NCBI RefSeq assembly: GCF_028712165.1
Contig: NZ_JAQTQR010000017.1
Span: 1-42,223, forward strand
DNA from: Sulfuricurvum sp.
GTDB taxonomy: Bacteria; Campylobacterota; Campylobacteria; Campylobacterales; Sulfurimonadaceae
Length of the DNA stretch: 42,223 nucleotides
Direction of reading: 5' to 3'
The translations under genes and the position numbers were made by a program. Under the pieces are notes generated by a model. It made no database searches. It was given only the letters and a program-made list of their open reading frames with translations, and was not told the origin of the DNA. Shown here piece by piece: positions 1 to 42,223 of this stretch. Positions within the stretch are counted from its first letter, which is position 1. The number at the start of each line of letters is the position of its first letter.

Positions 1-2
1 GT

Positions 3-641
3 CGTACCTTTGAGGAGTATGCGGCATTTTTTGATTTGGATGCCGAGACGATGAAAAACATGAGAGTTTTGGACTGCCCAAGCGGAGCGAGTTCATTTAT
101 ATCTGAAGCCAAGAGCAAAGGGATAGCGGCACAGGGGTGCGATATTCTGTACTGTTATGATCGTGATGCATTGCGTGCACAAGGGGAAAAGAGTATCGAG
201 AAAATCTATGCCGATACGAGCTGGATGGCGGAACATAATTTTGCGTTTTATCATTCGATAGAGAGACATAAAGAGCATAGAGTAGGGGCATTAAAAGCAT
301 TTTGTGACGATTACAATACAAAGGATTATTGGTTCGCCGAACTTCCGAAACTGCCGTATAGGGATGATAGCTTTGATTTGGTACTCAGTTCGCATCTGCT
401 ATTTGTCTATGAGGATAGACTGGATGAAGCATTTCATGAAGCGTCGATTACCGAGATGCTTCGGGTCGGGAAGGAAGTTCGTATTTTCCACCTGGTCGAT
501 TATAAAAACTCTCGAGTAGATGAAGCGGATAACCTTAGTCCGTTAGCCTATCGGATGGCCGAAAAATTCGGCGGGGAAATAGTCAAAGTCGGATTTGAGT
601 TTCAAAAGAATGCAGGGTATATGTTGAAGATAAAACGGTAA
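3..641 (+). CDS. SAM-dependent methyltransferase, 5' end outside window
   Basis: The frame is open to the left edge, so the true start is missing. The first in-window residues (RTFEEYAAFFDL) read like ordinary N-terminal sequence, so the in-frame TTG at 36 is unlikely to be the start. The protein carries a class I methyltransferase pattern: a first strand VLDCPSGASSF resembling motif I (normally DxGxGxG, here degenerate), an acidic-strand segment GCDILY, and the late motif LPYRDDSFDLVLSSHLLF (motif IV, DxFDLV). It probably transfers a methyl group from S-adenosylmethionine to an unknown substrate in the cytoplasm. The next gene starts about 50 bases later on the same strand. Family confidence is good; the substrate cannot be told. 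Confidence 0.75.
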   Translation, partial: RTFEEYAAFFDLDAETMKNMRVLDCPSGASSFISEAKSKGIAAQGCDILYCYDRDALRAQGEKSIEKIYADTSWMAEHNFAFYHSIERHKEHRVGALKAFCDDYNTKDYWFAELPKLPYRDDSFDLVLSSHLLFVYEDRLDEAFHEASITEMLRVGKEVRIFHLVDYKNSRVDEADNLSPLAYRMAEKFGGEIVKVGFEFQKNAGYMLKIKR

Positions 642-691
642 AATGAGAAGAACATTTATATAAAATATATTTTGACGAGATAGAGGTTGAG

Positions 692-1378
692 ATGAAAAAA
701 ACCGTTTTAATAACCGGCGGAAACAAAGGGATAGGATTAGAAGCGACAAAAGTTTTTGTGGCATTGGGTTATAAAGTCATTGTCGTAGCGCGGGATTTTA
801 GCGACTTTAAAGACCATGAATCCGTACAGCAGGTCGTATTTGATTTGACACAAGTGAATAAAATACCTGCGTTCATCGACTCTTTGCCACCGATTGATAT
901 TCTGATCAATAATGCAGGTGTGATGTATTCGATCCCCTATCAGAGCTATAGCTGTGAAAAAATCGATTCGATGATGCAGTTAAATCTTTATGCTCCTATC
1001 AAACTGATCGAAGAAGTTGCCAAAAAGATGCCATTTGGCGGTCGTATTGTTAATAATGCGTCTATCGCCGGACAAATAGGACATCCCGATATTTGGTACG
1101 GGATGACCAAAGCGGCTCTCATTAATGCTACGAAGAGTTTTTCGAAAATCTTTGAGGGAAAAATTATCATCAATGCCGTAACACCCAGCCCCGTCGAAAC
1201 GGATATGCTCGATGTGATACCAAAAGAACGGCAAGAAGCATTTTTAAAGTCGGTCATTACCAAACGTTTCGCTTATCCGCAAGAGATAGCCAAAACAATG
1301 GTCTGGCTTGCTACCGAATCACCTGAATATATCAATGGAAGTGTAATTGATATCAATAATGGGTCATTTCCGAGATAA
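692..1378 (+). CDS. SDR-family NAD(P)-dependent oxidoreductase
   Basis: A 228-residue classical short-chain dehydrogenase, near the usual 250. The Rossmann motif TGGNKGIG lies at residues 8-15, the NNAG motif near 75-78, a catalytic Ser in NNASIAG, and the Tyr/Lys pair in WYGMTKAAL. The C-terminal INGSVIDINNGS follows the normal SDR ending. A GAGGTTGAG ribosome-binding site precedes the ATG. It should reduce or oxidise a small carbonyl or alcohol in the cytoplasm. The substrate is unknown. It is followed after 9 bases by the DUF442-type gene, so the two are probably co-transcribed. Confidence 0.9.
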   Translation: MKKTVLITGGNKGIGLEATKVFVALGYKVIVVARDFSDFKDHESVQQVVFDLTQVNKIPAFIDSLPPIDILINNAGVMYSIPYQSYSCEKIDSMMQLNLYAPIKLIEEVAKKMPFGGRIVNNASIAGQIGHPDIWYGMTKAALINATKSFSKIFEGKIIINAVTPSPVETDMLDVIPKERQEAFLKSVITKRFAYPQEIAKTMVWLATESPEYINGSVIDINNGSFPR

Positions 1379-1387
1379 AGAGAGACC

Positions 1388-1825
1388 ATGTTAGAGAACA
1401 TTTTAAATTATATGCAAATCACGGAACACATAGCTTCATCGGGACAGCCTAATGAGGCTGAATTCGCCGCAATCGCGGATGCAGGATATGACGTCATCAT
1501 AAACCTCGCTATGCCAGATTCGGAAAACGTAATACCCGCAGAAGGTCATTTAGTTACTGCGAACAACATGATCTATATTCATATTCCGGTTCCGTTTGAT
1601 GCGCCTGAGCTTTTTCATTTGAAGTCATTCATTAAAATTATGGAAACATTTGCTGATAAGAAAGTTTGGGTTCATTGTGTAAAAAACTACAGAGCATCAG
1701 CTTTTTTGTACCATTATTTGCGTAAATCACGAGGTCTTAGCACTACTGAGGCACAAAAAGCGATACTTCCATCATGGGAATCGAATGAAATCTGGCAACG
1801 GTTTATGAATATTGATTCTTATTAA
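1388..1825 (+). CDS. DUF442 / protein tyrosine phosphatase-like protein
   Basis: A 145-residue protein. Its N-terminal half (SGQPNEAEFAAIADAGYDVIINLAMP) and its VHCVKNYRASAF motif match a small phosphatase-like family related to DUF442 and dual-specificity phosphatases. The Cys-to-Arg spacing is C-x4-R (C-V-K-N-Y-R), not the C-x5-R of true tyrosine phosphatases. As remembered, this shorter loop is typical of the subfamily and not a local mutation. Activity is therefore uncertain, and the fold assignment is firmer than the enzymatic one. It follows the SDR gene by 9 bases. Confidence 0.75.
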   Translation: MLENILNYMQITEHIASSGQPNEAEFAAIADAGYDVIINLAMPDSENVIPAEGHLVTANNMIYIHIPVPFDAPELFHLKSFIKIMETFADKKVWVHCVKNYRASAFLYHYLRKSRGLSTTEAQKAILPSWESNEIWQRFMNIDSY

Positions 1826-1854
1826 GTTTGCGCATATAATAAAGAGAGATATGA

Positions 1855-2340
1855 ATGAAAAATAAATTACATTTACTATGCGGAAAAATGGCTTCCGGAA
1901 AATCTACGTTATCAAAAAAGCTAGTTGTAGAATATAACGCCATAGCTTTGTGTGAAGATGAGCTTTTGGCAAAGCTTTATCCTGATGAGATCAAAACGAT
2001 CCAAGATTATGTCAAATACTCAGAACGTCTAAAAGAGGCGATTAGACCCCATTTGATCGATCTATTACGAAACAATATGAATGTCGTGATTGATTTTCCG
2101 GCAAACACACAAAAGCAACGAGAGTGGTTCAAAGAAATTTTAGAAATTGCAAACGTTGATCATATTCTCCATTATATGGATAAATCCGATGATATATGTA
2201 AAATGCAGTTGCGAAAACGAAATGATGGATTACCTAAAGATGCTCCTTTGATTTCAGAGGAAGTATTTGATGCAATCACTAAATATTTTGAGCCACCTCA
2301 TGAAAATGAAGGATTTAATATTATTCGATATGCGCATTAA
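1855..2340 (+). CDS. P-loop ATP-binding protein (AAA_33 / zeta-kinase-like)
   Basis: A 161-residue single-domain P-loop protein. Walker A GKMASGKST lies near residues 10-18, an acidic segment CEDELLAKLYPDE follows, and the strand NVVIDFPANT resembles the Walker B or lid-preceding strand of small kinases. C-terminal basic residues (LRKRNDG) fit a nucleotide-kinase lid. Such proteins phosphorylate small molecules, nucleotides or, for zeta toxins, UDP-sugars. Nothing here decides the substrate. The gene is AT-rich compared with the SDR gene and marks the transition to the AT-rich block. The start at 1855 follows AGAGAGAT; an ATG four bases earlier runs straight into a stop. Confidence 0.75.
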   Translation: MKNKLHLLCGKMASGKSTLSKKLVVEYNAIALCEDELLAKLYPDEIKTIQDYVKYSERLKEAIRPHLIDLLRNNMNVVIDFPANTQKQREWFKEILEIANVDHILHYMDKSDDICKMQLRKRNDGLPKDAPLISEEVFDAITKYFEPPHENEGFNIIRYAH

Positions 2341-2434
2341 CTAGGTAAAAAATGCCCCAGATGTGAAACTCGCTGAGGAAGGTGAGCTTTAAAAAAAGTA
2401 ATTGAGGTTATAGGTATCACCTGACCCCTTTATC

Positions 2435-3004
2435 TTAAGCTCCTGATATTTTACTTATAAAGTAACTTCTTATATTATCGAGCATATTATCATATTCTTG
2501 TTTCCTGTACCTATTATTATCAATGATATTTTTACGTTCAGCTGTTTGGCGACTTGGTATATTGGTTAGTTCACCTTTACCATGTGCAAATTCATCTAGT
2601 TGATATAAAGCTTCTTTTATTGTATTTAAATGTATATCATCAATAAACAAAGAACTTTTTTGTAAATAAAAGTTTGATTGATTGATTTGAGAACTAAAAT
2701 CTCTTACTTTTTGAACTGAATAGTCAGTCCATAAATCATCCATTGATTTTTTTAAATCACATAATGACACCCAAAGCTCACCATAAATATCAAATTGTTT
2801 TTCTGAATAACGAAGTAGTACAGTTTTTACACTTGCAACTTCTATCTCATATTTTCTTTTTATTTCTTCCAACTCTTTTGCATATTGGAATTTTTCTTTT
2901 TCTAATATTCTGCTTGCCCACACTTTACCAAGCCATGTTGAGAAGCCGAAAATAATAATTGTAGCTCCACCTGCACCTGTGATAATAGCCCAAAAAATAT
3001 CCAT
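2435..3004 (-). CDS. Membrane-anchored coiled-coil protein, cassette-type
   Basis: A 189-residue orphan. Residues 3-25 are hydrophobic (FWAIITGAGGATIIIFGFSTWL), giving one N-terminal membrane segment. A charged helical stretch follows (about 33-75, EKEKFQYAKELEEIKRKYEIE) that should form a coiled coil, and the rest is polar and mostly helical. The leader from the proposed attC crossover at about 3032 to the ATG is short and holds an AAAGGA ribosome-binding site, as in integron cassettes. Similar anchored coiled-coil proteins of unknown role are common in mobile and defence regions. No full attC-like hairpin follows the stop, only a GCTTAAG at the stop codon resembling a decayed R'' box. Function unknown. 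Confidence 0.65.
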   Translation of the reverse strand: MDIFWAIITGAGGATIIIFGFSTWLGKVWASRILEKEKFQYAKELEEIKRKYEIEVASVKTVLLRYSEKQFDIYGELWVSLCDLKKSMDDLWTDYSVQKVRDFSSQINQSNFYLQKSSLFIDDIHLNTIKEALYQLDEFAHGKGELTNIPSRQTAERKNIIDNNRYRKQEYDNMLDNIRSYFISKISGA

Positions 3005-3025
3005 CTAATTGTGTCCTTTACTGTA

Positions 3026-3094
3026 ACTTAACGTTTAAGATGAGCGGATTAATTACCCGCAGGGTAATTTATTGGCTCCTCTGATTTGTTAGCG
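3026..3094 (-). other. attC-like recombination site 1
   Basis: On the gene (minus) strand this 69-base site begins with CGCTAAC, which contains the stop codon of the upstream gene, and ends with GTTAAGT, a perfect GTTRRRY box. Between them is an imperfect palindrome. AGATGAGC (3038-3045) pairs with GCTCCTCT (3075-3082) with one mismatch. The two arms are separated from the end boxes by 5-base spacers, and the apex is a perfect 8-bp stem AATTACCC/GGGTAATT with a GCA loop (3051-3069). This is the R''-L''-loop-L'-R' layout of integron attC sites. The next gene starts 22 bases after the crossover. Confidence 0.65.
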
Positions 3095-3790
3095 AAGCCA
3101 TTCTTCATCTTTGAAACCAATTTGTTTGAGCAAGAGTTTTCCTAATGAAGTGATTTCATATCCTTTGGTTTCCAATTCATTTGTGTTCCCACCTATTTTG
3201 ATACTGATATTTTTCTTTAGCAATCCTAAAGTAGCCAAATGTTCCTTGTAGCTATTTTGAATAGCTTCTTTATCAATATCTTCTTTACTTCCTCCCAACG
3301 TTGGGATTACTGTTTTCAAAACATTGCTATGTAATTGCCTGAATTCTTTGTCACTATTCATTAAAGGGTTCAAATAGAATCTTAGCCAGATAATCTCTAT
3401 ATCATTTAGCTCTTTTAAAAGGTTTAAAAGGTGTTTGTTTTCAAGATCAGAAATATAATTATTATCCAAACTGTTTTCTATCACTGATGATATATATTTG
3501 ATTCTATCATCAGATAATGCCCTTGAAGCTTGAAACATGCTTTCTTCCATAAGATCAACAAATTCCTCGCTTTTGAGCTTATTATCAAGTTGCTCTTTTT
3601 GAAATTGTTGAAGTTTTTTCTCAAGTTCAAGTACATACCTAGAAAGTCGATCAATTCTCTGATTTGGAACTATGACATCAAACATTTCTTGTATCATTGG
3701 ACCAACAAAAGGGATTGGACCTGCAATTGACTTTATTGTTGATAGTGTGATGTCAGTTTTATTATTTTTTTCAATATCATTTGGTTGCAT
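3089..3790 (-). CDS. Orphan cassette protein with conserved GPIPFVGP N-terminus
   Basis: A 233-residue soluble protein. Residues 20-45 (SIAGPIPFVGPMIQEMFDVIVPNQR) form an amphipathic, hydrophobic segment of a type I recall in several hypothetical proteins of defence or mobile regions. A coiled-coil helix follows at about 50-75 (LELEKKLQQFQKEQLDNKL). The C-terminal third (GLLKKN...YEITSLGKLLLKQIG) resembles a winged-helix end, where 'ITSLGKLLL' is typical. A 21-base leader with GAAGGA separates the ATG from the attC-like crossover on its upstream side, and the stop codon lies inside the next attC-like site. It is a compact one-gene cassette. Function unknown; a regulatory or abortive-infection role is only a guess. 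Confidence 0.65.
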   Translation of the reverse strand: MQPNDIEKNNKTDITLSTIKSIAGPIPFVGPMIQEMFDVIVPNQRIDRLSRYVLELEKKLQQFQKEQLDNKLKSEEFVDLMEESMFQASRALSDDRIKYISSVIENSLDNNYISDLENKHLLNLLKELNDIEIIWLRFYLNPLMNSDKEFRQLHSNVLKTVIPTLGGSKEDIDKEAIQNSYKEHLATLGLLKKNISIKIGGNTNELETKGYEITSLGKLLLKQIGFKDEEWLR

Positions 3791-3811
3791 TGTTCGTCCT
3801 TCTCATTTTAT

Positions 3812-3867
3812 AGCTAACGTTCGTCGTGAGTGACAGCTATGCTGTTCATTCCTCGTACTTGTTATGT
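3812..3867 (-). other. attC-like recombination site 2
   Basis: On the minus strand this 56-base site starts with ACATAAC, six bases after the stop of the ATPase gene, and ends with GTTAGCT. The centre folds as ACAGC-ATA-GCTGT, flanked by a bulged stem (GAGGAATGA against TCACTC) and a further CG pair. The start box ACATAAC is the exact complement of GTTATGT found at the 5' boundary of the same cassette (5503-5509). The 5' GTTAGC of the next cassette likewise pairs with CGCTAAC in site 1. Matching between a cassette's first bases and its own R'' box is a hallmark of integron cassettes. The hairpin is less regular than site 1. Confidence 0.55.
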
Positions 3868-3873
3868 TTTCTT

Positions 3874-5469
3874 TTAAGTTAATGTAGGTAAATAGCTTTG
3901 TAAAGCAGTCGTTATCTCTGTTTGCTTTGACCCTTTTAATAGCCTAACTAATAGTTTACTATACTCTCCAGTTGCAAGACCAAATATTTGAGATATTCTG
4001 TCAGGAAGAGATTTACGATTATATATTAATAGAAGTTGTTCTAAATTTCTTTCATCTATTGCAGTTTGATATAAAATTCTAGATTGTTCATATATATTGT
4101 GAATGTTAATTCTTCCCAAAGTTGTTGTAAGACCATCAGCTAAACCTTGCTCTGTATTTGCTTCTTTTGAAAAGGCGCCTAATTTATATTCAATAATCTT
4201 TTCAGCTTTTGATGAAACCTGATTATCAAACTCTGAGGTTAGTGCATTAACTAAAAAAGTAATAACTTCATCTACTTTTGCATTTGCATCAAGTTCTAAA
4301 TGAAGTGAAATAATCCTAAGAATTGGCTCAATACAAAAAAGATTTTCGATTTCGGCGACAGAAATAGTATATATATTTTGAGTTTCTAGTGCTGTTATCT
4401 CTGGCTGTTCTTTATAATCACTATCAATAATCCCATATGCACTTAAATGATGTAGCGAAACATTACCTCTAAATGCTTTAGTTGCTTCTATCACCTTATC
4501 ACAGCCACCTCTTGGAATAATATGAAAATCAGGGTACATTAATTGATATATTGTAGAATCTAACTTCCCATTTTCTCCCTCACAGAAAACGATATTTTTT
4601 CTATTACCTATGATTTCTAGCATCAAACTTTCAGGCAAATTTTCATCAACAGGAATATCTTCCCATATCCATTGATTATTACCGTGATATTCTTTTATCC
4701 AAATTTTGTTTGCATCGGTTCTAGATGATGCAAATTCTAAATCATGAGTAATATATATAAGTAATTTATTTTGTGTTTTAGACTCTATTTGATTCCAGAG
4801 TTTGTCCACTAATGACTTATGTAGATGTATTTCTGGTTCATCAATGATTATTACAGAGTTGTCAGGCAAACTAAGACACTGACCTATTAGATAGAGGACA
4901 ACTCTTTCTCCATCACTCATTTCTTGACCGTGATACTCAGATTGTCCTACTTTTTTTGCTATTACCTTTCCATCAAGAAATGATAATTCTCGATGAGGCA
5001 TTATTGAATTCCATAACTCAATGATTTCATCTATGGGAGCTTTAGGAACGTCTACATATTCTTGGCTTTCTCTAGCTTGGGCTGTGTAGTTTCTATCTCT
5101 TTCAGCTGATTTAGCAAATAACAATGAAAGAAGCTTGTCATAATCATTTAATAAAAAAGTTGCTGGTTTTTGACCCCATCTAGAGTTTGCTTTTTGCGTT
5201 ATATTAGCATGCTGATCTGATCTACCAAAAATCAATTCTTTTTCTGCTTGTTCTAAATTTTTAATCTGTGCAAAGTCAGGTATACTTAATACTCTTTGTG
5301 CGCTTAGTCTATGTACCGTAATTTGACTTTGAATTAATTCTTCAAGTCGTATACTAAATCGTGTTTTTCCTGCACCGTTTGCACCAACTATAACAATGTT
5401 GTTTTCAGTATGTAATGTTTCTTGGCCTGGAGTGCCATCTTTTTTAGGTAATACAATGTTATATGCCAT
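3874..5469 (-). CDS. AAA ATPase fused to DUF4435 (AriA/AriB-like, PARIS-type) defence protein
   Basis: A 531-residue protein with two parts. Residues 20-285 form an ABC/SMC-like AAA ATPase: Walker A GANGAGKT (29-36), signature SDGER (185-189), Walker B VIIIDEPE (206-213) and the switch His in YITHD (242). From about 292 a Toprim-like DUF4435 domain follows: CEGENGKLD (acidic Glu 297), a dkVIEA segment, GIIDSDY (Asp 349 and 351) and EIENLFC (373-379). This order matches the two subunits of the PARIS anti-phage system (AriA ATPase, AriB DUF4435) joined in one chain, a fused form I recall being described. OLD-family nucleases are the alternative. AT-rich, minus strand, leader begins at GTTATGT, attC-like site follows. 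Confidence 0.8.
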   Translation of the reverse strand: MAYNIVLPKKDGTPGQETLHTENNIVIVGANGAGKTRFSIRLEELIQSQITVHRLSAQRVLSIPDFAQIKNLEQAEKELIFGRSDQHANITQKANSRWGQKPATFLLNDYDKLLSLLFAKSAERDRNYTAQARESQEYVDVPKAPIDEIIELWNSIMPHRELSFLDGKVIAKKVGQSEYHGQEMSDGERVVLYLIGQCLSLPDNSVIIIDEPEIHLHKSLVDKLWNQIESKTQNKLLIYITHDLEFASSRTDANKIWIKEYHGNNQWIWEDIPVDENLPESLMLEIIGNRKNIVFCEGENGKLDSTIYQLMYPDFHIIPRGGCDKVIEATKAFRGNVSLHHLSAYGIIDSDYKEQPEITALETQNIYTISVAEIENLFCIEPILRIISLHLELDANAKVDEVITFLVNALTSEFDNQVSSKAEKIIEYKLGAFSKEANTEQGLADGLTTTLGRINIHNIYEQSRILYQTAIDERNLEQLLLIYNRKSLPDRISQIFGLATGEYSKLLVRLLKGSKQTEITTALQSYLPTLT

Positions 5470-5502
5470 AGCTGTGGTTTATCCTTTATTTATATCTTTG
5501 CA

Positions 5503-5509
5503 ACATAAC
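5503..5509 (-). other. Proposed cassette insertion junction (GTTATGT)
   Basis: On the minus strand the sequence is GTTATGT. Everything before the GTT (5507-5628) matches the flank at 33203-33369, and everything after it differs. The heptamer equals the complement of the R'' box (ACATAAC) of the attC-like site closing the same cassette at 3861-3867. Both facts point to G^TT as the crossover at which the ATPase cassette entered. Confidence 0.5.
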
Positions 5510-5628
5510 TATTTATTCATACCAAAAATGTACCATTTTGCCAGAATTTTACATATCAACATATTTTTAAACATTTTACGCTATTTTTCTTAAAATAATT
5601 TCCGCAAACACGTTAACGGCAGGTTCGA
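5507..5628 (-). repeat. Shared cassette-flank block, copy 1 (with MocR 3' remnant)
   Basis: Matches the block at 33203-33369 in the same orientation: both share TATTTATTCATACC, ACCATTTTGCCAGAA, ATCAACAT and TTTAAACATTTTACG in order, the other copy carrying an extra insertion of about 50 bases. The outer part (5576-5628) translates on the minus strand to IEPAVNVFAEIILRKIA plus stop, nearly the C-terminus of the intact MocR regulator at 12845 (IEPAVRAFAEIILRKML). The MocR remnant touches the amidotransferase stop codon. The block may be an attI-like or secondary insertion site; its exact nature is not determined. Confidence 0.65.
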
Positions 5629-6294
5629 TTAAACTTTATTCCACCAATCCAACAGATCGAACAGCGCTTTATTGGCTGAGGGAATGTGATACGCTTCAGC
5701 TCGTATCGTATCGGCATTATCAATAAACGGAGAATCAAAATCGAGATAAGCGCTATCGGCATTTAAGAGTCCGTTCATGCTCTCTTGAGTCGTCTCAAAA
5801 TGAAATTGTGTTGCGATGATACGTCCATCAGGGGTGGCGAATGCCTGATTTTTAAAGGCATCATTGGAGGCTATGCGTAGCGTCCCCTCGGGAAGATCGA
5901 ATGTATCGCCGTGCCAATGAAATACGCTCATTTTAGGTGCTAGATTTAGGGTGAGCGGATGAGCTGAAATCTCGATATCGTGCCATCCTGCTTCGCGTGT
6001 CTGCGATGAATAGACGGGTGCGCCCATAGCTGATGCGATGAGCTGCGCACCTAAACAGATACCGAAGGTTTTCCCTCCCTCACAAATGCGTCGGCGTAAG
6101 AACTCGATCTCGTTTTGGATGAAATCCAGATCATCGTACGCACTCATCGACCCGCCCAATACGATCAAAAGATCATCTGCTTCCAACGGTTCATTTTCCC
6201 AACATCGGATGATACGGTAAGGGATGTTTCGCATACGTGCCCACTCGCCGATTGCCGCTTCGTTTTCAAAAGGTACATGCTGCCAAATAGTCAT
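5629..6294 (-). CDS. Class I glutamine amidotransferase family protein
   Basis: A 221-residue stand-alone class I amidotransferase domain, like the glutaminase part of GMP synthase. The nucleophile elbow GICLGAQ places the catalytic Cys at 80, and QFHFE places His 165 and Glu 167. The oxyanion region LGGSMSAYDD is normal. Such proteins hydrolyse glutamine or gamma-glutamyl compounds; the acceptor is unknown because no synthase partner is fused or adjacent. A GGAGTAATT ribosome-binding site fits the ATG. It lies 22 bases after the AraC/MGMT/GNAT fusion gene and probably shares its transcript. The stop codon abuts a MocR 3' remnant. Confidence 0.85.
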   Translation of the reverse strand: MTIWQHVPFENEAAIGEWARMRNIPYRIIRCWENEPLEADDLLIVLGGSMSAYDDLDFIQNEIEFLRRRICEGGKTFGICLGAQLIASAMGAPVYSSQTREAGWHDIEISAHPLTLNLAPKMSVFHWHGDTFDLPEGTLRIASNDAFKNQAFATPDGRIIATQFHFETTQESMNGLLNADSAYLDFDSPFIDNADTIRAEAYHIPSANKALFDLLDWWNKV

Positions 6295-6316
6295 AATTAC
6301 TCCTGTAGTGTTTGTG

Positions 6317-7597
6317 TTAGAGTTGTATCCGAAAAGGGATCATCGCCGATTTTTCAAATCCCATCCCTTCGTAAAACCGATGAGCCGATAGATTGTCCGA
6401 ATCGGTCAGGAGGGTTATTCGTCGTATCCCTTTTTCTTTACTGCATGTCAGAACGTATTCGAGCAGGGCAGAACCGATATCCTCTCCGCGATGTTTCTCA
6501 TCGATGACCATATCTTCGAGCAGGGCGACTTTCTCCCCTAATGCCGTCGAGACGGTGTATAAAAGATTCACCATCCCCACAATCTCATCCTCTTTAGATA
6601 CAACGTATATCTCTCCGATAGTCTCATCCTCAATGATTTTTTTCAATCCTCTCACCTGATTTGCTTCATTAGGAGTAAACTCGATCTCTTTCGAAAAGAG
6701 TTGATGCAACAGCCCGCAAAGGCTCGGTATATCTTTGATGGTTGCCGTGCGGTAGGTGATAGGGCTTTCTTTGGATGCCGATTCGTAGGCGATGAGGATC
6801 TTTTTTCGCTCAATCCCCCATCGATAGCCGCTCATAGCACCGCTTTTGGCGATGACGCGATGGCAGGGGATGAGATAGCCGATGTGATTCTCTCCGATGG
6901 CGTTGGCGACCGCACGCACGGCTTTAGGTTTGTCGATGAAATTCGCGACATCCTGATAGGTCGTTATACCGCCGTTAGGGAGATTGATAAGCGCTTTCCA
7001 GACATTGATCTGTAGGTTCGTTCCCTTGACCAAGAGATTGTATTTTTTGTTTTTGATGAAAATATTTTCCAGATAGGTACGGGCTTTTAGATCATCATGT
7101 ACCAGATTGGCATTTTCCCACAGCTCACAAAACCGTTTATAGATCGACTCTTTGTTGTTGTCGATAAATCCCAGATAACAGACCCCTTTGTCGGTATAGG
7201 CGATCAATGCTTCACCGAAAGGGGTGAGTCCGAAACCGTAGGTGATGGTGACGTCTTTCCCTTTTTCGCGCCACTCTTTTGGGGTGACCCCTATGAGATT
7301 GACAAACAGTTCGTGCAGTCTGCTGGAACTGGATAACCCGATATCCAGAGTGCTGTCTAGCAGAGATTTGGACTCTTTGATATGCTCTTTGGCGTAGTTC
7401 AGCGTCACGGAGTGAAGAAATTGTTTGGGCGTTACACCGACATACTCTTTAAACACTCGCATAAAATGGTATTTGCTCATCCCTATGTTTCGAGCTATTT
7501 CATCGATGGAGGGCTGTTCTTTGAAATGGGTGTCGATATAGGTAATGGCTTTGGCAATAAGCTGATAATTCTGATTTAATATCTCGATATCTTGCAT
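6317..7597 (-). CDS. AraC-type regulator / O6-methylguanine methyltransferase / GNAT fusion
   Basis: A 426-residue three-domain protein. Residues about 10-110 are an AraC-type double helix-turn-helix (IDEIARNIGMSKYHFMRVFKEYVG). Residues about 120-275 form the Ada/Ogt-type methyltransferase with acceptor Cys 245 in IPCHRVI. Residues about 282-426 form a GNAT acetyltransferase (EDMVIDEKHRGEDIGSALLEYVL acetyl-CoA loop, DNLSAHRFYEGMGF). The N-terminal phosphotriester-repair domain of Ada is absent. The start at 7597 is preferred because AAAGGTG sits five bases upstream; an in-frame ATG at 7621 lies inside the glyA end and lacks such a site. It probably repairs and senses alkylated DNA while the GNAT domain acetylates an unknown target. 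Confidence 0.85.
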   Translation of the reverse strand: MQDIEILNQNYQLIAKAITYIDTHFKEQPSIDEIARNIGMSKYHFMRVFKEYVGVTPKQFLHSVTLNYAKEHIKESKSLLDSTLDIGLSSSSRLHELFVNLIGVTPKEWREKGKDVTITYGFGLTPFGEALIAYTDKGVCYLGFIDNNKESIYKRFCELWENANLVHDDLKARTYLENIFIKNKKYNLLVKGTNLQINVWKALINLPNGGITTYQDVANFIDKPKAVRAVANAIGENHIGYLIPCHRVIAKSGAMSGYRWGIERKKILIAYESASKESPITYRTATIKDIPSLCGLLHQLFSKEIEFTPNEANQVRGLKKIIEDETIGEIYVVSKEDEIVGMVNLLYTVSTALGEKVALLEDMVIDEKHRGEDIGSALLEYVLTCSKEKGIRRITLLTDSDNLSAHRFYEGMGFEKSAMIPFRIQL

Positions 7598-7607
7598 ACG
7601 ATCACCT

Positions 7608-8870
7608 TTAATAGGTTGCATTATTATAGACTTTAAAACCCTTTAAAAGAGTTTTGAGTTCCTCTTTTATCTGTGCATGAAGAGCAGTATTGTTGATGTC
7701 GTCTAAAACATCGCAGATTTTATGCGCGATAAGGTTAAACTCTTTTTCCTTCATCCCCAGTGTGCTCAACGCGGCAGAGCCTAGGCGTATACCTGAGGTG
7801 GACGAAGCGGGGCGGGGGTCGGATGGAATCGAATTTTTGTTGACTGTGATACCGGCATTTTCCAATGCCACACTTGCGTCTTCCCCGGAAAAATCTTTGT
7901 TAAGCAGTGATACGAGTACAAGATGATTATCGGTTCCGCCGCTGATGAGTTCATAACCCCGCTGGATCAATACATTGGCTAAAACGTTTGCATTGGCTTT
8001 GACTGCTTTGGCATACTCCTTCCATGAGGGGTGCAAAACTTCTCCAAATGCCACCGCTTTCGCAGCAATGACGTGTACCAAAGGTCCCCCTTGTATTCCG
8101 GGGAAGATGGCGCTGTCGATTTTTCTGGCGATCTCTTCGTTGTTCGTCATAATGATACCGCCGCGAGGGCCTCTGAGCGTTTTGTGGGTTGTGGAGGTGA
8201 CGACATCAGCGTAGGGGAACGGGCTCATGTGTTCTCCCGCCGCGACCAATCCGGCGATATGGGCGATATCGGCAAACAAAATCGCTCCGACGACATCGGC
8301 GATTTCTCGAAACCAGGCAAAATCAATTTCACGGGCATAGGCAGAAGCTCCGCACACGATAATTTTGGGTTGAACAATCTTTGCGATTTCCATGACATTA
8401 TCATAATCGATACGACCGTTAGACGCTACACCGTAAGTAAAGGAGTGATAGTTTTTCCCCGAAAAGTTAGGTTTGGCACCGTGGGTTAGATGTCCTCCGT
8501 GGCGTAAATCCATCCCCAATATTTTATCTCCGGCATTCAATAGTGCTGCATAGACGGCTCCGTTTGCCTGACTGCCCGAATGGGGCTGTACGTTCGCAAA
8601 GCGACAGTCGAAGATTTGGCATAATCGATCTTTTGCCAGTTGTTCTATCTGATCGGCAAATTGACATCCGCCGTAGTATCGTTTGTTCGGATACCCCTCT
8701 GCGTATTTGTTGGTAAAAATACTCCCCATCGCTTCCATAACAGCAGGTGAGGTAAAGTTCTCACTCGCGATCATCTCCAGATGTGTTGACTGTCGGTCGA
8801 ACTCATTTTCTATAATGGCGAAAACTTCCGAATCCGCAACCGATAAACTCTCTTCACGTATAAAACTCAT
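7608..8870 (-). CDS. glyA: Serine hydroxymethyltransferase
   Basis: A 420-residue, full-length PLP enzyme that interconverts serine and glycine with tetrahydrofolate in the cytoplasm. Visible family marks are EMIASENF near the N-terminus, [23 protein letters not shown], and the PLP-lysine motif [13 protein letters not shown]. The C-terminal [13 protein letters not shown] is slightly off the common GIRIGTPAxTTRG pattern, so this may be a divergent or second copy. The AraC/MGMT/GNAT gene starts at its end (overlap of a few bases to 11 bases apart depending on start), so they are probably co-transcribed. A divergent promoter region separates it from the FMN-binding gene at 9023. Confidence 0.93.
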
Positions 8871-9022
8871 CGCGTCCCTTTTTTGAATGGTTCGTCAAAG
8901 TTTATCTCTCTGAGTAGATCTTGGCAATCCAAATCTTGCTGAAATAGAGGGAAAATCGAGCAATTTTTGGATTGTTTTTGATTGCTTTTTGAACTAAAAT
9001 TCACCAAAAAAAAGGATTGAGG

Positions 9023-9496
9023 ATGAGACACAGAACCAAGACCCATCTGTTGACACAAGAGCAGATAGAAGCGTTGTTTAAAAGAGCCGAAGTCGGGAGA
9101 ATAGCGACGTTAAATAAAGACGGTTACCCCTATGTTTTACCGATGCACTTTGTATACGATAATACTAAAATATACTTGCACGGTTTACCTAAAGGGCAAA
9201 AAATAGACAATATAAAGGCAAATCCAAAAGTATGTTTTGAGATTGATGAAATGATTTCATTAATCAGCGAGGGTATCGAAGAACCTTGTGATGTTAACAC
9301 CGAGTTTAATAGCATTATCCTTTATGGAACTGCAAGTATTGTGGATGATCTTGATGAAAAGAGAGCGGCATTATCCAAGATTGTAGAGAAATTCACACCG
9401 CATCTGATGGAAAAAGAGTTACCTGTTCCTATGATTAACGGAACGGCAGTCATAAGAATCGATATTGTAGAATGTATAGGCCGATATTATAAATGA
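9023..9496 (+). CDS. Pyridoxamine 5'-phosphate oxidase-family (FMN-binding) protein
   Basis: A 157-residue split-barrel flavin-binding protein of the PNPOx/NimA type. It has the characteristic order VGRIATLNKDGYPYVLPMHFVYDNTKIYLHG, KIDNIKANPKVCFEID and a late GTASIVDDLDEKRAAL. These proteins bind FMN, F420 or haem and reduce small molecules; the substrate is not predictable. The ATG at 9023 is chosen over the TTG at 9017 because AAAGGATTGAGG precedes it. It is divergent from glyA. The YciI gene follows after 41 bases. Confidence 0.85.
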   Translation: MRHRTKTHLLTQEQIEALFKRAEVGRIATLNKDGYPYVLPMHFVYDNTKIYLHGLPKGQKIDNIKANPKVCFEIDEMISLISEGIEEPCDVNTEFNSIILYGTASIVDDLDEKRAALSKIVEKFTPHLMEKELPVPMINGTAVIRIDIVECIGRYYK

Positions 9497-9537
9497 GTAT
9501 GAATTTTGCAGATTGACTAAGATAATGAGGAACAACA

Positions 9538-9825
9538 ATGTTTATTATTTCACTCACCTACATCAAGCTTCTCGAAGACGTTGATCAATATCTGACAGAT
9601 CACGTGGATTATCTCAAAGAACAGTATAGATTAGGTAATTTCCTCGCATCAGGGCGCAAAGTTCCCCGCACCGGAGGGTTGATTTTGGCACGTGGTGCTT
9701 CTCGCGAAGAGATTGAGACGATTATTACCCTCGATCCGTTTCACGCTCACGGAGTCGCTGAGTATGAGATAACAGAGTTTAGTCCGACGATGACGATAGA
9801 AGAATTAGCGTTTTTAAGAGAATGA
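9538..9825 (+). CDS. YciI-family protein
   Basis: A 95-residue YciI-like protein, the usual length. Conserved points are FIISLTYIK at the start, the central His-containing DHVDYLKEQYRLGNFLASG, and DPFHAHGVAEYEITEF. YciI folds as a ferredoxin-like dimer with a His/Asp pair and is linked to dechlorinase- or lactonase-like chemistry in a few cases. A GAGGAACAACA ribosome-binding site precedes the ATG. It ends two bases before the stop of the convergent nitroreductase gene. Confidence 0.85.
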   Translation: MFIISLTYIKLLEDVDQYLTDHVDYLKEQYRLGNFLASGRKVPRTGGLILARGASREEIETIITLDPFHAHGVAEYEITEFSPTMTIEELAFLRE

Positions 9826-9826
9826 G

Positions 9827-10492
9827 TCAATCATAAAATTGTGTAAACTCTTCTAAAACGATACGCTCGGTGCGGTAGCTATTGATAATTGCACTTGTGT
9901 CTTCATAACCCAGTGCCATTCCACAAAGGAGAATTTGCTCTTCTCCGATATTCAACTCTTTTCTGACGATATCCGGATATTCGGCTAATGCAGCTTGTGT
10001 ACAGCTTCCCAAACCTAATTGTGCAGCCGATAGCATCACAGATTGTAAAAACATCCCATAATCCAGCCAAGAGCCTTTTTCCAAAGACGCGTCAATAAAA
10101 AAATACAGTACGACGGGTGCGTCGAAAGCTCTGTAGTTGGCTTTCCATTGCTCTTGCTGCTTTTCTTTGTCTTCTTTTGCAATCTTTAGGGTTTGATACA
10201 TCAAAAGACCCGTTTCTTTTCGTCTGCTTTTATAGGGTTCATTCCATTCAAGCGGATAGTATCGGTAATCCATATTCGGTTTTATGCCCGATTCGAATGC
10301 ATCGATGATTTTGGTTTCGATCTCGCTTTTTGCTTTACCGCTGACAACGCAAACTTTCCACGGCTGCATGTTCACGCCGGATGGGGCATGTTTGGCAGTA
10401 TTCAAAATCATTTCGATTTTTTCTTTTTCGACGGCTTTGTTCACAAAAGCTCTAACGGATTTACGGGATTTTAACGCTTCTAATACGTTCAT
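9827..10492 (-). CDS. Nitroreductase-family protein
   Basis: A 221-residue FMN-dependent oxidoreductase. The N-terminal SRKSVRAF and APSGVNMQPWKVCVV are the flavin-phosphate and flavin-ring segments of the nitroreductase family; the C-terminal ALGYEDTSAIINSYRTER is also typical (GYxD...N.R). It likely reduces nitroaromatics, quinones or other electrophiles with NAD(P)H in the cytoplasm. Its ATG overlaps the stop of a 28-codon ORF (ATGA), and the HxlR regulator lies just upstream on the same strand, suggesting one operon under HxlR control. Confidence 0.9.
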   Translation of the reverse strand: MNVLEALKSRKSVRAFVNKAVEKEKIEMILNTAKHAPSGVNMQPWKVCVVSGKAKSEIETKIIDAFESGIKPNMDYRYYPLEWNEPYKSRRKETGLLMYQTLKIAKEDKEKQQEQWKANYRAFDAPVVLYFFIDASLEKGSWLDYGMFLQSVMLSAAQLGLGSCTQAALAEYPDIVRKELNIGEEQILLCGMALGYEDTSAIINSYRTERIVLEEFTQFYD

Positions 10493-10575
10493 TGCATTGG
10501 CTCAGATGAAAAGGCAATAGTGACTTCATTGATCTGAATAATCGGTTGAATATCCGTATAGTTAATGTTAAACAT
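10489..10575 (-). CDS. Small ORF (28 aa) between HxlR and nitroreductase genes
   Basis: The predicted peptide starts MFNINYTDIQPII and ends FSSEPMQ. It has a good ribosome-binding site (GAGGAATAAAT before ATG), and its stop codon overlaps the nitroreductase start as ATGA, so translation would be coupled. I recognise no family. It may be a leader or small protein, or the surviving start of a deleted gene whose remainder was lost up to the nitroreductase. Confidence 0.4.
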   Translation of the reverse strand: MFNINYTDIQPIIQINEVTIAFSSEPMQ

Positions 10576-10577
10576 AT

Positions 10578-10925
10578 TTATTCCTCGTTTATAGTTTGTC
10601 CGAAAGTTTTGGCATAGTGCTGAGACCATGCGACGACTTCATCAATGACGGGTTTGAGCTGTTGTCCATGAGCACTAAGTGTGTATTCGACCCTCGGAGG
10701 GACTTCAGCAAATACTTCGCGTTTGATCAGATGCAGTTCTTCGAGTTGCTTGAGTTTTGAGGATAACGTTTTATTGGTAATCGGTTGCAAATAGTTTGAC
10801 AATTCTTTAAAACGCATCGAGCCGTTGCTGAGATACCAGATAATCATCAGTTTAAGCCGATCATCGAACATCTCGAAAAATATTTCTGCTGAGAATTGGT
10901 AAGTGTTGCCATTTAGTTTTATCAT
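10578..10925 (-). CDS. HxlR-family winged-helix regulator
   Basis: A 115-residue MarR/HxlR-type dimeric DNA-binding protein. The HxlR core is clear: FFEMFDDRLKLMIIWYLSNGSMRFKELSNYL, ITNKTLSSKLKQLEELHLIKREVFAEVPPRVEYTLSAHG. This family usually responds to electrophiles or redox stress and controls a neighbouring flavin reductase. Downstream lie a 28-codon ORF and a nitroreductase, probably its targets. Upstream at 10962-10986 are three phased TACTA units that could be its operator. The family mark Cys near the N-terminus is not present. Confidence 0.92.
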   Translation of the reverse strand: MIKLNGNTYQFSAEIFFEMFDDRLKLMIIWYLSNGSMRFKELSNYLQPITNKTLSSKLKQLEELHLIKREVFAEVPPRVEYTLSAHGQQLKPVIDEVVAWSQHYAKTFGQTINEE

Positions 10926-10961
10926 GCCGAAACTTTAACTAAGAGTTTCTTTATTTATCAT

Positions 10962-10986
10962 TAGTATATTTTAGTAAACTATAGTA
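10962..10986 (-). promoter_or_regulatory. Phased TACTA repeats upstream of HxlR gene
   Basis: Three TAGTA units (TACTA on the gene strand) start at 10962, 10972 and 10982, exactly 10 bases apart, so they face the same side of the helix. They lie 37-61 bases upstream of the HxlR start. A related TACTAAAA occurs twice upstream of the second HxlR gene at 38687. They are a plausible autoregulatory operator. Confidence 0.45.
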
Positions 10987-11014
10987 ATATTCCCCGCATT
11001 GGAAGGGTGATTTC

Positions 11015-11067
11015 GTCTCGCTTCCAAGCTCCAGCTTGGGAGTGTATATATTAGTCTGCATTCCCAA
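11015..11067 (+). repeat. 53-bp direct repeat, left copy
   Basis: Matches 12070-12122 at 50 of 53 positions. It holds a 7-bp inverted repeat, CCAAGCT-CC-AGCTTGG (11024-11039). Downstream sequence to about 11086 (CATTCCC...GAACGAGGGAA) resembles the widespread interspersed bacterial repeat with cores like TTCCCAAGCTCCAGCTTGGGAA. The pair brackets the ankyrin gene. Confidence 0.8.
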
Positions 11068-11169
11068 CAAGGACGTTGAACGAGGGAAAATTTGCTAATA
11101 AGTAAATAATCGTGTATAATTATAAATATTTAAATTAACTAAAAAATATATTATTATGTGAGATATAGT

Positions 11170-12027
11170 ATGGGTAAAGAAAATTCAATTATTGATATAC
11201 AAGATAAACTTATTTATATTTTAACTTCTATCGTGGGTTTAATAGCTCTTTCATTGTTATTGTGGGAAATCCTTCCAATTTCATTGGATTATGATTTTTT
11301 TTTTAAAAGATATGTAAATCAGTTTTATTTAAAATATTTTGTCATTGCTCTTCCATATATAGGATTGTTAATATCTTTACTAATGGTATTTAAGAAAAAA
11401 AAAGTTTTATGGTTATTTTTATTTTCTATATTTAGTATAATTTATCCTTTTCGTATGCCATTCATCCAATATATAAACCAAAATTTTCATCTAAATATTG
11501 CAGAAAAACCTCAAGATGATTCAACACCGTTATTTAGAGCTGTAGAAATGAATCAGACTAATGAAGTTGTGTCATTGTTGGAGCATGGTGCAAATCCGAA
11601 TGAAACCTTCACATATCATCCTGAAGTTATTTATTCGGCTATTCGTAATAATAATGTAGAAATGGTAAAGCAGTTATTGAAATATGGAGCTAAAATTAAT
11701 AGATACGATCCATTATCTGCTACTCCTTTGCATCTTGCTGTTATTCAGAATAATATTGAAATTGTAAAACTTCTTCTTGATAATCACGCAACTGTTAATG
11801 CTAAAACAATATACGATAACAGTGGAAAAGGACCTGCTTTTGAAACTTATAAGGATGCAGGTAAAACGCCATTACATTTAGCAGTTCAAAGTAATAATTT
11901 TGAAATCGTCAAACTCCTTTTGGAAAATGGTGCAAACCTGAATATTACTGATAATGATAATATAAATGCTTTTGGATATGCAAAAACTGAGGAAATGAAA
12001 ACAACACTTAAGCAGTTTATACATTGA
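11170..12027 (+). CDS. Membrane protein with C-terminal ankyrin repeats
   Basis: About 285 residues. Three hydrophobic segments lie near residues 15-35, 54-73 and 78-94 of this start; after residue 115 come about four ankyrin repeats (TPLFRAVEMNQTNEVVSLLEHGANPN; TPLHLAVIQNNIEIVKLLLDNHATVN; TPLHLAVQSNNFEIVKLLLENGANLN). The ankyrin part probably faces the cytoplasm and binds a protein partner. The ATG at 11170 has a weak GTGAG upstream; a GTG at 11158 would add four residues. Base composition is much richer in A and T than in neighbours, and the gene sits alone between two 53-bp direct repeats, so it looks imported. Partner unknown. Confidence 0.8.
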   Translation: MGKENSIIDIQDKLIYILTSIVGLIALSLLLWEILPISLDYDFFFKRYVNQFYLKYFVIALPYIGLLISLLMVFKKKKVLWLFLFSIFSIIYPFRMPFIQYINQNFHLNIAEKPQDDSTPLFRAVEMNQTNEVVSLLEHGANPNETFTYHPEVIYSAIRNNNVEMVKQLLKYGAKINRYDPLSATPLHLAVIQNNIEIVKLLLDNHATVNAKTIYDNSGKGPAFETYKDAGKTPLHLAVQSNNFEIVKLLLENGANLNITDNDNINAFGYAKTEEMKTTLKQFIH

Positions 12028-12069
12028 TATTTAAGATAACTAATTTCTCCTTATTTCCGCAAACGTCTT

Positions 12070-12122
12070 GTCTCGCTTCCAAGCTCCAGCTTGGGAGTGT
12101 ATATGCTAGTCTACATTCCCAA
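12070..12122 (+). repeat. 53-bp direct repeat, right copy
   Basis: Second copy of the repeat at 11015-11067, 1055 bases away in the same orientation, three mismatches. It contains the same CCAAGCT/AGCTTGG stem. It separates the ankyrin gene from the convergent PC4/TIGR02391 gene. Confidence 0.8.
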
Positions 12123-12155
12123 TGAGCACTTTATGTTCTCATTCACTTTTTTAAT

Positions 12156-12788
12156 TTAACAAGATGTTTCCGAAATTTCGGCATCTTCAATAATCTTTAA
12201 TAAATCGCTAGCAACAGCTATTCTATCAAACGCAGCTACAAAATCCAATTCAATATCGCGATGTGAACTTGAGTTTCGATAAAAACTAAATGCTCCTGTA
12301 ATGTAATTAAGCAAAGCACTTCTTTCTGATTTTGGTAGTTTATGATTCGTTAGAATACCATCATCAGGATTGAAAGCTTTTTTTAATAATCGTTCACCAA
12401 ACATGTCAGAGGATGTCCCGATTTTTTCCCGTGTAATGACTTCAATTGCTTTGAATGCTTGCATAACTGCACTATCAAACTCGCCACTTTGTAAAAGTGA
12501 GAAGCACTTTTTAACAATTAAAGGATGTATGTAACTTTCTGGCATTACAGCATATTTTTCTATAACCTTGCGAAACTCATGTTCAGGAATTCTAAAACCA
12601 GTTTTAGTTGGAAAAAATTGTTCTTCTCCTTCCTCATCATAACCACGTTGAAATTGTCTAATATCTATATGAGTAGTTGGACTCGCTTTGTATTTTATAC
12701 GTGAAAATCTAACTGACTTATAGCCAGAACTAGTTTCACCAATTACTTTTTGGAATTCAATTTTTGCTTCTATTTCTGTGTTTGCCAT
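12156..12788 (-). CDS. PC4-like domain fused to TIGR02391 (Ymh) domain
   Basis: A 210-residue protein. Residues about 25-80 (SGYKSVRFSRIKY...IDIRQFQRGYDEEGEEQFFPTKTGFRIPEHEF) match the pattern of PC4/p15-type single-strand DNA-binding domains (DIRxF...G...PTKxGxxL). Residues about 92-205 match the TIGR02391 domain: HPLIVKKCFSLLQSGEFDSAVMQAFKAIEV, FGERLLKKAFNP, and YITGAFSFYRNSSSHRD. That domain is HEPN-like in its helix pattern (RNxxxH) and is frequent in defence regions. The gene lies 57 bases beyond the stop of the MocR gene, in the same place relative to a MocR 3' end as the cassettes at 5469 and 33178. Role inferred as DNA-sensing or defence, not shown. Confidence 0.75.
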   Translation of the reverse strand: MANTEIEAKIEFQKVIGETSSGYKSVRFSRIKYKASPTTHIDIRQFQRGYDEEGEEQFFPTKTGFRIPEHEFRKVIEKYAVMPESYIHPLIVKKCFSLLQSGEFDSAVMQAFKAIEVITREKIGTSSDMFGERLLKKAFNPDDGILTNHKLPKSERSALLNYITGAFSFYRNSSSHRDIELDFVAAFDRIAVASDLLKIIEDAEISETSC

Positions 12789-12844
12789 TCTTTTTATTTC
12801 TTCGCAGTAACGTATTTTTGAGAGAGGTATAGAATTGATAGATT

Positions 12845-14215
12845 CTACAGCATTTTTCTTAAAATTATCTCCGCAAACGCTCTAACCGCAGGTTCGATCT
12901 CCTCCATCTCGAAACCCCCGAATCCCATCCGTATGGCATCCCATTCTCCCCCTGAGTAATCCTTGGCAAAATAGAGTTTGATTCCCGATTCTTCGGCTTT
13001 TTGTCGCAATAGATCGAGATCGATGTTTGATGTGAAGCGGATATTGATCGAGAGACCGCCCCCTTCACTAACGATAGTGATCGCATCGCCTAGATATTTG
13101 ATAAGGGATTGTTTCATCAGGTCGTGTTTTTTACGGTTTAGGTTTCGTACCCGTCGCAGATGACGTTCCCAATGACCCTCATTCATGAATAGCTCCAGCG
13201 TCTTCTGGGTCATGAGGCTGACACGCGAAAAGGTGCCGTGAAAGGAGCGGTATCGATCCATCAGATGACGAGGGAGTACGATGTATCCGACACGTAGAGC
13301 AGGGGAGAGGGCTTTAGCAAAGGTACCGAGGTAGATGACCCGCTCATTATTATCGAGTCCTTGGAGTGAGGGGATCGGGCGGGAGCGGTAGGTGAGTTCG
13401 CTGTCGTAGTCGTCTTCGATGATGTAGCCCTCATTCTCCTTTGCCCAGTTGAGAAGCCGTAGACGGTTGGCGACGGGCATTGCCGCACCTGTGGGGTATT
13501 GGTGGGAGGGGGTGATGTAGACGATGCGGGCATCGGAGGCACTCAGTTCATCAATTTTTAAACCGTTTTCATCGACTCCGATAGGGGTGATGTCGTAGTG
13601 ATGGTGGGTGAAAACTTTTCGGGCGATATGGTAGCCTGGATGCTCGATGGCAAAATGGGGGTGCGTCGGGCGGAGAATATCGGCGATCATCCCCATCGCA
13701 TCGATAAATGCCCCCGTAACAATAATCTCTGATGCGTCGCACCGCACGCCTCGCAGTTCGGTGAGATAACGCGCGATTTCGGTACGTAGTCCAAATTCCC
13801 CTTGCGGATTGGGATACACCCCCATATCGAGGGTTTTATCGATGGCACGGTTAAACAGCCGCTTCCAGAGTTTGAGCGGAAACACTTCTTTGGAGAGGCG
13901 GACGGGGTAAAAGTTGTAGCGGTAGGTGATGGGGGGTGTGTCGGCTGACTCTATCGCCGCAGCGTCACCCAGCGCAATAAAATCGGCATCCGCGACGTAA
14001 TAGCCGCTTTTGGGACGGCTTTCGATGTACCCTTCGGCGTAGAGCTGATTGTAGGCCGATTCGACGGTGTTTTTACTGATGCGGTACTCTTGGGAGATTT
14101 TGCGGATCGAGGGGAGTTTGCTCCCGATGGCAAGGGTAGTCGTGATGTCGTGTTTGAGTGCTTCATAGAGCTGGATGTGCAGAGGAGTTTCGGATGTCGC
14201 GTCGAGGAGATACAT
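12845..14215 (-). CDS. MocR/PdxR-family regulator (GntR HTH + aminotransferase)
   Basis: A 456-residue protein of usual family length. Residues 10-75 are a GntR winged helix (LPSIRKISQEYRISKNTVESAYNQLYAEGYIESRPKSGYYV). Residues 100-455 are a fold type I aminotransferase with PLP lysine 301 in GTFAKALSPALRVG and EDDYDSELTY. These regulators bind PLP and control vitamin B6 or amino-acid genes. It is divergent from a PNPOx-family gene at 14305, a classic MocR arrangement, so that operon is the likely target. Its last 17 codons recur as fragments at 5576-5628 and 33329-33369. Confidence 0.92.
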   Translation of the reverse strand: MYLLDATSETPLHIQLYEALKHDITTTLAIGSKLPSIRKISQEYRISKNTVESAYNQLYAEGYIESRPKSGYYVADADFIALGDAAAIESADTPPITYRYNFYPVRLSKEVFPLKLWKRLFNRAIDKTLDMGVYPNPQGEFGLRTEIARYLTELRGVRCDASEIIVTGAFIDAMGMIADILRPTHPHFAIEHPGYHIARKVFTHHHYDITPIGVDENGLKIDELSASDARIVYITPSHQYPTGAAMPVANRLRLLNWAKENEGYIIEDDYDSELTYRSRPIPSLQGLDNNERVIYLGTFAKALSPALRVGYIVLPRHLMDRYRSFHGTFSRVSLMTQKTLELFMNEGHWERHLRRVRNLNRKKHDLMKQSLIKYLGDAITIVSEGGGLSINIRFTSNIDLDLLRQKAEESGIKLYFAKDYSGGEWDAIRMGFGGFEMEEIEPAVRAFAEIILRKML

Positions 14216-14304
14216 AAACTGACCTCATAAATTTTAAATATTTTGTCACTTGTGAAGAGTGCAGATTGGCGATATAGTATCATAAACTTTTTGAGGAAAG
14301 CGAT

Positions 14305-14907
14305 ATGAGACGATCAGAATTTGAGGTCACCGACCCGAAAGCCATCGAATCGGTGTTGAGCGAATGCGAGTACGGGGTATTGTCACTTGTGAGCCGTGGT
14401 GAGCCTTACGGTGTTGCGGTTAACTTCGCGTATCGTGAGGGGGTCGTGTACTTTCACGGCAGCATCGAAGGGCGTAAAGTCGAAGCGATAGGGGATCGCG
14501 CGAAAGTGGCATTCTTGGTCGTAAAACCTTATGCCTATATCCCCTCGTATTTCAGCGATACGAGCGCGGCATATCCCGCGACGCAGTTTTTTACCTCGGT
14601 ACATATCAGCGGTGAAGCGATACGGGTGAGCGATGAACGAGAAAAAGCGTTCGGATTGACGGCCCTGATGGAGAAAATGCAGCCAGAGGGGAAATATGAC
14701 CCCATAGATGCGGCGAACCCGATTTATACCAAGATGATGGAGCTAACGGGGGTCTATAAAATCGTACCGAATGTAATGACACTCAAAGTCAAAGCAGGGC
14801 AAAATTTACCGAAAGAGCGGTACGATACCCTACTCAAACACATAGAAGAGCGAAACGGCTCTGTCGATAGCGCAACACTTCAGTTGATGCACAGTGTACG
14901 CTCATAA
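14305..14907 (+). CDS. Pyridoxamine 5'-phosphate oxidase-family protein
   Basis: A 200-residue split-barrel flavin-binding protein of the NimA/PNPOx-like type: YGVLSLVSRGEPYGVAVNFAYREGVVYFHGSIEGRKVEAI, KVAFLVVKP, and TSVHISGEAIRVSDEREKAFGL. A GAGGAAAGCG ribosome-binding site precedes the ATG. It is divergent from the MocR regulator (89-base gap) and followed 16 bases later by arylamine N-acetyltransferase. True PNPOx activity is unproven; many such proteins reduce nitroimidazoles or bind other cofactors. Confidence 0.87.
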   Translation: MRRSEFEVTDPKAIESVLSECEYGVLSLVSRGEPYGVAVNFAYREGVVYFHGSIEGRKVEAIGDRAKVAFLVVKPYAYIPSYFSDTSAAYPATQFFTSVHISGEAIRVSDEREKAFGLTALMEKMQPEGKYDPIDAANPIYTKMMELTGVYKIVPNVMTLKVKAGQNLPKERYDTLLKHIEERNGSVDSATLQLMHSVRS

Positions 14908-14923
14908 TAGAGGAGGACAATAT

Positions 14924-15679
14924 ATGAAATCTACCAATTTTAATCTCACCGACTACCTCTCCCGCATCGGCTATGAGGGGGAAGTGCGTGCCGATGTCAC
15001 GACATTGACCGCTCTGATGCAACGACAGCTGAGCACCATCGTGTTCGAAAATACCGAGGTGCAGGCAGGGCGCATCCCATCATTAGTTCCCGAAGATATC
15101 GTGAAAAAAGTGATTGTGAATCGTCGAGGCGGGTACTGCTACGAGATCAACGGTGTGTTTGCGATGGCGCTCACTGCCATCGGTTTCGAGTGGTATTTCG
15201 CGGGCGCGCGCTCGATGCTCTATCCGACACGCCGTCCCAAAACCCATATGGTTCTGATCGTCCGTGTCGACGGATGCGATTATCTCTGTGATACGGGGTT
15301 CGGGGGGTATGCTCTGCGCGCACCGATGGTGATCGAAGAGAGCGAAGTCGTACAGGATGGGGATCGTTTCCGGCTGGAAATACTAGGTAGCGAGTACGTG
15401 CTCGGCGCGATGGTGCAGGGGGAGTGGCAGCGTCTGTACGGCTTTGCATTGCAACCGCAGGAGTGGATCGAGTTTAGCCTAGCGAATTATTTTAATGCTA
15501 CAAGCTCCGATACGATTTTCACGCAGAAAAAAATTGCGATCATGCAGACACCGCAAGGGCGTAAAATCCTTGTGGACAATGAGCTGAAGCTAATCGAGGA
15601 CGGGAAGCTCGAAAAACTGGATGTCGAGTATGCGAGCGCACTCAAAGAGTATTTTGGATTGGAGTTATTTACGGTATGA
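14924..15679 (+). CDS. nat: Arylamine N-acetyltransferase
   Basis: A 251-residue NAT. The catalytic triad is complete: Cys 72 in RGGYCYE, His 108 in KTHM and Asp 123 in CDTGFGG. It transfers acetyl groups from acetyl-CoA to arylamines and hydrazines. The ATG at 14924 is chosen because AGAGGAGGACA lies just upstream; a GTG at 14894 would start inside the preceding gene. It overlaps the next gene (GNAT) by four bases (ATGA). The surrounding operon contains other detoxification-type enzymes. Confidence 0.93.
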   Translation: MKSTNFNLTDYLSRIGYEGEVRADVTTLTALMQRQLSTIVFENTEVQAGRIPSLVPEDIVKKVIVNRRGGYCYEINGVFAMALTAIGFEWYFAGARSMLYPTRRPKTHMVLIVRVDGCDYLCDTGFGGYALRAPMVIEESEVVQDGDRFRLEILGSEYVLGAMVQGEWQRLYGFALQPQEWIEFSLANYFNATSSDTIFTQKKIAIMQTPQGRKILVDNELKLIEDGKLEKLDVEYASALKEYFGLELFTV

Positions 15680-16113
15680 ATACGTTGCCTTTGACATGGA
15701 AATATGACAGTGCAAATGTTGACTGGAATGAGCTTGCAAATCTTTATAAAATCACTCCGCTTGGAGATAAAAATCCCGATGAACTAAGCATTGCTTTCGC
15801 TAACAGTATGTATAAATGCTTCATTTATGATGGCGAAAAATTGGTTGGTGTAGGTCGTGCTTTAGCGGACGGAGCAGATGTATCTTATATCTGTGATGTG
15901 GCTATTCATCCTGAGTATCAACGACGTGGCATCGGTAAGCAGATTGTTAATAAACTGCTCGGATTTTCACAAGGGTACAATAAAATATTGCTTTTTACCA
16001 GTGCAGGAAAAGAACCGTTTTATAGCAAATTCGGATTTGATAAAATGACTACGGCGATGGCAATTTTCAAAAATCGGGAGAGATTTTTGGAGTTGGGATT
16101 GATAGAGGAATAA
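15676..16113 (+). CDS. GNAT-family N-acetyltransferase
   Basis: A 145-residue GNAT. The acetyl-CoA loop is clear in VAIHPEYQRRGIGKQIVNKLL, with preceding strand ADVSYICDVAIH and the final KEPFYSKFGFDKM. It is translationally coupled to the arylamine N-acetyltransferase (ATGA overlap) and lies three bases before the transglutaminase-like gene. It uses more A/T codons than its neighbours, so it may have joined the operon separately. Substrate unknown. Confidence 0.88.
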   Translation: MNTLPLTWKYDSANVDWNELANLYKITPLGDKNPDELSIAFANSMYKCFIYDGEKLVGVGRALADGADVSYICDVAIHPEYQRRGIGKQIVNKLLGFSQGYNKILLFTSAGKEPFYSKFGFDKMTTAMAIFKNRERFLELGLIEE

Positions 16114-16116
16114 CGG

Positions 16117-16701
16117 ATGCAAGAGTTTTTAGAAGCTACCGACATTATTGATTTTGATCACCCTGCAGTAGCGGCAAAAGCTCGTGAACTAGCCGAAGGG
16201 TACGCAAACGACACAGAGATCGTGCGGCGGTGTTTCGAATTCGTCCGCGACGAGATACGTCACACGGGCGATGCGGGTGAGGGGATTACTACACTGCGAG
16301 CCAGCGAAGTACTCGAGCATCAAACGGGCTGGTGCTATGCCAAGAGCATTTTGCTCGCGGCACTGCTACGTGCGAACGGCATCCCGACGGCGTTATGCTA
16401 TCAGCGGCTTAGCTGCGGCGAGTACAGAGAGGGGATATACTGCCTCCACGGATTGAATGCCGTTTATCTCGAACCATACGGTTGGTATCGCATCGATGCG
16501 CGCGGTAATAAAGCAGGGGTGGACGCACAGTTTGAGCCTCCGCATGAGAAACTGGCATTTGAATTGGGTGAGAATGAATACGATTTGCCTGAGCGGTATT
16601 CCGAGCCTCTTCCTGTCGTCGTCGAAGCGCTCAAAACCCGTAAAAATTACAGCGAGATGATCGGTCATTTTCCCGATATTGATGGAGAATTCTCGTCATG
16701 A
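16117..16701 (+). CDS. Transglutaminase-like cysteine protease-fold protein
   Basis: A 194-residue protein with a transglutaminase-like triad: Cys 73 in TGWCYAKSIL, His 111 in LHGLNAVYL and Asp 127 in YRIDARGNK. Bacterial members of this fold act as proteases or peptidases, sometimes as amidases. No signal peptide is seen, so it is probably cytoplasmic. The gene overlaps the start of the YbaK gene by four bases. The sequence resembles a stand-alone group found with small detoxification enzymes; its substrate is unknown. Confidence 0.85.
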   Translation: MQEFLEATDIIDFDHPAVAAKARELAEGYANDTEIVRRCFEFVRDEIRHTGDAGEGITTLRASEVLEHQTGWCYAKSILLAALLRANGIPTALCYQRLSCGEYREGIYCLHGLNAVYLEPYGWYRIDARGNKAGVDAQFEPPHEKLAFELGENEYDLPERYSEPLPVVVEALKTRKNYSEMIGHFPDIDGEFSS

Positions 16702-17168
16702 CTCCCGCCATCAATATCGCTAAAAAAGCAAAAATCGCTTTTGAAATCCATTCGTATACGCACGATCCCTCAAACCAGTCGTACGGGCTGGAAGCTTCAG
16801 AGAAGTTGGGACTTGCGCCGGAGAAAGTGTTTAAAACGCTCATCGTGACAGTTGATACCAGAGAGCTGGTTGTGGCTATTATCCCCGTCTCCTCCATGCT
16901 GTCGATGAAACAAATCGCCAAAGCCGCAGGGGGCAAAAAGGCGGAGATGGCGAATGCGTCCGATGTGGAACGCTCAACCGGCTATATTTTAGGGGGAGTG
17001 AGCCCGATAGGGCAGAAAAAACGGCTCAAAACGTTTATTGACGCTTCGGCGGAAGATTTTGCGACGATCTTTGTGAGTGCAGGGCGTAGAGGATTGGAGA
17101 TTGAATTGTCTCCGCAAGATTTGGCGACATTAACAGACGGGAAGATGGTAGCGATATGCGCAGAATAA
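16698..17168 (+). CDS. ybaK: Cys-tRNA(Pro)/Cys-tRNA(Cys) deacylase YbaK
   Basis: A 156-residue YbaK/EbsC protein that hydrolyses mischarged Cys-tRNA(Pro). Marks: EIHSYTHDP near the start, LGLAPEKVFKTLIV with the catalytic Lys, and TGYILGGVSPIGQKKRLKTFID, the conserved substrate-pocket segment. Full length. It overlaps the transglutaminase-like gene by four bases and the beta-lactamase gene by 13 bases, so all are one transcription unit. Confidence 0.92.
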   Translation: MTPAINIAKKAKIAFEIHSYTHDPSNQSYGLEASEKLGLAPEKVFKTLIVTVDTRELVVAIIPVSSMLSMKQIAKAAGGKKAEMANASDVERSTGYILGGVSPIGQKKRLKTFIDASAEDFATIFVSAGRRGLEIELSPQDLATLTDGKMVAICAE

Positions 17169-17893
17169 TACGAGTATTTGCAATTTTATGGATTTCAATA
17201 GCATCGAATTTCGCTTCTGAACCCGATTTCGGAAAATTTGACGGTACGGCGGTTATCATCGATCTCAATACTTCAGCGAAAACCATCTATGGCACTCATG
17301 CCGATGAGCGGGTAAACCCCTGCTCGACATTTAAAATCCTCAATTCCATGATTGCTCTCGATAGCGGTGCGGTGCGCGATGAAAATGAGACACTCAAATG
17401 GGACGGAGTCGTGCGGAGATATCCTCTGTGGAATCAAGATCATTCGATGAGATCGGCGATTTCGGTATCGGCAGTATGGTTTTATCAGGAGTTGGCGCGG
17501 CGTGTAGGATCAGAGCGGATGGCACGGATGGTTGCTCAGGCTCATTACGGAAACGCTGATACTAGCCGCACCCTCACCGATTTTTGGCTGGGCGGGGGAA
17601 GTCTTTTAGTCTCTGCGAATGAAGAGGCGGAATTTGTCCGTTTATGGATGCATGAAGAGCTTCCATTTAGTACTCGTGCTATGCGGACGGTTAAAGAGAT
17701 ACTGATCCTCGAAAAAAAATCTGATTTTACTTTCGGAGGCAAAACGGGAAGTTGCGGCGGGATAGGATGGTTTGTCGGTTTTGTCGAAAAAGGGGACGAT
17801 ACCAAAGCATTTGCCTTTGAGATCCGCGGCGAAGGTGCCAGCGGAGCAGAAGCGAAAAAAATCGCATCAGAATATTACTTGGAAGAACACTGA
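17156..17893 (+). CDS. Class D (OXA-like) beta-lactamase
   Basis: A 245-residue exported serine beta-lactamase. Residues 1-21 look like a signal peptide (basic start, hydrophobic core, NFASEP). Active-site motifs are complete: STFK 57-60 (Ser 57 nucleophile, Lys 60 expected to be carbamylated), S-A-V 105-107, YGN 131-133, the Trp in DFWL (144) and KTGS 196-199. This set is typical of hydrolysing OXA enzymes and not only of BlaR-type sensors. It starts inside the ybaK end (13-base overlap), an unusual chromosomal context suggesting a resident rather than newly acquired gene. Spectrum cannot be judged. Confidence 0.92.
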   Translation: MRRIIRVFAILWISIASNFASEPDFGKFDGTAVIIDLNTSAKTIYGTHADERVNPCSTFKILNSMIALDSGAVRDENETLKWDGVVRRYPLWNQDHSMRSAISVSAVWFYQELARRVGSERMARMVAQAHYGNADTSRTLTDFWLGGGSLLVSANEEAEFVRLWMHEELPFSTRAMRTVKEILILEKKSDFTFGGKTGSCGGIGWFVGFVEKGDDTKAFAFEIRGEGASGAEAKKIASEYYLEEH

Positions 17894-17979
17894 CTATCAG
17901 ATTGGATAGTGCCATAATTACCTTTGTATTGATAAAACACTGATATGATATTCGACAACAAAAAAAGAGAGGTATGACT

Positions 17980-18369
17980 ATGAATCCATTTACAACACAC
18001 GGTGCATTTAGCTGGTTTGAACTGTTAACCGATGATGTTGAAGGGGCGAAAAAGTTTTACGGAGACGTTTTTGGCTGGGAATTTAAAAAAGCCGATAATG
18101 TCGATTTTGACTACCAAGTGGTATCGCTTGAGGGGCAAGAGATGGCCGGAATAATGGATATGAAACATATCGGTGATGAAAAAATACCGCCGCATTGGGG
18201 TAATTACATCACTGTTTCGGATATCAATGCAACATTGCAAAAAGCAAAAGATCTGGGGGCGACTATCATCGTAGAGATCACACCGATACCGAAAGTAGGC
18301 GATTTCGCTGTTATTAAAGACCCGCAAGGTGCGATCATATCGATGATAGAATATAAGATGTCTTGTTAA
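17980..18369 (+). CDS. VOC-family (glyoxalase/dioxygenase-fold) protein
   Basis: About 129 residues: GAFSWFELLTDDVEGAKKFYGDVFGWEF opens the module and GDFAVIKDPQGAIISMIEY closes it, a common single VOC unit of unknown reaction. The ATG at 17980 is preferred over 17974 because AGAGAGGT would sit too close to the first ATG. The AT-rich spacer before it separates it from the beta-lactamase. Its 3' end is close to the next gene. Confidence 0.88.
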   Translation: MNPFTTHGAFSWFELLTDDVEGAKKFYGDVFGWEFKKADNVDFDYQVVSLEGQEMAGIMDMKHIGDEKIPPHWGNYITVSDINATLQKAKDLGATIIVEITPIPKVGDFAVIKDPQGAIISMIEYKMSC

Positions 18370-18386
18370 AAATACAAAGAATTGCG

Positions 18387-19004
18387 ATGAATCTGCAAAA
18401 ACTCAAAGAGGCTGAGGCCAATTTTTTAGCTTTTTACCCAAAAGGGTTCGAAGACGAAGCCCTGCTTCCCATCATCAAACGGCACAATACCGAGGGGATA
18501 GGCAAAAGCGTGCGGGAGTTGTTCGCACCGGATAGGTTTTCGCGTATGGAAGAAATTTGCGAGAGTTTTGCCAAGATCGTTTCCAAATCCTCTCTGATAT
18601 CGCTTTTTGAAAAGCCCAAAGTCAGAGATATGGTGAAGCAGATGAACATGGAACAGCAAGATATGTTCGCCATAGGATTATATGAACTTTTACACGGCAA
18701 TCAAGAGAAAGGGTTTGCAATCCTCGTCGATGTATTGTCGATCTACAAACTCGCGAAATGGTCGATTGTGACACTGATCCCTTATTACTATGCACGAGAG
18801 AAAGCATTTTTTATCAAACCGACTACGACCAAGGATATCCTAAAGTTTTTCGAGATCGAGGGGATTATGTACAAACCCCGTCCGACATACGAGTTTTATG
18901 AGAGATACACGAAGGTACTCGAAGAGATGAAATCGCAGGTGAGTCCGATGATCGGTGCAGATAATGCCGGATTTACCGGATTTTTGATGATGACGATGAA
19001 ATAG
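18387..19004 (+). CDS. Conserved protein of unknown function
   Basis: About 205 residues, helical and soluble, with no motif I recognise. It begins MNLQKLKEAEANFLAFYPKGF and has a central LYELLHGNQEKGFAILVDVLSIYKLAKWSIVT segment. A TTG at 18363 would overlap the VOC gene and give eight more residues; neither start has a strong ribosome-binding site, and 18387 was chosen as the first ATG. It follows the VOC gene closely and may be co-transcribed. Confidence 0.65.
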   Translation: MNLQKLKEAEANFLAFYPKGFEDEALLPIIKRHNTEGIGKSVRELFAPDRFSRMEEICESFAKIVSKSSLISLFEKPKVRDMVKQMNMEQQDMFAIGLYELLHGNQEKGFAILVDVLSIYKLAKWSIVTLIPYYYAREKAFFIKPTTTKDILKFFEIEGIMYKPRPTYEFYERYTKVLEEMKSQVSPMIGADNAGFTGFLMMTMK

Positions 19005-19176
19005 GAATATTTATTGTCAAAATGTAACATATAGTTACAAGAAAAACAGACAACTTTTCATTCTTACACACATAGCTTAATTTTTTTGATAAAATATATT
19101 TATATTAATATCTTTTGTTTTGTATTATTACTTATTATGTACTTAACATGATAACACGCAGTGAAGGAGTGGAAGT

Positions 19177-20514
19177 ATGGGAAAAGATAAAGATATTTTA
19201 CAAAATAATTTTACGGGCATCCACTCTTTTGATAATACAAATACCAAATCAATCCTTGATAAATCGGAACCAATACAAATCGAAGAACAGCTTCAATTAG
19301 CTGATTTGGCTTTGAATATTATCACGGATGCCATCTATCTGTTCAACGACAAACGAGAAATTAGATATGTTAATAAAGCCGCCTGTGATGCACTTGGTTA
19401 TTCCAAAGAGGAATTGATCGGTAAAACTTCTTTTGATATTGATCCGGTGATTACGGCAGATGAGGTGCAAAACATTGTAGAGACAATTAGGTCCAATAAT
19501 GTAAAGTATTTTGAAACAAAACATAAACGAAAAGATGGTTCGATTTTCAGCGTAGAAATTACCACTTATCCCTATATGAACGGTCGTTATGCTTTGCATG
19601 TCGTCAAAGACGTAACAGAGCGAAAAAAAACCGAAGAGAAATTAAAACTTCTTGCCAGTGTCTTTACGAGTGCAAAAGAGGGGATCGTCATCACAGATAC
19701 AAAAGGAATAATAGTCGAAGCGAATGAAGCGTATAGCCTTATCACAGGTTATCCAAACGATGAGATTATAGGGCAAAATGCGGGATTTTTAAAATCGGAT
19801 AAACACGATAAAGCATTTTATAAAAATATGTGGAATGAACTCATTCAAAACAAATATTGGATCGGGGAGATTTGGAACCGAAGAAAAAATGGAGAAATTT
19901 TTGTAGAGAGATTGACGATCTCGGCTATTAGCGATTCAGAAGGAAAAACTTCAAGCTATGTTGGATTGATGAGTGATATAACGACAGGGAAAGATTATGA
20001 ATCTACGTTGGAGCGAATGGCGTTTTACGACTCTTTGACGGGATTGCCGAACCGGTTGCTGTTTGCTGAGAGAATCAATCAAGCCATGATGATTTCAAAA
20101 CGTTTGAATACTATGATGGCAATTTGTTATGTGGATTTAGATGAGTTTAAACCCGTTAACGACGGCTTCGGACATAGTGTCGGCGATAACTTATTGCTTG
20201 AAATTGCGAATCGGATGCAAACCCATGTAAGAGAAAGCGATACGATAGCAAGAATAGGCGGAGATGAGTTTGCCATCTTACTTATTAATATTAAAGGTAT
20301 TGACGAGTGCGAAACAATCATTGCTAAAATCTTGGATAGTATTAATGAACCGTTTATCCTTCCGAATAACGAAAAAGTCAATGTAACTGCCAGTATCGGA
20401 GTTACTTTGTATCCGCATGACAATGTGCCTTCTGATATATTGCTTCGACATGCGGATCAGGCTATGTATTTGGCAAAAGAAAGCGGTAAAAACCAATACG
20501 TTTTTCACAGTTAA
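19177..20514 (+). CDS. PAS-PAS-GGDEF diguanylate cyclase
   Basis: A 445-residue soluble signalling enzyme making cyclic di-GMP. Two PAS domains (about 37-150 and 155-275) precede a GGDEF domain (about 280-445). The active-site motif is intact (GGDEF 361-365), and an inhibitory I-site RESD (352-355) lies exactly five residues before it, so product inhibition is expected. MAFYDSLTGLPNR marks the domain start. No transmembrane segment is visible, so the PAS domains sense a cytoplasmic signal (redox or ligand). GGAGTGGAAGT precedes the ATG. It has its own AT-rich promoter region at 19005-19176. Confidence 0.95.
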   Translation: MGKDKDILQNNFTGIHSFDNTNTKSILDKSEPIQIEEQLQLADLALNIITDAIYLFNDKREIRYVNKAACDALGYSKEELIGKTSFDIDPVITADEVQNIVETIRSNNVKYFETKHKRKDGSIFSVEITTYPYMNGRYALHVVKDVTERKKTEEKLKLLASVFTSAKEGIVITDTKGIIVEANEAYSLITGYPNDEIIGQNAGFLKSDKHDKAFYKNMWNELIQNKYWIGEIWNRRKNGEIFVERLTISAISDSEGKTSSYVGLMSDITTGKDYESTLERMAFYDSLTGLPNRLLFAERINQAMMISKRLNTMMAICYVDLDEFKPVNDGFGHSVGDNLLLEIANRMQTHVRESDTIARIGGDEFAILLINIKGIDECETIIAKILDSINEPFILPNNEKVNVTASIGVTLYPHDNVPSDILLRHADQAMYLAKESGKNQYVFHS

Positions 20515-20588
20515 TCTTTAAGCAAAAATGATTGTTTTGTCATTTATGAAAGAAGAGTAAGATTGTACCTATTATTATAGGAGCTCTC

Positions 20589-21098
20589 ATGTTACAACGT
20601 ATCCTTGCATTTTCTACAGCTTTCCTTTTTGTCTCCTCACTCTCAGCTGCATCGCTTCCGGATATCAAGATGCCGGATACCGGATTGCCTTTTAAGATGA
20701 TCGATGGATATCAGGATTATAAAATCGTTGCGACACACTGGCGTATCGATAAGCATGAATTACGGTATGTGTTAGCTAATCCGATTGCCTATGATGCTAT
20801 CAAAGCAAAAAAACTCCCGATGCCCGAGGGGAGTAAAATGGTTAAAATCGGCTGGAGTGTCAAACCTATGAAAGCCTATTCGGATGCACTCGAAGCAGAT
20901 AAAATTCAGCGGATCGAGTTTATGGTCAAAGATTCAAAACATTTTAATCAAAACGGTGATCACTGGGGCTATGCACGATTTGTTAAAAATGCAGACAGCT
21001 ATGTACCGTATCCGAAAGGTTCAGCCGAATGTGTTGCTTGCCATGCCTCAGTCTCTCAGAATGATTACCTGTTCTCATCGTTTCAAGAAACGTTTTAA
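20589..21098 (+). CDS. Cytochrome P460-family haem protein
   Basis: A 169-residue exported protein with a cleavable-looking signal peptide (residues 1-21, ending LSAAS). One c-type haem site CVACH lies at 148-152 near the C-terminus, the cytochrome P460 layout. P460 cytochromes oxidise hydroxylamine or bind NO; the Lys-haem cross-link residue cannot be fixed by eye. A TATAGGAGCTCTC ribosome-binding site precedes the ATG. Its stop lies six bases before the end of the convergent MerR gene. Confidence 0.85.
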   Translation: MLQRILAFSTAFLFVSSLSAASLPDIKMPDTGLPFKMIDGYQDYKIVATHWRIDKHELRYVLANPIAYDAIKAKKLPMPEGSKMVKIGWSVKPMKAYSDALEADKIQRIEFMVKDSKHFNQNGDHWGYARFVKNADSYVPYPKGSAECVACHASVSQNDYLFSSFQETF

Positions 21099-21104
21099 GT
21101 AGTT

Positions 21105-21791
21105 TTACTCTTTTTTTCCCCGGATTTCTTCTTGGAGAACCTCTACTAATCCTTTGTGGGTATAGCGGCTGAAAAGATACGATTTGGCATTAAAGAGCGT
21201 TTCAAACATGATTTTCCAAAGGGTCGAAAAATTTTCATCGGTGCGTCTTTTGCAGAGTTGTTTTTGCAACTGGCACTCTAAATCAGCCATTACTTTTGCC
21301 TGATCGACATATGTTTTGAGCAGCGTGTAATCAAGACCTATTTCGATGTAGTCTTCAATCAGGCGGATAATGGACGCTTCTTTATCCGTGAAATCATCTT
21401 TGTTTGTCGGAACCAGGATGTTATCGTTAAGCAATTGTTCCAACAAAGCAGGTTCTACGTCGAAATAATCGATAAATTCTTCTTTGGTGTAATGCTTTGC
21501 AGTGGAGGGGATACCGCTCAGTGTCTCCATGAGCGGAGCCAGCATCGAAAAAGAGCTCGCCATCGATTGATTTTTATTTTGCAAGATCCCTTTGATCTGT
21601 TCGATGGAACTCCCCATCTCCTGCTGCATGTATTTGATGTATTTGATCAGTTCAACATGCTCTTCACTATAGCGGTGAACATTGGATTTGAGCTTTTGGG
21701 CTTCGGGAAGCAGCCCCTCTTTGATGTAGTATAAAATCGTGGATTTCGGAACATGGGTGAGTTCTACGAGTTCTGAAATTTTATAATCCAT
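21105..21791 (-). CDS. MerR-family transcriptional regulator
   Basis: A 228-residue MerR-type regulator. The DNA-binding domain is at 3-70 (ISELVELTHVPKSTILYYIKEGLLP...RYSEEHVELIKYIKYMQQEMGSSIEQIKGIL). The long C-terminal part (90-228) is an unknown sensor with no obvious metal-binding cysteine cluster. It is divergent from the degenerate deformylase gene, and a perfect palindrome at 21819-21837 lies between them. It probably controls 21896-23258. Confidence 0.9.
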   Translation of the reverse strand: MDYKISELVELTHVPKSTILYYIKEGLLPEAQKLKSNVHRYSEEHVELIKYIKYMQQEMGSSIEQIKGILQNKNQSMASSFSMLAPLMETLSGIPSTAKHYTKEEFIDYFDVEPALLEQLLNDNILVPTNKDDFTDKEASIIRLIEDYIEIGLDYTLLKTYVDQAKVMADLECQLQKQLCKRRTDENFSTLWKIMFETLFNAKSYLFSRYTHKGLVEVLQEEIRGKKE

Positions 21792-21818
21792 GATTTTCCT
21801 TGATTAATACGAATGTAA

Positions 21819-21837
21819 GAATTATACCCTATAATTC
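21819..21837. promoter_or_regulatory. Perfect palindrome between MerR and deformylase-like genes
   Basis: GAATTATA-CCC-TATAATTC, an 8-3-8 inverted repeat, 28 bases upstream of the MerR start and about 59 upstream of the divergent gene. TATAATTC can also serve as a -10-like element. It is a likely binding site for the MerR regulator, although the family usually prefers a site in a long spacer. Confidence 0.5.
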
Positions 21838-21895
21838 AAAACGTCAAGTGTAGCTTTACGCTTTTTGTTTATCTGTAACTATCGAGGTTTTTCTA

Positions 21896-22702
21896 ATGGT
21901 TCAACCGCTGCTCAAATATCCGGATTCACGAATCCGTCTGATCTCGGCAAACGTCCGATTTTTTAATGATGAATTGCATCAATGGATCACCGACATGGTC
22001 GATACGATGAAGGCAAACGATTTGGATGCGCTCAGTGCGATTATGATCGGTGTCCAGTACAACGTCATTGTTATTAAAAACGCTGACGACTATATTCCAT
22101 ACATCAACGCGCGTTTGATCAAATGTAGCGGAAAATTGACTCAAACGGAGCGGAGCACCTATTATGAGGGGTTTACCGTAGATGTGGAGCGTTTCGAAAA
22201 CGTAACCGTCATTTATGAAGATGAAAAAGGGGAACCGCATCATCAAGATCTCTCCGGCGATTCGGCCCGCATTTTCCAACACCAGCTCGATTACAGTTTC
22301 GGAAGTACCTTCGTCGATCGGGTTGATCGGGAGATGAAACAGCGGATTAACGATCATCTCGAATTTGGTTTGATTGCCAGTGGAAGTACTTGCCCGATGG
22401 TATTCGTCCGTGATTATTTCAAACGGGGGGCGAAATATGTGATGGCACTTATCGCTGTGAGTTTCATCATAGTGTTTTTTGCTTCTGAGGGAGTACGTAG
22501 GTTGATCTATCAAGTCGATATTTATCTTCTTCTCGCCGTACCGGTATTGATGATCGCATACTTTTTCTATGCTCTGTATGAGTCCAGGCTCTATAAACAA
22601 TGTACGAGTTGTCAGATAGGCAACATTATCGGAACGACAGCCATTATGGCAACGCAGCTGCTGATCGTCGGTCTCGGCGTATTTTTCTGGGTCGCACCGT
22701 AA
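21896..22702 (+). CDS. Degenerate peptide deformylase domain fused to a membrane domain
   Basis: A 268-residue protein. Residues 1-145 follow peptide deformylase order (LLKYPDSRIRLISANV; MVDTMKANDLDALSAIMIGV; YEGFTV; IFQHQLDYSFGSTFVDRVD). All key residues but one are replaced: the motif 1 Gln aligns with Met 50, the Cys of EGCLS is Phe 93, and HExDH reads HQLDY (129-133), losing the catalytic Glu and second metal His. So it should not bind the metal normally or deformylate. Residues about 179-198, 207-226 and 243-266 are hydrophobic membrane segments, with CTSC (236-239) between. It may bind N-formyl peptides or ribosomes at the membrane, but that is inference. Long antisense open frame over it is a shadow. 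Confidence 0.75.
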   Translation: MVQPLLKYPDSRIRLISANVRFFNDELHQWITDMVDTMKANDLDALSAIMIGVQYNVIVIKNADDYIPYINARLIKCSGKLTQTERSTYYEGFTVDVERFENVTVIYEDEKGEPHHQDLSGDSARIFQHQLDYSFGSTFVDRVDREMKQRINDHLEFGLIASGSTCPMVFVRDYFKRGAKYVMALIAVSFIIVFFASEGVRRLIYQVDIYLLLAVPVLMIAYFFYALYESRLYKQCTSCQIGNIIGTTAIMATQLLIVGLGVFFWVAP

Positions 22703-22727
22703 TTTCAATCATATAAAAAGGAAAACA

Positions 22728-23258
22728 ATGGCACATATAGCATTACCCGAATTCGAAGAGATGTCTCCTGCAATTCAGGAAAAGGCCCGCCCGATTTTGG
22801 AAAAAACGGGAAAACTCGGGGAAATTTTCAAACTGTTGGCTTTGGATGAAAAGATCTATTTTGCAACGGATGGGATGATTCAGCGCTTTTTGCTGGATGA
22901 GACGACGCTCTCGTATGAAATTAAAGAATCAATCGCCCTGTTGATCTCAAAAGAGAACGGCTGCAAGATGTGTGTCGATGTTCATAAATCGATTGCAAAA
23001 ATGCTCGGACTATCCGAACAACGGATCGAAGAGGTACTGGAGGGGGTTGAGGCTATTTCGACGAGTGACGCCGAAAAAGCGCTTCTGAACTTCTGTATCA
23101 AAGCATCCAAAAAAGATAACTACAAGATCCTAAAAGAAGAGATCGATGCGCTCAAAGAGCTAGGATTTACGGATGTACAGATCGTCGAAGCCGTCGCGAT
23201 TACGGGCTACTTTAACTATATCAATACTCTCTCCAACGTATTTGCTCTGGGGCAATAG
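22728..23258 (+). CDS. AhpD-like carboxymuconolactone decarboxylase-family protein
   Basis: A 176-residue AhpD-like protein. The redox pair with histidine is seen in CKMCVDVH (Cys 79, Cys 82, His 86), the active site of alkylhydroperoxidase D-type enzymes. It should reduce peroxides or disulphides in the cytoplasm. The end (LGFTDVQIVEAVAITGYFNYINTLSNVF) is typical. A ribosome-binding site AAAAGGAAAACA precedes the ATG 25 bases after the deformylase-like gene. A decayed copy of its 3' end lies at 33369-33511. Confidence 0.9.
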   Translation: MAHIALPEFEEMSPAIQEKARPILEKTGKLGEIFKLLALDEKIYFATDGMIQRFLLDETTLSYEIKESIALLISKENGCKMCVDVHKSIAKMLGLSEQRIEEVLEGVEAISTSDAEKALLNFCIKASKKDNYKILKEEIDALKELGFTDVQIVEAVAITGYFNYINTLSNVFALGQ

Positions 23259-23316
23259 CCCTAGAGAGGTTGCTTCCCACCAAATTATTTATGTAATTAA
23301 TCTTTGAATGAATCCC

Positions 23317-23345
23317 TTGACAGACCATTTGGTCTGTGATATGAT
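23317..23345 (+). promoter_or_regulatory. Promoter of the TetR operon
   Basis: TTGACA (23317-23322), 17-base spacer, TATGAT (23340-23345): close to the sigma-70 ideal. The spacer carries a perfect operator palindrome. The start codon of the first gene is at 23390. Confidence 0.8.
23321..23336. promoter_or_regulatory. Operator 1, CAGACCA-TT-TGGTCTG
   Basis: Perfect 16-bp palindrome inside the -35/-10 spacer of the operon promoter. Its position would block RNA polymerase if occupied. The likely ligand protein is the TetR regulator encoded at the end of the same operon (25658). Confidence 0.75.
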
Positions 23346-23356
23346 ACCCTCAAAAA

Positions 23357-23374
23357 ACAGACCAATAAGTCTGT
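23357..23374. promoter_or_regulatory. Operator 2, ACAGAC-N6-GTCTGT
   Basis: Second dyad with the same outer half-sites (CAGAC/GTCTG) 36 bases from operator 1, just after the -10 box near the expected transcription start. Centre is CAATAA in place of CATTTG. Probably a second TetR site. Confidence 0.65.
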
Positions 23375-23389
23375 TTGCTGGGGCTGTAA

Positions 23390-24400
23390 ATGAAACGGAT
23401 TGTTGTTTTAGGTACTACCGGATTTGTCGGTACGCATGTCGCTTTGAGCTTAAAGAATGAAGAGTGTGAATTGATATTGGCATGCCGCAATGCAGCGCAT
23501 ATCCATCCTGAATTGAAGCATGAACAAATTGTACAAGGCGATATTCGGGATCGAGTGTATTTATCAAAATTATTTCGTGATGCTGATGTACTCATTAATG
23601 CATTTTCATGGACGGCTTTATATGCACATGAACAAGAGTCTAGAGAATTATTTCTTGAGCCGTCTATTTCGCTTATTGATACGGCGATAGCCTCCAATGT
23701 CAAACGTTTTATCAATCTTTCTACGGCTAGTGCAGCGAATAGTGATATCGCTAATAACGCTAATGTAAAAGGGACTAAAACAAATTTCTGGCCTCATCTC
23801 AATAACGTTATCGCGATAGAGGAATATTTGCGTAAAAGAGCAAATAGCCGTTTCGAAGTGATTAACCTGCGTTGCGGTCTTTTTGTCGGAGAACATTATG
23901 GATTGGGGCTTTTGCCGATTCTTTTACCGCGTTTGAAAACTCATTTGGTTCCTTTGATCGAGGGCGGAAGAACACAAATGCCGTTGATATCGGGCGAGGA
24001 TATTGCGCAGGCGTTTGTCAAAGCTGCGTTTGCCCCCTCTATGCCGCATTCGTTTGAAGGGATCAATGTTTTAGGTGGAGAAGTTCCCACGGTCAAAGAG
24101 GTGCTGGAATTTATCCACCGCGAATTCGACTATCCGTATCCTCATTTCAATGTTTCATTCCCTATCGCACATCTCTTCGGTCATGTTATGGAGATACTTG
24201 ATCCCCTGATGCCGTTTGATCCTCTGGTGACACGTTCCATCGTACATTTACTCAAAAATACAAATACCGACAACGCAAAAGCTGAAAAATTACTGGGCTA
24301 CACCCCGAAAATACCTTGGAAAGATGCCGTACGAAGGCAGATCAACGAGATCCATAAATCTCAGACACAGCCGATGAAAATGGCGAAGGATATAGGATGA
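23390..24400 (+). CDS. NAD-dependent epimerase/dehydratase-family protein
   Basis: A 336-residue extended Rossmann protein. The nucleotide motif is GTTGFVG (8-14), and the body has FINLSTASAAN, GINVLGGEVPTVKEVLEFI and the late DNAKAEKLLGYTPKIPWKDAVRRQ of NmrA/epimerase-like proteins. The usual YxxxK is not obvious, so it may act on lipids, quinones or sugars, or bind NAD(P) for sensing. First gene of the TetR-controlled operon, overlapping the next by four bases. Confidence 0.82.
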   Translation: MKRIVVLGTTGFVGTHVALSLKNEECELILACRNAAHIHPELKHEQIVQGDIRDRVYLSKLFRDADVLINAFSWTALYAHEQESRELFLEPSISLIDTAIASNVKRFINLSTASAANSDIANNANVKGTKTNFWPHLNNVIAIEEYLRKRANSRFEVINLRCGLFVGEHYGLGLLPILLPRLKTHLVPLIEGGRTQMPLISGEDIAQAFVKAAFAPSMPHSFEGINVLGGEVPTVKEVLEFIHREFDYPYPHFNVSFPIAHLFGHVMEILDPLMPFDPLVTRSIVHLLKNTNTDNAKAEKLLGYTPKIPWKDAVRRQINEIHKSQTQPMKMAKDIG

Positions 24401-25107
24401 AATATATCGTTATAGGGTTTATTTTGATAGGGAAATTGTTGGGTGCTGATAGCACTTTAAAAAGCCAATTGGATGAATACAATGCGCTTTTTCAGAAGCA
24501 AGGTTCCTCTGAAGCCGTAAGAGCGGTCGAAGACGATTTGAAGGAACGTCATACGCTGAAAATGGAACAAAATATTCCCAAAGTCGGAGATAAAGCGATC
24601 GAATTTACCCTAAAAACCATCAATGGAGAGACTTTTGATCTAAAGGATGCTCTTAGACAATCTCCCGTTGTGCTGTTTTGGTATCGCGGAGGTTGGTGCC
24701 CGTACTGCAATATTCAACTGGCGTATTATCAACAGTATCATCAAGCGATCAAAAATGCAGGAGGCAGGTTGGTGGGAATCGCGCCAGAGATTCAATCGAT
24801 GGGACGTGTGACCCAGCAAGATCACGCAATCGATTTTGATCTTTTAAGCGACACCGATAATGCTGTAGCTAAACAGTATCATCTGGTTTATACCGTTCAG
24901 CCGAAGCTTTTATCGTTGATGGATGAGCGTTTCGGATTGGATGATTATTATCCCTCTCATAAGCAGGAATTGCCTTTGACGGTGGCATTCGTGATCGACC
25001 AAAGCGGAACCATTCGTTATGCCTATATTGATGATGATTTTCGAAAACGATCAGAACCTGCAGAGATAATCGAAGTATTGAATGCACTTAAAAAAGAGCG
25101 CCGATGA
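24397..25107 (+). CDS. Exported peroxiredoxin-like (AhpC/TSA) protein
   Basis: A 236-residue thioredoxin-fold protein. A short signal peptide (MKYIVIGFILIGKLLGADS) suggests export. The redox motif is WYRGGWCPYCNIQLAYYQ, a CxxC variant of peroxiredoxin active sites (Cys-Pro-Tyr-Cys), preceded by KVGDKAIEFTLKTINGETFDLKDA and followed by VVL-type strand residues. It should reduce hydroperoxides outside the cytoplasm or as a membrane-attached protein. Overlaps both neighbours by four bases, so it is translated coupled. Confidence 0.85.
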   Translation: MKYIVIGFILIGKLLGADSTLKSQLDEYNALFQKQGSSEAVRAVEDDLKERHTLKMEQNIPKVGDKAIEFTLKTINGETFDLKDALRQSPVVLFWYRGGWCPYCNIQLAYYQQYHQAIKNAGGRLVGIAPEIQSMGRVTQQDHAIDFDLLSDTDNAVAKQYHLVYTVQPKLLSLMDERFGLDDYYPSHKQELPLTVAFVIDQSGTIRYAYIDDDFRKRSEPAEIIEVLNALKKERR

Positions 25108-25661
25108 GCCGATTGGAAGAGTGGAAAAGTGCTCCATGGTTTAAAATGCGAAGTTTTCAAGGCGACGATATAAATCTTGATGCCTATCGGGGCAGATACG
25201 TTCTGTTGAGCTTCTATCGGTATGCTTCGTGCCCGTTTTGCAATCTGAGAGTGCACGAATCGATCCAAAAGAACGATTATTTTCGCTCTTTAGGGCTGGA
25301 AATGATTGCCGTGTTTCAATCGCCGGATGACAAACTCGCCGAATACGTCGGTAAACAACCGTTGAATTATCCGATCATCGGTGATCCGGATTTGCAGCTC
25401 TATCGACTTTATCGTGTGGAAACATCATGGATAGGACTGCTCAAAGCTTTTCTTTTTAGACCGCATAAAATACTCACATCAGTTTTTCTTCGCGGATTTT
25501 TCCCCGGCAGTATCGAAAACGAGATACAGCGGCTTCCTGCCGATTTTTTGATCAATCCGCAGGGAAAAATAGAGATCGCTTACTACGGCAAAGACATCGG
25601 CGATCATATAGCGTATGAGACGATTGAGAACGTATTGCGAAATGATATAATTGAGTCATGA
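25104..25661 (+). CDS. Cytoplasmic peroxiredoxin-like (AhpC/TSA) protein
   Basis: A 185-residue redoxin with no signal peptide. The active site reads SFYRYASCPFCNLRVHE, a CxxC (Cys-Pro-Phe-Cys) in the same position as the preceding protein. A long insert between 105 and 140 (WIGLLKAFLFRPHKILTSVFLRGFFPG) is hydrophobic-basic and may touch the membrane. It is translationally coupled on both sides (ATGA overlaps). With the exported relative it could form a two-compartment peroxide defence. Confidence 0.85.
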   Translation: MSRLEEWKSAPWFKMRSFQGDDINLDAYRGRYVLLSFYRYASCPFCNLRVHESIQKNDYFRSLGLEMIAVFQSPDDKLAEYVGKQPLNYPIIGDPDLQLYRLYRVETSWIGLLKAFLFRPHKILTSVFLRGFFPGSIENEIQRLPADFLINPQGKIEIAYYGKDIGDHIAYETIENVLRNDIIES

Positions 25662-26263
25662 AAGAAAATATGAGAGACATTTTGATTCAAACGATGTTTG
25701 AATCGCTTTATCACGAAGGGTACAACGCGAGCAATCTTATCGATCTGCTCAAAAAAGCCGGTACGTCCAAAGGGGGAATGTATCACTATTTCGGCTCCAA
25801 AAAAGAGCTGGCACTGGAATCGATGCGTATCGTCGGCGAAGGATTTATTGACCATTTTTGGGGCGGTTGTTTCGCTCGTCATGACGATCCGATCCGTGCA
25901 CTCGATGAGATACTAAAAGCACTTCCGAATGCGACGATCATAGGCGAATGTCCGTTTGATTTTAAACACGGATGTCCGTTGAATCATATGATTCAAGAGA
26001 TGAGCGCGTTGGATGAAGACTTTAAAATTCTCCTTGAATCAATCATGGATCGCTGGATTGCTCTTATCGCCGAAAACCTGAAAAAGGGACAAAATATTGG
26101 AGTTTGGGGAAAATCTTTTGAGCCGACTAGGATGGCGCAATTCATCGTTTCATCGATCGAGGGGACATTAACCCTGATGAAAGTAAAACAAGATATCCGT
26201 ATTTACGAAGAAAACACGGAATTGTTGTTACAAACTCTCAAAGTTTTGACGCAAAAGGGATAA
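25658..26263 (+). CDS. TetR-family regulator of the operon
   Basis: A 201-residue TetR-type repressor. The DNA-binding helices are YNASNLIDLLKKAGTSKGGMYHYFGSKKELAL (about 20-52). The C-terminal ligand domain has several cysteines (GGCFAR, IGECPFD, HGCPLN), which could sense redox state. It is the last gene of the operon starting at 23390 and probably represses it through operators at 23321 and 23357. Its final 66 codons recur at 27707-27906. Confidence 0.92.
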   Translation: MKENMRDILIQTMFESLYHEGYNASNLIDLLKKAGTSKGGMYHYFGSKKELALESMRIVGEGFIDHFWGGCFARHDDPIRALDEILKALPNATIIGECPFDFKHGCPLNHMIQEMSALDEDFKILLESIMDRWIALIAENLKKGQNIGVWGKSFEPTRMAQFIVSSIEGTLTLMKVKQDIRIYEENTELLLQTLKVLTQKG

Positions 26264-26366
26264 CGTGAAATCTGAGCGAGTTCTTATCGTCGGTGGCGGT
26301 ATAGCGGGGCTTATGTGTAAAAATCGGCTGGAGCATTTGGGGTACAGACCTGTACTTGTCGAAAAA
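26064..26366 (+). repeat. 303-bp direct repeat, left copy
   Basis: Covers the last third of the intact TetR gene and the first 34 codons of an FAD monooxygenase. The right copy at 27707-28009 aligns without gaps at an offset of 1643 bases, about 93 percent identical (some 21 mismatches, clustered at both ends, with a 100-base core free of differences). lysA lies between the copies. Confidence 0.9.
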
Positions 26367-26435
26367 AGCTCGACTCGGTTTTCCGACAACCGTTTTAGGG
26401 CTTTTGGGGATGTCGCTTTGGCACCTAAGAGGTGA
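26265..26435 (+). pseudogene. Truncated FAD monooxygenase start with foreign tail
   Basis: GTG-started 56-codon ORF. Residues 1-34 are the dinucleotide-binding start of the FAD monooxygenase (VLIVGGGIAGLMCKNRLEHL). From residue 35 the frame runs into unrelated sequence (SSTRFSDNRFRAF) and stops. The complete gene lies 1643 bases downstream. It keeps the TetR-to-monooxygenase spacing, so it is the remnant of the original operon continuation, cut at the point where the lysA segment starts. Confidence 0.75.
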
Positions 26436-26487
26436 GCAAAGGTTGATTAGGTTAAAATCAAAAAAAATGAATCAATAGGAATATCGG

Positions 26488-27690
26488 ATGATTGATTTTC
26501 AAGCTTTGTCTCAAACGTACGGGACGCCATTGTATGTGTATGATTTTGATGCGATGAGCAAACAGTTTGAAGCGCTTAAAGAGGCATTCAGAGGCAGAAA
26601 ATCCCTTTTGGCATACGCTGTAAAAGCCAATTCGAATCTCAGTGTTGTCAAACATTTCGCACAGCTCGGTTCAGGTGCCGATTGTGTATCTATTGGGGAA
26701 GTGCGCCGTGCATTAATGGCGGGTATTCCGAAACACCGTATTATTTTCAGCGGTGTCGGCAAACGCGATGATGAGATCAAAGAGGCTATCGAATCCGATA
26801 TTCTTTATATCAATGTGGAAAGTGAAGCTGAGCTTGCACGTGTCGAATTGATCGCCAATGAACTTGGTGCGAAAGCCCGTATCAGTATTCGTATCAATCC
26901 GAATATCGACCCTAAAACTCATCCGTATATCTCGACAGGTCTCCATGATAATAAATTCGGTGTAGAGATTGTCGCCGCAAAACGGATGTATATCCATGCT
27001 AAAAATTCACCGCATCTTGATCCGATAGGTATCCATTTTCATATCGGTAGCCAATTGACCGAGCTTGAACCGATTTATGAAGCTGCGGTGATTGTTGCCG
27101 ATTTGCTCCGCTCTCTTCAAGCGATCGATATTGAATTGAAATTCTTTGATATCGGTGGCGGGTTGGGTGTCCGCTACAACGATGAGACGACGATTGAGCC
27201 GTATGATTATGCGCAGGCGATTCTCTCGGCCCTCAAAGGGATCGACGTGACGATTATCTGCGAACCGGGAAAATTTTTGACGGCGAATGCGGGGTACTTC
27301 CTAACGAAAGTACTTTACGAAAAACGTAATGGTGATAAACGATTCGTCGTCGTAGATGGGGCTATGAACGATTTGATCCGTCCGAGCCTTTATAAAGCGT
27401 ATCATCGCATCGAAGCGTTGGATAAATCGGGAGACGAAAGTATTGCCGATGTCGTAGGACCTGTATGCGAAAGCGGGGATTTTTTAGCGAAAAACTATCC
27501 GCTTCCGATGATGGATCATAATGATTTATTGGTTGTTCACAGTGCAGGAGCGTATGGATTTGGTATGGGAAGTAATTACAATACCCGTGGTCGTTCTGCT
27601 GAAGTGGCGGTAGAGGGAGATGATGTACGTCTTATACGCAGAAGAGAGACGTTTGACGATGTGATCGCGTTGGAACGCGATTATATTTAG
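26488..27690 (+). CDS. lysA: Diaminopimelate decarboxylase
   Basis: A 400-residue, full-length fold type III PLP decarboxylase making lysine from meso-diaminopimelate. The PLP lysine is Lys 46 in YAVKANSN, and other marks are GADCVSIGEVRRAL, HFHIGSQLTEL, GGGLGVRY, CEPGKF and CESGDFLAK, where the last Cys completes the partner active site. GGAATATCGG precedes the ATG. It is an ordinary biosynthetic gene in an odd place: it sits between two copies of a 303-bp repeat that interrupts a TetR/monooxygenase operon. Confidence 0.95.
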   Translation: MIDFQALSQTYGTPLYVYDFDAMSKQFEALKEAFRGRKSLLAYAVKANSNLSVVKHFAQLGSGADCVSIGEVRRALMAGIPKHRIIFSGVGKRDDEIKEAIESDILYINVESEAELARVELIANELGAKARISIRINPNIDPKTHPYISTGLHDNKFGVEIVAAKRMYIHAKNSPHLDPIGIHFHIGSQLTELEPIYEAAVIVADLLRSLQAIDIELKFFDIGGGLGVRYNDETTIEPYDYAQAILSALKGIDVTIICEPGKFLTANAGYFLTKVLYEKRNGDKRFVVVDGAMNDLIRPSLYKAYHRIEALDKSGDESIADVVGPVCESGDFLAKNYPLPMMDHNDLLVVHSAGAYGFGMGSNYNTRGRSAEVAVEGDDVRLIRRRETFDDVIALERDYI

Positions 27691-27706
27691 GAGTCGGAGA
27701 TGTTTT

Positions 27707-27906
27707 TTATCGCCGAAAACCTGAAAAGGGGACAAAGCATCGGAGTTTTAGAAAAATCTTTTGATCCGGCTAGGATAGCACAATTCATCGTTTCATCGGT
27801 CGAGGGGACATTAACTCTGATGAAAGTAAAACAAGATATCCGTATTTACGAAGAAAACACGGAATTGTTGTTACAAACTCTCAAAGTTTTGACGCAAAAG
27901 GGATAA
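27707..27906 (+). pseudogene. Truncated TetR C-terminal fragment
   Basis: In frame with the last 66 codons of the TetR gene at 25658 (IAENLKRGQSIGVLEKSFDPARIAQFI ... TLKVLTQKG, stop at 27904). The DNA-binding part is missing, so no functional repressor can be made. An ATG at 27700 with GGAG upstream could still allow a 68-residue peptide. It belongs to the right copy of the 303-bp repeat. Confidence 0.85.
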
Positions 27907-28009
27907 TGTGAAATCTGAGCGAGTCCTGATCGTCGGAGGTGGTGTAGCGGGGCTTATGTGTAAAAATCGGCTGGAGCATTTGGGGTACAGACCTGTACTC
28001 GTGGAAAAA
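27707..28009 (+). repeat. 303-bp direct repeat, right copy
   Basis: Second copy of 26064-26366. It holds the TetR 3' fragment and the start of the intact FAD monooxygenase. The repeat begins 16 bases after the lysA stop codon. Confidence 0.9.
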
Positions 28010-29050
28010 GCCGATGTGCTCAGATCCGACGGCGCAGGGATTTTGCTGGGGGCAAATGTACTTAAAATCTTCCGAAAATGCGCTTTGGAAGAGGCTTTGA
28101 TGCGCTACGCTCAATCGTTAGATGAGATCATGTTATACGATCAGTATGGCAGACCGCTCGGACGATTCGATCTGGAAAAGATCAGAGAGGAGACCTCCTA
28201 TCCTACACTCGCCGTCCATCGCAAGCGGCTGCATGAGATATTACTAAACTCTGTTGATGCTTCTACGATCCGCCTTTGCCATAAAGTAGTCAAAATTGCA
28301 GAGCACGGTATGGCGTTACAGGTGACCTATGAAAATGGAGTGCGTGAAGAGTACGATTACGTTATCGGAGCGGATGGATTACGTTCGAACATTAGAGAGT
28401 TGTATGTCGGAACGGTACCGCTCAGGGATGCCGGATACGTGTGTTGGCGATTCGTATGTGATCGTCCAGTTGCACTTGATGTAAAAAGTAGCTCTGAATT
28501 TTGGGATACAAAGAACAAACGCGTCGGTATTTTTCCGATAGGAGAAGATAAAATCTATTGCTTTTTACTCGCTTCAAAGAAAGGCGGTGAAGAGGCGATG
28601 GATTTCACCGAGGTATTGGAATATTTTAAAGATTTCGGGGGTGATTGGCAGCATGTCGTTGCATCCTTGGATACCGACACTACGGAATTGCTGTATAACC
28701 CGATTGCTGATCTCTCACACGTCGCTTTACAGAAGGGGAATGTTATTCTGATCGGAGATGCGGGACATGCTACGACACCCAATTTGGGGCAGGGGGCCGC
28801 GATAGGGATTGAGAGCGCCTATGCGTTTGGCGAGTTGCTCAAATCGCATCCGTTTGCAGAGGCGATACGGCTTTATCCGCAGAAGCGTTTAAAAAGAGTC
28901 TCCTATATCCGTAATAAATCACATATGATTGGACAGATGGCCCACGGGATTCCCACTTTTTTTCAGCCTATACGGGAATTTATCATGAGAATCACCCCTG
29001 AGAGTATGAATCAGAGAGAATTTGAGAGAGCGATACTCGGCGGATTTTAA
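27908..29050 (+). CDS. FAD-dependent monooxygenase (group A hydroxylase type)
   Basis: A 380-residue flavoprotein of the PHBH/UbiH type. Marks are GGGVAGLMCKNRLEHLGYRPVLVEKA (FAD-binding), DYVIGADGLRSNIRE (DG motif) and GDAGHATTPNLGQGAAIGIES (GD motif), the complete single-component set. It hydroxylates or epoxidises an aromatic or polyketide-like compound with NAD(P)H and O2. It starts with GTG right after the TetR remnant. It was probably the next gene after the TetR gene before lysA came between. Confidence 0.93.
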   Translation: MKSERVLIVGGGVAGLMCKNRLEHLGYRPVLVEKADVLRSDGAGILLGANVLKIFRKCALEEALMRYAQSLDEIMLYDQYGRPLGRFDLEKIREETSYPTLAVHRKRLHEILLNSVDASTIRLCHKVVKIAEHGMALQVTYENGVREEYDYVIGADGLRSNIRELYVGTVPLRDAGYVCWRFVCDRPVALDVKSSSEFWDTKNKRVGIFPIGEDKIYCFLLASKKGGEEAMDFTEVLEYFKDFGGDWQHVVASLDTDTTELLYNPIADLSHVALQKGNVILIGDAGHATTPNLGQGAAIGIESAYAFGELLKSHPFAEAIRLYPQKRLKRVSYIRNKSHMIGQMAHGIPTFFQPIREFIMRITPESMNQREFERAILGGF

Positions 29051-29073
29051 GACATTCACTATAAAGGATCGAC

Positions 29074-29613
29074 GTGTTTATAAAAGTATGCGGACTAAAG
29101 ACGAAAGAACAAATCTATAAAGCGATCGAATACGGATATGACGCGATAGGTGTCGTAACCTATCCCAAGAGCAAACGCTACTGTGAACCCAAGGCGGCTA
29201 TCGAATTAGCAAACTACGCGAAAGGGAGAATCAAAACATTCGTCGTCGGTATGACTGCTGAGGATGTAAAAGAAGCGGCAGATTTTTTCGATTACACGCA
29301 GATATACGAAGTTACCCAAGTGCCCAATCTCGCACTATCGTCCAAAGATCCACCTCCAAAAGATTTGAACTACGACTACTTTTTTTATGATGCCAGCATC
29401 GGCAGCGGCGTATTTGAAGAATTCCCCGAATGGGTCAAAGAGATTGCAGGTGAGATAATCCTATCGGGCGGATTAAATAAAGACAATATCTGCGCAGTAA
29501 TACGTGATTTAAAACCTTTCGGTATCGATATTTCGAGCGGTGTAGAAAAAGAGGGTGTCAAAGACATTGAATTGATGAGAGAATTTATCGCTATTGCTAG
29601 AAATTGTCAGTGA
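29074..29613 (+). CDS. Phosphoribosylanthranilate isomerase-like protein
   Basis: A 179-residue (beta/alpha)8-type protein resembling TrpF, which is usually about 205 residues. The start FIKVCGLKTKEQIYKAIEYGYDAIGVVTYPKSKRYCEPKAA has the catalytic-type Cys 6 and the phosphate/anthranilate-binding layout; the end has IILSGGLNKDNICAVIRDLKPFGIDISSGVEKEGVKD, matching TrpF. The middle is shortened and lacks the usual QLHG, so activity or substrate may differ. A GGATCGACG ribosome-binding site precedes GTG. It follows the monooxygenase by 23 bases. Confidence 0.8.
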   Translation: MFIKVCGLKTKEQIYKAIEYGYDAIGVVTYPKSKRYCEPKAAIELANYAKGRIKTFVVGMTAEDVKEAADFFDYTQIYEVTQVPNLALSSKDPPPKDLNYDYFFYDASIGSGVFEEFPEWVKEIAGEIILSGGLNKDNICAVIRDLKPFGIDISSGVEKEGVKDIELMREFIAIARNCQ

Positions 29614-29655
29614 TAAATAGAAGGGGTATCAAACTTTATAAAAGGATAAATAATA

Positions 29656-30081
29656 ATGATCGTAATCATTACACTTGCGATTTTAGCATTATGTTTGATC
29701 GGATTACTCCATTTTTATTGGGCATTGGGTGGAAAATTCGCAGCTGTACAGGCGATACCGACAAAAAATGGCGAGCCGTTAATCAATCCCGGAAAGATTG
29801 CAACGGTTATCGTAGGATTAGTATTAATCGGATTTGCTTTTGTCGCGTATATACTCTATTTTTATGATCTCTCTTCGTCACCGTATCGGGAATATTGCAT
29901 CACCAGCGGGTGGATTTTATCGGGGATATTTACGCTTCGAGGTATCGGTGAGTTTAATACGGTCGGTTTGTTTAAAAAAATTAAATCATCCGAATTTGCA
30001 TATTACGATACCCGATTCTATACTCCGTTTGCATTATCCATGGGAGTGATTTTTGCTCTATTGGCGTATCGGGCAACCTAA
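29656..30081 (+). CDS. DUF3995 membrane protein
   Basis: A 141-residue integral membrane protein with four hydrophobic segments (about 2-24, 48-70, 82-100, 118-138). The N-terminal HFYWALGG and GRxxP-like KNGEPLINPGKIAT, and the GIFTLRGIGEFNTVGLF segment, fit DUF3995. Function unknown. It has a nearby AAAGGATAAATA ribosome-binding site. Spacing of 42 bases to the TrpF-like gene allows co-transcription. Confidence 0.8.
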   Translation: MIVIITLAILALCLIGLLHFYWALGGKFAAVQAIPTKNGEPLINPGKIATVIVGLVLIGFAFVAYILYFYDLSSSPYREYCITSGWILSGIFTLRGIGEFNTVGLFKKIKSSEFAYYDTRFYTPFALSMGVIFALLAYRAT

Positions 30082-30153
30082 TTGATATAGGTACGTATAA
30101 CTGTTGTTAAAAATGATCAGGGGCATATGAAAGTCTTTTGATGTACAAGACTA

Positions 30154-30453
30154 TTACGTGAGTGAAAAATTTTGCAGCGTATGAGAGGCGTCGGAGGCAA
30201 AAAACCAGATCGCTTCAAAGAGGATAAATTGGATCGTTAGAATGATCCAGAACGTATAACGGTATTTTTTTGATTTGTGACGAAAGATTTTTTGGGCGAA
30301 AACAGCTCCCGCACTTCCCCCGAAAATGGCAAGATTCAAAAGTGTTTTTTCACTCACCCGCCGACGGTTGGCACGCGCTAAATATTTATCGTATCCAAAT
30401 ACAAAGAATGTAATGAGATTAATAATCAGAAAAAGAAGAAGAAAAGCTTTCAT
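30154..30453 (-). CDS. DUF1294 membrane protein
   Basis: A 99-residue membrane protein: FLIINLITFFVFGYDKYLARANRRRVSEKTLLNLAIFGGSAGAVFAQKIFRHKSKKYRYTFWIILTI is the DUF1294 signature, with two to three hydrophobic segments and a central GG(S)AGA. Some family members carry an N-terminal cold-shock domain; this one does not. Function unknown. It is convergent to the DUF3995 gene; 72 bases lie between them. Confidence 0.82.
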   Translation of the reverse strand: MKAFLLLFLIINLITFFVFGYDKYLARANRRRVSEKTLLNLAIFGGSAGAVFAQKIFRHKSKKYRYTFWIILTIQFILFEAIWFFASDASHTLQNFSLT

Positions 30454-30547
30454 TGGTCGTGGATTATGAGAGAATCGTGTATATCAAGTTTATTGATTGG
30501 TATATCGCTATTTTCGTAGTAGATGTGATTGGAGGGAGGGTAGTATT

Positions 30548-30679
30548 TCATTTGCGAGAAAGAATTTTCTTGACTTGCTCTTTTACTTCTTTATTATCGA
30601 CAGGTTTATATCCTTCGATCATTTGCGATACGTTGACTGCTTTAAGTGCTTTTAGGGCTGAAAAAGGAGGTTTGCTCAT
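30548..30679 (-). CDS. Small ORF (43 aa), protein-like
   Basis: A 43-codon ORF: it starts MSKPPFSALKALKAVNVS and ends VKEQVKKILSRK. It is amphipathic and lysine-rich, with a predicted C-terminal helix, and contains only sense codons of ordinary usage. The ribosome-binding site is weak (TAAGAATAGCTA). I recognise no family; a small regulator, antitoxin-like or ribosome-binding peptide are all possible. It sits upstream of the DUF1294 gene on the same strand, 94 bases away. Confidence 0.5.
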   Translation of the reverse strand: MSKPPFSALKALKAVNVSQMIEGYKPVDNKEVKEQVKKILSRK

Positions 30680-30789
30680 TAGCTATTCTTATCGTCTTAT
30701 ATGTTGAATATTATACCTTAAAATCAATCTTCGGTATATTTATGGATACTACTAATATATTTATATTTAACGCCTGACCCGTATTTTGG

Positions 30790-30856
30790 ATATAACATTT
30801 GAATACGCCAATAAAGTACCACAGCTACTTTATTAGTGTGCTATGTTTTGTTACAT
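30790..30856 (-). other. attC-like recombination site 3
   Basis: On the minus strand this 67-base site starts with ATGTAAC, one base after the stop codon of the ATPase gene, and ends with GTTATAT. The centre is a perfect 9-bp stem AATAAAGTA/TACTTTATT (30810-30834) with a 7-base loop, and the outer ends pair as TAACA/TGTTA with a loosely pairing spacer. The end boxes differ from RYYYAAC and GTTRRRY at one position each. It occupies the same place after the gene as sites 1 and 2. Confidence 0.5.
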
Positions 30857-32467
30857 TTAGCCAGAAATATATTCTAAAAGTTCAGCATTAGCTGCATTTT
30901 TCATCAATCTAGCTCGCGTAGGACCAACATTGTAAATATTGTCAATTAAATTTTCTTCAGTACTATTATGTAATTCTTCAATTGTGTTAATTTCAGCTTC
31001 TTTTAGTTTTTCTTTTTGCCATGGAGTTAGTAGAACTAAAACATCAATTGGTTTACGTAGTAAAGACTTTAGAGACTCTCCATATTGTTCTTCATCATTT
31101 GATAAAAGAATTTGATCACTTCCAACATATGAACTATGATTTTTCCCAAATTCAGGAAACTTATTAAGGGCAAGTTTTTTATAAAACTCCGATGATTCCG
31201 CATGTGGATTAGCCTCCAATGAAATCATACAACCATATTTAATTTCATACCGGGAACCTAATTCAGATCTAGTTGCCCTTACTGAACTATCTATTTTTCT
31301 GATAATACCAGTATAAGTTAATAGTCTTAAGGCTTCTTTTACTGCCTCTGGAGAATCTTTATGAATCCAAAAATAGATAGTGGCTTCATTAATTCCCTTC
31401 TCCTTTCTAAGATTATTATATTCTTCAACTCTTGGTATGACTGTTTTTTCTAGAAAATCTCTTCCCCAATCAATTATGCCTCGGTGACCTTTATATTTTT
31501 CTCCAAGTTCTGTATGCTCTGCCCAAATCTGACCACGATAAAATGATTTGATTTCTGAGTTGACATTTGTCGTGTTAAACTTAGCTATGTTCTGAAGAGT
31601 TCTTAATAACATCCTTGGATTACCACCGGATGATAAAGCAAGAGTATTGAATAGTTCCTTTTGTCTATTGATTTCTTCACATAGCTTTTCGTCAGATTGT
31701 TTAACAACTATGTCTTCAAAGTATTGGAGATAATCAGAGTCAGAAATATTTCTCTCTAATTTTTTGTATACACAATCATGAGTTAATTCAAATGTGTCTC
31801 CAAAGTGTGTTACACCTGGGTAAATAGCAGCATTACATGATATGTATGGCGATCTTAGGTCTTTAAAAAGATTAAAGAATTGTCGTTGCTGTTCGGGTCT
31901 AAAAACGTGAGCAGCTTCGTCAAAAAAGAAAATTACTCTTTCAAGTGAATTTTCTTCGCAAATCGTTTGTATCGCTTCTTTTACATCTTCAATGTCAGGC
32001 AGTGTAGATATATCAATTTTAGAATTTCCCCTATATGAATCTTCAAACAAGTTTACTATTTCTTTGAGGCCAATCTGAACTTCATCTTCGGTTCCATTTG
32101 CATCATTGCTTAAAAGACTTGCTGTTAGGGAAGAAACAACGATTCCTTTCCTTCTTAGTTTGTTAAGTAGGTATTTTAGAGTTTTGGCCAACATCCAATG
32201 ATAGAATTGGAGATTGTCCTCTGTGCTTATTAACGAACTCATATTGAAGGGAACAAAGACACTGATATAAGATTCACTTTCAGCTTCTAATTCAAGTTCT
32301 GCAACTCGCATTAAAAAGGACTTTCCAGTACCTCGAGAACCCTCTAATAAACATGGTTCATTTGATTTGAGGGCAGTTAATATATTCCTATCAGCCTCAT
32401 TAATTACTGATAAATTCAAAATATCTGTCTGTTTGATACTTTCTGTTCTTAGATAAAATTCACTCAT
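30857..32467 (-). CDS. ORC/CDC6-like AAA ATPase with C-terminal helix-hairpin-helix-like region
   Basis: A 536-residue ATPase. Walker A EGSRGTGKS (42-50) and Walker B RVIFFFDEAAHVF (Asp 183, Glu 184) sit in an ORC/CDC6-like or STAND-like AAA module (about 15-310); GGNPRMLLRTLQNI resembles sensor 2. A winged-helix-like segment follows (EATIYFWIHKD...ALRLLTYTGIIRKI), and the last 60 residues (INTIEELHNSTEENLIDNIYNVGPTRARLMK) look like a helix-hairpin-helix. Single-copy ATPases like this pair with effectors in anti-phage systems. It follows the HEPN-like gene by 12 bases on the same strand. AT-rich, followed by an attC-like site. Confidence 0.75.
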   Translation of the reverse strand: MSEFYLRTESIKQTDILNLSVINEADRNILTALKSNEPCLLEGSRGTGKSFLMRVAELELEAESESYISVFVPFNMSSLISTEDNLQFYHWMLAKTLKYLLNKLRRKGIVVSSLTASLLSNDANGTEDEVQIGLKEIVNLFEDSYRGNSKIDISTLPDIEDVKEAIQTICEENSLERVIFFFDEAAHVFRPEQQRQFFNLFKDLRSPYISCNAAIYPGVTHFGDTFELTHDCVYKKLERNISDSDYLQYFEDIVVKQSDEKLCEEINRQKELFNTLALSSGGNPRMLLRTLQNIAKFNTTNVNSEIKSFYRGQIWAEHTELGEKYKGHRGIIDWGRDFLEKTVIPRVEEYNNLRKEKGINEATIYFWIHKDSPEAVKEALRLLTYTGIIRKIDSSVRATRSELGSRYEIKYGCMISLEANPHAESSEFYKKLALNKFPEFGKNHSSYVGSDQILLSNDEEQYGESLKSLLRKPIDVLVLLTPWQKEKLKEAEINTIEELHNSTEENLIDNIYNVGPTRARLMKNAANAELLEYISG

Positions 32468-32479
32468 TTTTAATATTCC

Positions 32480-33178
32480 TTATGATTGGCCAAACAATTT
32501 TCTAATAGGCTCAACTTCCTTAAATTCTTCTGGGATAAACTGTAGTAATTCACGTGTAGACTCATCGAATTGCTTGGCATACCTGCATATTGCAGCATAT
32601 AAAATCACTTTTGCTACAGACGTAAAATATTCACAATACAACTCGAATAGTGTGGCGTTATAGCCTAATTTAAGTCCACTGTTTTCCCAAGTTTCGTTAT
32701 TCCCATGAACGTATTCAGAAAGTTTTCTATAAACAGCAATGGCTTTTTTTCTATACTTAATACTATATTCTGAACATTCGCTAAAGAATGCCTTCGCAAA
32801 TCGTTGTGACAAGACACCGTTGTCTTCATCAACTAAGCTTGACCATTTAATATCAGAGCGGCCATCTAACCATTCATGTAACTCCAATTTATTTGCGGAG
32901 AAATACATAGATGCTAGTCCCATCTCAAAAGCCAGCCTCAATGACGAAAAAGCTTGCCTATACAACCCAAGAACTACATTTAGGTTTGCTGACTCCAGTT
33001 GCGCACTAACTGTTATAAGAATTTCTTTTTCTTGTTGATCAAGTAGGCACTCAGCGTATTCGTATACACATGATGATAGATGATGTAGTGTCCCGAGTTT
33101 TTCTTTCTCAGAAATCGTTTCAGTGAATATCGTCTGTGATTCGACATTTAATCTATTGAAGTAATCTTGTATATCCAT
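32480..33178 (-). CDS. HEPN-like protein, probable effector partner of the ATPase
   Basis: A 232-residue helical protein. Residues 60-95 (LYRQAFSSLRLAFEMGLASMYFSANKLELHEWLDG) and 147-160 (AVYRKLSEYVHGNNETW) show the pattern I recall for HEPN-type helical bundles; R151 and H158 form R-x6-H, within the R-x4-6-H spacing of HEPN RNases. The annotation rests on this motif and not on a profile. It would be the toxic or RNA-cleaving half of a two-gene module with the adjacent ATPase. The leader has AAAAGG, and the block before the GTT at 33203 is shared with the other cassette array. Confidence 0.55.
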   Translation of the reverse strand: MDIQDYFNRLNVESQTIFTETISEKEKLGTLHHLSSCVYEYAECLLDQQEKEILITVSAQLESANLNVVLGLYRQAFSSLRLAFEMGLASMYFSANKLELHEWLDGRSDIKWSSLVDEDNGVLSQRFAKAFFSECSEYSIKYRKKAIAVYRKLSEYVHGNNETWENSGLKLGYNATLFELYCEYFTSVAKVILYAAICRYAKQFDESTRELLQFIPEEFKEVEPIRKLFGQS

Positions 33179-33202
33179 GAGAATTAATTAATCCTTTTTT
33201 TT

Positions 33203-33369
33203 AACTATTTATTCATACCCAAAATATACCATTTTGCCAGAAATCCACAAGAAAATAGGACATTCTAAATGTCCTATTATTAGAAATATCCAAGCAGAAC
33301 CTTACAAATCAACATTTTTTTAAACATTTTACGTTGTTATTCTTAAAATTAGCTCCGCAAACCCTTTAA
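33203..33369 (-). repeat. Shared cassette-flank block, copy 2 (with MocR 3' remnant)
   Basis: Same orientation and order as 5507-5628: TATTTATTCATACC, ACCATTTTGCCAGAA, ATCAACAT, TTTAAACATTTTACG. It stops matching just at the GTT (minus strand) where the HEPN/ATPase cassette begins. The part 33329-33369 translates to VKGFAELILRITT plus stop, a third MocR C-terminal fragment. About 50 bases (33248-33300), including an 11-bp hairpin, are inserted relative to copy 1. Confidence 0.65.
33254..33278. other. 11-bp hairpin in the flank block, copy 2
   Basis: AATAGGACATT-CTA-AATGTCCTATT, a perfect 11-bp stem with a 3-base loop and no T-run directly after it. It lies in the part of copy 2 that is absent from copy 1. 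It could be a small mobile insertion, or a protein or RNA hairpin; nothing more can be said. Confidence 0.5.
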
Positions 33370-33511
33370 CGCGAGCCAAGGCGAAAAAAGAGAAGCATTT
33401 TCCTAATTGCGTTCGAAAACACAGAAGAAAAATGATGAACTAAAAGGACTGGGATACACCGATGTTCATCGTCGAAGCCGTTGCGATTTCTGAGGCAATA
33501 GCCCTAGCGAG
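33369..33511 (+). pseudogene. Decayed 3' end of an AhpD-like gene
   Basis: The stretch from about 33441 matches the 3' end of the gene at 22728: it reads GLGYTDV, then after a 2-base deletion IVEAVAI, then loses about 56 bases and rejoins at GGCAATAGCCCTAG, which is the old stop and its 3' flank. The upstream part (33369-33440) still resembles the same family (EKREAF, KTQKKND) but contains a stop codon. The end overlaps the last codons of the ogt gene. Confidence 0.6.
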
Positions 33512-33974
33512 AGCTTTGGTCGCTCTCCAGCTGCAATAAAAACTCTTTTCTCCATAGCCCCCCGCTGTATCCTCCGAGCCCTCCACCCGTTGCGATAACG
33601 CGATGGCAAGGGATGAGAATCGCGATGGGATTTTTTCCGTTGGCGTTTGCGACGGCTCGAACGGCTTTAGGATTGCCGAATTGTTGCGCTTCTTGAGCAT
33701 AGGAGATTGTTTGTCCGTAAGGGATTGAACGAAGAGTTTCCCAAACTTTTTGTTGAAATGCTGTCCCTTCCGCTGCTAAAGGGAGTGTAAAAGTTTGTCG
33801 TTTTCCATCAAAGTATTCGTGCAGTTCCTCTTCTAAACGGAGCAAAAGGGAATGGCGTGAATTGTGAACAATATAAGCATCATAGGTAAAGTGAAGAGAG
33901 GTGAGGACTTCTCCGTTTGTCATGGCGATCATTTCCCCAATCGGGGTTTTTATCAGACGGGTTTTATATATCAT
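33504..33974 (-). CDS. ogt: Methylated-DNA--protein-cysteine methyltransferase
   Basis: A 156-residue Ogt-type DNA repair protein that removes O6-methyl groups from guanine by transfer to itself. The acceptor site ILIPCHRVIATGGGLGGYSGG is intact, and the DNA-binding segment FQQKVWETLRSIPYGQTISYAQEA is normal. Its last residues (SDQSSR) overlap the AhpD-like remnant, so the C-terminus may have been altered locally. It is divergent from the TagA gene at 34091. Confidence 0.93.
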   Translation of the reverse strand: MIYKTRLIKTPIGEMIAMTNGEVLTSLHFTYDAYIVHNSRHSLLLRLEEELHEYFDGKRQTFTLPLAAEGTAFQQKVWETLRSIPYGQTISYAQEAQQFGNPKAVRAVANANGKNPIAILIPCHRVIATGGGLGGYSGGLWRKEFLLQLESDQSSR

Positions 33975-34090
33975 GGTAGGATTATAGTTTATTTTTAGTT
34001 TATTTAAATATTTTTAATGCAGATTGTCATAATAATACTCGGTTGAATGACTTATGCTATGATAGTTCCAATTAAAAAGTGGAGAACATA

Positions 34091-34660
34091 ATGTCTGTTT
34101 CACGCTGCGGATGGGTCAAACTGAGTGATCCGGTGTATGTCGCCTATCATGATGAAGAGTGGGGAAAGCCTCTGCATGATGATCGGGCCCTTTTTGAACT
34201 GTTTTCTTTGGAAACACAATCGGCGGGGCTCAGCTGGCTGACCATCCTCAAAAAACGCGAGGGGTATCGTGAAGCATTTGAGGGATTTGATCTGAACAAG
34301 GTGGCACACTATGGTGAGGCAGATATCGATCGCATACTCAACAGCGGCCTAGTGGTAAAAAGCCGTCCCAAAATCGAAGCGATTATCACGAATGCGCGAG
34401 GTTTTTTAGAGATCCAAAAAGAGTTCGGTTCTTTGGATGCCTATTTTTGGGGAAAAGTGGGGGGAAGAGCGATTATTAATGATGTTTCCGATTACAAAGA
34501 AGCGGCATGTACTTCAGATATTTCCGATACCATTACAAAAGAGCTCAAAAAACGGGGATTTAAATTTATCGGAACGACTACCGTATACGCTTTCATGCAA
34601 GCGTGCGGGATGGTAAATGATCATGAAAACAGCTGTATGTGCAAACAAATAAGGAAATAA
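34091..34660 (+). CDS. tag: DNA-3-methyladenine glycosylase I
   Basis: A 189-residue TagA-type glycosylase that excises 3-methyladenine from alkylated DNA. Marks: SRCGWVK at the start with a zinc Cys, YHDEEWGKPLHDD, the catalytic region LFELFSLETQSAGLSWLTILKKREGYREAFEGFD, and zinc-binding His and Cys near the end (NDHENSCMC). The ATG at 34091 is chosen because GGAGA lies just upstream; a GTG at 34079 would place the start before it. Divergent from ogt with a 116-base shared promoter region. Confidence 0.93.
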   Translation: MSVSRCGWVKLSDPVYVAYHDEEWGKPLHDDRALFELFSLETQSAGLSWLTILKKREGYREAFEGFDLNKVAHYGEADIDRILNSGLVVKSRPKIEAIITNARGFLEIQKEFGSLDAYFWGKVGGRAIINDVSDYKEAACTSDISDTITKELKKRGFKFIGTTTVYAFMQACGMVNDHENSCMCKQIRK

Positions 34661-34666
34661 TTTTAT

Positions 34667-35464
34667 ATGAATTCGATCGTATTATTCGACAATGTCCAAC
34701 TCACCTATACTGCAACGCCGGTTCTTAAAAATCTTTCGCTTCAAATCGAACAAGGAGAACATTGCGTGATCCTAGGAGCCAATGGTTCGGGGAAATCGAG
34801 TCTTATCAAACTGATTAATTGTGAACTCTATCCATCGTATATCGATGAGCCGTTTCGACGGGAGATTTTGGGAAATGGGCGATGGGTCGTCACGGAACTG
34901 CGTAAGCATTTAGGGGTTGTGACGAACGATCTGCATACCCGTTTTGCATTTGAGAGCGGTTATCTCAGCGGATTTGAAACAGTGCTGAGCGGTTTTAACG
35001 GAACGATCGGGTTGTTTGACCATTTAGAGGTGACGAGTGAGCAGATCGAAGCGGCAGAACGTGCCATGATTCGGTTAGGGATCGAGCACCTGAGCGATAA
35101 ACGTTTGAGTGAGATGTCGACGGGAGAACTTCGAAAATGTATCGTAGCCCGTGCGCTGGTTCATCCGGTCAAAGCAATATTGTTGGATGAACCGACCGTA
35201 GGATTGGATATTAAAGCACAGCTTGATTTTATAGAGATGATGCGCTCTTTGGCTAACAGCGGTACGACCGTCATTTTAGTGACGCATCATATCGAAGAGG
35301 TATTTGAAGAGATTACTAAAGCGGTCTTGCTCAAAGAGGGAATGATCTATGCGGCAGGAGAAAAAGAAGAGGTGTTAAACAGTGACAACCTATCAATGAT
35401 TTTCAATACACCGCTAAAACTGGAAAAGATGTATGGACGTTATTCGATACATCCTACGATGTAA
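34667..35464 (+). CDS. ABC-type ATPase without a permease
   Basis: A 265-residue ABC ATPase domain. Walker A GANGSGKSS (36-44), signature MSTGELRKCIVARAL, Walker B AILLDEPTVGLD and the H-loop VTHH are all present. No permease or binding protein is nearby. The RREILGNGRWVV region and the similar length fit molybdate/ModF-like or repair-linked ATPases, but this is only a resemblance. It is in an operon with tag (6-base gap) and a Cdd1-like gene, so a role in DNA or nucleotide handling is possible. Confidence 0.85.
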   Translation: MNSIVLFDNVQLTYTATPVLKNLSLQIEQGEHCVILGANGSGKSSLIKLINCELYPSYIDEPFRREILGNGRWVVTELRKHLGVVTNDLHTRFAFESGYLSGFETVLSGFNGTIGLFDHLEVTSEQIEAAERAMIRLGIEHLSDKRLSEMSTGELRKCIVARALVHPVKAILLDEPTVGLDIKAQLDFIEMMRSLANSGTTVILVTHHIEEVFEEITKAVLLKEGMIYAAGEKEEVLNSDNLSMIFNTPLKLEKMYGRYSIHPTM

Positions 35465-35475
35465 AGGTTAGACTC

Positions 35476-35778
35476 ATGAACCCTGCAAAAGTCATACGTG
35501 AAAAAGTCGAAAAACTGACCGATCTTCCCAATGTCGGCAAAACGGTTGCCGCTGATTTTGCCAAAATCGGAATCACTCGCCCCGATCAGCTGCGCGGAGA
35601 GGATCCTTATGATCTGTATGTCCGATTTTGCAAAGCGTTCGGAGAGCGGCAAGATCCGTGTATGCTGGATGTATTGATGGCGATCACCGATTTTATGGAC
35701 GGTGGCGAGCCGCGTGTATGGTGGGATTATACCGCCGAGCGCAAGCGGCTCTACGGAGATAAAATTACTGTTGCTTAA
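35476..35778 (+). CDS. Cdd1-like helix-hairpin-helix protein
   Basis: A 100-residue protein with the helix-hairpin-helix LTDLPNVGKTVAADFAKIGITRPDQL (15-40), and ends WWDYTAERK, the pattern I recall from the Cdd1 'pathogenicity locus' family and the C-terminal domain of TfoX. It may bind DNA. It follows the ABC gene by 12 bases and overlaps the end of the old yellow enzyme gene on the opposite strand by four bases. Confidence 0.85.
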   Translation: MNPAKVIREKVEKLTDLPNVGKTVAADFAKIGITRPDQLRGEDPYDLYVRFCKAFGERQDPCMLDVLMAITDFMDGGEPRVWWDYTAERKRLYGDKITVA

Positions 35779-36803
35779 AACCCTCGTCGAAAGGATGCAG
35801 GAATCTTGTCTGTCTCGTGAAACTCTTTTGCGGCAGCGAGTGCGAGGTTCGGATTGCGCAACAATGAGCGTCCATACGCTACAAAATCACAGACCCCGCC
35901 TATCAGTAACGCTTCACCCTCAGCAGGTGTCGTAATTAGTCCTACGGCGATGGTAGGAATCGATCCCTCCTGTCGGATTCGTTTGGCGTATTCGGCTTGA
36001 TACAGAGGCACAATCGGCGGTTGTGTCTGGGTTACCGCCTGATTCCCTCCGGCAGAGACATGAATCACATCGGCTCCCGCTGTTTTCAGCGCTTTGGAAA
36101 GGGCGATAGAATCTTCGATATTCCAGCCCTCTTTCATCCACTCCTCTGCCGAAATTCGTACAATTACGGGGAGATTGATAGCCTCTTTCACCGCTTGGGT
36201 TACTTCGACTAATAATCGGCATCGGTTTTCGAGCGTTCCGCCATAGCGATCGGTGCGCTGATTGCTCAGCGGTGATAGGAATTCACATAACAGGTAGCCG
36301 TGTGCCCCGTGAATCTCGACCATATCGTATCCCGCTTCTTTTGCACGCAATGCGGCACGGACAAAAGAGTCTTTTATCCCCTCTATTTCTTCGAGTGTGA
36401 GCATTAAGGGAATCCGATACGGTGCCTCGGTACTAAAGGCTATAGCACTAGGAGCGACAGGGAATTCGGAATCACACTCGCATTTTCGTCCGGCATGGGC
36501 CAGTTGCACCGCTATTTTGGCACCGTTGTCGTGACAGATCGCCGTTAGTGTTCGATGGCTGGCAATATGTTCATCAGACCATATGCCCAAATCATTTTCA
36601 CTGATCCGTCCCCGTGATTCGACCGCAGTTGCTTCGACAATGATCAAACCTACACCACCGAGTGCTTTGGAACCGTAATGGAGAACATGAAATGCGTTGG
36701 GATGACCATCCTTGTCGGCATGGTACATACACATAGGGGGCATTACAATACGGTTTTTCAGTGTTACATTTCCGATCGTACCCTCTTGAAGTAATAAACT
36801 CAT
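35775..36803 (-). CDS. Old yellow enzyme (YqjM-type NADH:flavin oxidoreductase)
   Basis: A 342-residue FMN-dependent enoate reductase. The start LLQEGTIGNVTLKNRIVMPPMCMYHADKDG has the YqjM-type Cys near 26, and the active-site stretch QLAHAGRKCE follows. It should reduce electrophilic alkenes, quinones or nitro compounds. It is followed upstream by a Fe-ADH gene (17 bases between), the pair forming an electrophile-handling unit. Confidence 0.93.
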   Translation of the reverse strand: MSLLLQEGTIGNVTLKNRIVMPPMCMYHADKDGHPNAFHVLHYGSKALGGVGLIIVEATAVESRGRISENDLGIWSDEHIASHRTLTAICHDNGAKIAVQLAHAGRKCECDSEFPVAPSAIAFSTEAPYRIPLMLTLEEIEGIKDSFVRAALRAKEAGYDMVEIHGAHGYLLCEFLSPLSNQRTDRYGGTLENRCRLLVEVTQAVKEAINLPVIVRISAEEWMKEGWNIEDSIALSKALKTAGADVIHVSAGGNQAVTQTQPPIVPLYQAEYAKRIRQEGSIPTIAVGLITTPAEGEALLIGGVCDFVAYGRSLLRNPNLALAAAKEFHETDKIPASFRRGF

Positions 36804-36819
36804 GGCGTTCTTCCTGAAT

Positions 36820-37965
36820 TTATGCGTTTTGGAGTATTGTAGCGATCGTCTGAGAAGTATATTCTTCCCCCATTCCCCACAATAGTGCTAATCCATGCGC
36901 ATTTTCGGCAATGTCACCGATGTGCTCACGCGAAATATTTGCTGCCGACAAGGAAACCGGTGCACCGATGGAGTTAAACCAGTTTTCCAATGCACTGATC
37001 CCTTCATCTGCAGTATTCAGACCGAAAACTTCTTTGGCAAAACGCTCAAACTGAGCGGGATTTTGACCTTTGTACCATTTCATCCATGCCGGAATGACAA
37101 TGGCTAAACCCGCACCGTGGGCGATATTAAAAAGTGCGGAGAGAGCGTGCTCGATCATGTGGTTCGGGAAACTTCCACCACCGGTTCCGGAGTTGGTCAA
37201 TCCGTTGAGCGCTTGGGTGGATGCCCATGCAAACTCGGCACGGGCGTCGTAATTGAGAGGATCTTTCAGGAGAATTTCGGTCGTTTCGATGACCGTTTTG
37301 ACGATCGACTCAACGAGACGGGATTGAAAATGGGGATGTTCGGTTGCCGTAAAATAGACTTCGATCGTATGGGCGATGATATCGGTTGCCGAATAGGCGA
37401 GATATTCGGGAGTGACGCTCATCATCAATTCGGGATTGATGATGGATATTTTCGGATTCACCAGTACGGAACTGATAGAGTATTTTTGTTTGGTTGCGTC
37501 ATTCATAACCACAGAGTTGCCGTTCATTTCACTGGCGGTTGCCGCGAGGGTCATGATGGCATAGACGGGAAGAGCAGCTGTGATAGAGGCTTTTTGGATG
37601 AAAAAATCCCATACATCACCCTCATACAAAGCTCCTGCCGCGATTGCTTTTGCCGAATCGACGACGGAACCGCCGCCGACTCCGAGAACGGCTTGGAGAT
37701 CATGCGATTTTACCATCTCGATGCCGTCATGGACACGGGAGAGGAGGGGATTACTTACGACACCGTCGAGTTCTTCAAAAGCAATTCCTGCTGTTTTGAG
37801 ACTGTCAACAACTCTGTCGTATAAGCCATTTTTTTTGATCGAACCGGTTCCGTAAACGAGGAGAAGCCGTTTGATACCCTGTTCGGCGATCATTTCTCCG
37901 ATCTTGTTTTCTTTGCTGCGTCCAAATTCGATACGGGTAGGATTGTAGTAGGTAAATGCGTTCAT
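36820..37965 (-). CDS. Iron-containing alcohol dehydrogenase (YqhD-type)
   Basis: A 381-residue group III alcohol dehydrogenase. Marks: GGGSVVDSAKAIAAGA (nucleotide-binding), TLAATASEMNG, and the metal histidines in HMIEHALSALFNIAHGAGLAIV. These enzymes reduce aldehydes with NADPH. It is in the same cluster as a nitroreductase (12 bases away) and an old yellow enzyme, which fits removal of aldehydes and electrophiles. Confidence 0.92.
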   Translation of the reverse strand: MNAFTYYNPTRIEFGRSKENKIGEMIAEQGIKRLLLVYGTGSIKKNGLYDRVVDSLKTAGIAFEELDGVVSNPLLSRVHDGIEMVKSHDLQAVLGVGGGSVVDSAKAIAAGALYEGDVWDFFIQKASITAALPVYAIMTLAATASEMNGNSVVMNDATKQKYSISSVLVNPKISIINPELMMSVTPEYLAYSATDIIAHTIEVYFTATEHPHFQSRLVESIVKTVIETTEILLKDPLNYDARAEFAWASTQALNGLTNSGTGGGSFPNHMIEHALSALFNIAHGAGLAIVIPAWMKWYKGQNPAQFERFAKEVFGLNTADEGISALENWFNSIGAPVSLSAANISREHIGDIAENAHGLALLWGMGEEYTSQTIATILQNA

Positions 37966-37976
37966 TGGATTCCTTT

Positions 37977-38582
37977 TTAAATATACGTTACGACATCACT
38001 TAATTCTGAACGGTGCAACGGCGGTTGTTCATTGACACGATATCCGAACGGAATCAGTAAAGGGACTCCATATACTTCCGTATCAATCCCCATGATCTTC
38101 TCTACCGCGTCTCGGTCAAATCCTTCCATAGGGCAGGAATCGATACCGATCGATGCGGCAGCAGTCATCATGTTCCCTGCAGCGATGTATACTTGACGTG
38201 ATGACCAGCACTCTAGAACTTCATCGCTGCGTGGGTCGACGAATCCTGCATACATTCCTAGAAGTCCATCCGGATAGTGGAATTTTTCAAATTCACTTTG
38301 AATATAGCCGTCGGTACTGCGGACATTTTTCTTGTAGCCGATCGCAATCAGTTCGGATGCAGTCGTCACTTGCGGTTGGTTCCATGCCACGGCTTGGATT
38401 GCTTCGCGCATCGCAGTGTCACGGATAACAAAAAACTGCCACTGCTCCATTCCGAATGAACTTGGGCTGAGACGTCCGGCTTCGAGAATAAAGGTTAAAT
38501 CTTCACTGCTCATAGGTTTAGTAGTATCAAACAGCTTACAAGCATGGCGGAAGTGCATCGCTTTTTCAAAATCGTTTCGCAT
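37977..38582 (-). CDS. Nitroreductase-family protein (second)
   Basis: About 201 residues: AMHFRHACKLFD and SPSSFGMEQWQFFVI are the flavin-binding segments, and GVPLLIPFGYRVNE the typical end. The start at 38582 is preferred because AAAGGACTCC precedes it; an upstream ATG would add a poor N-terminal extension crossing the promoter. It is divergent from an HxlR gene (38687) and followed by Fe-ADH and old yellow enzyme genes. Probably induced by electrophiles. Confidence 0.9.
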   Translation of the reverse strand: MRNDFEKAMHFRHACKLFDTTKPMSSEDLTFILEAGRLSPSSFGMEQWQFFVIRDTAMREAIQAVAWNQPQVTTASELIAIGYKKNVRSTDGYIQSEFEKFHYPDGLLGMYAGFVDPRSDEVLECWSSRQVYIAAGNMMTAAASIGIDSCPMEGFDRDAVEKIMGIDTEVYGVPLLIPFGYRVNEQPPLHRSELSDVVTYI

Positions 38583-38613
38583 TGTGGAGTCCTTTAGTGT
38601 TTTATCAGGAGAG

Positions 38614-38642
38614 ATTCTATAGTATACAGTATTTACTGTCAA
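38614..38642 (-). promoter_or_regulatory. Nitroreductase promoter with palindromic operator
   Basis: On the minus strand: TTGACA (38637-38642), 17-base spacer, TAGAAT (38614-38619). A perfect 14-bp palindrome ACAGTA-TT-TACTGT (38626-38639) lies in the -35 and spacer region. Confidence 0.7.
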
Positions 38643-38644
38643 GA

Positions 38645-38679
38645 ACATACTAAAAAGTAATGTACATACTAAAAGGTAA
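38645..38679. promoter_or_regulatory. Direct repeats upstream of the second HxlR gene
   Basis: ACATACTAAAAAGTAA (38645-38660) and ACATACTAAAAGGTAA (38664-38679), 15 of 16 identical, 19 bases apart, between the nitroreductase promoter and the HxlR start. The TACTAAAA core also appears upstream of the first HxlR gene. The likely binder is the HxlR protein. Confidence 0.6.
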
Positions 38680-38686
38680 CTATATA

Positions 38687-39040
38687 ATGATTCAATCTCC
38701 GTTTAATTGCCATTTTGAACTGACTCTCGAACTGATCGGCGGCAAATGGAAAGGTCTTATTTTGTGGCATTTAATGGAAAAAAAAGTGCTCCGAAACGGT
38801 GAGATGCTTCGCCTAATGCCGCGTATTACGCAAAAGATGCTGACTCAGCAGCTTCGTGAGATGGAAGAAAACGGACTTGTAAGTCGCATTATCTACGAGC
38901 AGGTGCCGCCCAAAGTCGAGTACAGACTCACATCACACGGAGAATCACTTCGACCGATTCTCAATCAGATGATCGATTGGGGTGTGGAGTATGCACAAGA
39001 TAAAAAGATTATGATTGCTTGTACTAAGCAAAAGGACTAA
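38687..39040 (+). CDS. HxlR-family winged-helix regulator (second)
   Basis: A 117-residue HxlR protein. The N-terminal Cys is present (PFNCHFELTLELIGGKWKG), the classical redox-sensing position, followed by LRNGEMLRLMPRITQKMLTQQLREMEENGLVSRIIYEQVPPKVEYRLTSHG. The ATG at 38687 has AAAAGGTAAC upstream; the ORF could begin at 38660 but that extends into the operator. It is divergent from the nitroreductase it probably controls and adjoins the DUF2798 gene, one base apart. Confidence 0.93.
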   Translation: MIQSPFNCHFELTLELIGGKWKGLILWHLMEKKVLRNGEMLRLMPRITQKMLTQQLREMEENGLVSRIIYEQVPPKVEYRLTSHGESLRPILNQMIDWGVEYAQDKKIMIACTKQKD

Positions 39041-39041
39041 A

Positions 39042-39266
39042 ATGGTTTCAGTTAAATATTTGCATCAGGTACAGGCGGCATTGTTGTCGGGTTTTATGAG
39101 TTTTATCATGTCGGGCGCGATTACGTTTATCAACCTCGGATGGGTACACGGATTTGTCGGAATATGGATTCATGCGTGGCTGGTGGCGTATGCCATCGCG
39201 TTTCCTACGATTCTTCTCGTATTTCCGTTTGCCCGAAAACTGGCGATGAAGATCGCATCAAAGTAG
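39042..39266 (+). CDS. DUF2798 membrane protein
   Basis: A 74-residue protein with two hydrophobic segments (about 10-30 and 43-62: VQAALLSGFMSFIMSGAITFI and WLVAYAIAFPTILLVFPF). DUF2798 fits length and pattern. AAAAGGACTAAA precedes the ATG, one base after the HxlR stop codon. Function unknown. Confidence 0.82.
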   Translation: MVSVKYLHQVQAALLSGFMSFIMSGAITFINLGWVHGFVGIWIHAWLVAYAIAFPTILLVFPFARKLAMKIASK

Positions 39267-39359
39267 TGTTTAAATATCGAACAAAAAATAGCAATTTTAG
39301 AATAGTTTTGTCTTGCTAAATCCCATATAATTATGGCGATATTTTGCATAGGAGAAACT

Positions 39360-40253
39360 ATGAGAAGCAAACGATTTGGATTAGGTGTCGCAATTGCGGC
39401 TATGATGATAGGGTCGCTCAATCTGGATGCCGGAATGATACGGGATATGATACAAAAGCGTGCCGAAACACGCACTACGACCTCCTCACAAACATCGAAT
39501 ACTATGATGGACGTCACCTACGGCAGCGATAAAAAACAGCGTATGGATGTCTATCTCCCCACCAATCCCCAAAAGGCTCCAGTAGTCGTTATGGTCCACG
39601 GCGGTGCATGGAAAATAGGGGATAAACGCTCCGATAACGTTGTAGATAACAAAAAAGCGCGTTGGAATCCCAAAGGGATTATTTTCGTGTCGGTCAATTA
39701 CCGACTATTGCCCGATGCTGATCCTCTCAAACAAGCTGACGATGTCGCTGCAGCATTGGCGTATGTCCAAAGCCATGTCGCGCAGTGGGGCGGCGATTCG
39801 CAAAAAATCGTACTTATGGGGCATTCTGCCGGTGCTCATCTTGTCGATTTAATCTCCTCTGATCCCGCACGTTACCCAAATCTAAAACCGTGGCTCGGAA
39901 CAGTGTCACTGGACAGTGCGGCAATGGATATCCCAAAAGTCATGAGTACAAAACATTACGATTTTTATGACGAAGCTTTTGGAACCGATCCTGCGTATTG
40001 GGCGGATGCGTCGCCGTATCAGCGTCTAAGTTCGAATGCCGTACCGATGCTGTTAGTATGTTCAACCGAACGGCCGGATAAACCGTGTGTCCAGACCGAA
40101 GCATTTGTTCAAAAAGCAAAATCCCTGAATCTGCGAGCCGAAATGACACCGCAGGCATTGAAACACAAAGAGATTAATGATGAATTGGGCTTGGAGAGTA
40201 ACTATACCAAAGCAGTTGAAGATTTTATGAGATCGTTAGGCATGGCAATCTAA
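39360..40253 (+). CDS. Exported alpha/beta-hydrolase (esterase/lipase type)
   Basis: About 297 residues. The start at 39360 has AGGAGAAACT upstream and gives a signal peptide (KRFGLGVAIAAMMIGSLNLDAG). The oxyanion motif HGGAWKIG and the nucleophile elbow GHSAGAH identify the alpha/beta-hydrolase of the HSL/esterase group, with KHKEIND supplying a His near the C-terminus. Cys-containing segment (LLVCSTERPDKPC) may form a disulphide. It should cleave small esters outside the cytoplasm. Next gene begins 12 bases later. Confidence 0.88.
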   Translation: MRSKRFGLGVAIAAMMIGSLNLDAGMIRDMIQKRAETRTTTSSQTSNTMMDVTYGSDKKQRMDVYLPTNPQKAPVVVMVHGGAWKIGDKRSDNVVDNKKARWNPKGIIFVSVNYRLLPDADPLKQADDVAAALAYVQSHVAQWGGDSQKIVLMGHSAGAHLVDLISSDPARYPNLKPWLGTVSLDSAAMDIPKVMSTKHYDFYDEAFGTDPAYWADASPYQRLSSNAVPMLLVCSTERPDKPCVQTEAFVQKAKSLNLRAEMTPQALKHKEINDELGLESNYTKAVEDFMRSLGMAI

Positions 40254-40265
40254 AAGGAGGGTGGA

Positions 40266-41072
40266 ATGATGCGATTGGTATTTGCAGCAGCGCTTTTGGG
40301 GATAATATCAGGATTGGCAGGTAGCGAGACTATCCGTTCGGACGATCTTTTGGAAGGGAAGTTTTCAACATCGACCCCTGTGTTTAAAGTTCATAAAGGA
40401 ACATCTTTGATTGCAGGGAAGGGTGATAACGCACTCTTTGCTTTAAACACTTCAGGAGAGATAACATTTCGTGAGTTGCCTAATGTGAAAAAAGCTCATA
40501 ATGATTATACGATTGTTTTAAATGAAGCAAACAGTGAGATAACCCTGTCGATTAGGGTTATGAACGATGTAATCGATTTGGGCAAAGAGGGAAAACTGAT
40601 TGCTCCTGTCCATATCGGTAAACAGTGGTTTTATTATTGGGACCGTTCGGGTGACGGGACGAGCGAAAACAGCGGAGTTTTGAACAGCGGTGCCGATTTT
40701 GTCAGTTTTGATCATCTGAACGTTCTTTTTAACCATGATGCAAAAGGCAAAATCCGCAGAGAAGGGATAAATAATCTTTACCGTTACGGAATGATCAACG
40801 GCATACAATTGGCACTTCCGACCAGCGGAACGGGCAAAAAGGACGAAAGCTCTCCCGCTCATGCCTATACAGTCGATCGTTCGGGAAAATATAGTGACCT
40901 CTGTGCCATCTGGGCAGCATCAGGTTTCACCGCCCCTGCGGGATGGATAGAAAACCGTTACGGTGCGGCGACACCTTCAGGTCTTGGGTATTCGGCACTT
41001 AATTTTGAAAACGGCGAAATGAGTGAGATGATCCATTATAATACACCGTATGTTGCCCTTGAAGTGTTATAA
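40266..41072 (+). CDS. Secreted protein of unknown function
   Basis: A 268-residue protein with a signal peptide (MMRLVFAAALLGIISGLAGS). No known catalytic motif is seen. The C-terminal third (YRYGMINGIQLALPTSGTG...WAASGFTAPAGWIENRYGAATPSGLGYSAL) has the aromatic-rich look of DUF1566/Lcl-type lectin-like ends, which I can only suggest. It follows the esterase closely and may be made with it. Ribosome-binding site GGAGGGTGGA. Confidence 0.6.
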   Translation: MMRLVFAAALLGIISGLAGSETIRSDDLLEGKFSTSTPVFKVHKGTSLIAGKGDNALFALNTSGEITFRELPNVKKAHNDYTIVLNEANSEITLSIRVMNDVIDLGKEGKLIAPVHIGKQWFYYWDRSGDGTSENSGVLNSGADFVSFDHLNVLFNHDAKGKIRREGINNLYRYGMINGIQLALPTSGTGKKDESSPAHAYTVDRSGKYSDLCAIWAASGFTAPAGWIENRYGAATPSGLGYSALNFENGEMSEMIHYNTPYVALEVL

Positions 41073-41077
41073 AAGAT

Positions 41078-41920
41078 ATGAAAGATTCAACTCAAAAAGC
41101 GTATTTTCAGAGTATCTATCGGTCGGTAAAGTATATCGAAGAACACAGTAGCGAAAATCTTTCTTTGGATGAATTAGCGAAAATCGCCGGATTTTCAAAA
41201 TATCATTTTCATCGGATTTTCAAATCAATTGTGGGTGAGCGTGTCGGAGATTACATCAGACGTGTCCGTTTGCAAAAAACGACGATCAAATTTAAAACAG
41301 ATCGCAATATCACGTCAATAGCGATGGAGAGCGGATACGAGACGAGTGCCGCTTTTGCCAAAGTCTTTAAAGAACATTTCGGGCAGACACCCTCGGAGTT
41401 CTCACGTAGTGCCAAACAGATAAATTCTGCCGTTCTGCTTTCCCCCCGTTTTGTTGAGATCGAACCTTTTGATGTCCTCTACGTTCGTAGAACGGGTCCG
41501 TACTACATTGCATGTAACGAGGCATGGGACGTATTGCTCGCATTTGCAAAAGACCAAAAAAAACGATACAAAAAAAATCTCCTTATGAAAGAGACGATAG
41601 CTTTGGGAATCGGACATGACAACCCAAATGTTACTTCAACCGATAAATTACGATGTGACGCGTGTATCAGCTATAACGATAAAAGCGTCATCCTCTCCGG
41701 AGAAGTGATGAGTAAAACAATCGACGGCGGAAAATATGCCGTATTCTTACACATTGGAGCCTATGAAGAGATGCGAGAAACCTACCGTCTCATCGGTGAC
41801 TGGATCGTTAAAAGCGGTGCAAAGGTACGGGGAGGACCGATGTTCCGTTATCTGAACCGAGCGCCGAGACGAACTAAACCGGAAAATCTCCGTACCGAGA
41901 TATATATTCCAATTATATAA
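41078..41920 (+). CDS. AraC-type regulator with GyrI-like effector domain
   Basis: A 280-residue Rob/SoxS-like protein. Residues 15-105 are the AraC double helix-turn-helix (LDELAKIAGFSKYHFHRIFKSIVGERVGDYIRRVRLQ), and residues about 125-280 are a GyrI-like small-molecule domain (VEIEPFDVLYVRRTGPY ... GGKYAVFLHIGAYEEM ... TEIYIPI). These regulators control drug or oxidative responses. It follows the secreted protein after a 5-base gap and precedes the old yellow enzyme gene on the same strand. Confidence 0.93.
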   Translation: MKDSTQKAYFQSIYRSVKYIEEHSSENLSLDELAKIAGFSKYHFHRIFKSIVGERVGDYIRRVRLQKTTIKFKTDRNITSIAMESGYETSAAFAKVFKEHFGQTPSEFSRSAKQINSAVLLSPRFVEIEPFDVLYVRRTGPYYIACNEAWDVLLAFAKDQKKRYKKNLLMKETIALGIGHDNPNVTSTDKLRCDACISYNDKSVILSGEVMSKTIDGGKYAVFLHIGAYEEMRETYRLIGDWIVKSGAKVRGGPMFRYLNRAPRRTKPENLRTEIYIPII

Positions 41921-42038
41921 ATAAAACTTATATTAATTGCTTTGATTATTTCATATATGCATTACTGAATATTATTCATGAATCTATAAATCGTATTATG
42001 GGACAATGGGTTTACTATACTGGATAAAGGAGCTCGAC

Positions 42039-42223
42039 ATGGATTTGTTCTCCCCTATAAGAATCGGAAATTATCCTTTGCGTAACAGAATATTTATGGC
42101 ACCGATGACACGGTGCCGAAGTGTTCAGAACAATGTTCCCAATGATATGATGGCACACTATTATGCCCAGAGAGCCTCTGCGGGACTTATTATTACCGAG
42201 GCTACCCAGATTTCGACGAAAGG
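42039..42223 (+). CDS. Old yellow enzyme (NemA-type), 3' end outside window
   Basis: The first 61 codons are MDLFSPIRIGNYPLRNRIFMAPMTRCRS and so on to GLIITEATQIS, the N-terminal part of an alkene reductase/NemA-like flavoprotein. The gene runs out of the window. AAAGGAGCTCGAC is a strong ribosome-binding site. The AraC-GyrI regulator immediately upstream is a likely regulator. The 118-base AT-rich gap before it should hold its promoter. Confidence 0.88.
   Translation, partial: MDLFSPIRIGNYPLRNRIFMAPMTRCRSVQNNVPNDMMAHYYAQRASAGLIITEATQISTK

What the first reader, a model, noticed from the sequence alone, without database searches (positions are those of the whole stretch)
3026..3867. Two attC-like sites bracket compact defence-type cassettes with no integrase nearby
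Sites at 3026-3094 and 3812-3867 have end boxes and paired arms like integron attC sites, each directly after a minus-strand gene whose stop touches or lies in the first box. The gene between them has a 21-base leader, the next one 22 bases, both with a ribosome-binding site, which is the normal cassette layout. The 5' boundary heptamer of each cassette complements the R'' box of its own attC (GTTATGT/ACATAAC exactly, GTTAGC/GCTAAC). Integron cassettes are not something I associate with Campylobacterota. This would be an integrase-less cluster carrying a PARIS-like gene.
Basis: partly seen in the sequence, partly recalled or inferred. Interest (0 to 1): 0.85.

Follow-up and report, generated by a model that had tools for sequence, protein, structure and literature searches.

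The report
Integron cassettes without an integrase
Two small gene arrays in this bacterial genome, one carrying the PARIS virus-defence gene, are true integron cassette arrays that still sit on their original insertion sites although the enzyme that inserts cassettes was not found in any of 41 genomes of the genus, which suggests that such 'orphan' landing sites may go on exchanging defence genes without a resident integrase.

Summary
No other part of the window scores convincingly. Each cassette run starts at a conserved sequence ending GAATAAATAG^TTA (5509 and 33205, minus). This motif lies between intI and the first cassette in all 19 intI loci readable there, so it is the native attI. The window therefore holds two attI-headed, integrase-less arrays: PARIS(AriAB)-attC-233 aa-attC-189 aa, and a two-gene cassette-attC. 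No integron integrase exceeds threshold in this genome or in 41 genomes of the genus. A neighbouring genus shows intI deletions that leave attI behind. At one orthologous attI, four species carry four different inserts, two of them with known or candidate defence genes. One cassette gene is 92.7% identical between two species whose core DNA is about 79% identical, at different attI sites. What is new is the multi-copy orphan attI and the signs of cassette turnover without a resident integrase.

The parts
5507..5606 (-). attI copy 1 (orphan): ends GGTATGAATAAATAG^TTA; crossover G at 5509; also holds the spacer block TTTTAAGAAAAATAGCGTAAAATG
   Evidence: Core AATAAATAGTT occurs exactly twice in the window (shuffle mean 0.065) and at the array head in 17 of 19 intI loci, the other two reading ATTAAATAGTT; orthologous copies in three other species of the genus.
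5607..5629 (-). remnant of the 3' end of a mocR gene fused to attI copy 1
   Evidence: Homologous to the C-terminal codons of the intact mocR at 12845-14215; the same junction is seen in other species.
3818..5508 (-). cassette 1 (PARIS)
   Evidence: Starts TTATGT, the exact complement of its own attC first box ACATAAC.
3874..5469 (-). ariAB, single-gene PARIS defence protein, 531 aa
   Evidence: PADLOC AriAB 507 bits; Pfam AAA_21 and DUF4435; PDB AriA chains.
3812..3867 (-). attC of cassette 1
   Evidence: Model R1 32.9 bits, E 4e-5; weight matrix 36.9.
3032..3817 (-). cassette 2
   Evidence: Start TTAGCT against own first box CGCTAAC, 6 of 7.
3089..3790 (-). 233-aa protein of unknown family
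   Evidence: No Pfam, PADLOC or NCBIfam family above cut-off; weak PHROG match of unknown function.
3026..3094 (-). attC of cassette 2
   Evidence: Model R1 67.5 bits, E 6e-13.
2435..3004 (-). 189-aa membrane-anchored protein; last gene of the array, without an attC
   Evidence: A 61% identical homologue is the first gene behind an attI in another species of the genus (G344).
2404..2428 (-). 3' boundary GGGGTCAGGTGATACCTATAACCTC
   Evidence: The same sequence ends the inserts in G358, G351 and others.
33203..33371 (-). attI copy 2 (orphan), crossover G at 33205, with the inner GGACATTTAGAATGTCC dyad
   Evidence: 95% identical to copy 1 over the last 41 bp and 84% over 77 bp upstream.
30796..33204 (-). 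two-gene cassette of the second array
   Evidence: Bounded by attI copy 2 and the attC at 30790-30856; its start matches its attC box at 2 of 4 variable positions.
32480..33178 (-). 232-aa protein, unknown
   Evidence: No Pfam family above cut-off.
30857..32467 (-). 536-aa ORC/CDC6-like AAA ATPase
   Evidence: PF24389 34 bits, above cut-off; stop directly abuts the attC.
   Evidence: Model R1 36.8 bits, E 5e-6; weight matrix 24.3 against shuffle maximum 19.9.

Best explanation
The window carries two orphan-attI integron arrays. An ancestral chromosomal integron (intI-attI-cassettes) lost its integrase gene by deletion; the attI with its flanking promoter-like sequence survived and was copied to several loci. 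Circular cassettes, each a promoterless gene plus its attC, were inserted at attI by IntI-type recombination between G and TT, so each cassette begins with the complement of its own attC box. Array 1 holds PARIS, a 233-aa gene and a 189-aa gene that has lost its attC; array 2 holds a two-gene ATPase cassette. Shown: attC identity, attI identity by position and sequence, cassette boundary signature, absence of intI from the held genome and genus sample, intI deletion in a neighbouring genus, different inserts at one orthologous attI. Inferred: that intI was lost before the genus radiated, that some cassettes arrived afterwards, that the first gene is read from promoter sequence in the attI block, and that PARIS acts by its described route (AriA ATPase holds the AriB nuclease until a phage trigger frees it).
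For: attC. attI. No intI. intI deletions at orthologous loci: G322 (complete genome) has intI next to this attI, while in G191 the attI spacer runs straight into the last codons of intI; two further loci keep only the ends of intI. Cassette boundary signature: 25 integrase-less pairs match 3.28 of 4 variable positions against 2.08 for shuffled partners (maximum of 2,000 shuffles 2.68), like 47 pairs in intI arrays (3.36). Four species, one attI locus, four different inserts. Phylum cross-table: 25 of 26 IntI genomes have attC, 34 of 272 without IntI do (Fisher P 4e-19). A 388-aa cassette gene is 92.7% identical over 1,061 bp between G000 and G351 at non-orthologous attI loci, against a core mean of 79.0% (range 72.7-85.8).
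Against: The sequence-only attI model trained on intI loci scores window copy 1 weakly (10.7 bits, E 0.04) and misses copy 2, so the attI call rests on the exact core, its position and the homologous upstream block. The 189-aa gene has no attC. The genome is a 130-contig draft and intI could sit in a gap or on an unassembled plasmid, although completeness is 99.9%. No recombination was assayed.
Confidence: 0.88

Rival explanations
1. Dead relic: the arrays are leftovers of old integrons; species differ only because each lost different cassettes from a common ancestral array, and nothing has been inserted since intI was lost.
For: intI is deleted in several relatives; attC and attI decay is visible (G358 attI decayed; attC of G364 interrupted by a repeat; the last gene of array 1 lacks an attC).
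Against: The four orthologous inserts share no cassette; a cassette gene shared by G000 and G351 is closer than core DNA and sits at different attI loci; box complementarity is as good as in intI arrays; no AriAB closer than 38% was seen in 298 other genomes of the order.
Confidence: 0.35
2. Cassettes are still gained at orphan attI sites by an integrase supplied in trans, from a visiting plasmid or another strain, or by an unrecognised recombinase.
For: Turnover evidence as above; cassettes of this attC family ride on Aliarcobacter and Sulfurospirillum plasmids, two of them headed by attI themselves.
Against: Those two plasmids carry no close IntI either. No IntI at E<=1e-25 in 41 genomes. 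Nothing was assayed.
Confidence: 0.4
3. Block exchange by homologous recombination: conserved attI flanks on one side and the GGGGTCAGGTGATACC boundary on the other let whole cassette blocks be swapped after DNA uptake, without any integrase.
For: Both edges are conserved across loci and species; in G351 a cassette gene is joined directly to the boundary without its attC.
Against: Does not by itself explain the exact cassette-start/attC-box match at the attI junction; cassettes would have to be built elsewhere by IntI.
Confidence: 0.25
4. The sites are chance palindromes or terminators in intergenic DNA.
For: Simple descriptors and folding alone do not separate them from shuffles.
Against: Sequence-plus-structure model and weight matrix place them far outside the null; 238 of 272 genomes without IntI have no hit at all.
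Confidence: 0.02

Closest known systems
[quoted passage not shown]
   Same: At least two attC sites, cassettes in the same orientation, no intI in the genome; published for this phylum (PMC10295459) and proposed to be degraded integrons (PMC9024848).
   Different: Here the cluster keeps a recognisable attI at its head, in several copies per genome, and shows signs of content turnover; IntegronFinder 2 does not detect attI outside class 1 (PMC9024848).
Sedentary chromosomal integron with attI and Pc
   Same: attI core, native attC family, defence-rich cassettes.
   Different: No intI; one to three cassettes only; several platforms per genome.
Xanthomonas integrons with inactivated intI and off-site CALINs (PMC12444791)
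   Same: Progressive integrase loss with cassettes left behind at conserved loci.
   Different: The abstract and passages read there do not describe orphan attI copies; here attI itself is duplicated and retained.
PARIS (AriAB fused form)
   Same: AAA/ABC-type ATPase joined to a DUF4435 TOPRIM domain.
   Different: Here it is an integron cassette; the nearest relatives found are Bacteroidota (59-78% identity), with only distant ones in its own order (38% or less).

Membership tests
attC recombination site | Outer boxes RYYYAAC and GTTRRRY and paired arms, recognised by a model of native attC | tested here: met
   Model R1, window excluded from training: 67.5, 36.8 and 32.9 bits. The first box of cassette 2 begins CG rather than RY.
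attC recombination site | Cassette start complements the first box of its own attC | tested here: met
   PARIS 4 of 4 variable positions, 233-aa cassette 3 of 4; the second array only 2 of 4.
attC recombination site | Recombination by IntI on the folded bottom strand | not testable with these tools
   Needs a cassette excision or insertion assay.
CALIN | Two or more attC sites close together | tested here: met
   Two sites 0.8 kb apart.
CALIN | No integron integrase nearby | tested here: met
   None over cut-off in the whole held genome and none at E<=1e-25 in 41 genus genomes.
Integron attI | Located between intI and the first cassette, crossover at G^TT | tested here: inconclusive
   Position at the array head and GAATAAATAG^TTA core as in all intI loci examined; but intI is gone here and the sequence-only attI model scores weakly.
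Complete integron | intI gene present | tested here: not met
PARIS | AriA-type ATPase plus AriB DUF4435/TOPRIM | tested here: met
   PADLOC AriAB 507 bits over residues 6-530; DUF4435 70 bits.
PARIS | Trigger-dependent abortive defence | not testable with these tools
   Needs expression and phage challenge.

The most novel reading that the evidence does not exclude
In this genus the integron works as an integrase-free network: several orphan attI sites per genome go on receiving defence cassettes, with recombination supplied from outside the cell line or by an unrecognised enzyme, so CALINs are active recipients rather than fossils.
Probability: 0.35. Interest if true: 0.8.

Novelty: new variant of a known kind. 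Interest (0 to 1): 0.6.

Why it matters
CALINs are about as numerous as complete integrons in sequenced genomes (2,961 against 2,760 in PMC9024848) and are usually read as decayed integrons. A phylum-wide attI motif allows orphan attI sites to be found, which the standard tool does not do outside class 1, and makes it directly testable whether integrase-less arrays are dead or still fed with cassettes. It also places a PARIS defence gene on integron cassettes, with its closest relatives in another phylum.

Tried and rejected
A hand-made box-and-arm descriptor did not separate the sites from shuffles and was dropped for models trained on native sites. Rfam has no family that hits the window. 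DNA folding supports only one of the two sites. The attI model R2, built from intI loci alone, is too weak for the diverged orphan copies. I first took the upstream element for a random repeat or a promoter; comparison with intI loci showed it to be attI. The idea that the two 284-285 aa tyrosine recombinases of the genome could be the integrase was set aside: relatives with and without IntI carry the same kind, and so do control genomes. Viral contigs and plasmids gave no informative relatives of the 233-aa and 189-aa genes, and phage records gave no match to the attC consensus.

Full report
WHAT IS THERE. Read on the minus strand, the region 5509->2429 is: attI core, PARIS gene, attC, 233-aa gene, attC, 189-aa gene, boundary sequence. 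The large gene is a fused PARIS AriAB: PADLOC AriAB 507 bits over nearly the whole protein, with AAA_21 and DUF4435 domains in Pfam and a sequence match to solved AriA chains. The other two genes have no Pfam or PADLOC family above cut-off.

TESTING THE SITES. Rfam has no hit in the window, and a descriptor of my own was no better than shuffles. I therefore searched the phylum for integron integrase: TIGR02249 exceeds its cut-off in 21 of 298 genomes, and 26 have a match at E<=1e-40. I took 44 attC sites from loci beside those integrases and built a covariance model without any sequence from the window. It finds 3026-3094 (67.5 bits), 30790-30856 (36.8) and 3812-3867 (32.9), all minus strand, and nothing else below E 1. 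A simple weight matrix from the same native sites ranks the same three places first (42.0 for 3026-3094, 36.9 for 3812-3867, 24.3 for 30790-30856); the next best is 6.6, and the best hits of 300 shuffled windows average 9.0 with a maximum of 19.9. Across 298 genomes the model hits 25 of the 26 with IntI and 34 of the 272 without; 238 have no hit. The consensus attC matches three of 72,556 plasmids, all from Campylobacterota (Aliarcobacter, Sulfurospirillum), which gives the site family a named taxonomic home.

THE HEAD OF EACH ARRAY IS AN attI. Both cassette runs of the window start just after GGTATGAATAAATAG^TTA. In all 19 intI loci with sequence, the region between intI and the first cassette ends the same way: AATAAATAGTT in 17, ATTAAATAGTT in two, with a TATAAT-like box about 20 bases upstream in most. 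In the window the 11-base core occurs exactly twice, at the two array heads, against 0.065 expected from shuffles. The upstream block (TTTTAAGAAAAA..., AAATATGTC..., an inverted GGACA/TGTCC) is shared between orphan copies and resembles intI loci. A sequence-only attI model from intI loci scores copy 1 weakly and misses copy 2, which I count against an over-strict claim.

NO INTEGRASE, AND HOW IT WENT. The held genome (2.72 Mb, 130 contigs, 99.9% complete) has no IntI over cut-off; the best hits are ordinary tyrosine recombinases, of a kind also present in relatives and in control genomes. None of 41 genomes of the genus has IntI even at E<=1e-25, yet 13 of 41 have attC and 11 of 41 have the attI tail (23 matches, 0 for the reversed control pattern). 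In a neighbouring genus the process is visible base by base: complete genome G322 carries intact intI beside this attI; at the orthologous locus of G191 the attI spacer runs straight into the last codons of intI, with colinear flanks (91.8% and 77%) and an array that shares only attC sites; a second G191 locus and its G328 orthologue keep only the ends of intI. In the window's genus the attI copies instead begin with the 3' end of a mocR gene, the same junction at different loci and in different species. The simplest reading is one old intI deletion beside mocR followed by duplication of the platform; this is inference.

CASSETTES HAVE BEEN EXCHANGED. Each true cassette starts with the complement of the first box of its own attC. 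Over 25 integrase-less pairs the match is 3.28 of 4 variable positions (14 exact), against 2.08 for shuffled partners; intI-bearing arrays give 3.36. The attI beside the GATase gene is orthologous in four species: G000 holds PARIS and two further genes; G364 a 78-aa cassette with attC and a 312-aa gene; G358 a 642-aa candidate defence gene (PDC-S49, 493 bits); G342 a PIN-domain gene and another. Both flanks are conserved in three of the four. A 388-aa cassette gene in G000 (contig 31) and G351 (contig 36) is 92.7% identical over 1,061 bp at non-orthologous attI loci, while eight core segments of the two species average 79.0% (72.7-85.8). The 189-aa gene of array 1 has a 61% homologue as first gene behind an attI in G344, at the locus that corresponds to array 2 of the window. 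PARIS has 59-78% identical relatives in Bacteroidota but none above 38% among 298 other genomes of the order; a 48% relative, cut by a contig end, is the next cassette after an attC in G340, whose intI is broken.

MECHANISM. Most likely IntI inserted these cassettes at attI, then or later acting from outside the genome, and the arrays are now held without a resident integrase. Whether gain continues, by integrase in trans or by homologous replacement between the conserved edges (attI block on one side, GGGGTCAGGTGATACC on the other), or has stopped, cannot be decided from single genomes. Two Aliarcobacter plasmids carry attI-headed cassettes and no close IntI; their best matches are generic tyrosine recombinases at about 30% identity over the longer alignments (up to 49% over 39 residues), while IntI proteins of the phylum are 68-87% identical to one another. 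Plasmids are thus a plausible vehicle for cassettes but not a shown source of integrase.

WHAT IS KNOWN. Campylobacterota are on the list of phyla with integrons (PMC8618304), and CALIN and In0 elements were tabulated for Sulfurovum and Sulfurimonas (PMC10295459). CALINs are about as common as integrons and are proposed to be degraded ones; attI sites are poorly described outside class 1 and not detected by the standard tool (PMC9024848). Integrase loss with retained cassettes is described in Xanthomonas (PMC12444791). Defence genes in integron cassettes are an established theme (cited there). I found no description of multi-copy orphan attI in the papers searched; subscription papers were not available, so this is not proof of novelty.

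VERDICT. The unexpected part is that attI itself is kept, several times per genome, in a genus without a detected integrase, with contents that differ between species. New variant of a known kind; interest 0.6.

Noticed in passing
2404-2428 and 30760-30780 (minus): Recurrent sequence GGGGTCAGGTGATACC or GGGTCAGGCGTTAAAT directly at the 3' end of cassette arrays, here and in several species; it looks like the far boundary of the platform or a REP-like element.
   Followed up: partly
11015-11077 and 12070-12132: A repeat (GTCTCGCTTCCAAGCTCCAGCTTGGGAGTGTATAT...) that also interrupts an attC hairpin in G364 (L196 about 7728-7797) and follows the C31 array of this genome.
   Followed up: partly
12835-12898 and 12156-12788 (minus): The 3' end of mocR carries the same block as the orphan attI copies but no attI core, and is followed by an AT-rich Hypoth_Ymh gene: possibly a third, decayed platform.
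   Followed up: partly
L126 and L122 around 6000-7750: In Gillisia limnaea and another Bacteroidota genome the AriAB gene lies between GTTGGGTAGC and GCTACCCAAC...GTT, which looks like an integron cassette of a different attC type (by eye).
   Followed up: partly
L226 (pM830MA) and L228 (pCNAC48): Aliarcobacter cryaerophilus plasmids with attI-headed cassettes and no close IntI; pCNAC48 also carries many predicted resistance genes elsewhere.
   Followed up: yes
L029, L031, L036, L042, L043, L214: GC-rich hairpin units (GGGGGCGCGGG...CCCGCGCCCCCGTTA, some 135 bp long) without an ORF, several lying directly behind attI: candidate ORF-less cassettes.
   Followed up: no
26064-26363 and 27707-28006: A 300-bp direct repeat at 93% identity inside the window.
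   Followed up: no
6800-6936 and 33543-33679: Two DNA-alkylation-repair methyltransferase genes (Ada-like and Ogt-like) lie near the two orphan attI copies; their shared stretch is 72% identical.
   Followed up: no
L160 8921-9869 (G000 contig 93): A further attC pair in this genome whose cassette encodes an HNH, mREase_IV-like protein.
   Followed up: partly

Follow-up and report, generated by a model that had tools for sequence, protein, structure and literature searches.

The locus raises the question of whether one reading frame of Sulfuricurvum sp. (Campylobacterales) encodes both halves of the two-gene anti-phage system PARIS, and whether it does so as a gene cassette of an integron. The window, that is, the whole stretch of 42,223 nucleotides analyzed here, was examined by profile, covariance-model and comparative searches, and the features found are collected in Table 1. 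The reading that we consider very probable is that a chromosomal integron array, which retains attI and attC sites and is without an integrase, carries this single-chain PARIS as its first cassette.

Table 1. Features of the two arrays in the window and of the PARIS protein (a slash marks the crossover point)
Feature	Position	Strand	Detail or basis
Fused AriA-AriB (PARIS), 531 aa	3874..5469	(-)	ATG at 5469, stop ending 3874
ABC-type ATPase part of the 531-aa protein	about aa 1-270		
DUF4435/Toprim nuclease part of the 531-aa protein	about aa 285-531		
attI-ending leader	5506..5640	(-)	multi-copy leader alignment; 14-mer adjoining true IntI genes
attI core, ATGAATAAATAG/TT	5520-5507	(-)	crossover G5509/T5508
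PARIS gene cassette, 1,691 bp, TTATGT... to G of attC R' box	3818..5508	(-)	8-nt closure, start versus R''
attC of PARIS cassette, short type, R'' ACATAAC ... R' GTTAGCT	3812..3867	(-)	closure and position; model R1 weak alone
Second cassette, start G/TTAGC, R'' GCTAAC	3032..3817	(-)	ORF 3790-3089
attC of second cassette	3026..3094	(-)	model R1; DNA fold z=-3.9
Third, incomplete cassette, start G/TTAAGT	2430..3031	(-)	ORF 3004-2435
Second orphan attI leader	33202..33371	(-)	crossover G33205/T33204
Second-array cargo: 232-aa protein without known family and 536-aa AAA ATPase	30857..33178	(-)	
attC of second array	30790..30856	(-)	model R1, 36.9 bits, E=1.6e-6

The 531-residue frame at 3874-5469, for which the sequence-only reading had named no strand, is on the minus strand; the plus strand is full of stops. 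Pfam profile searches of the protein matched AAA_21 with 49.5 bits (residues 64-246) and DUF4435 with 70.1 bits (residues 291-460), each against a cut-off of 27, and the protein passed the detection thresholds published for PARIS (AAA_15 32 bits or AAA_21 27 bits; DUF4435 27 bits; PMC9122126). The PADLOC model for fused AriAB, PDLC02982, matched it end to end with 507 bits (E=1.4e-152), residues 6-530 aligning to model positions 30-567 of 570, whereas the runner-up PADLOC model reached 57 bits. Profile search identifies the protein as a fused PARIS of the AAA_21 and DUF4435 type, in agreement with the sequence-only reading, which had placed a PARIS-like ATPase and a DUF4435 nuclease in one chain and had proposed searches against AriA/AriB, AAA and DUF4435 models as the check. 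The discovery paper of 2022 had reported PARIS fusions in a single gene (PMC9122126), and the fusion itself is therefore not new.

The motifs, which had been called intact in both halves, were indeed so. The ATPase half carries GANGAGKT (29-36), SDGER (185-189), IIIDEPEIHLH (207-217) and THD (241-243), and the nuclease half carries CEGE (296-299) and DSD (349-351). In an alignment with 20 homologues of 29-78% identity to the protein, the Walker A residues G29, N31, G32, G34 and K35, the signature residues S185-E188, and likewise P212-E213, H217 and H242 (the H-loop being among the invariant motifs) did not vary. E297-G298, D349 and D351 of the nuclease half were also invariant and correspond to the expected Toprim glutamate and DxD, these residues being assigned by motif within this alignment. 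On the basis of Pfam and these motifs, the C-terminal half is expected to adopt a Toprim fold.

The leader 5' of the PARIS gene ends in ...GGTATGAATAAATAG/TTATGT. Used as a query, it found copies in 15 of the 41 genomes of the genus, with seven matches in the genome itself, and on the cargo side most matches ended at one common point: aligned copies had a common sequence up to ...ATGAATAAATAGTT, followed by unrelated cargo. The same leader-end sequence lies just upstream of intI, in the place of attI, in two integrase-bearing integrons of the host's family. When the 14-mer ATGAATAAATAGTT was counted over 298 genomes of the host's order and compared with integrase matches, it was found at most about 300 bp from a divergent intI in six integrons of related genera (G034, G206, G293, two in G247, and G288). 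Since the 14-mer adjoins intI where attI belongs, the leader end was read as attI. The array start thereby qualifies by sequence as an attI site, at which recombination would have taken place. Several such leaders with differing cargo occur per genome in the genus. A MocR-like (GntR-aminotransferase) gene at 12845-14215 has a 3' end similar to the left part of the leader, whose own left boundary (about AACCTGC) adjoins GTTAAAG. In some sister genomes the leader directly follows the MocR-like gene, which hints at the integron's original place. The leader itself may move as a G/TT...G/TT cassette, but its left boundary lies in the short shared stretch of about AACCTGC and not exactly at G/TT.

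The opening bases of an integron cassette and the R'' box of its own attC site are complementary. The start of the PARIS cassette, GTTATGTT, matches its R'' region (ACATAAC) over 8 nt, and the second cassette closes over 6 nt in the same way. Closure over 8 nt, at a distance of up to about 4 kb, occurred in 10 of 19 arrays (53%), versus 18 of 342 cross-pairs (5%) in which starts were paired with other arrays as a background. The attC sites were also searched for with a covariance model, R1, built from five attC of an integrase-bearing integron of another genus and one own-genome site. Its best two matches in the 42-kb window were 3026-3094 (41.7 bits, E=9.7e-8) and 30790-30856 (36.9 bits, E=1.6e-6); the PARIS attC at 3812-3867 was match no. 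4, in place but weak (E=1.3, with 13.7 bits across the whole model). Further own-genome sites are on contigs C31, C63 and C93, and on C31 one can directly read an attI that deviates by a single base, together with two cassettes and a pair of attC that close correctly. The DNA folding of attC sites, taken alone, was only suggestive (z=-3.9 at 3026-3094). Rfam found nothing in positions 1-12000 of the window, and repeat finding within the array gave families at chance level only. As a side observation, an IntI-bearing integron of G293 (locus L093), with five near-identical 72-nt attC and correct closure throughout, provides a clean reference array for the family.

The earlier proposal that the PARIS gene is the first of an attC-like cassette array was borne out by the attI start and the two attC sites. 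The second-cassette frame (233 aa) belongs to no family recognized in profile searches, nor was a family recognized for that of the third (189 aa), and in the third cassette a scan with R1 found no attC ahead of the shared right flank. At 32%, the array is far lower in GC than the window (42%). The right flank at 2341-2429 (GGGGTCAGGTGATACCTATAACC) is common to a sister array and weakly to other arrays, and is possibly a repeat or the end of an element; a possible mobile-element right end, GGGGTCAGGTGATACC, is likewise common to one sister genome and weakly to others.

The closest relatives found for the 531-residue protein were from Bacteroidota (78, 75, 74, 69, 61 and 59% identity), homologues within the host's own order were about 32-38% identical, and in a tree the protein was nested with strong support inside the Bacteroidota group. 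Among viral contigs, the search for close relatives gave none and an alignment search gave relatives at 28-42% identity. The relatives at 74-75% identity, from Gillisia (L013) and a Bacteroidia bin (L009), are cassettes too, with the start (G)TTGGGTAGC and the R'' box GCTACCCAAC. Between the two loci, identity is 92.6% over 5978-7616, which is exactly the cassette, and no similarity was detectable outside it. The upstream neighbor of the L013 cassette encodes an AAA_15 ATPase, to which AriA, OLD and GajA models gave matches. We propose that the PARIS cassette was acquired horizontally, with its close relatives in Bacteroidota, and the attI and attC sites, the closure rule and the cassette-sized block transfer between Bacteroidota support its identification as an integron cassette. 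Locus L013 of Gillisia limnaea also holds two similar 131-nt attC-like repeats (5853-5983 and 12141-12271); as no full integron integrase was found in Gillisia limnaea, Bacteroidota may also hold integrase-less cassette arrays.

Two other explanations would take away either the PARIS identity or the cassette. Were the protein an OLD- or Gabija-like ATPase-nuclease acting on DNA, matches to its ATPase half from OLD, GajA, PtuA and retron ATPases would be explained, and solved structures were in fact matched by profile in this half only. The GajA and PtuA models, however, scored 22-43 bits over the ATPase part alone against 507 for AriAB, while in the C-terminal half DUF4435 scored 70 bits and, among the best 25 matches listed, neither an OLD Toprim nor a GajA model covered this half, making this explanation highly improbable; neither OLD-only best matches nor an unrelated C-terminal fold, either of which the sequence-only reading had named as fatal to it, came up in the profile search. 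Alternatively, the inverted repeats could be due to chance, with homologous recombination or an ordinary insertion event having brought in the gene. In keeping with chance, a free hairpin scan yielded as many attC candidates from shuffled sequence and is uninformative, and the PARIS attC by itself has the E value of 1.3 given above. Against chance stand the rank of 3026-3094 and 30790-30856 as the top two R1 matches, the excess of closure over cross-pairs, the tie of the attI 14-mer to IntI genes, and the Bacteroidota similarity that covers exactly the cassette, so that we give this explanation hardly any credence.

A further explanation is that the genome has an active integrase that was missed, in an assembly gap or as a divergent recombinase. 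With the draft genome in 130 contigs, an integrase could sit in a gap, which applies to this strain alone; XerCD-like recombinases are present, and the multiple copies of attI could mean continuing activity. The IntI model, however, gave nothing over its cut-off in the genome, where all matches covered parts of the model only and reached at most 61.5 bits, and at E<=1e-40 it matched in none of the 41 genus genomes, yet it exceeded its cut-off in 43 of the 298 genomes of the order, a positive control which indicates that the search works. A missed active integrase is therefore unlikely. The PARIS array has two attC sites, the first of them weak by model and dependent on closure, and CALIN with an orphan attI is the most fitting name for it. 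The proposal of an integron-borne defense cassette thus stood as to the cassette, through attI, attC and closure, but as the array has no integrase, "integron-borne" here refers to cassettes arrayed behind an orphan attI.

Other cargo was found at such sites. The PARIS array lies between a kinase gene (1855-2340) and an amidotransferase gene (5629-6294). At the same kinase/amidotransferase site, sister genome G714 carries a 642-residue KAP NTPase of the candidate defense family PDC-S49 (493 bits; L054:6278-8206), in an array with no recognizable attC at its right end, and sister genome G697 has, on the amidotransferase side, the same leader followed by a PIN-domain gene; two sister genomes thus hold different cargo at one junction. 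Elsewhere, one attI of G718 is followed by a 1,150-residue restriction-helicase-like protein. Of the remaining first-cassette genes that were tested, most belong to no known family, and a predominance of defense genes is therefore not claimed. Of the cargo of the second array in the window, the 536-residue AAA ATPase is ORC-CDC6-like and matches MADS mad8 weakly; the closure of this array, which is among the ten counted above, may be due to chance, because its start is A-rich and the 8-nt match lies away from any attC. Elsewhere in the window, a 303-bp direct repeat with 93% identity occurs at 26064-26366 and 27707-28009, about 1.6 kb apart, and a single frame at 6317-7621 encodes an AraC regulator together with a 6-O-methylguanine methyltransferase domain and a GNAT acetyltransferase.

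PARIS responds to anti-restriction proteins of phages and confers resistance to them. In E. coli PARIS, AriB is released from AriA and cleaves tRNA, and E26 is the residue changed in its Toprim mutant (PMC12409363). The protein described here shares with it the ABC ATPase and the DUF4435 Toprim nuclease, in which Glu and DxD are conserved, but its ATPase part is about 285 residues long versus 464 in the two-gene system, and in one chain a release of AriB as in E. coli is not possible. By homology, the ATPase half would sense a phage protein and change conformation, and this would switch on the Toprim nuclease at the C-terminus, which probably acts as a dimer formed by two chains; the activated nuclease would then cleave tRNA and stop translation, causing abortive infection. 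As AriB cannot leave AriA, activation would occur in place, perhaps through pairing of the nuclease domains of two chains. The attI leader probably supplies expression, a role that we infer, since a promoter scan of the leader gave no sigma-70 match on the gene strand. Insertion of the cassette would be due to an IntI that acted in trans or that was lost later.

Compared with PDLC02982-type single-gene fusions, the protein has the same domain order, Pfam scores above the cut-offs and a full-length model match, and it differs in being an integron cassette whose nearest relatives are from Bacteroidota and not from the host's own order. Defense genes borne by integrons as gene cassettes were reportedly described in 2025 by Darracq et al. 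and Kieffer et al. (both cited in PMC12690207). The settings there were reportedly Vibrio or clinical mobile integrons; the array here is without an integrase, lies at an orphan attI and concerns Campylobacterales and Bacteroidota. Clusters of attC without intI (CALIN) and attI fragments as cassette parts in mobile integrons (delta-attI) have been described (PMC12901181), and the present array resembles them in having attC without a neighboring intI and attI pieces apart from the integrase. It differs in its long attI leader (>100 bp upstream), which occurs several times per genome, each copy before its own cassettes. No description of long attI leaders repeated over a chromosome was found in the literature searched, which is weak evidence of novelty.

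These data would link PARIS to integron mobility and suggest a probable route by which the gene passed between Bacteroidota and the host's order. The sequence ATGAATAAATAG/TT may serve as a DNA handle for cassette-borne defense genes in genomes that integrase-based searches miss. The repeated orphan leaders pose the question of how attI multiplies without its integrase. Tentatively, and with considerable doubt, the integron of the genus could be viewed as a dispersed, integrase-less capture network, in which several attI-leader copies take up cassettes through an IntI acting in trans. If this were true, sister species would swap immune genes at fixed sites, with defense genes among the cassettes.
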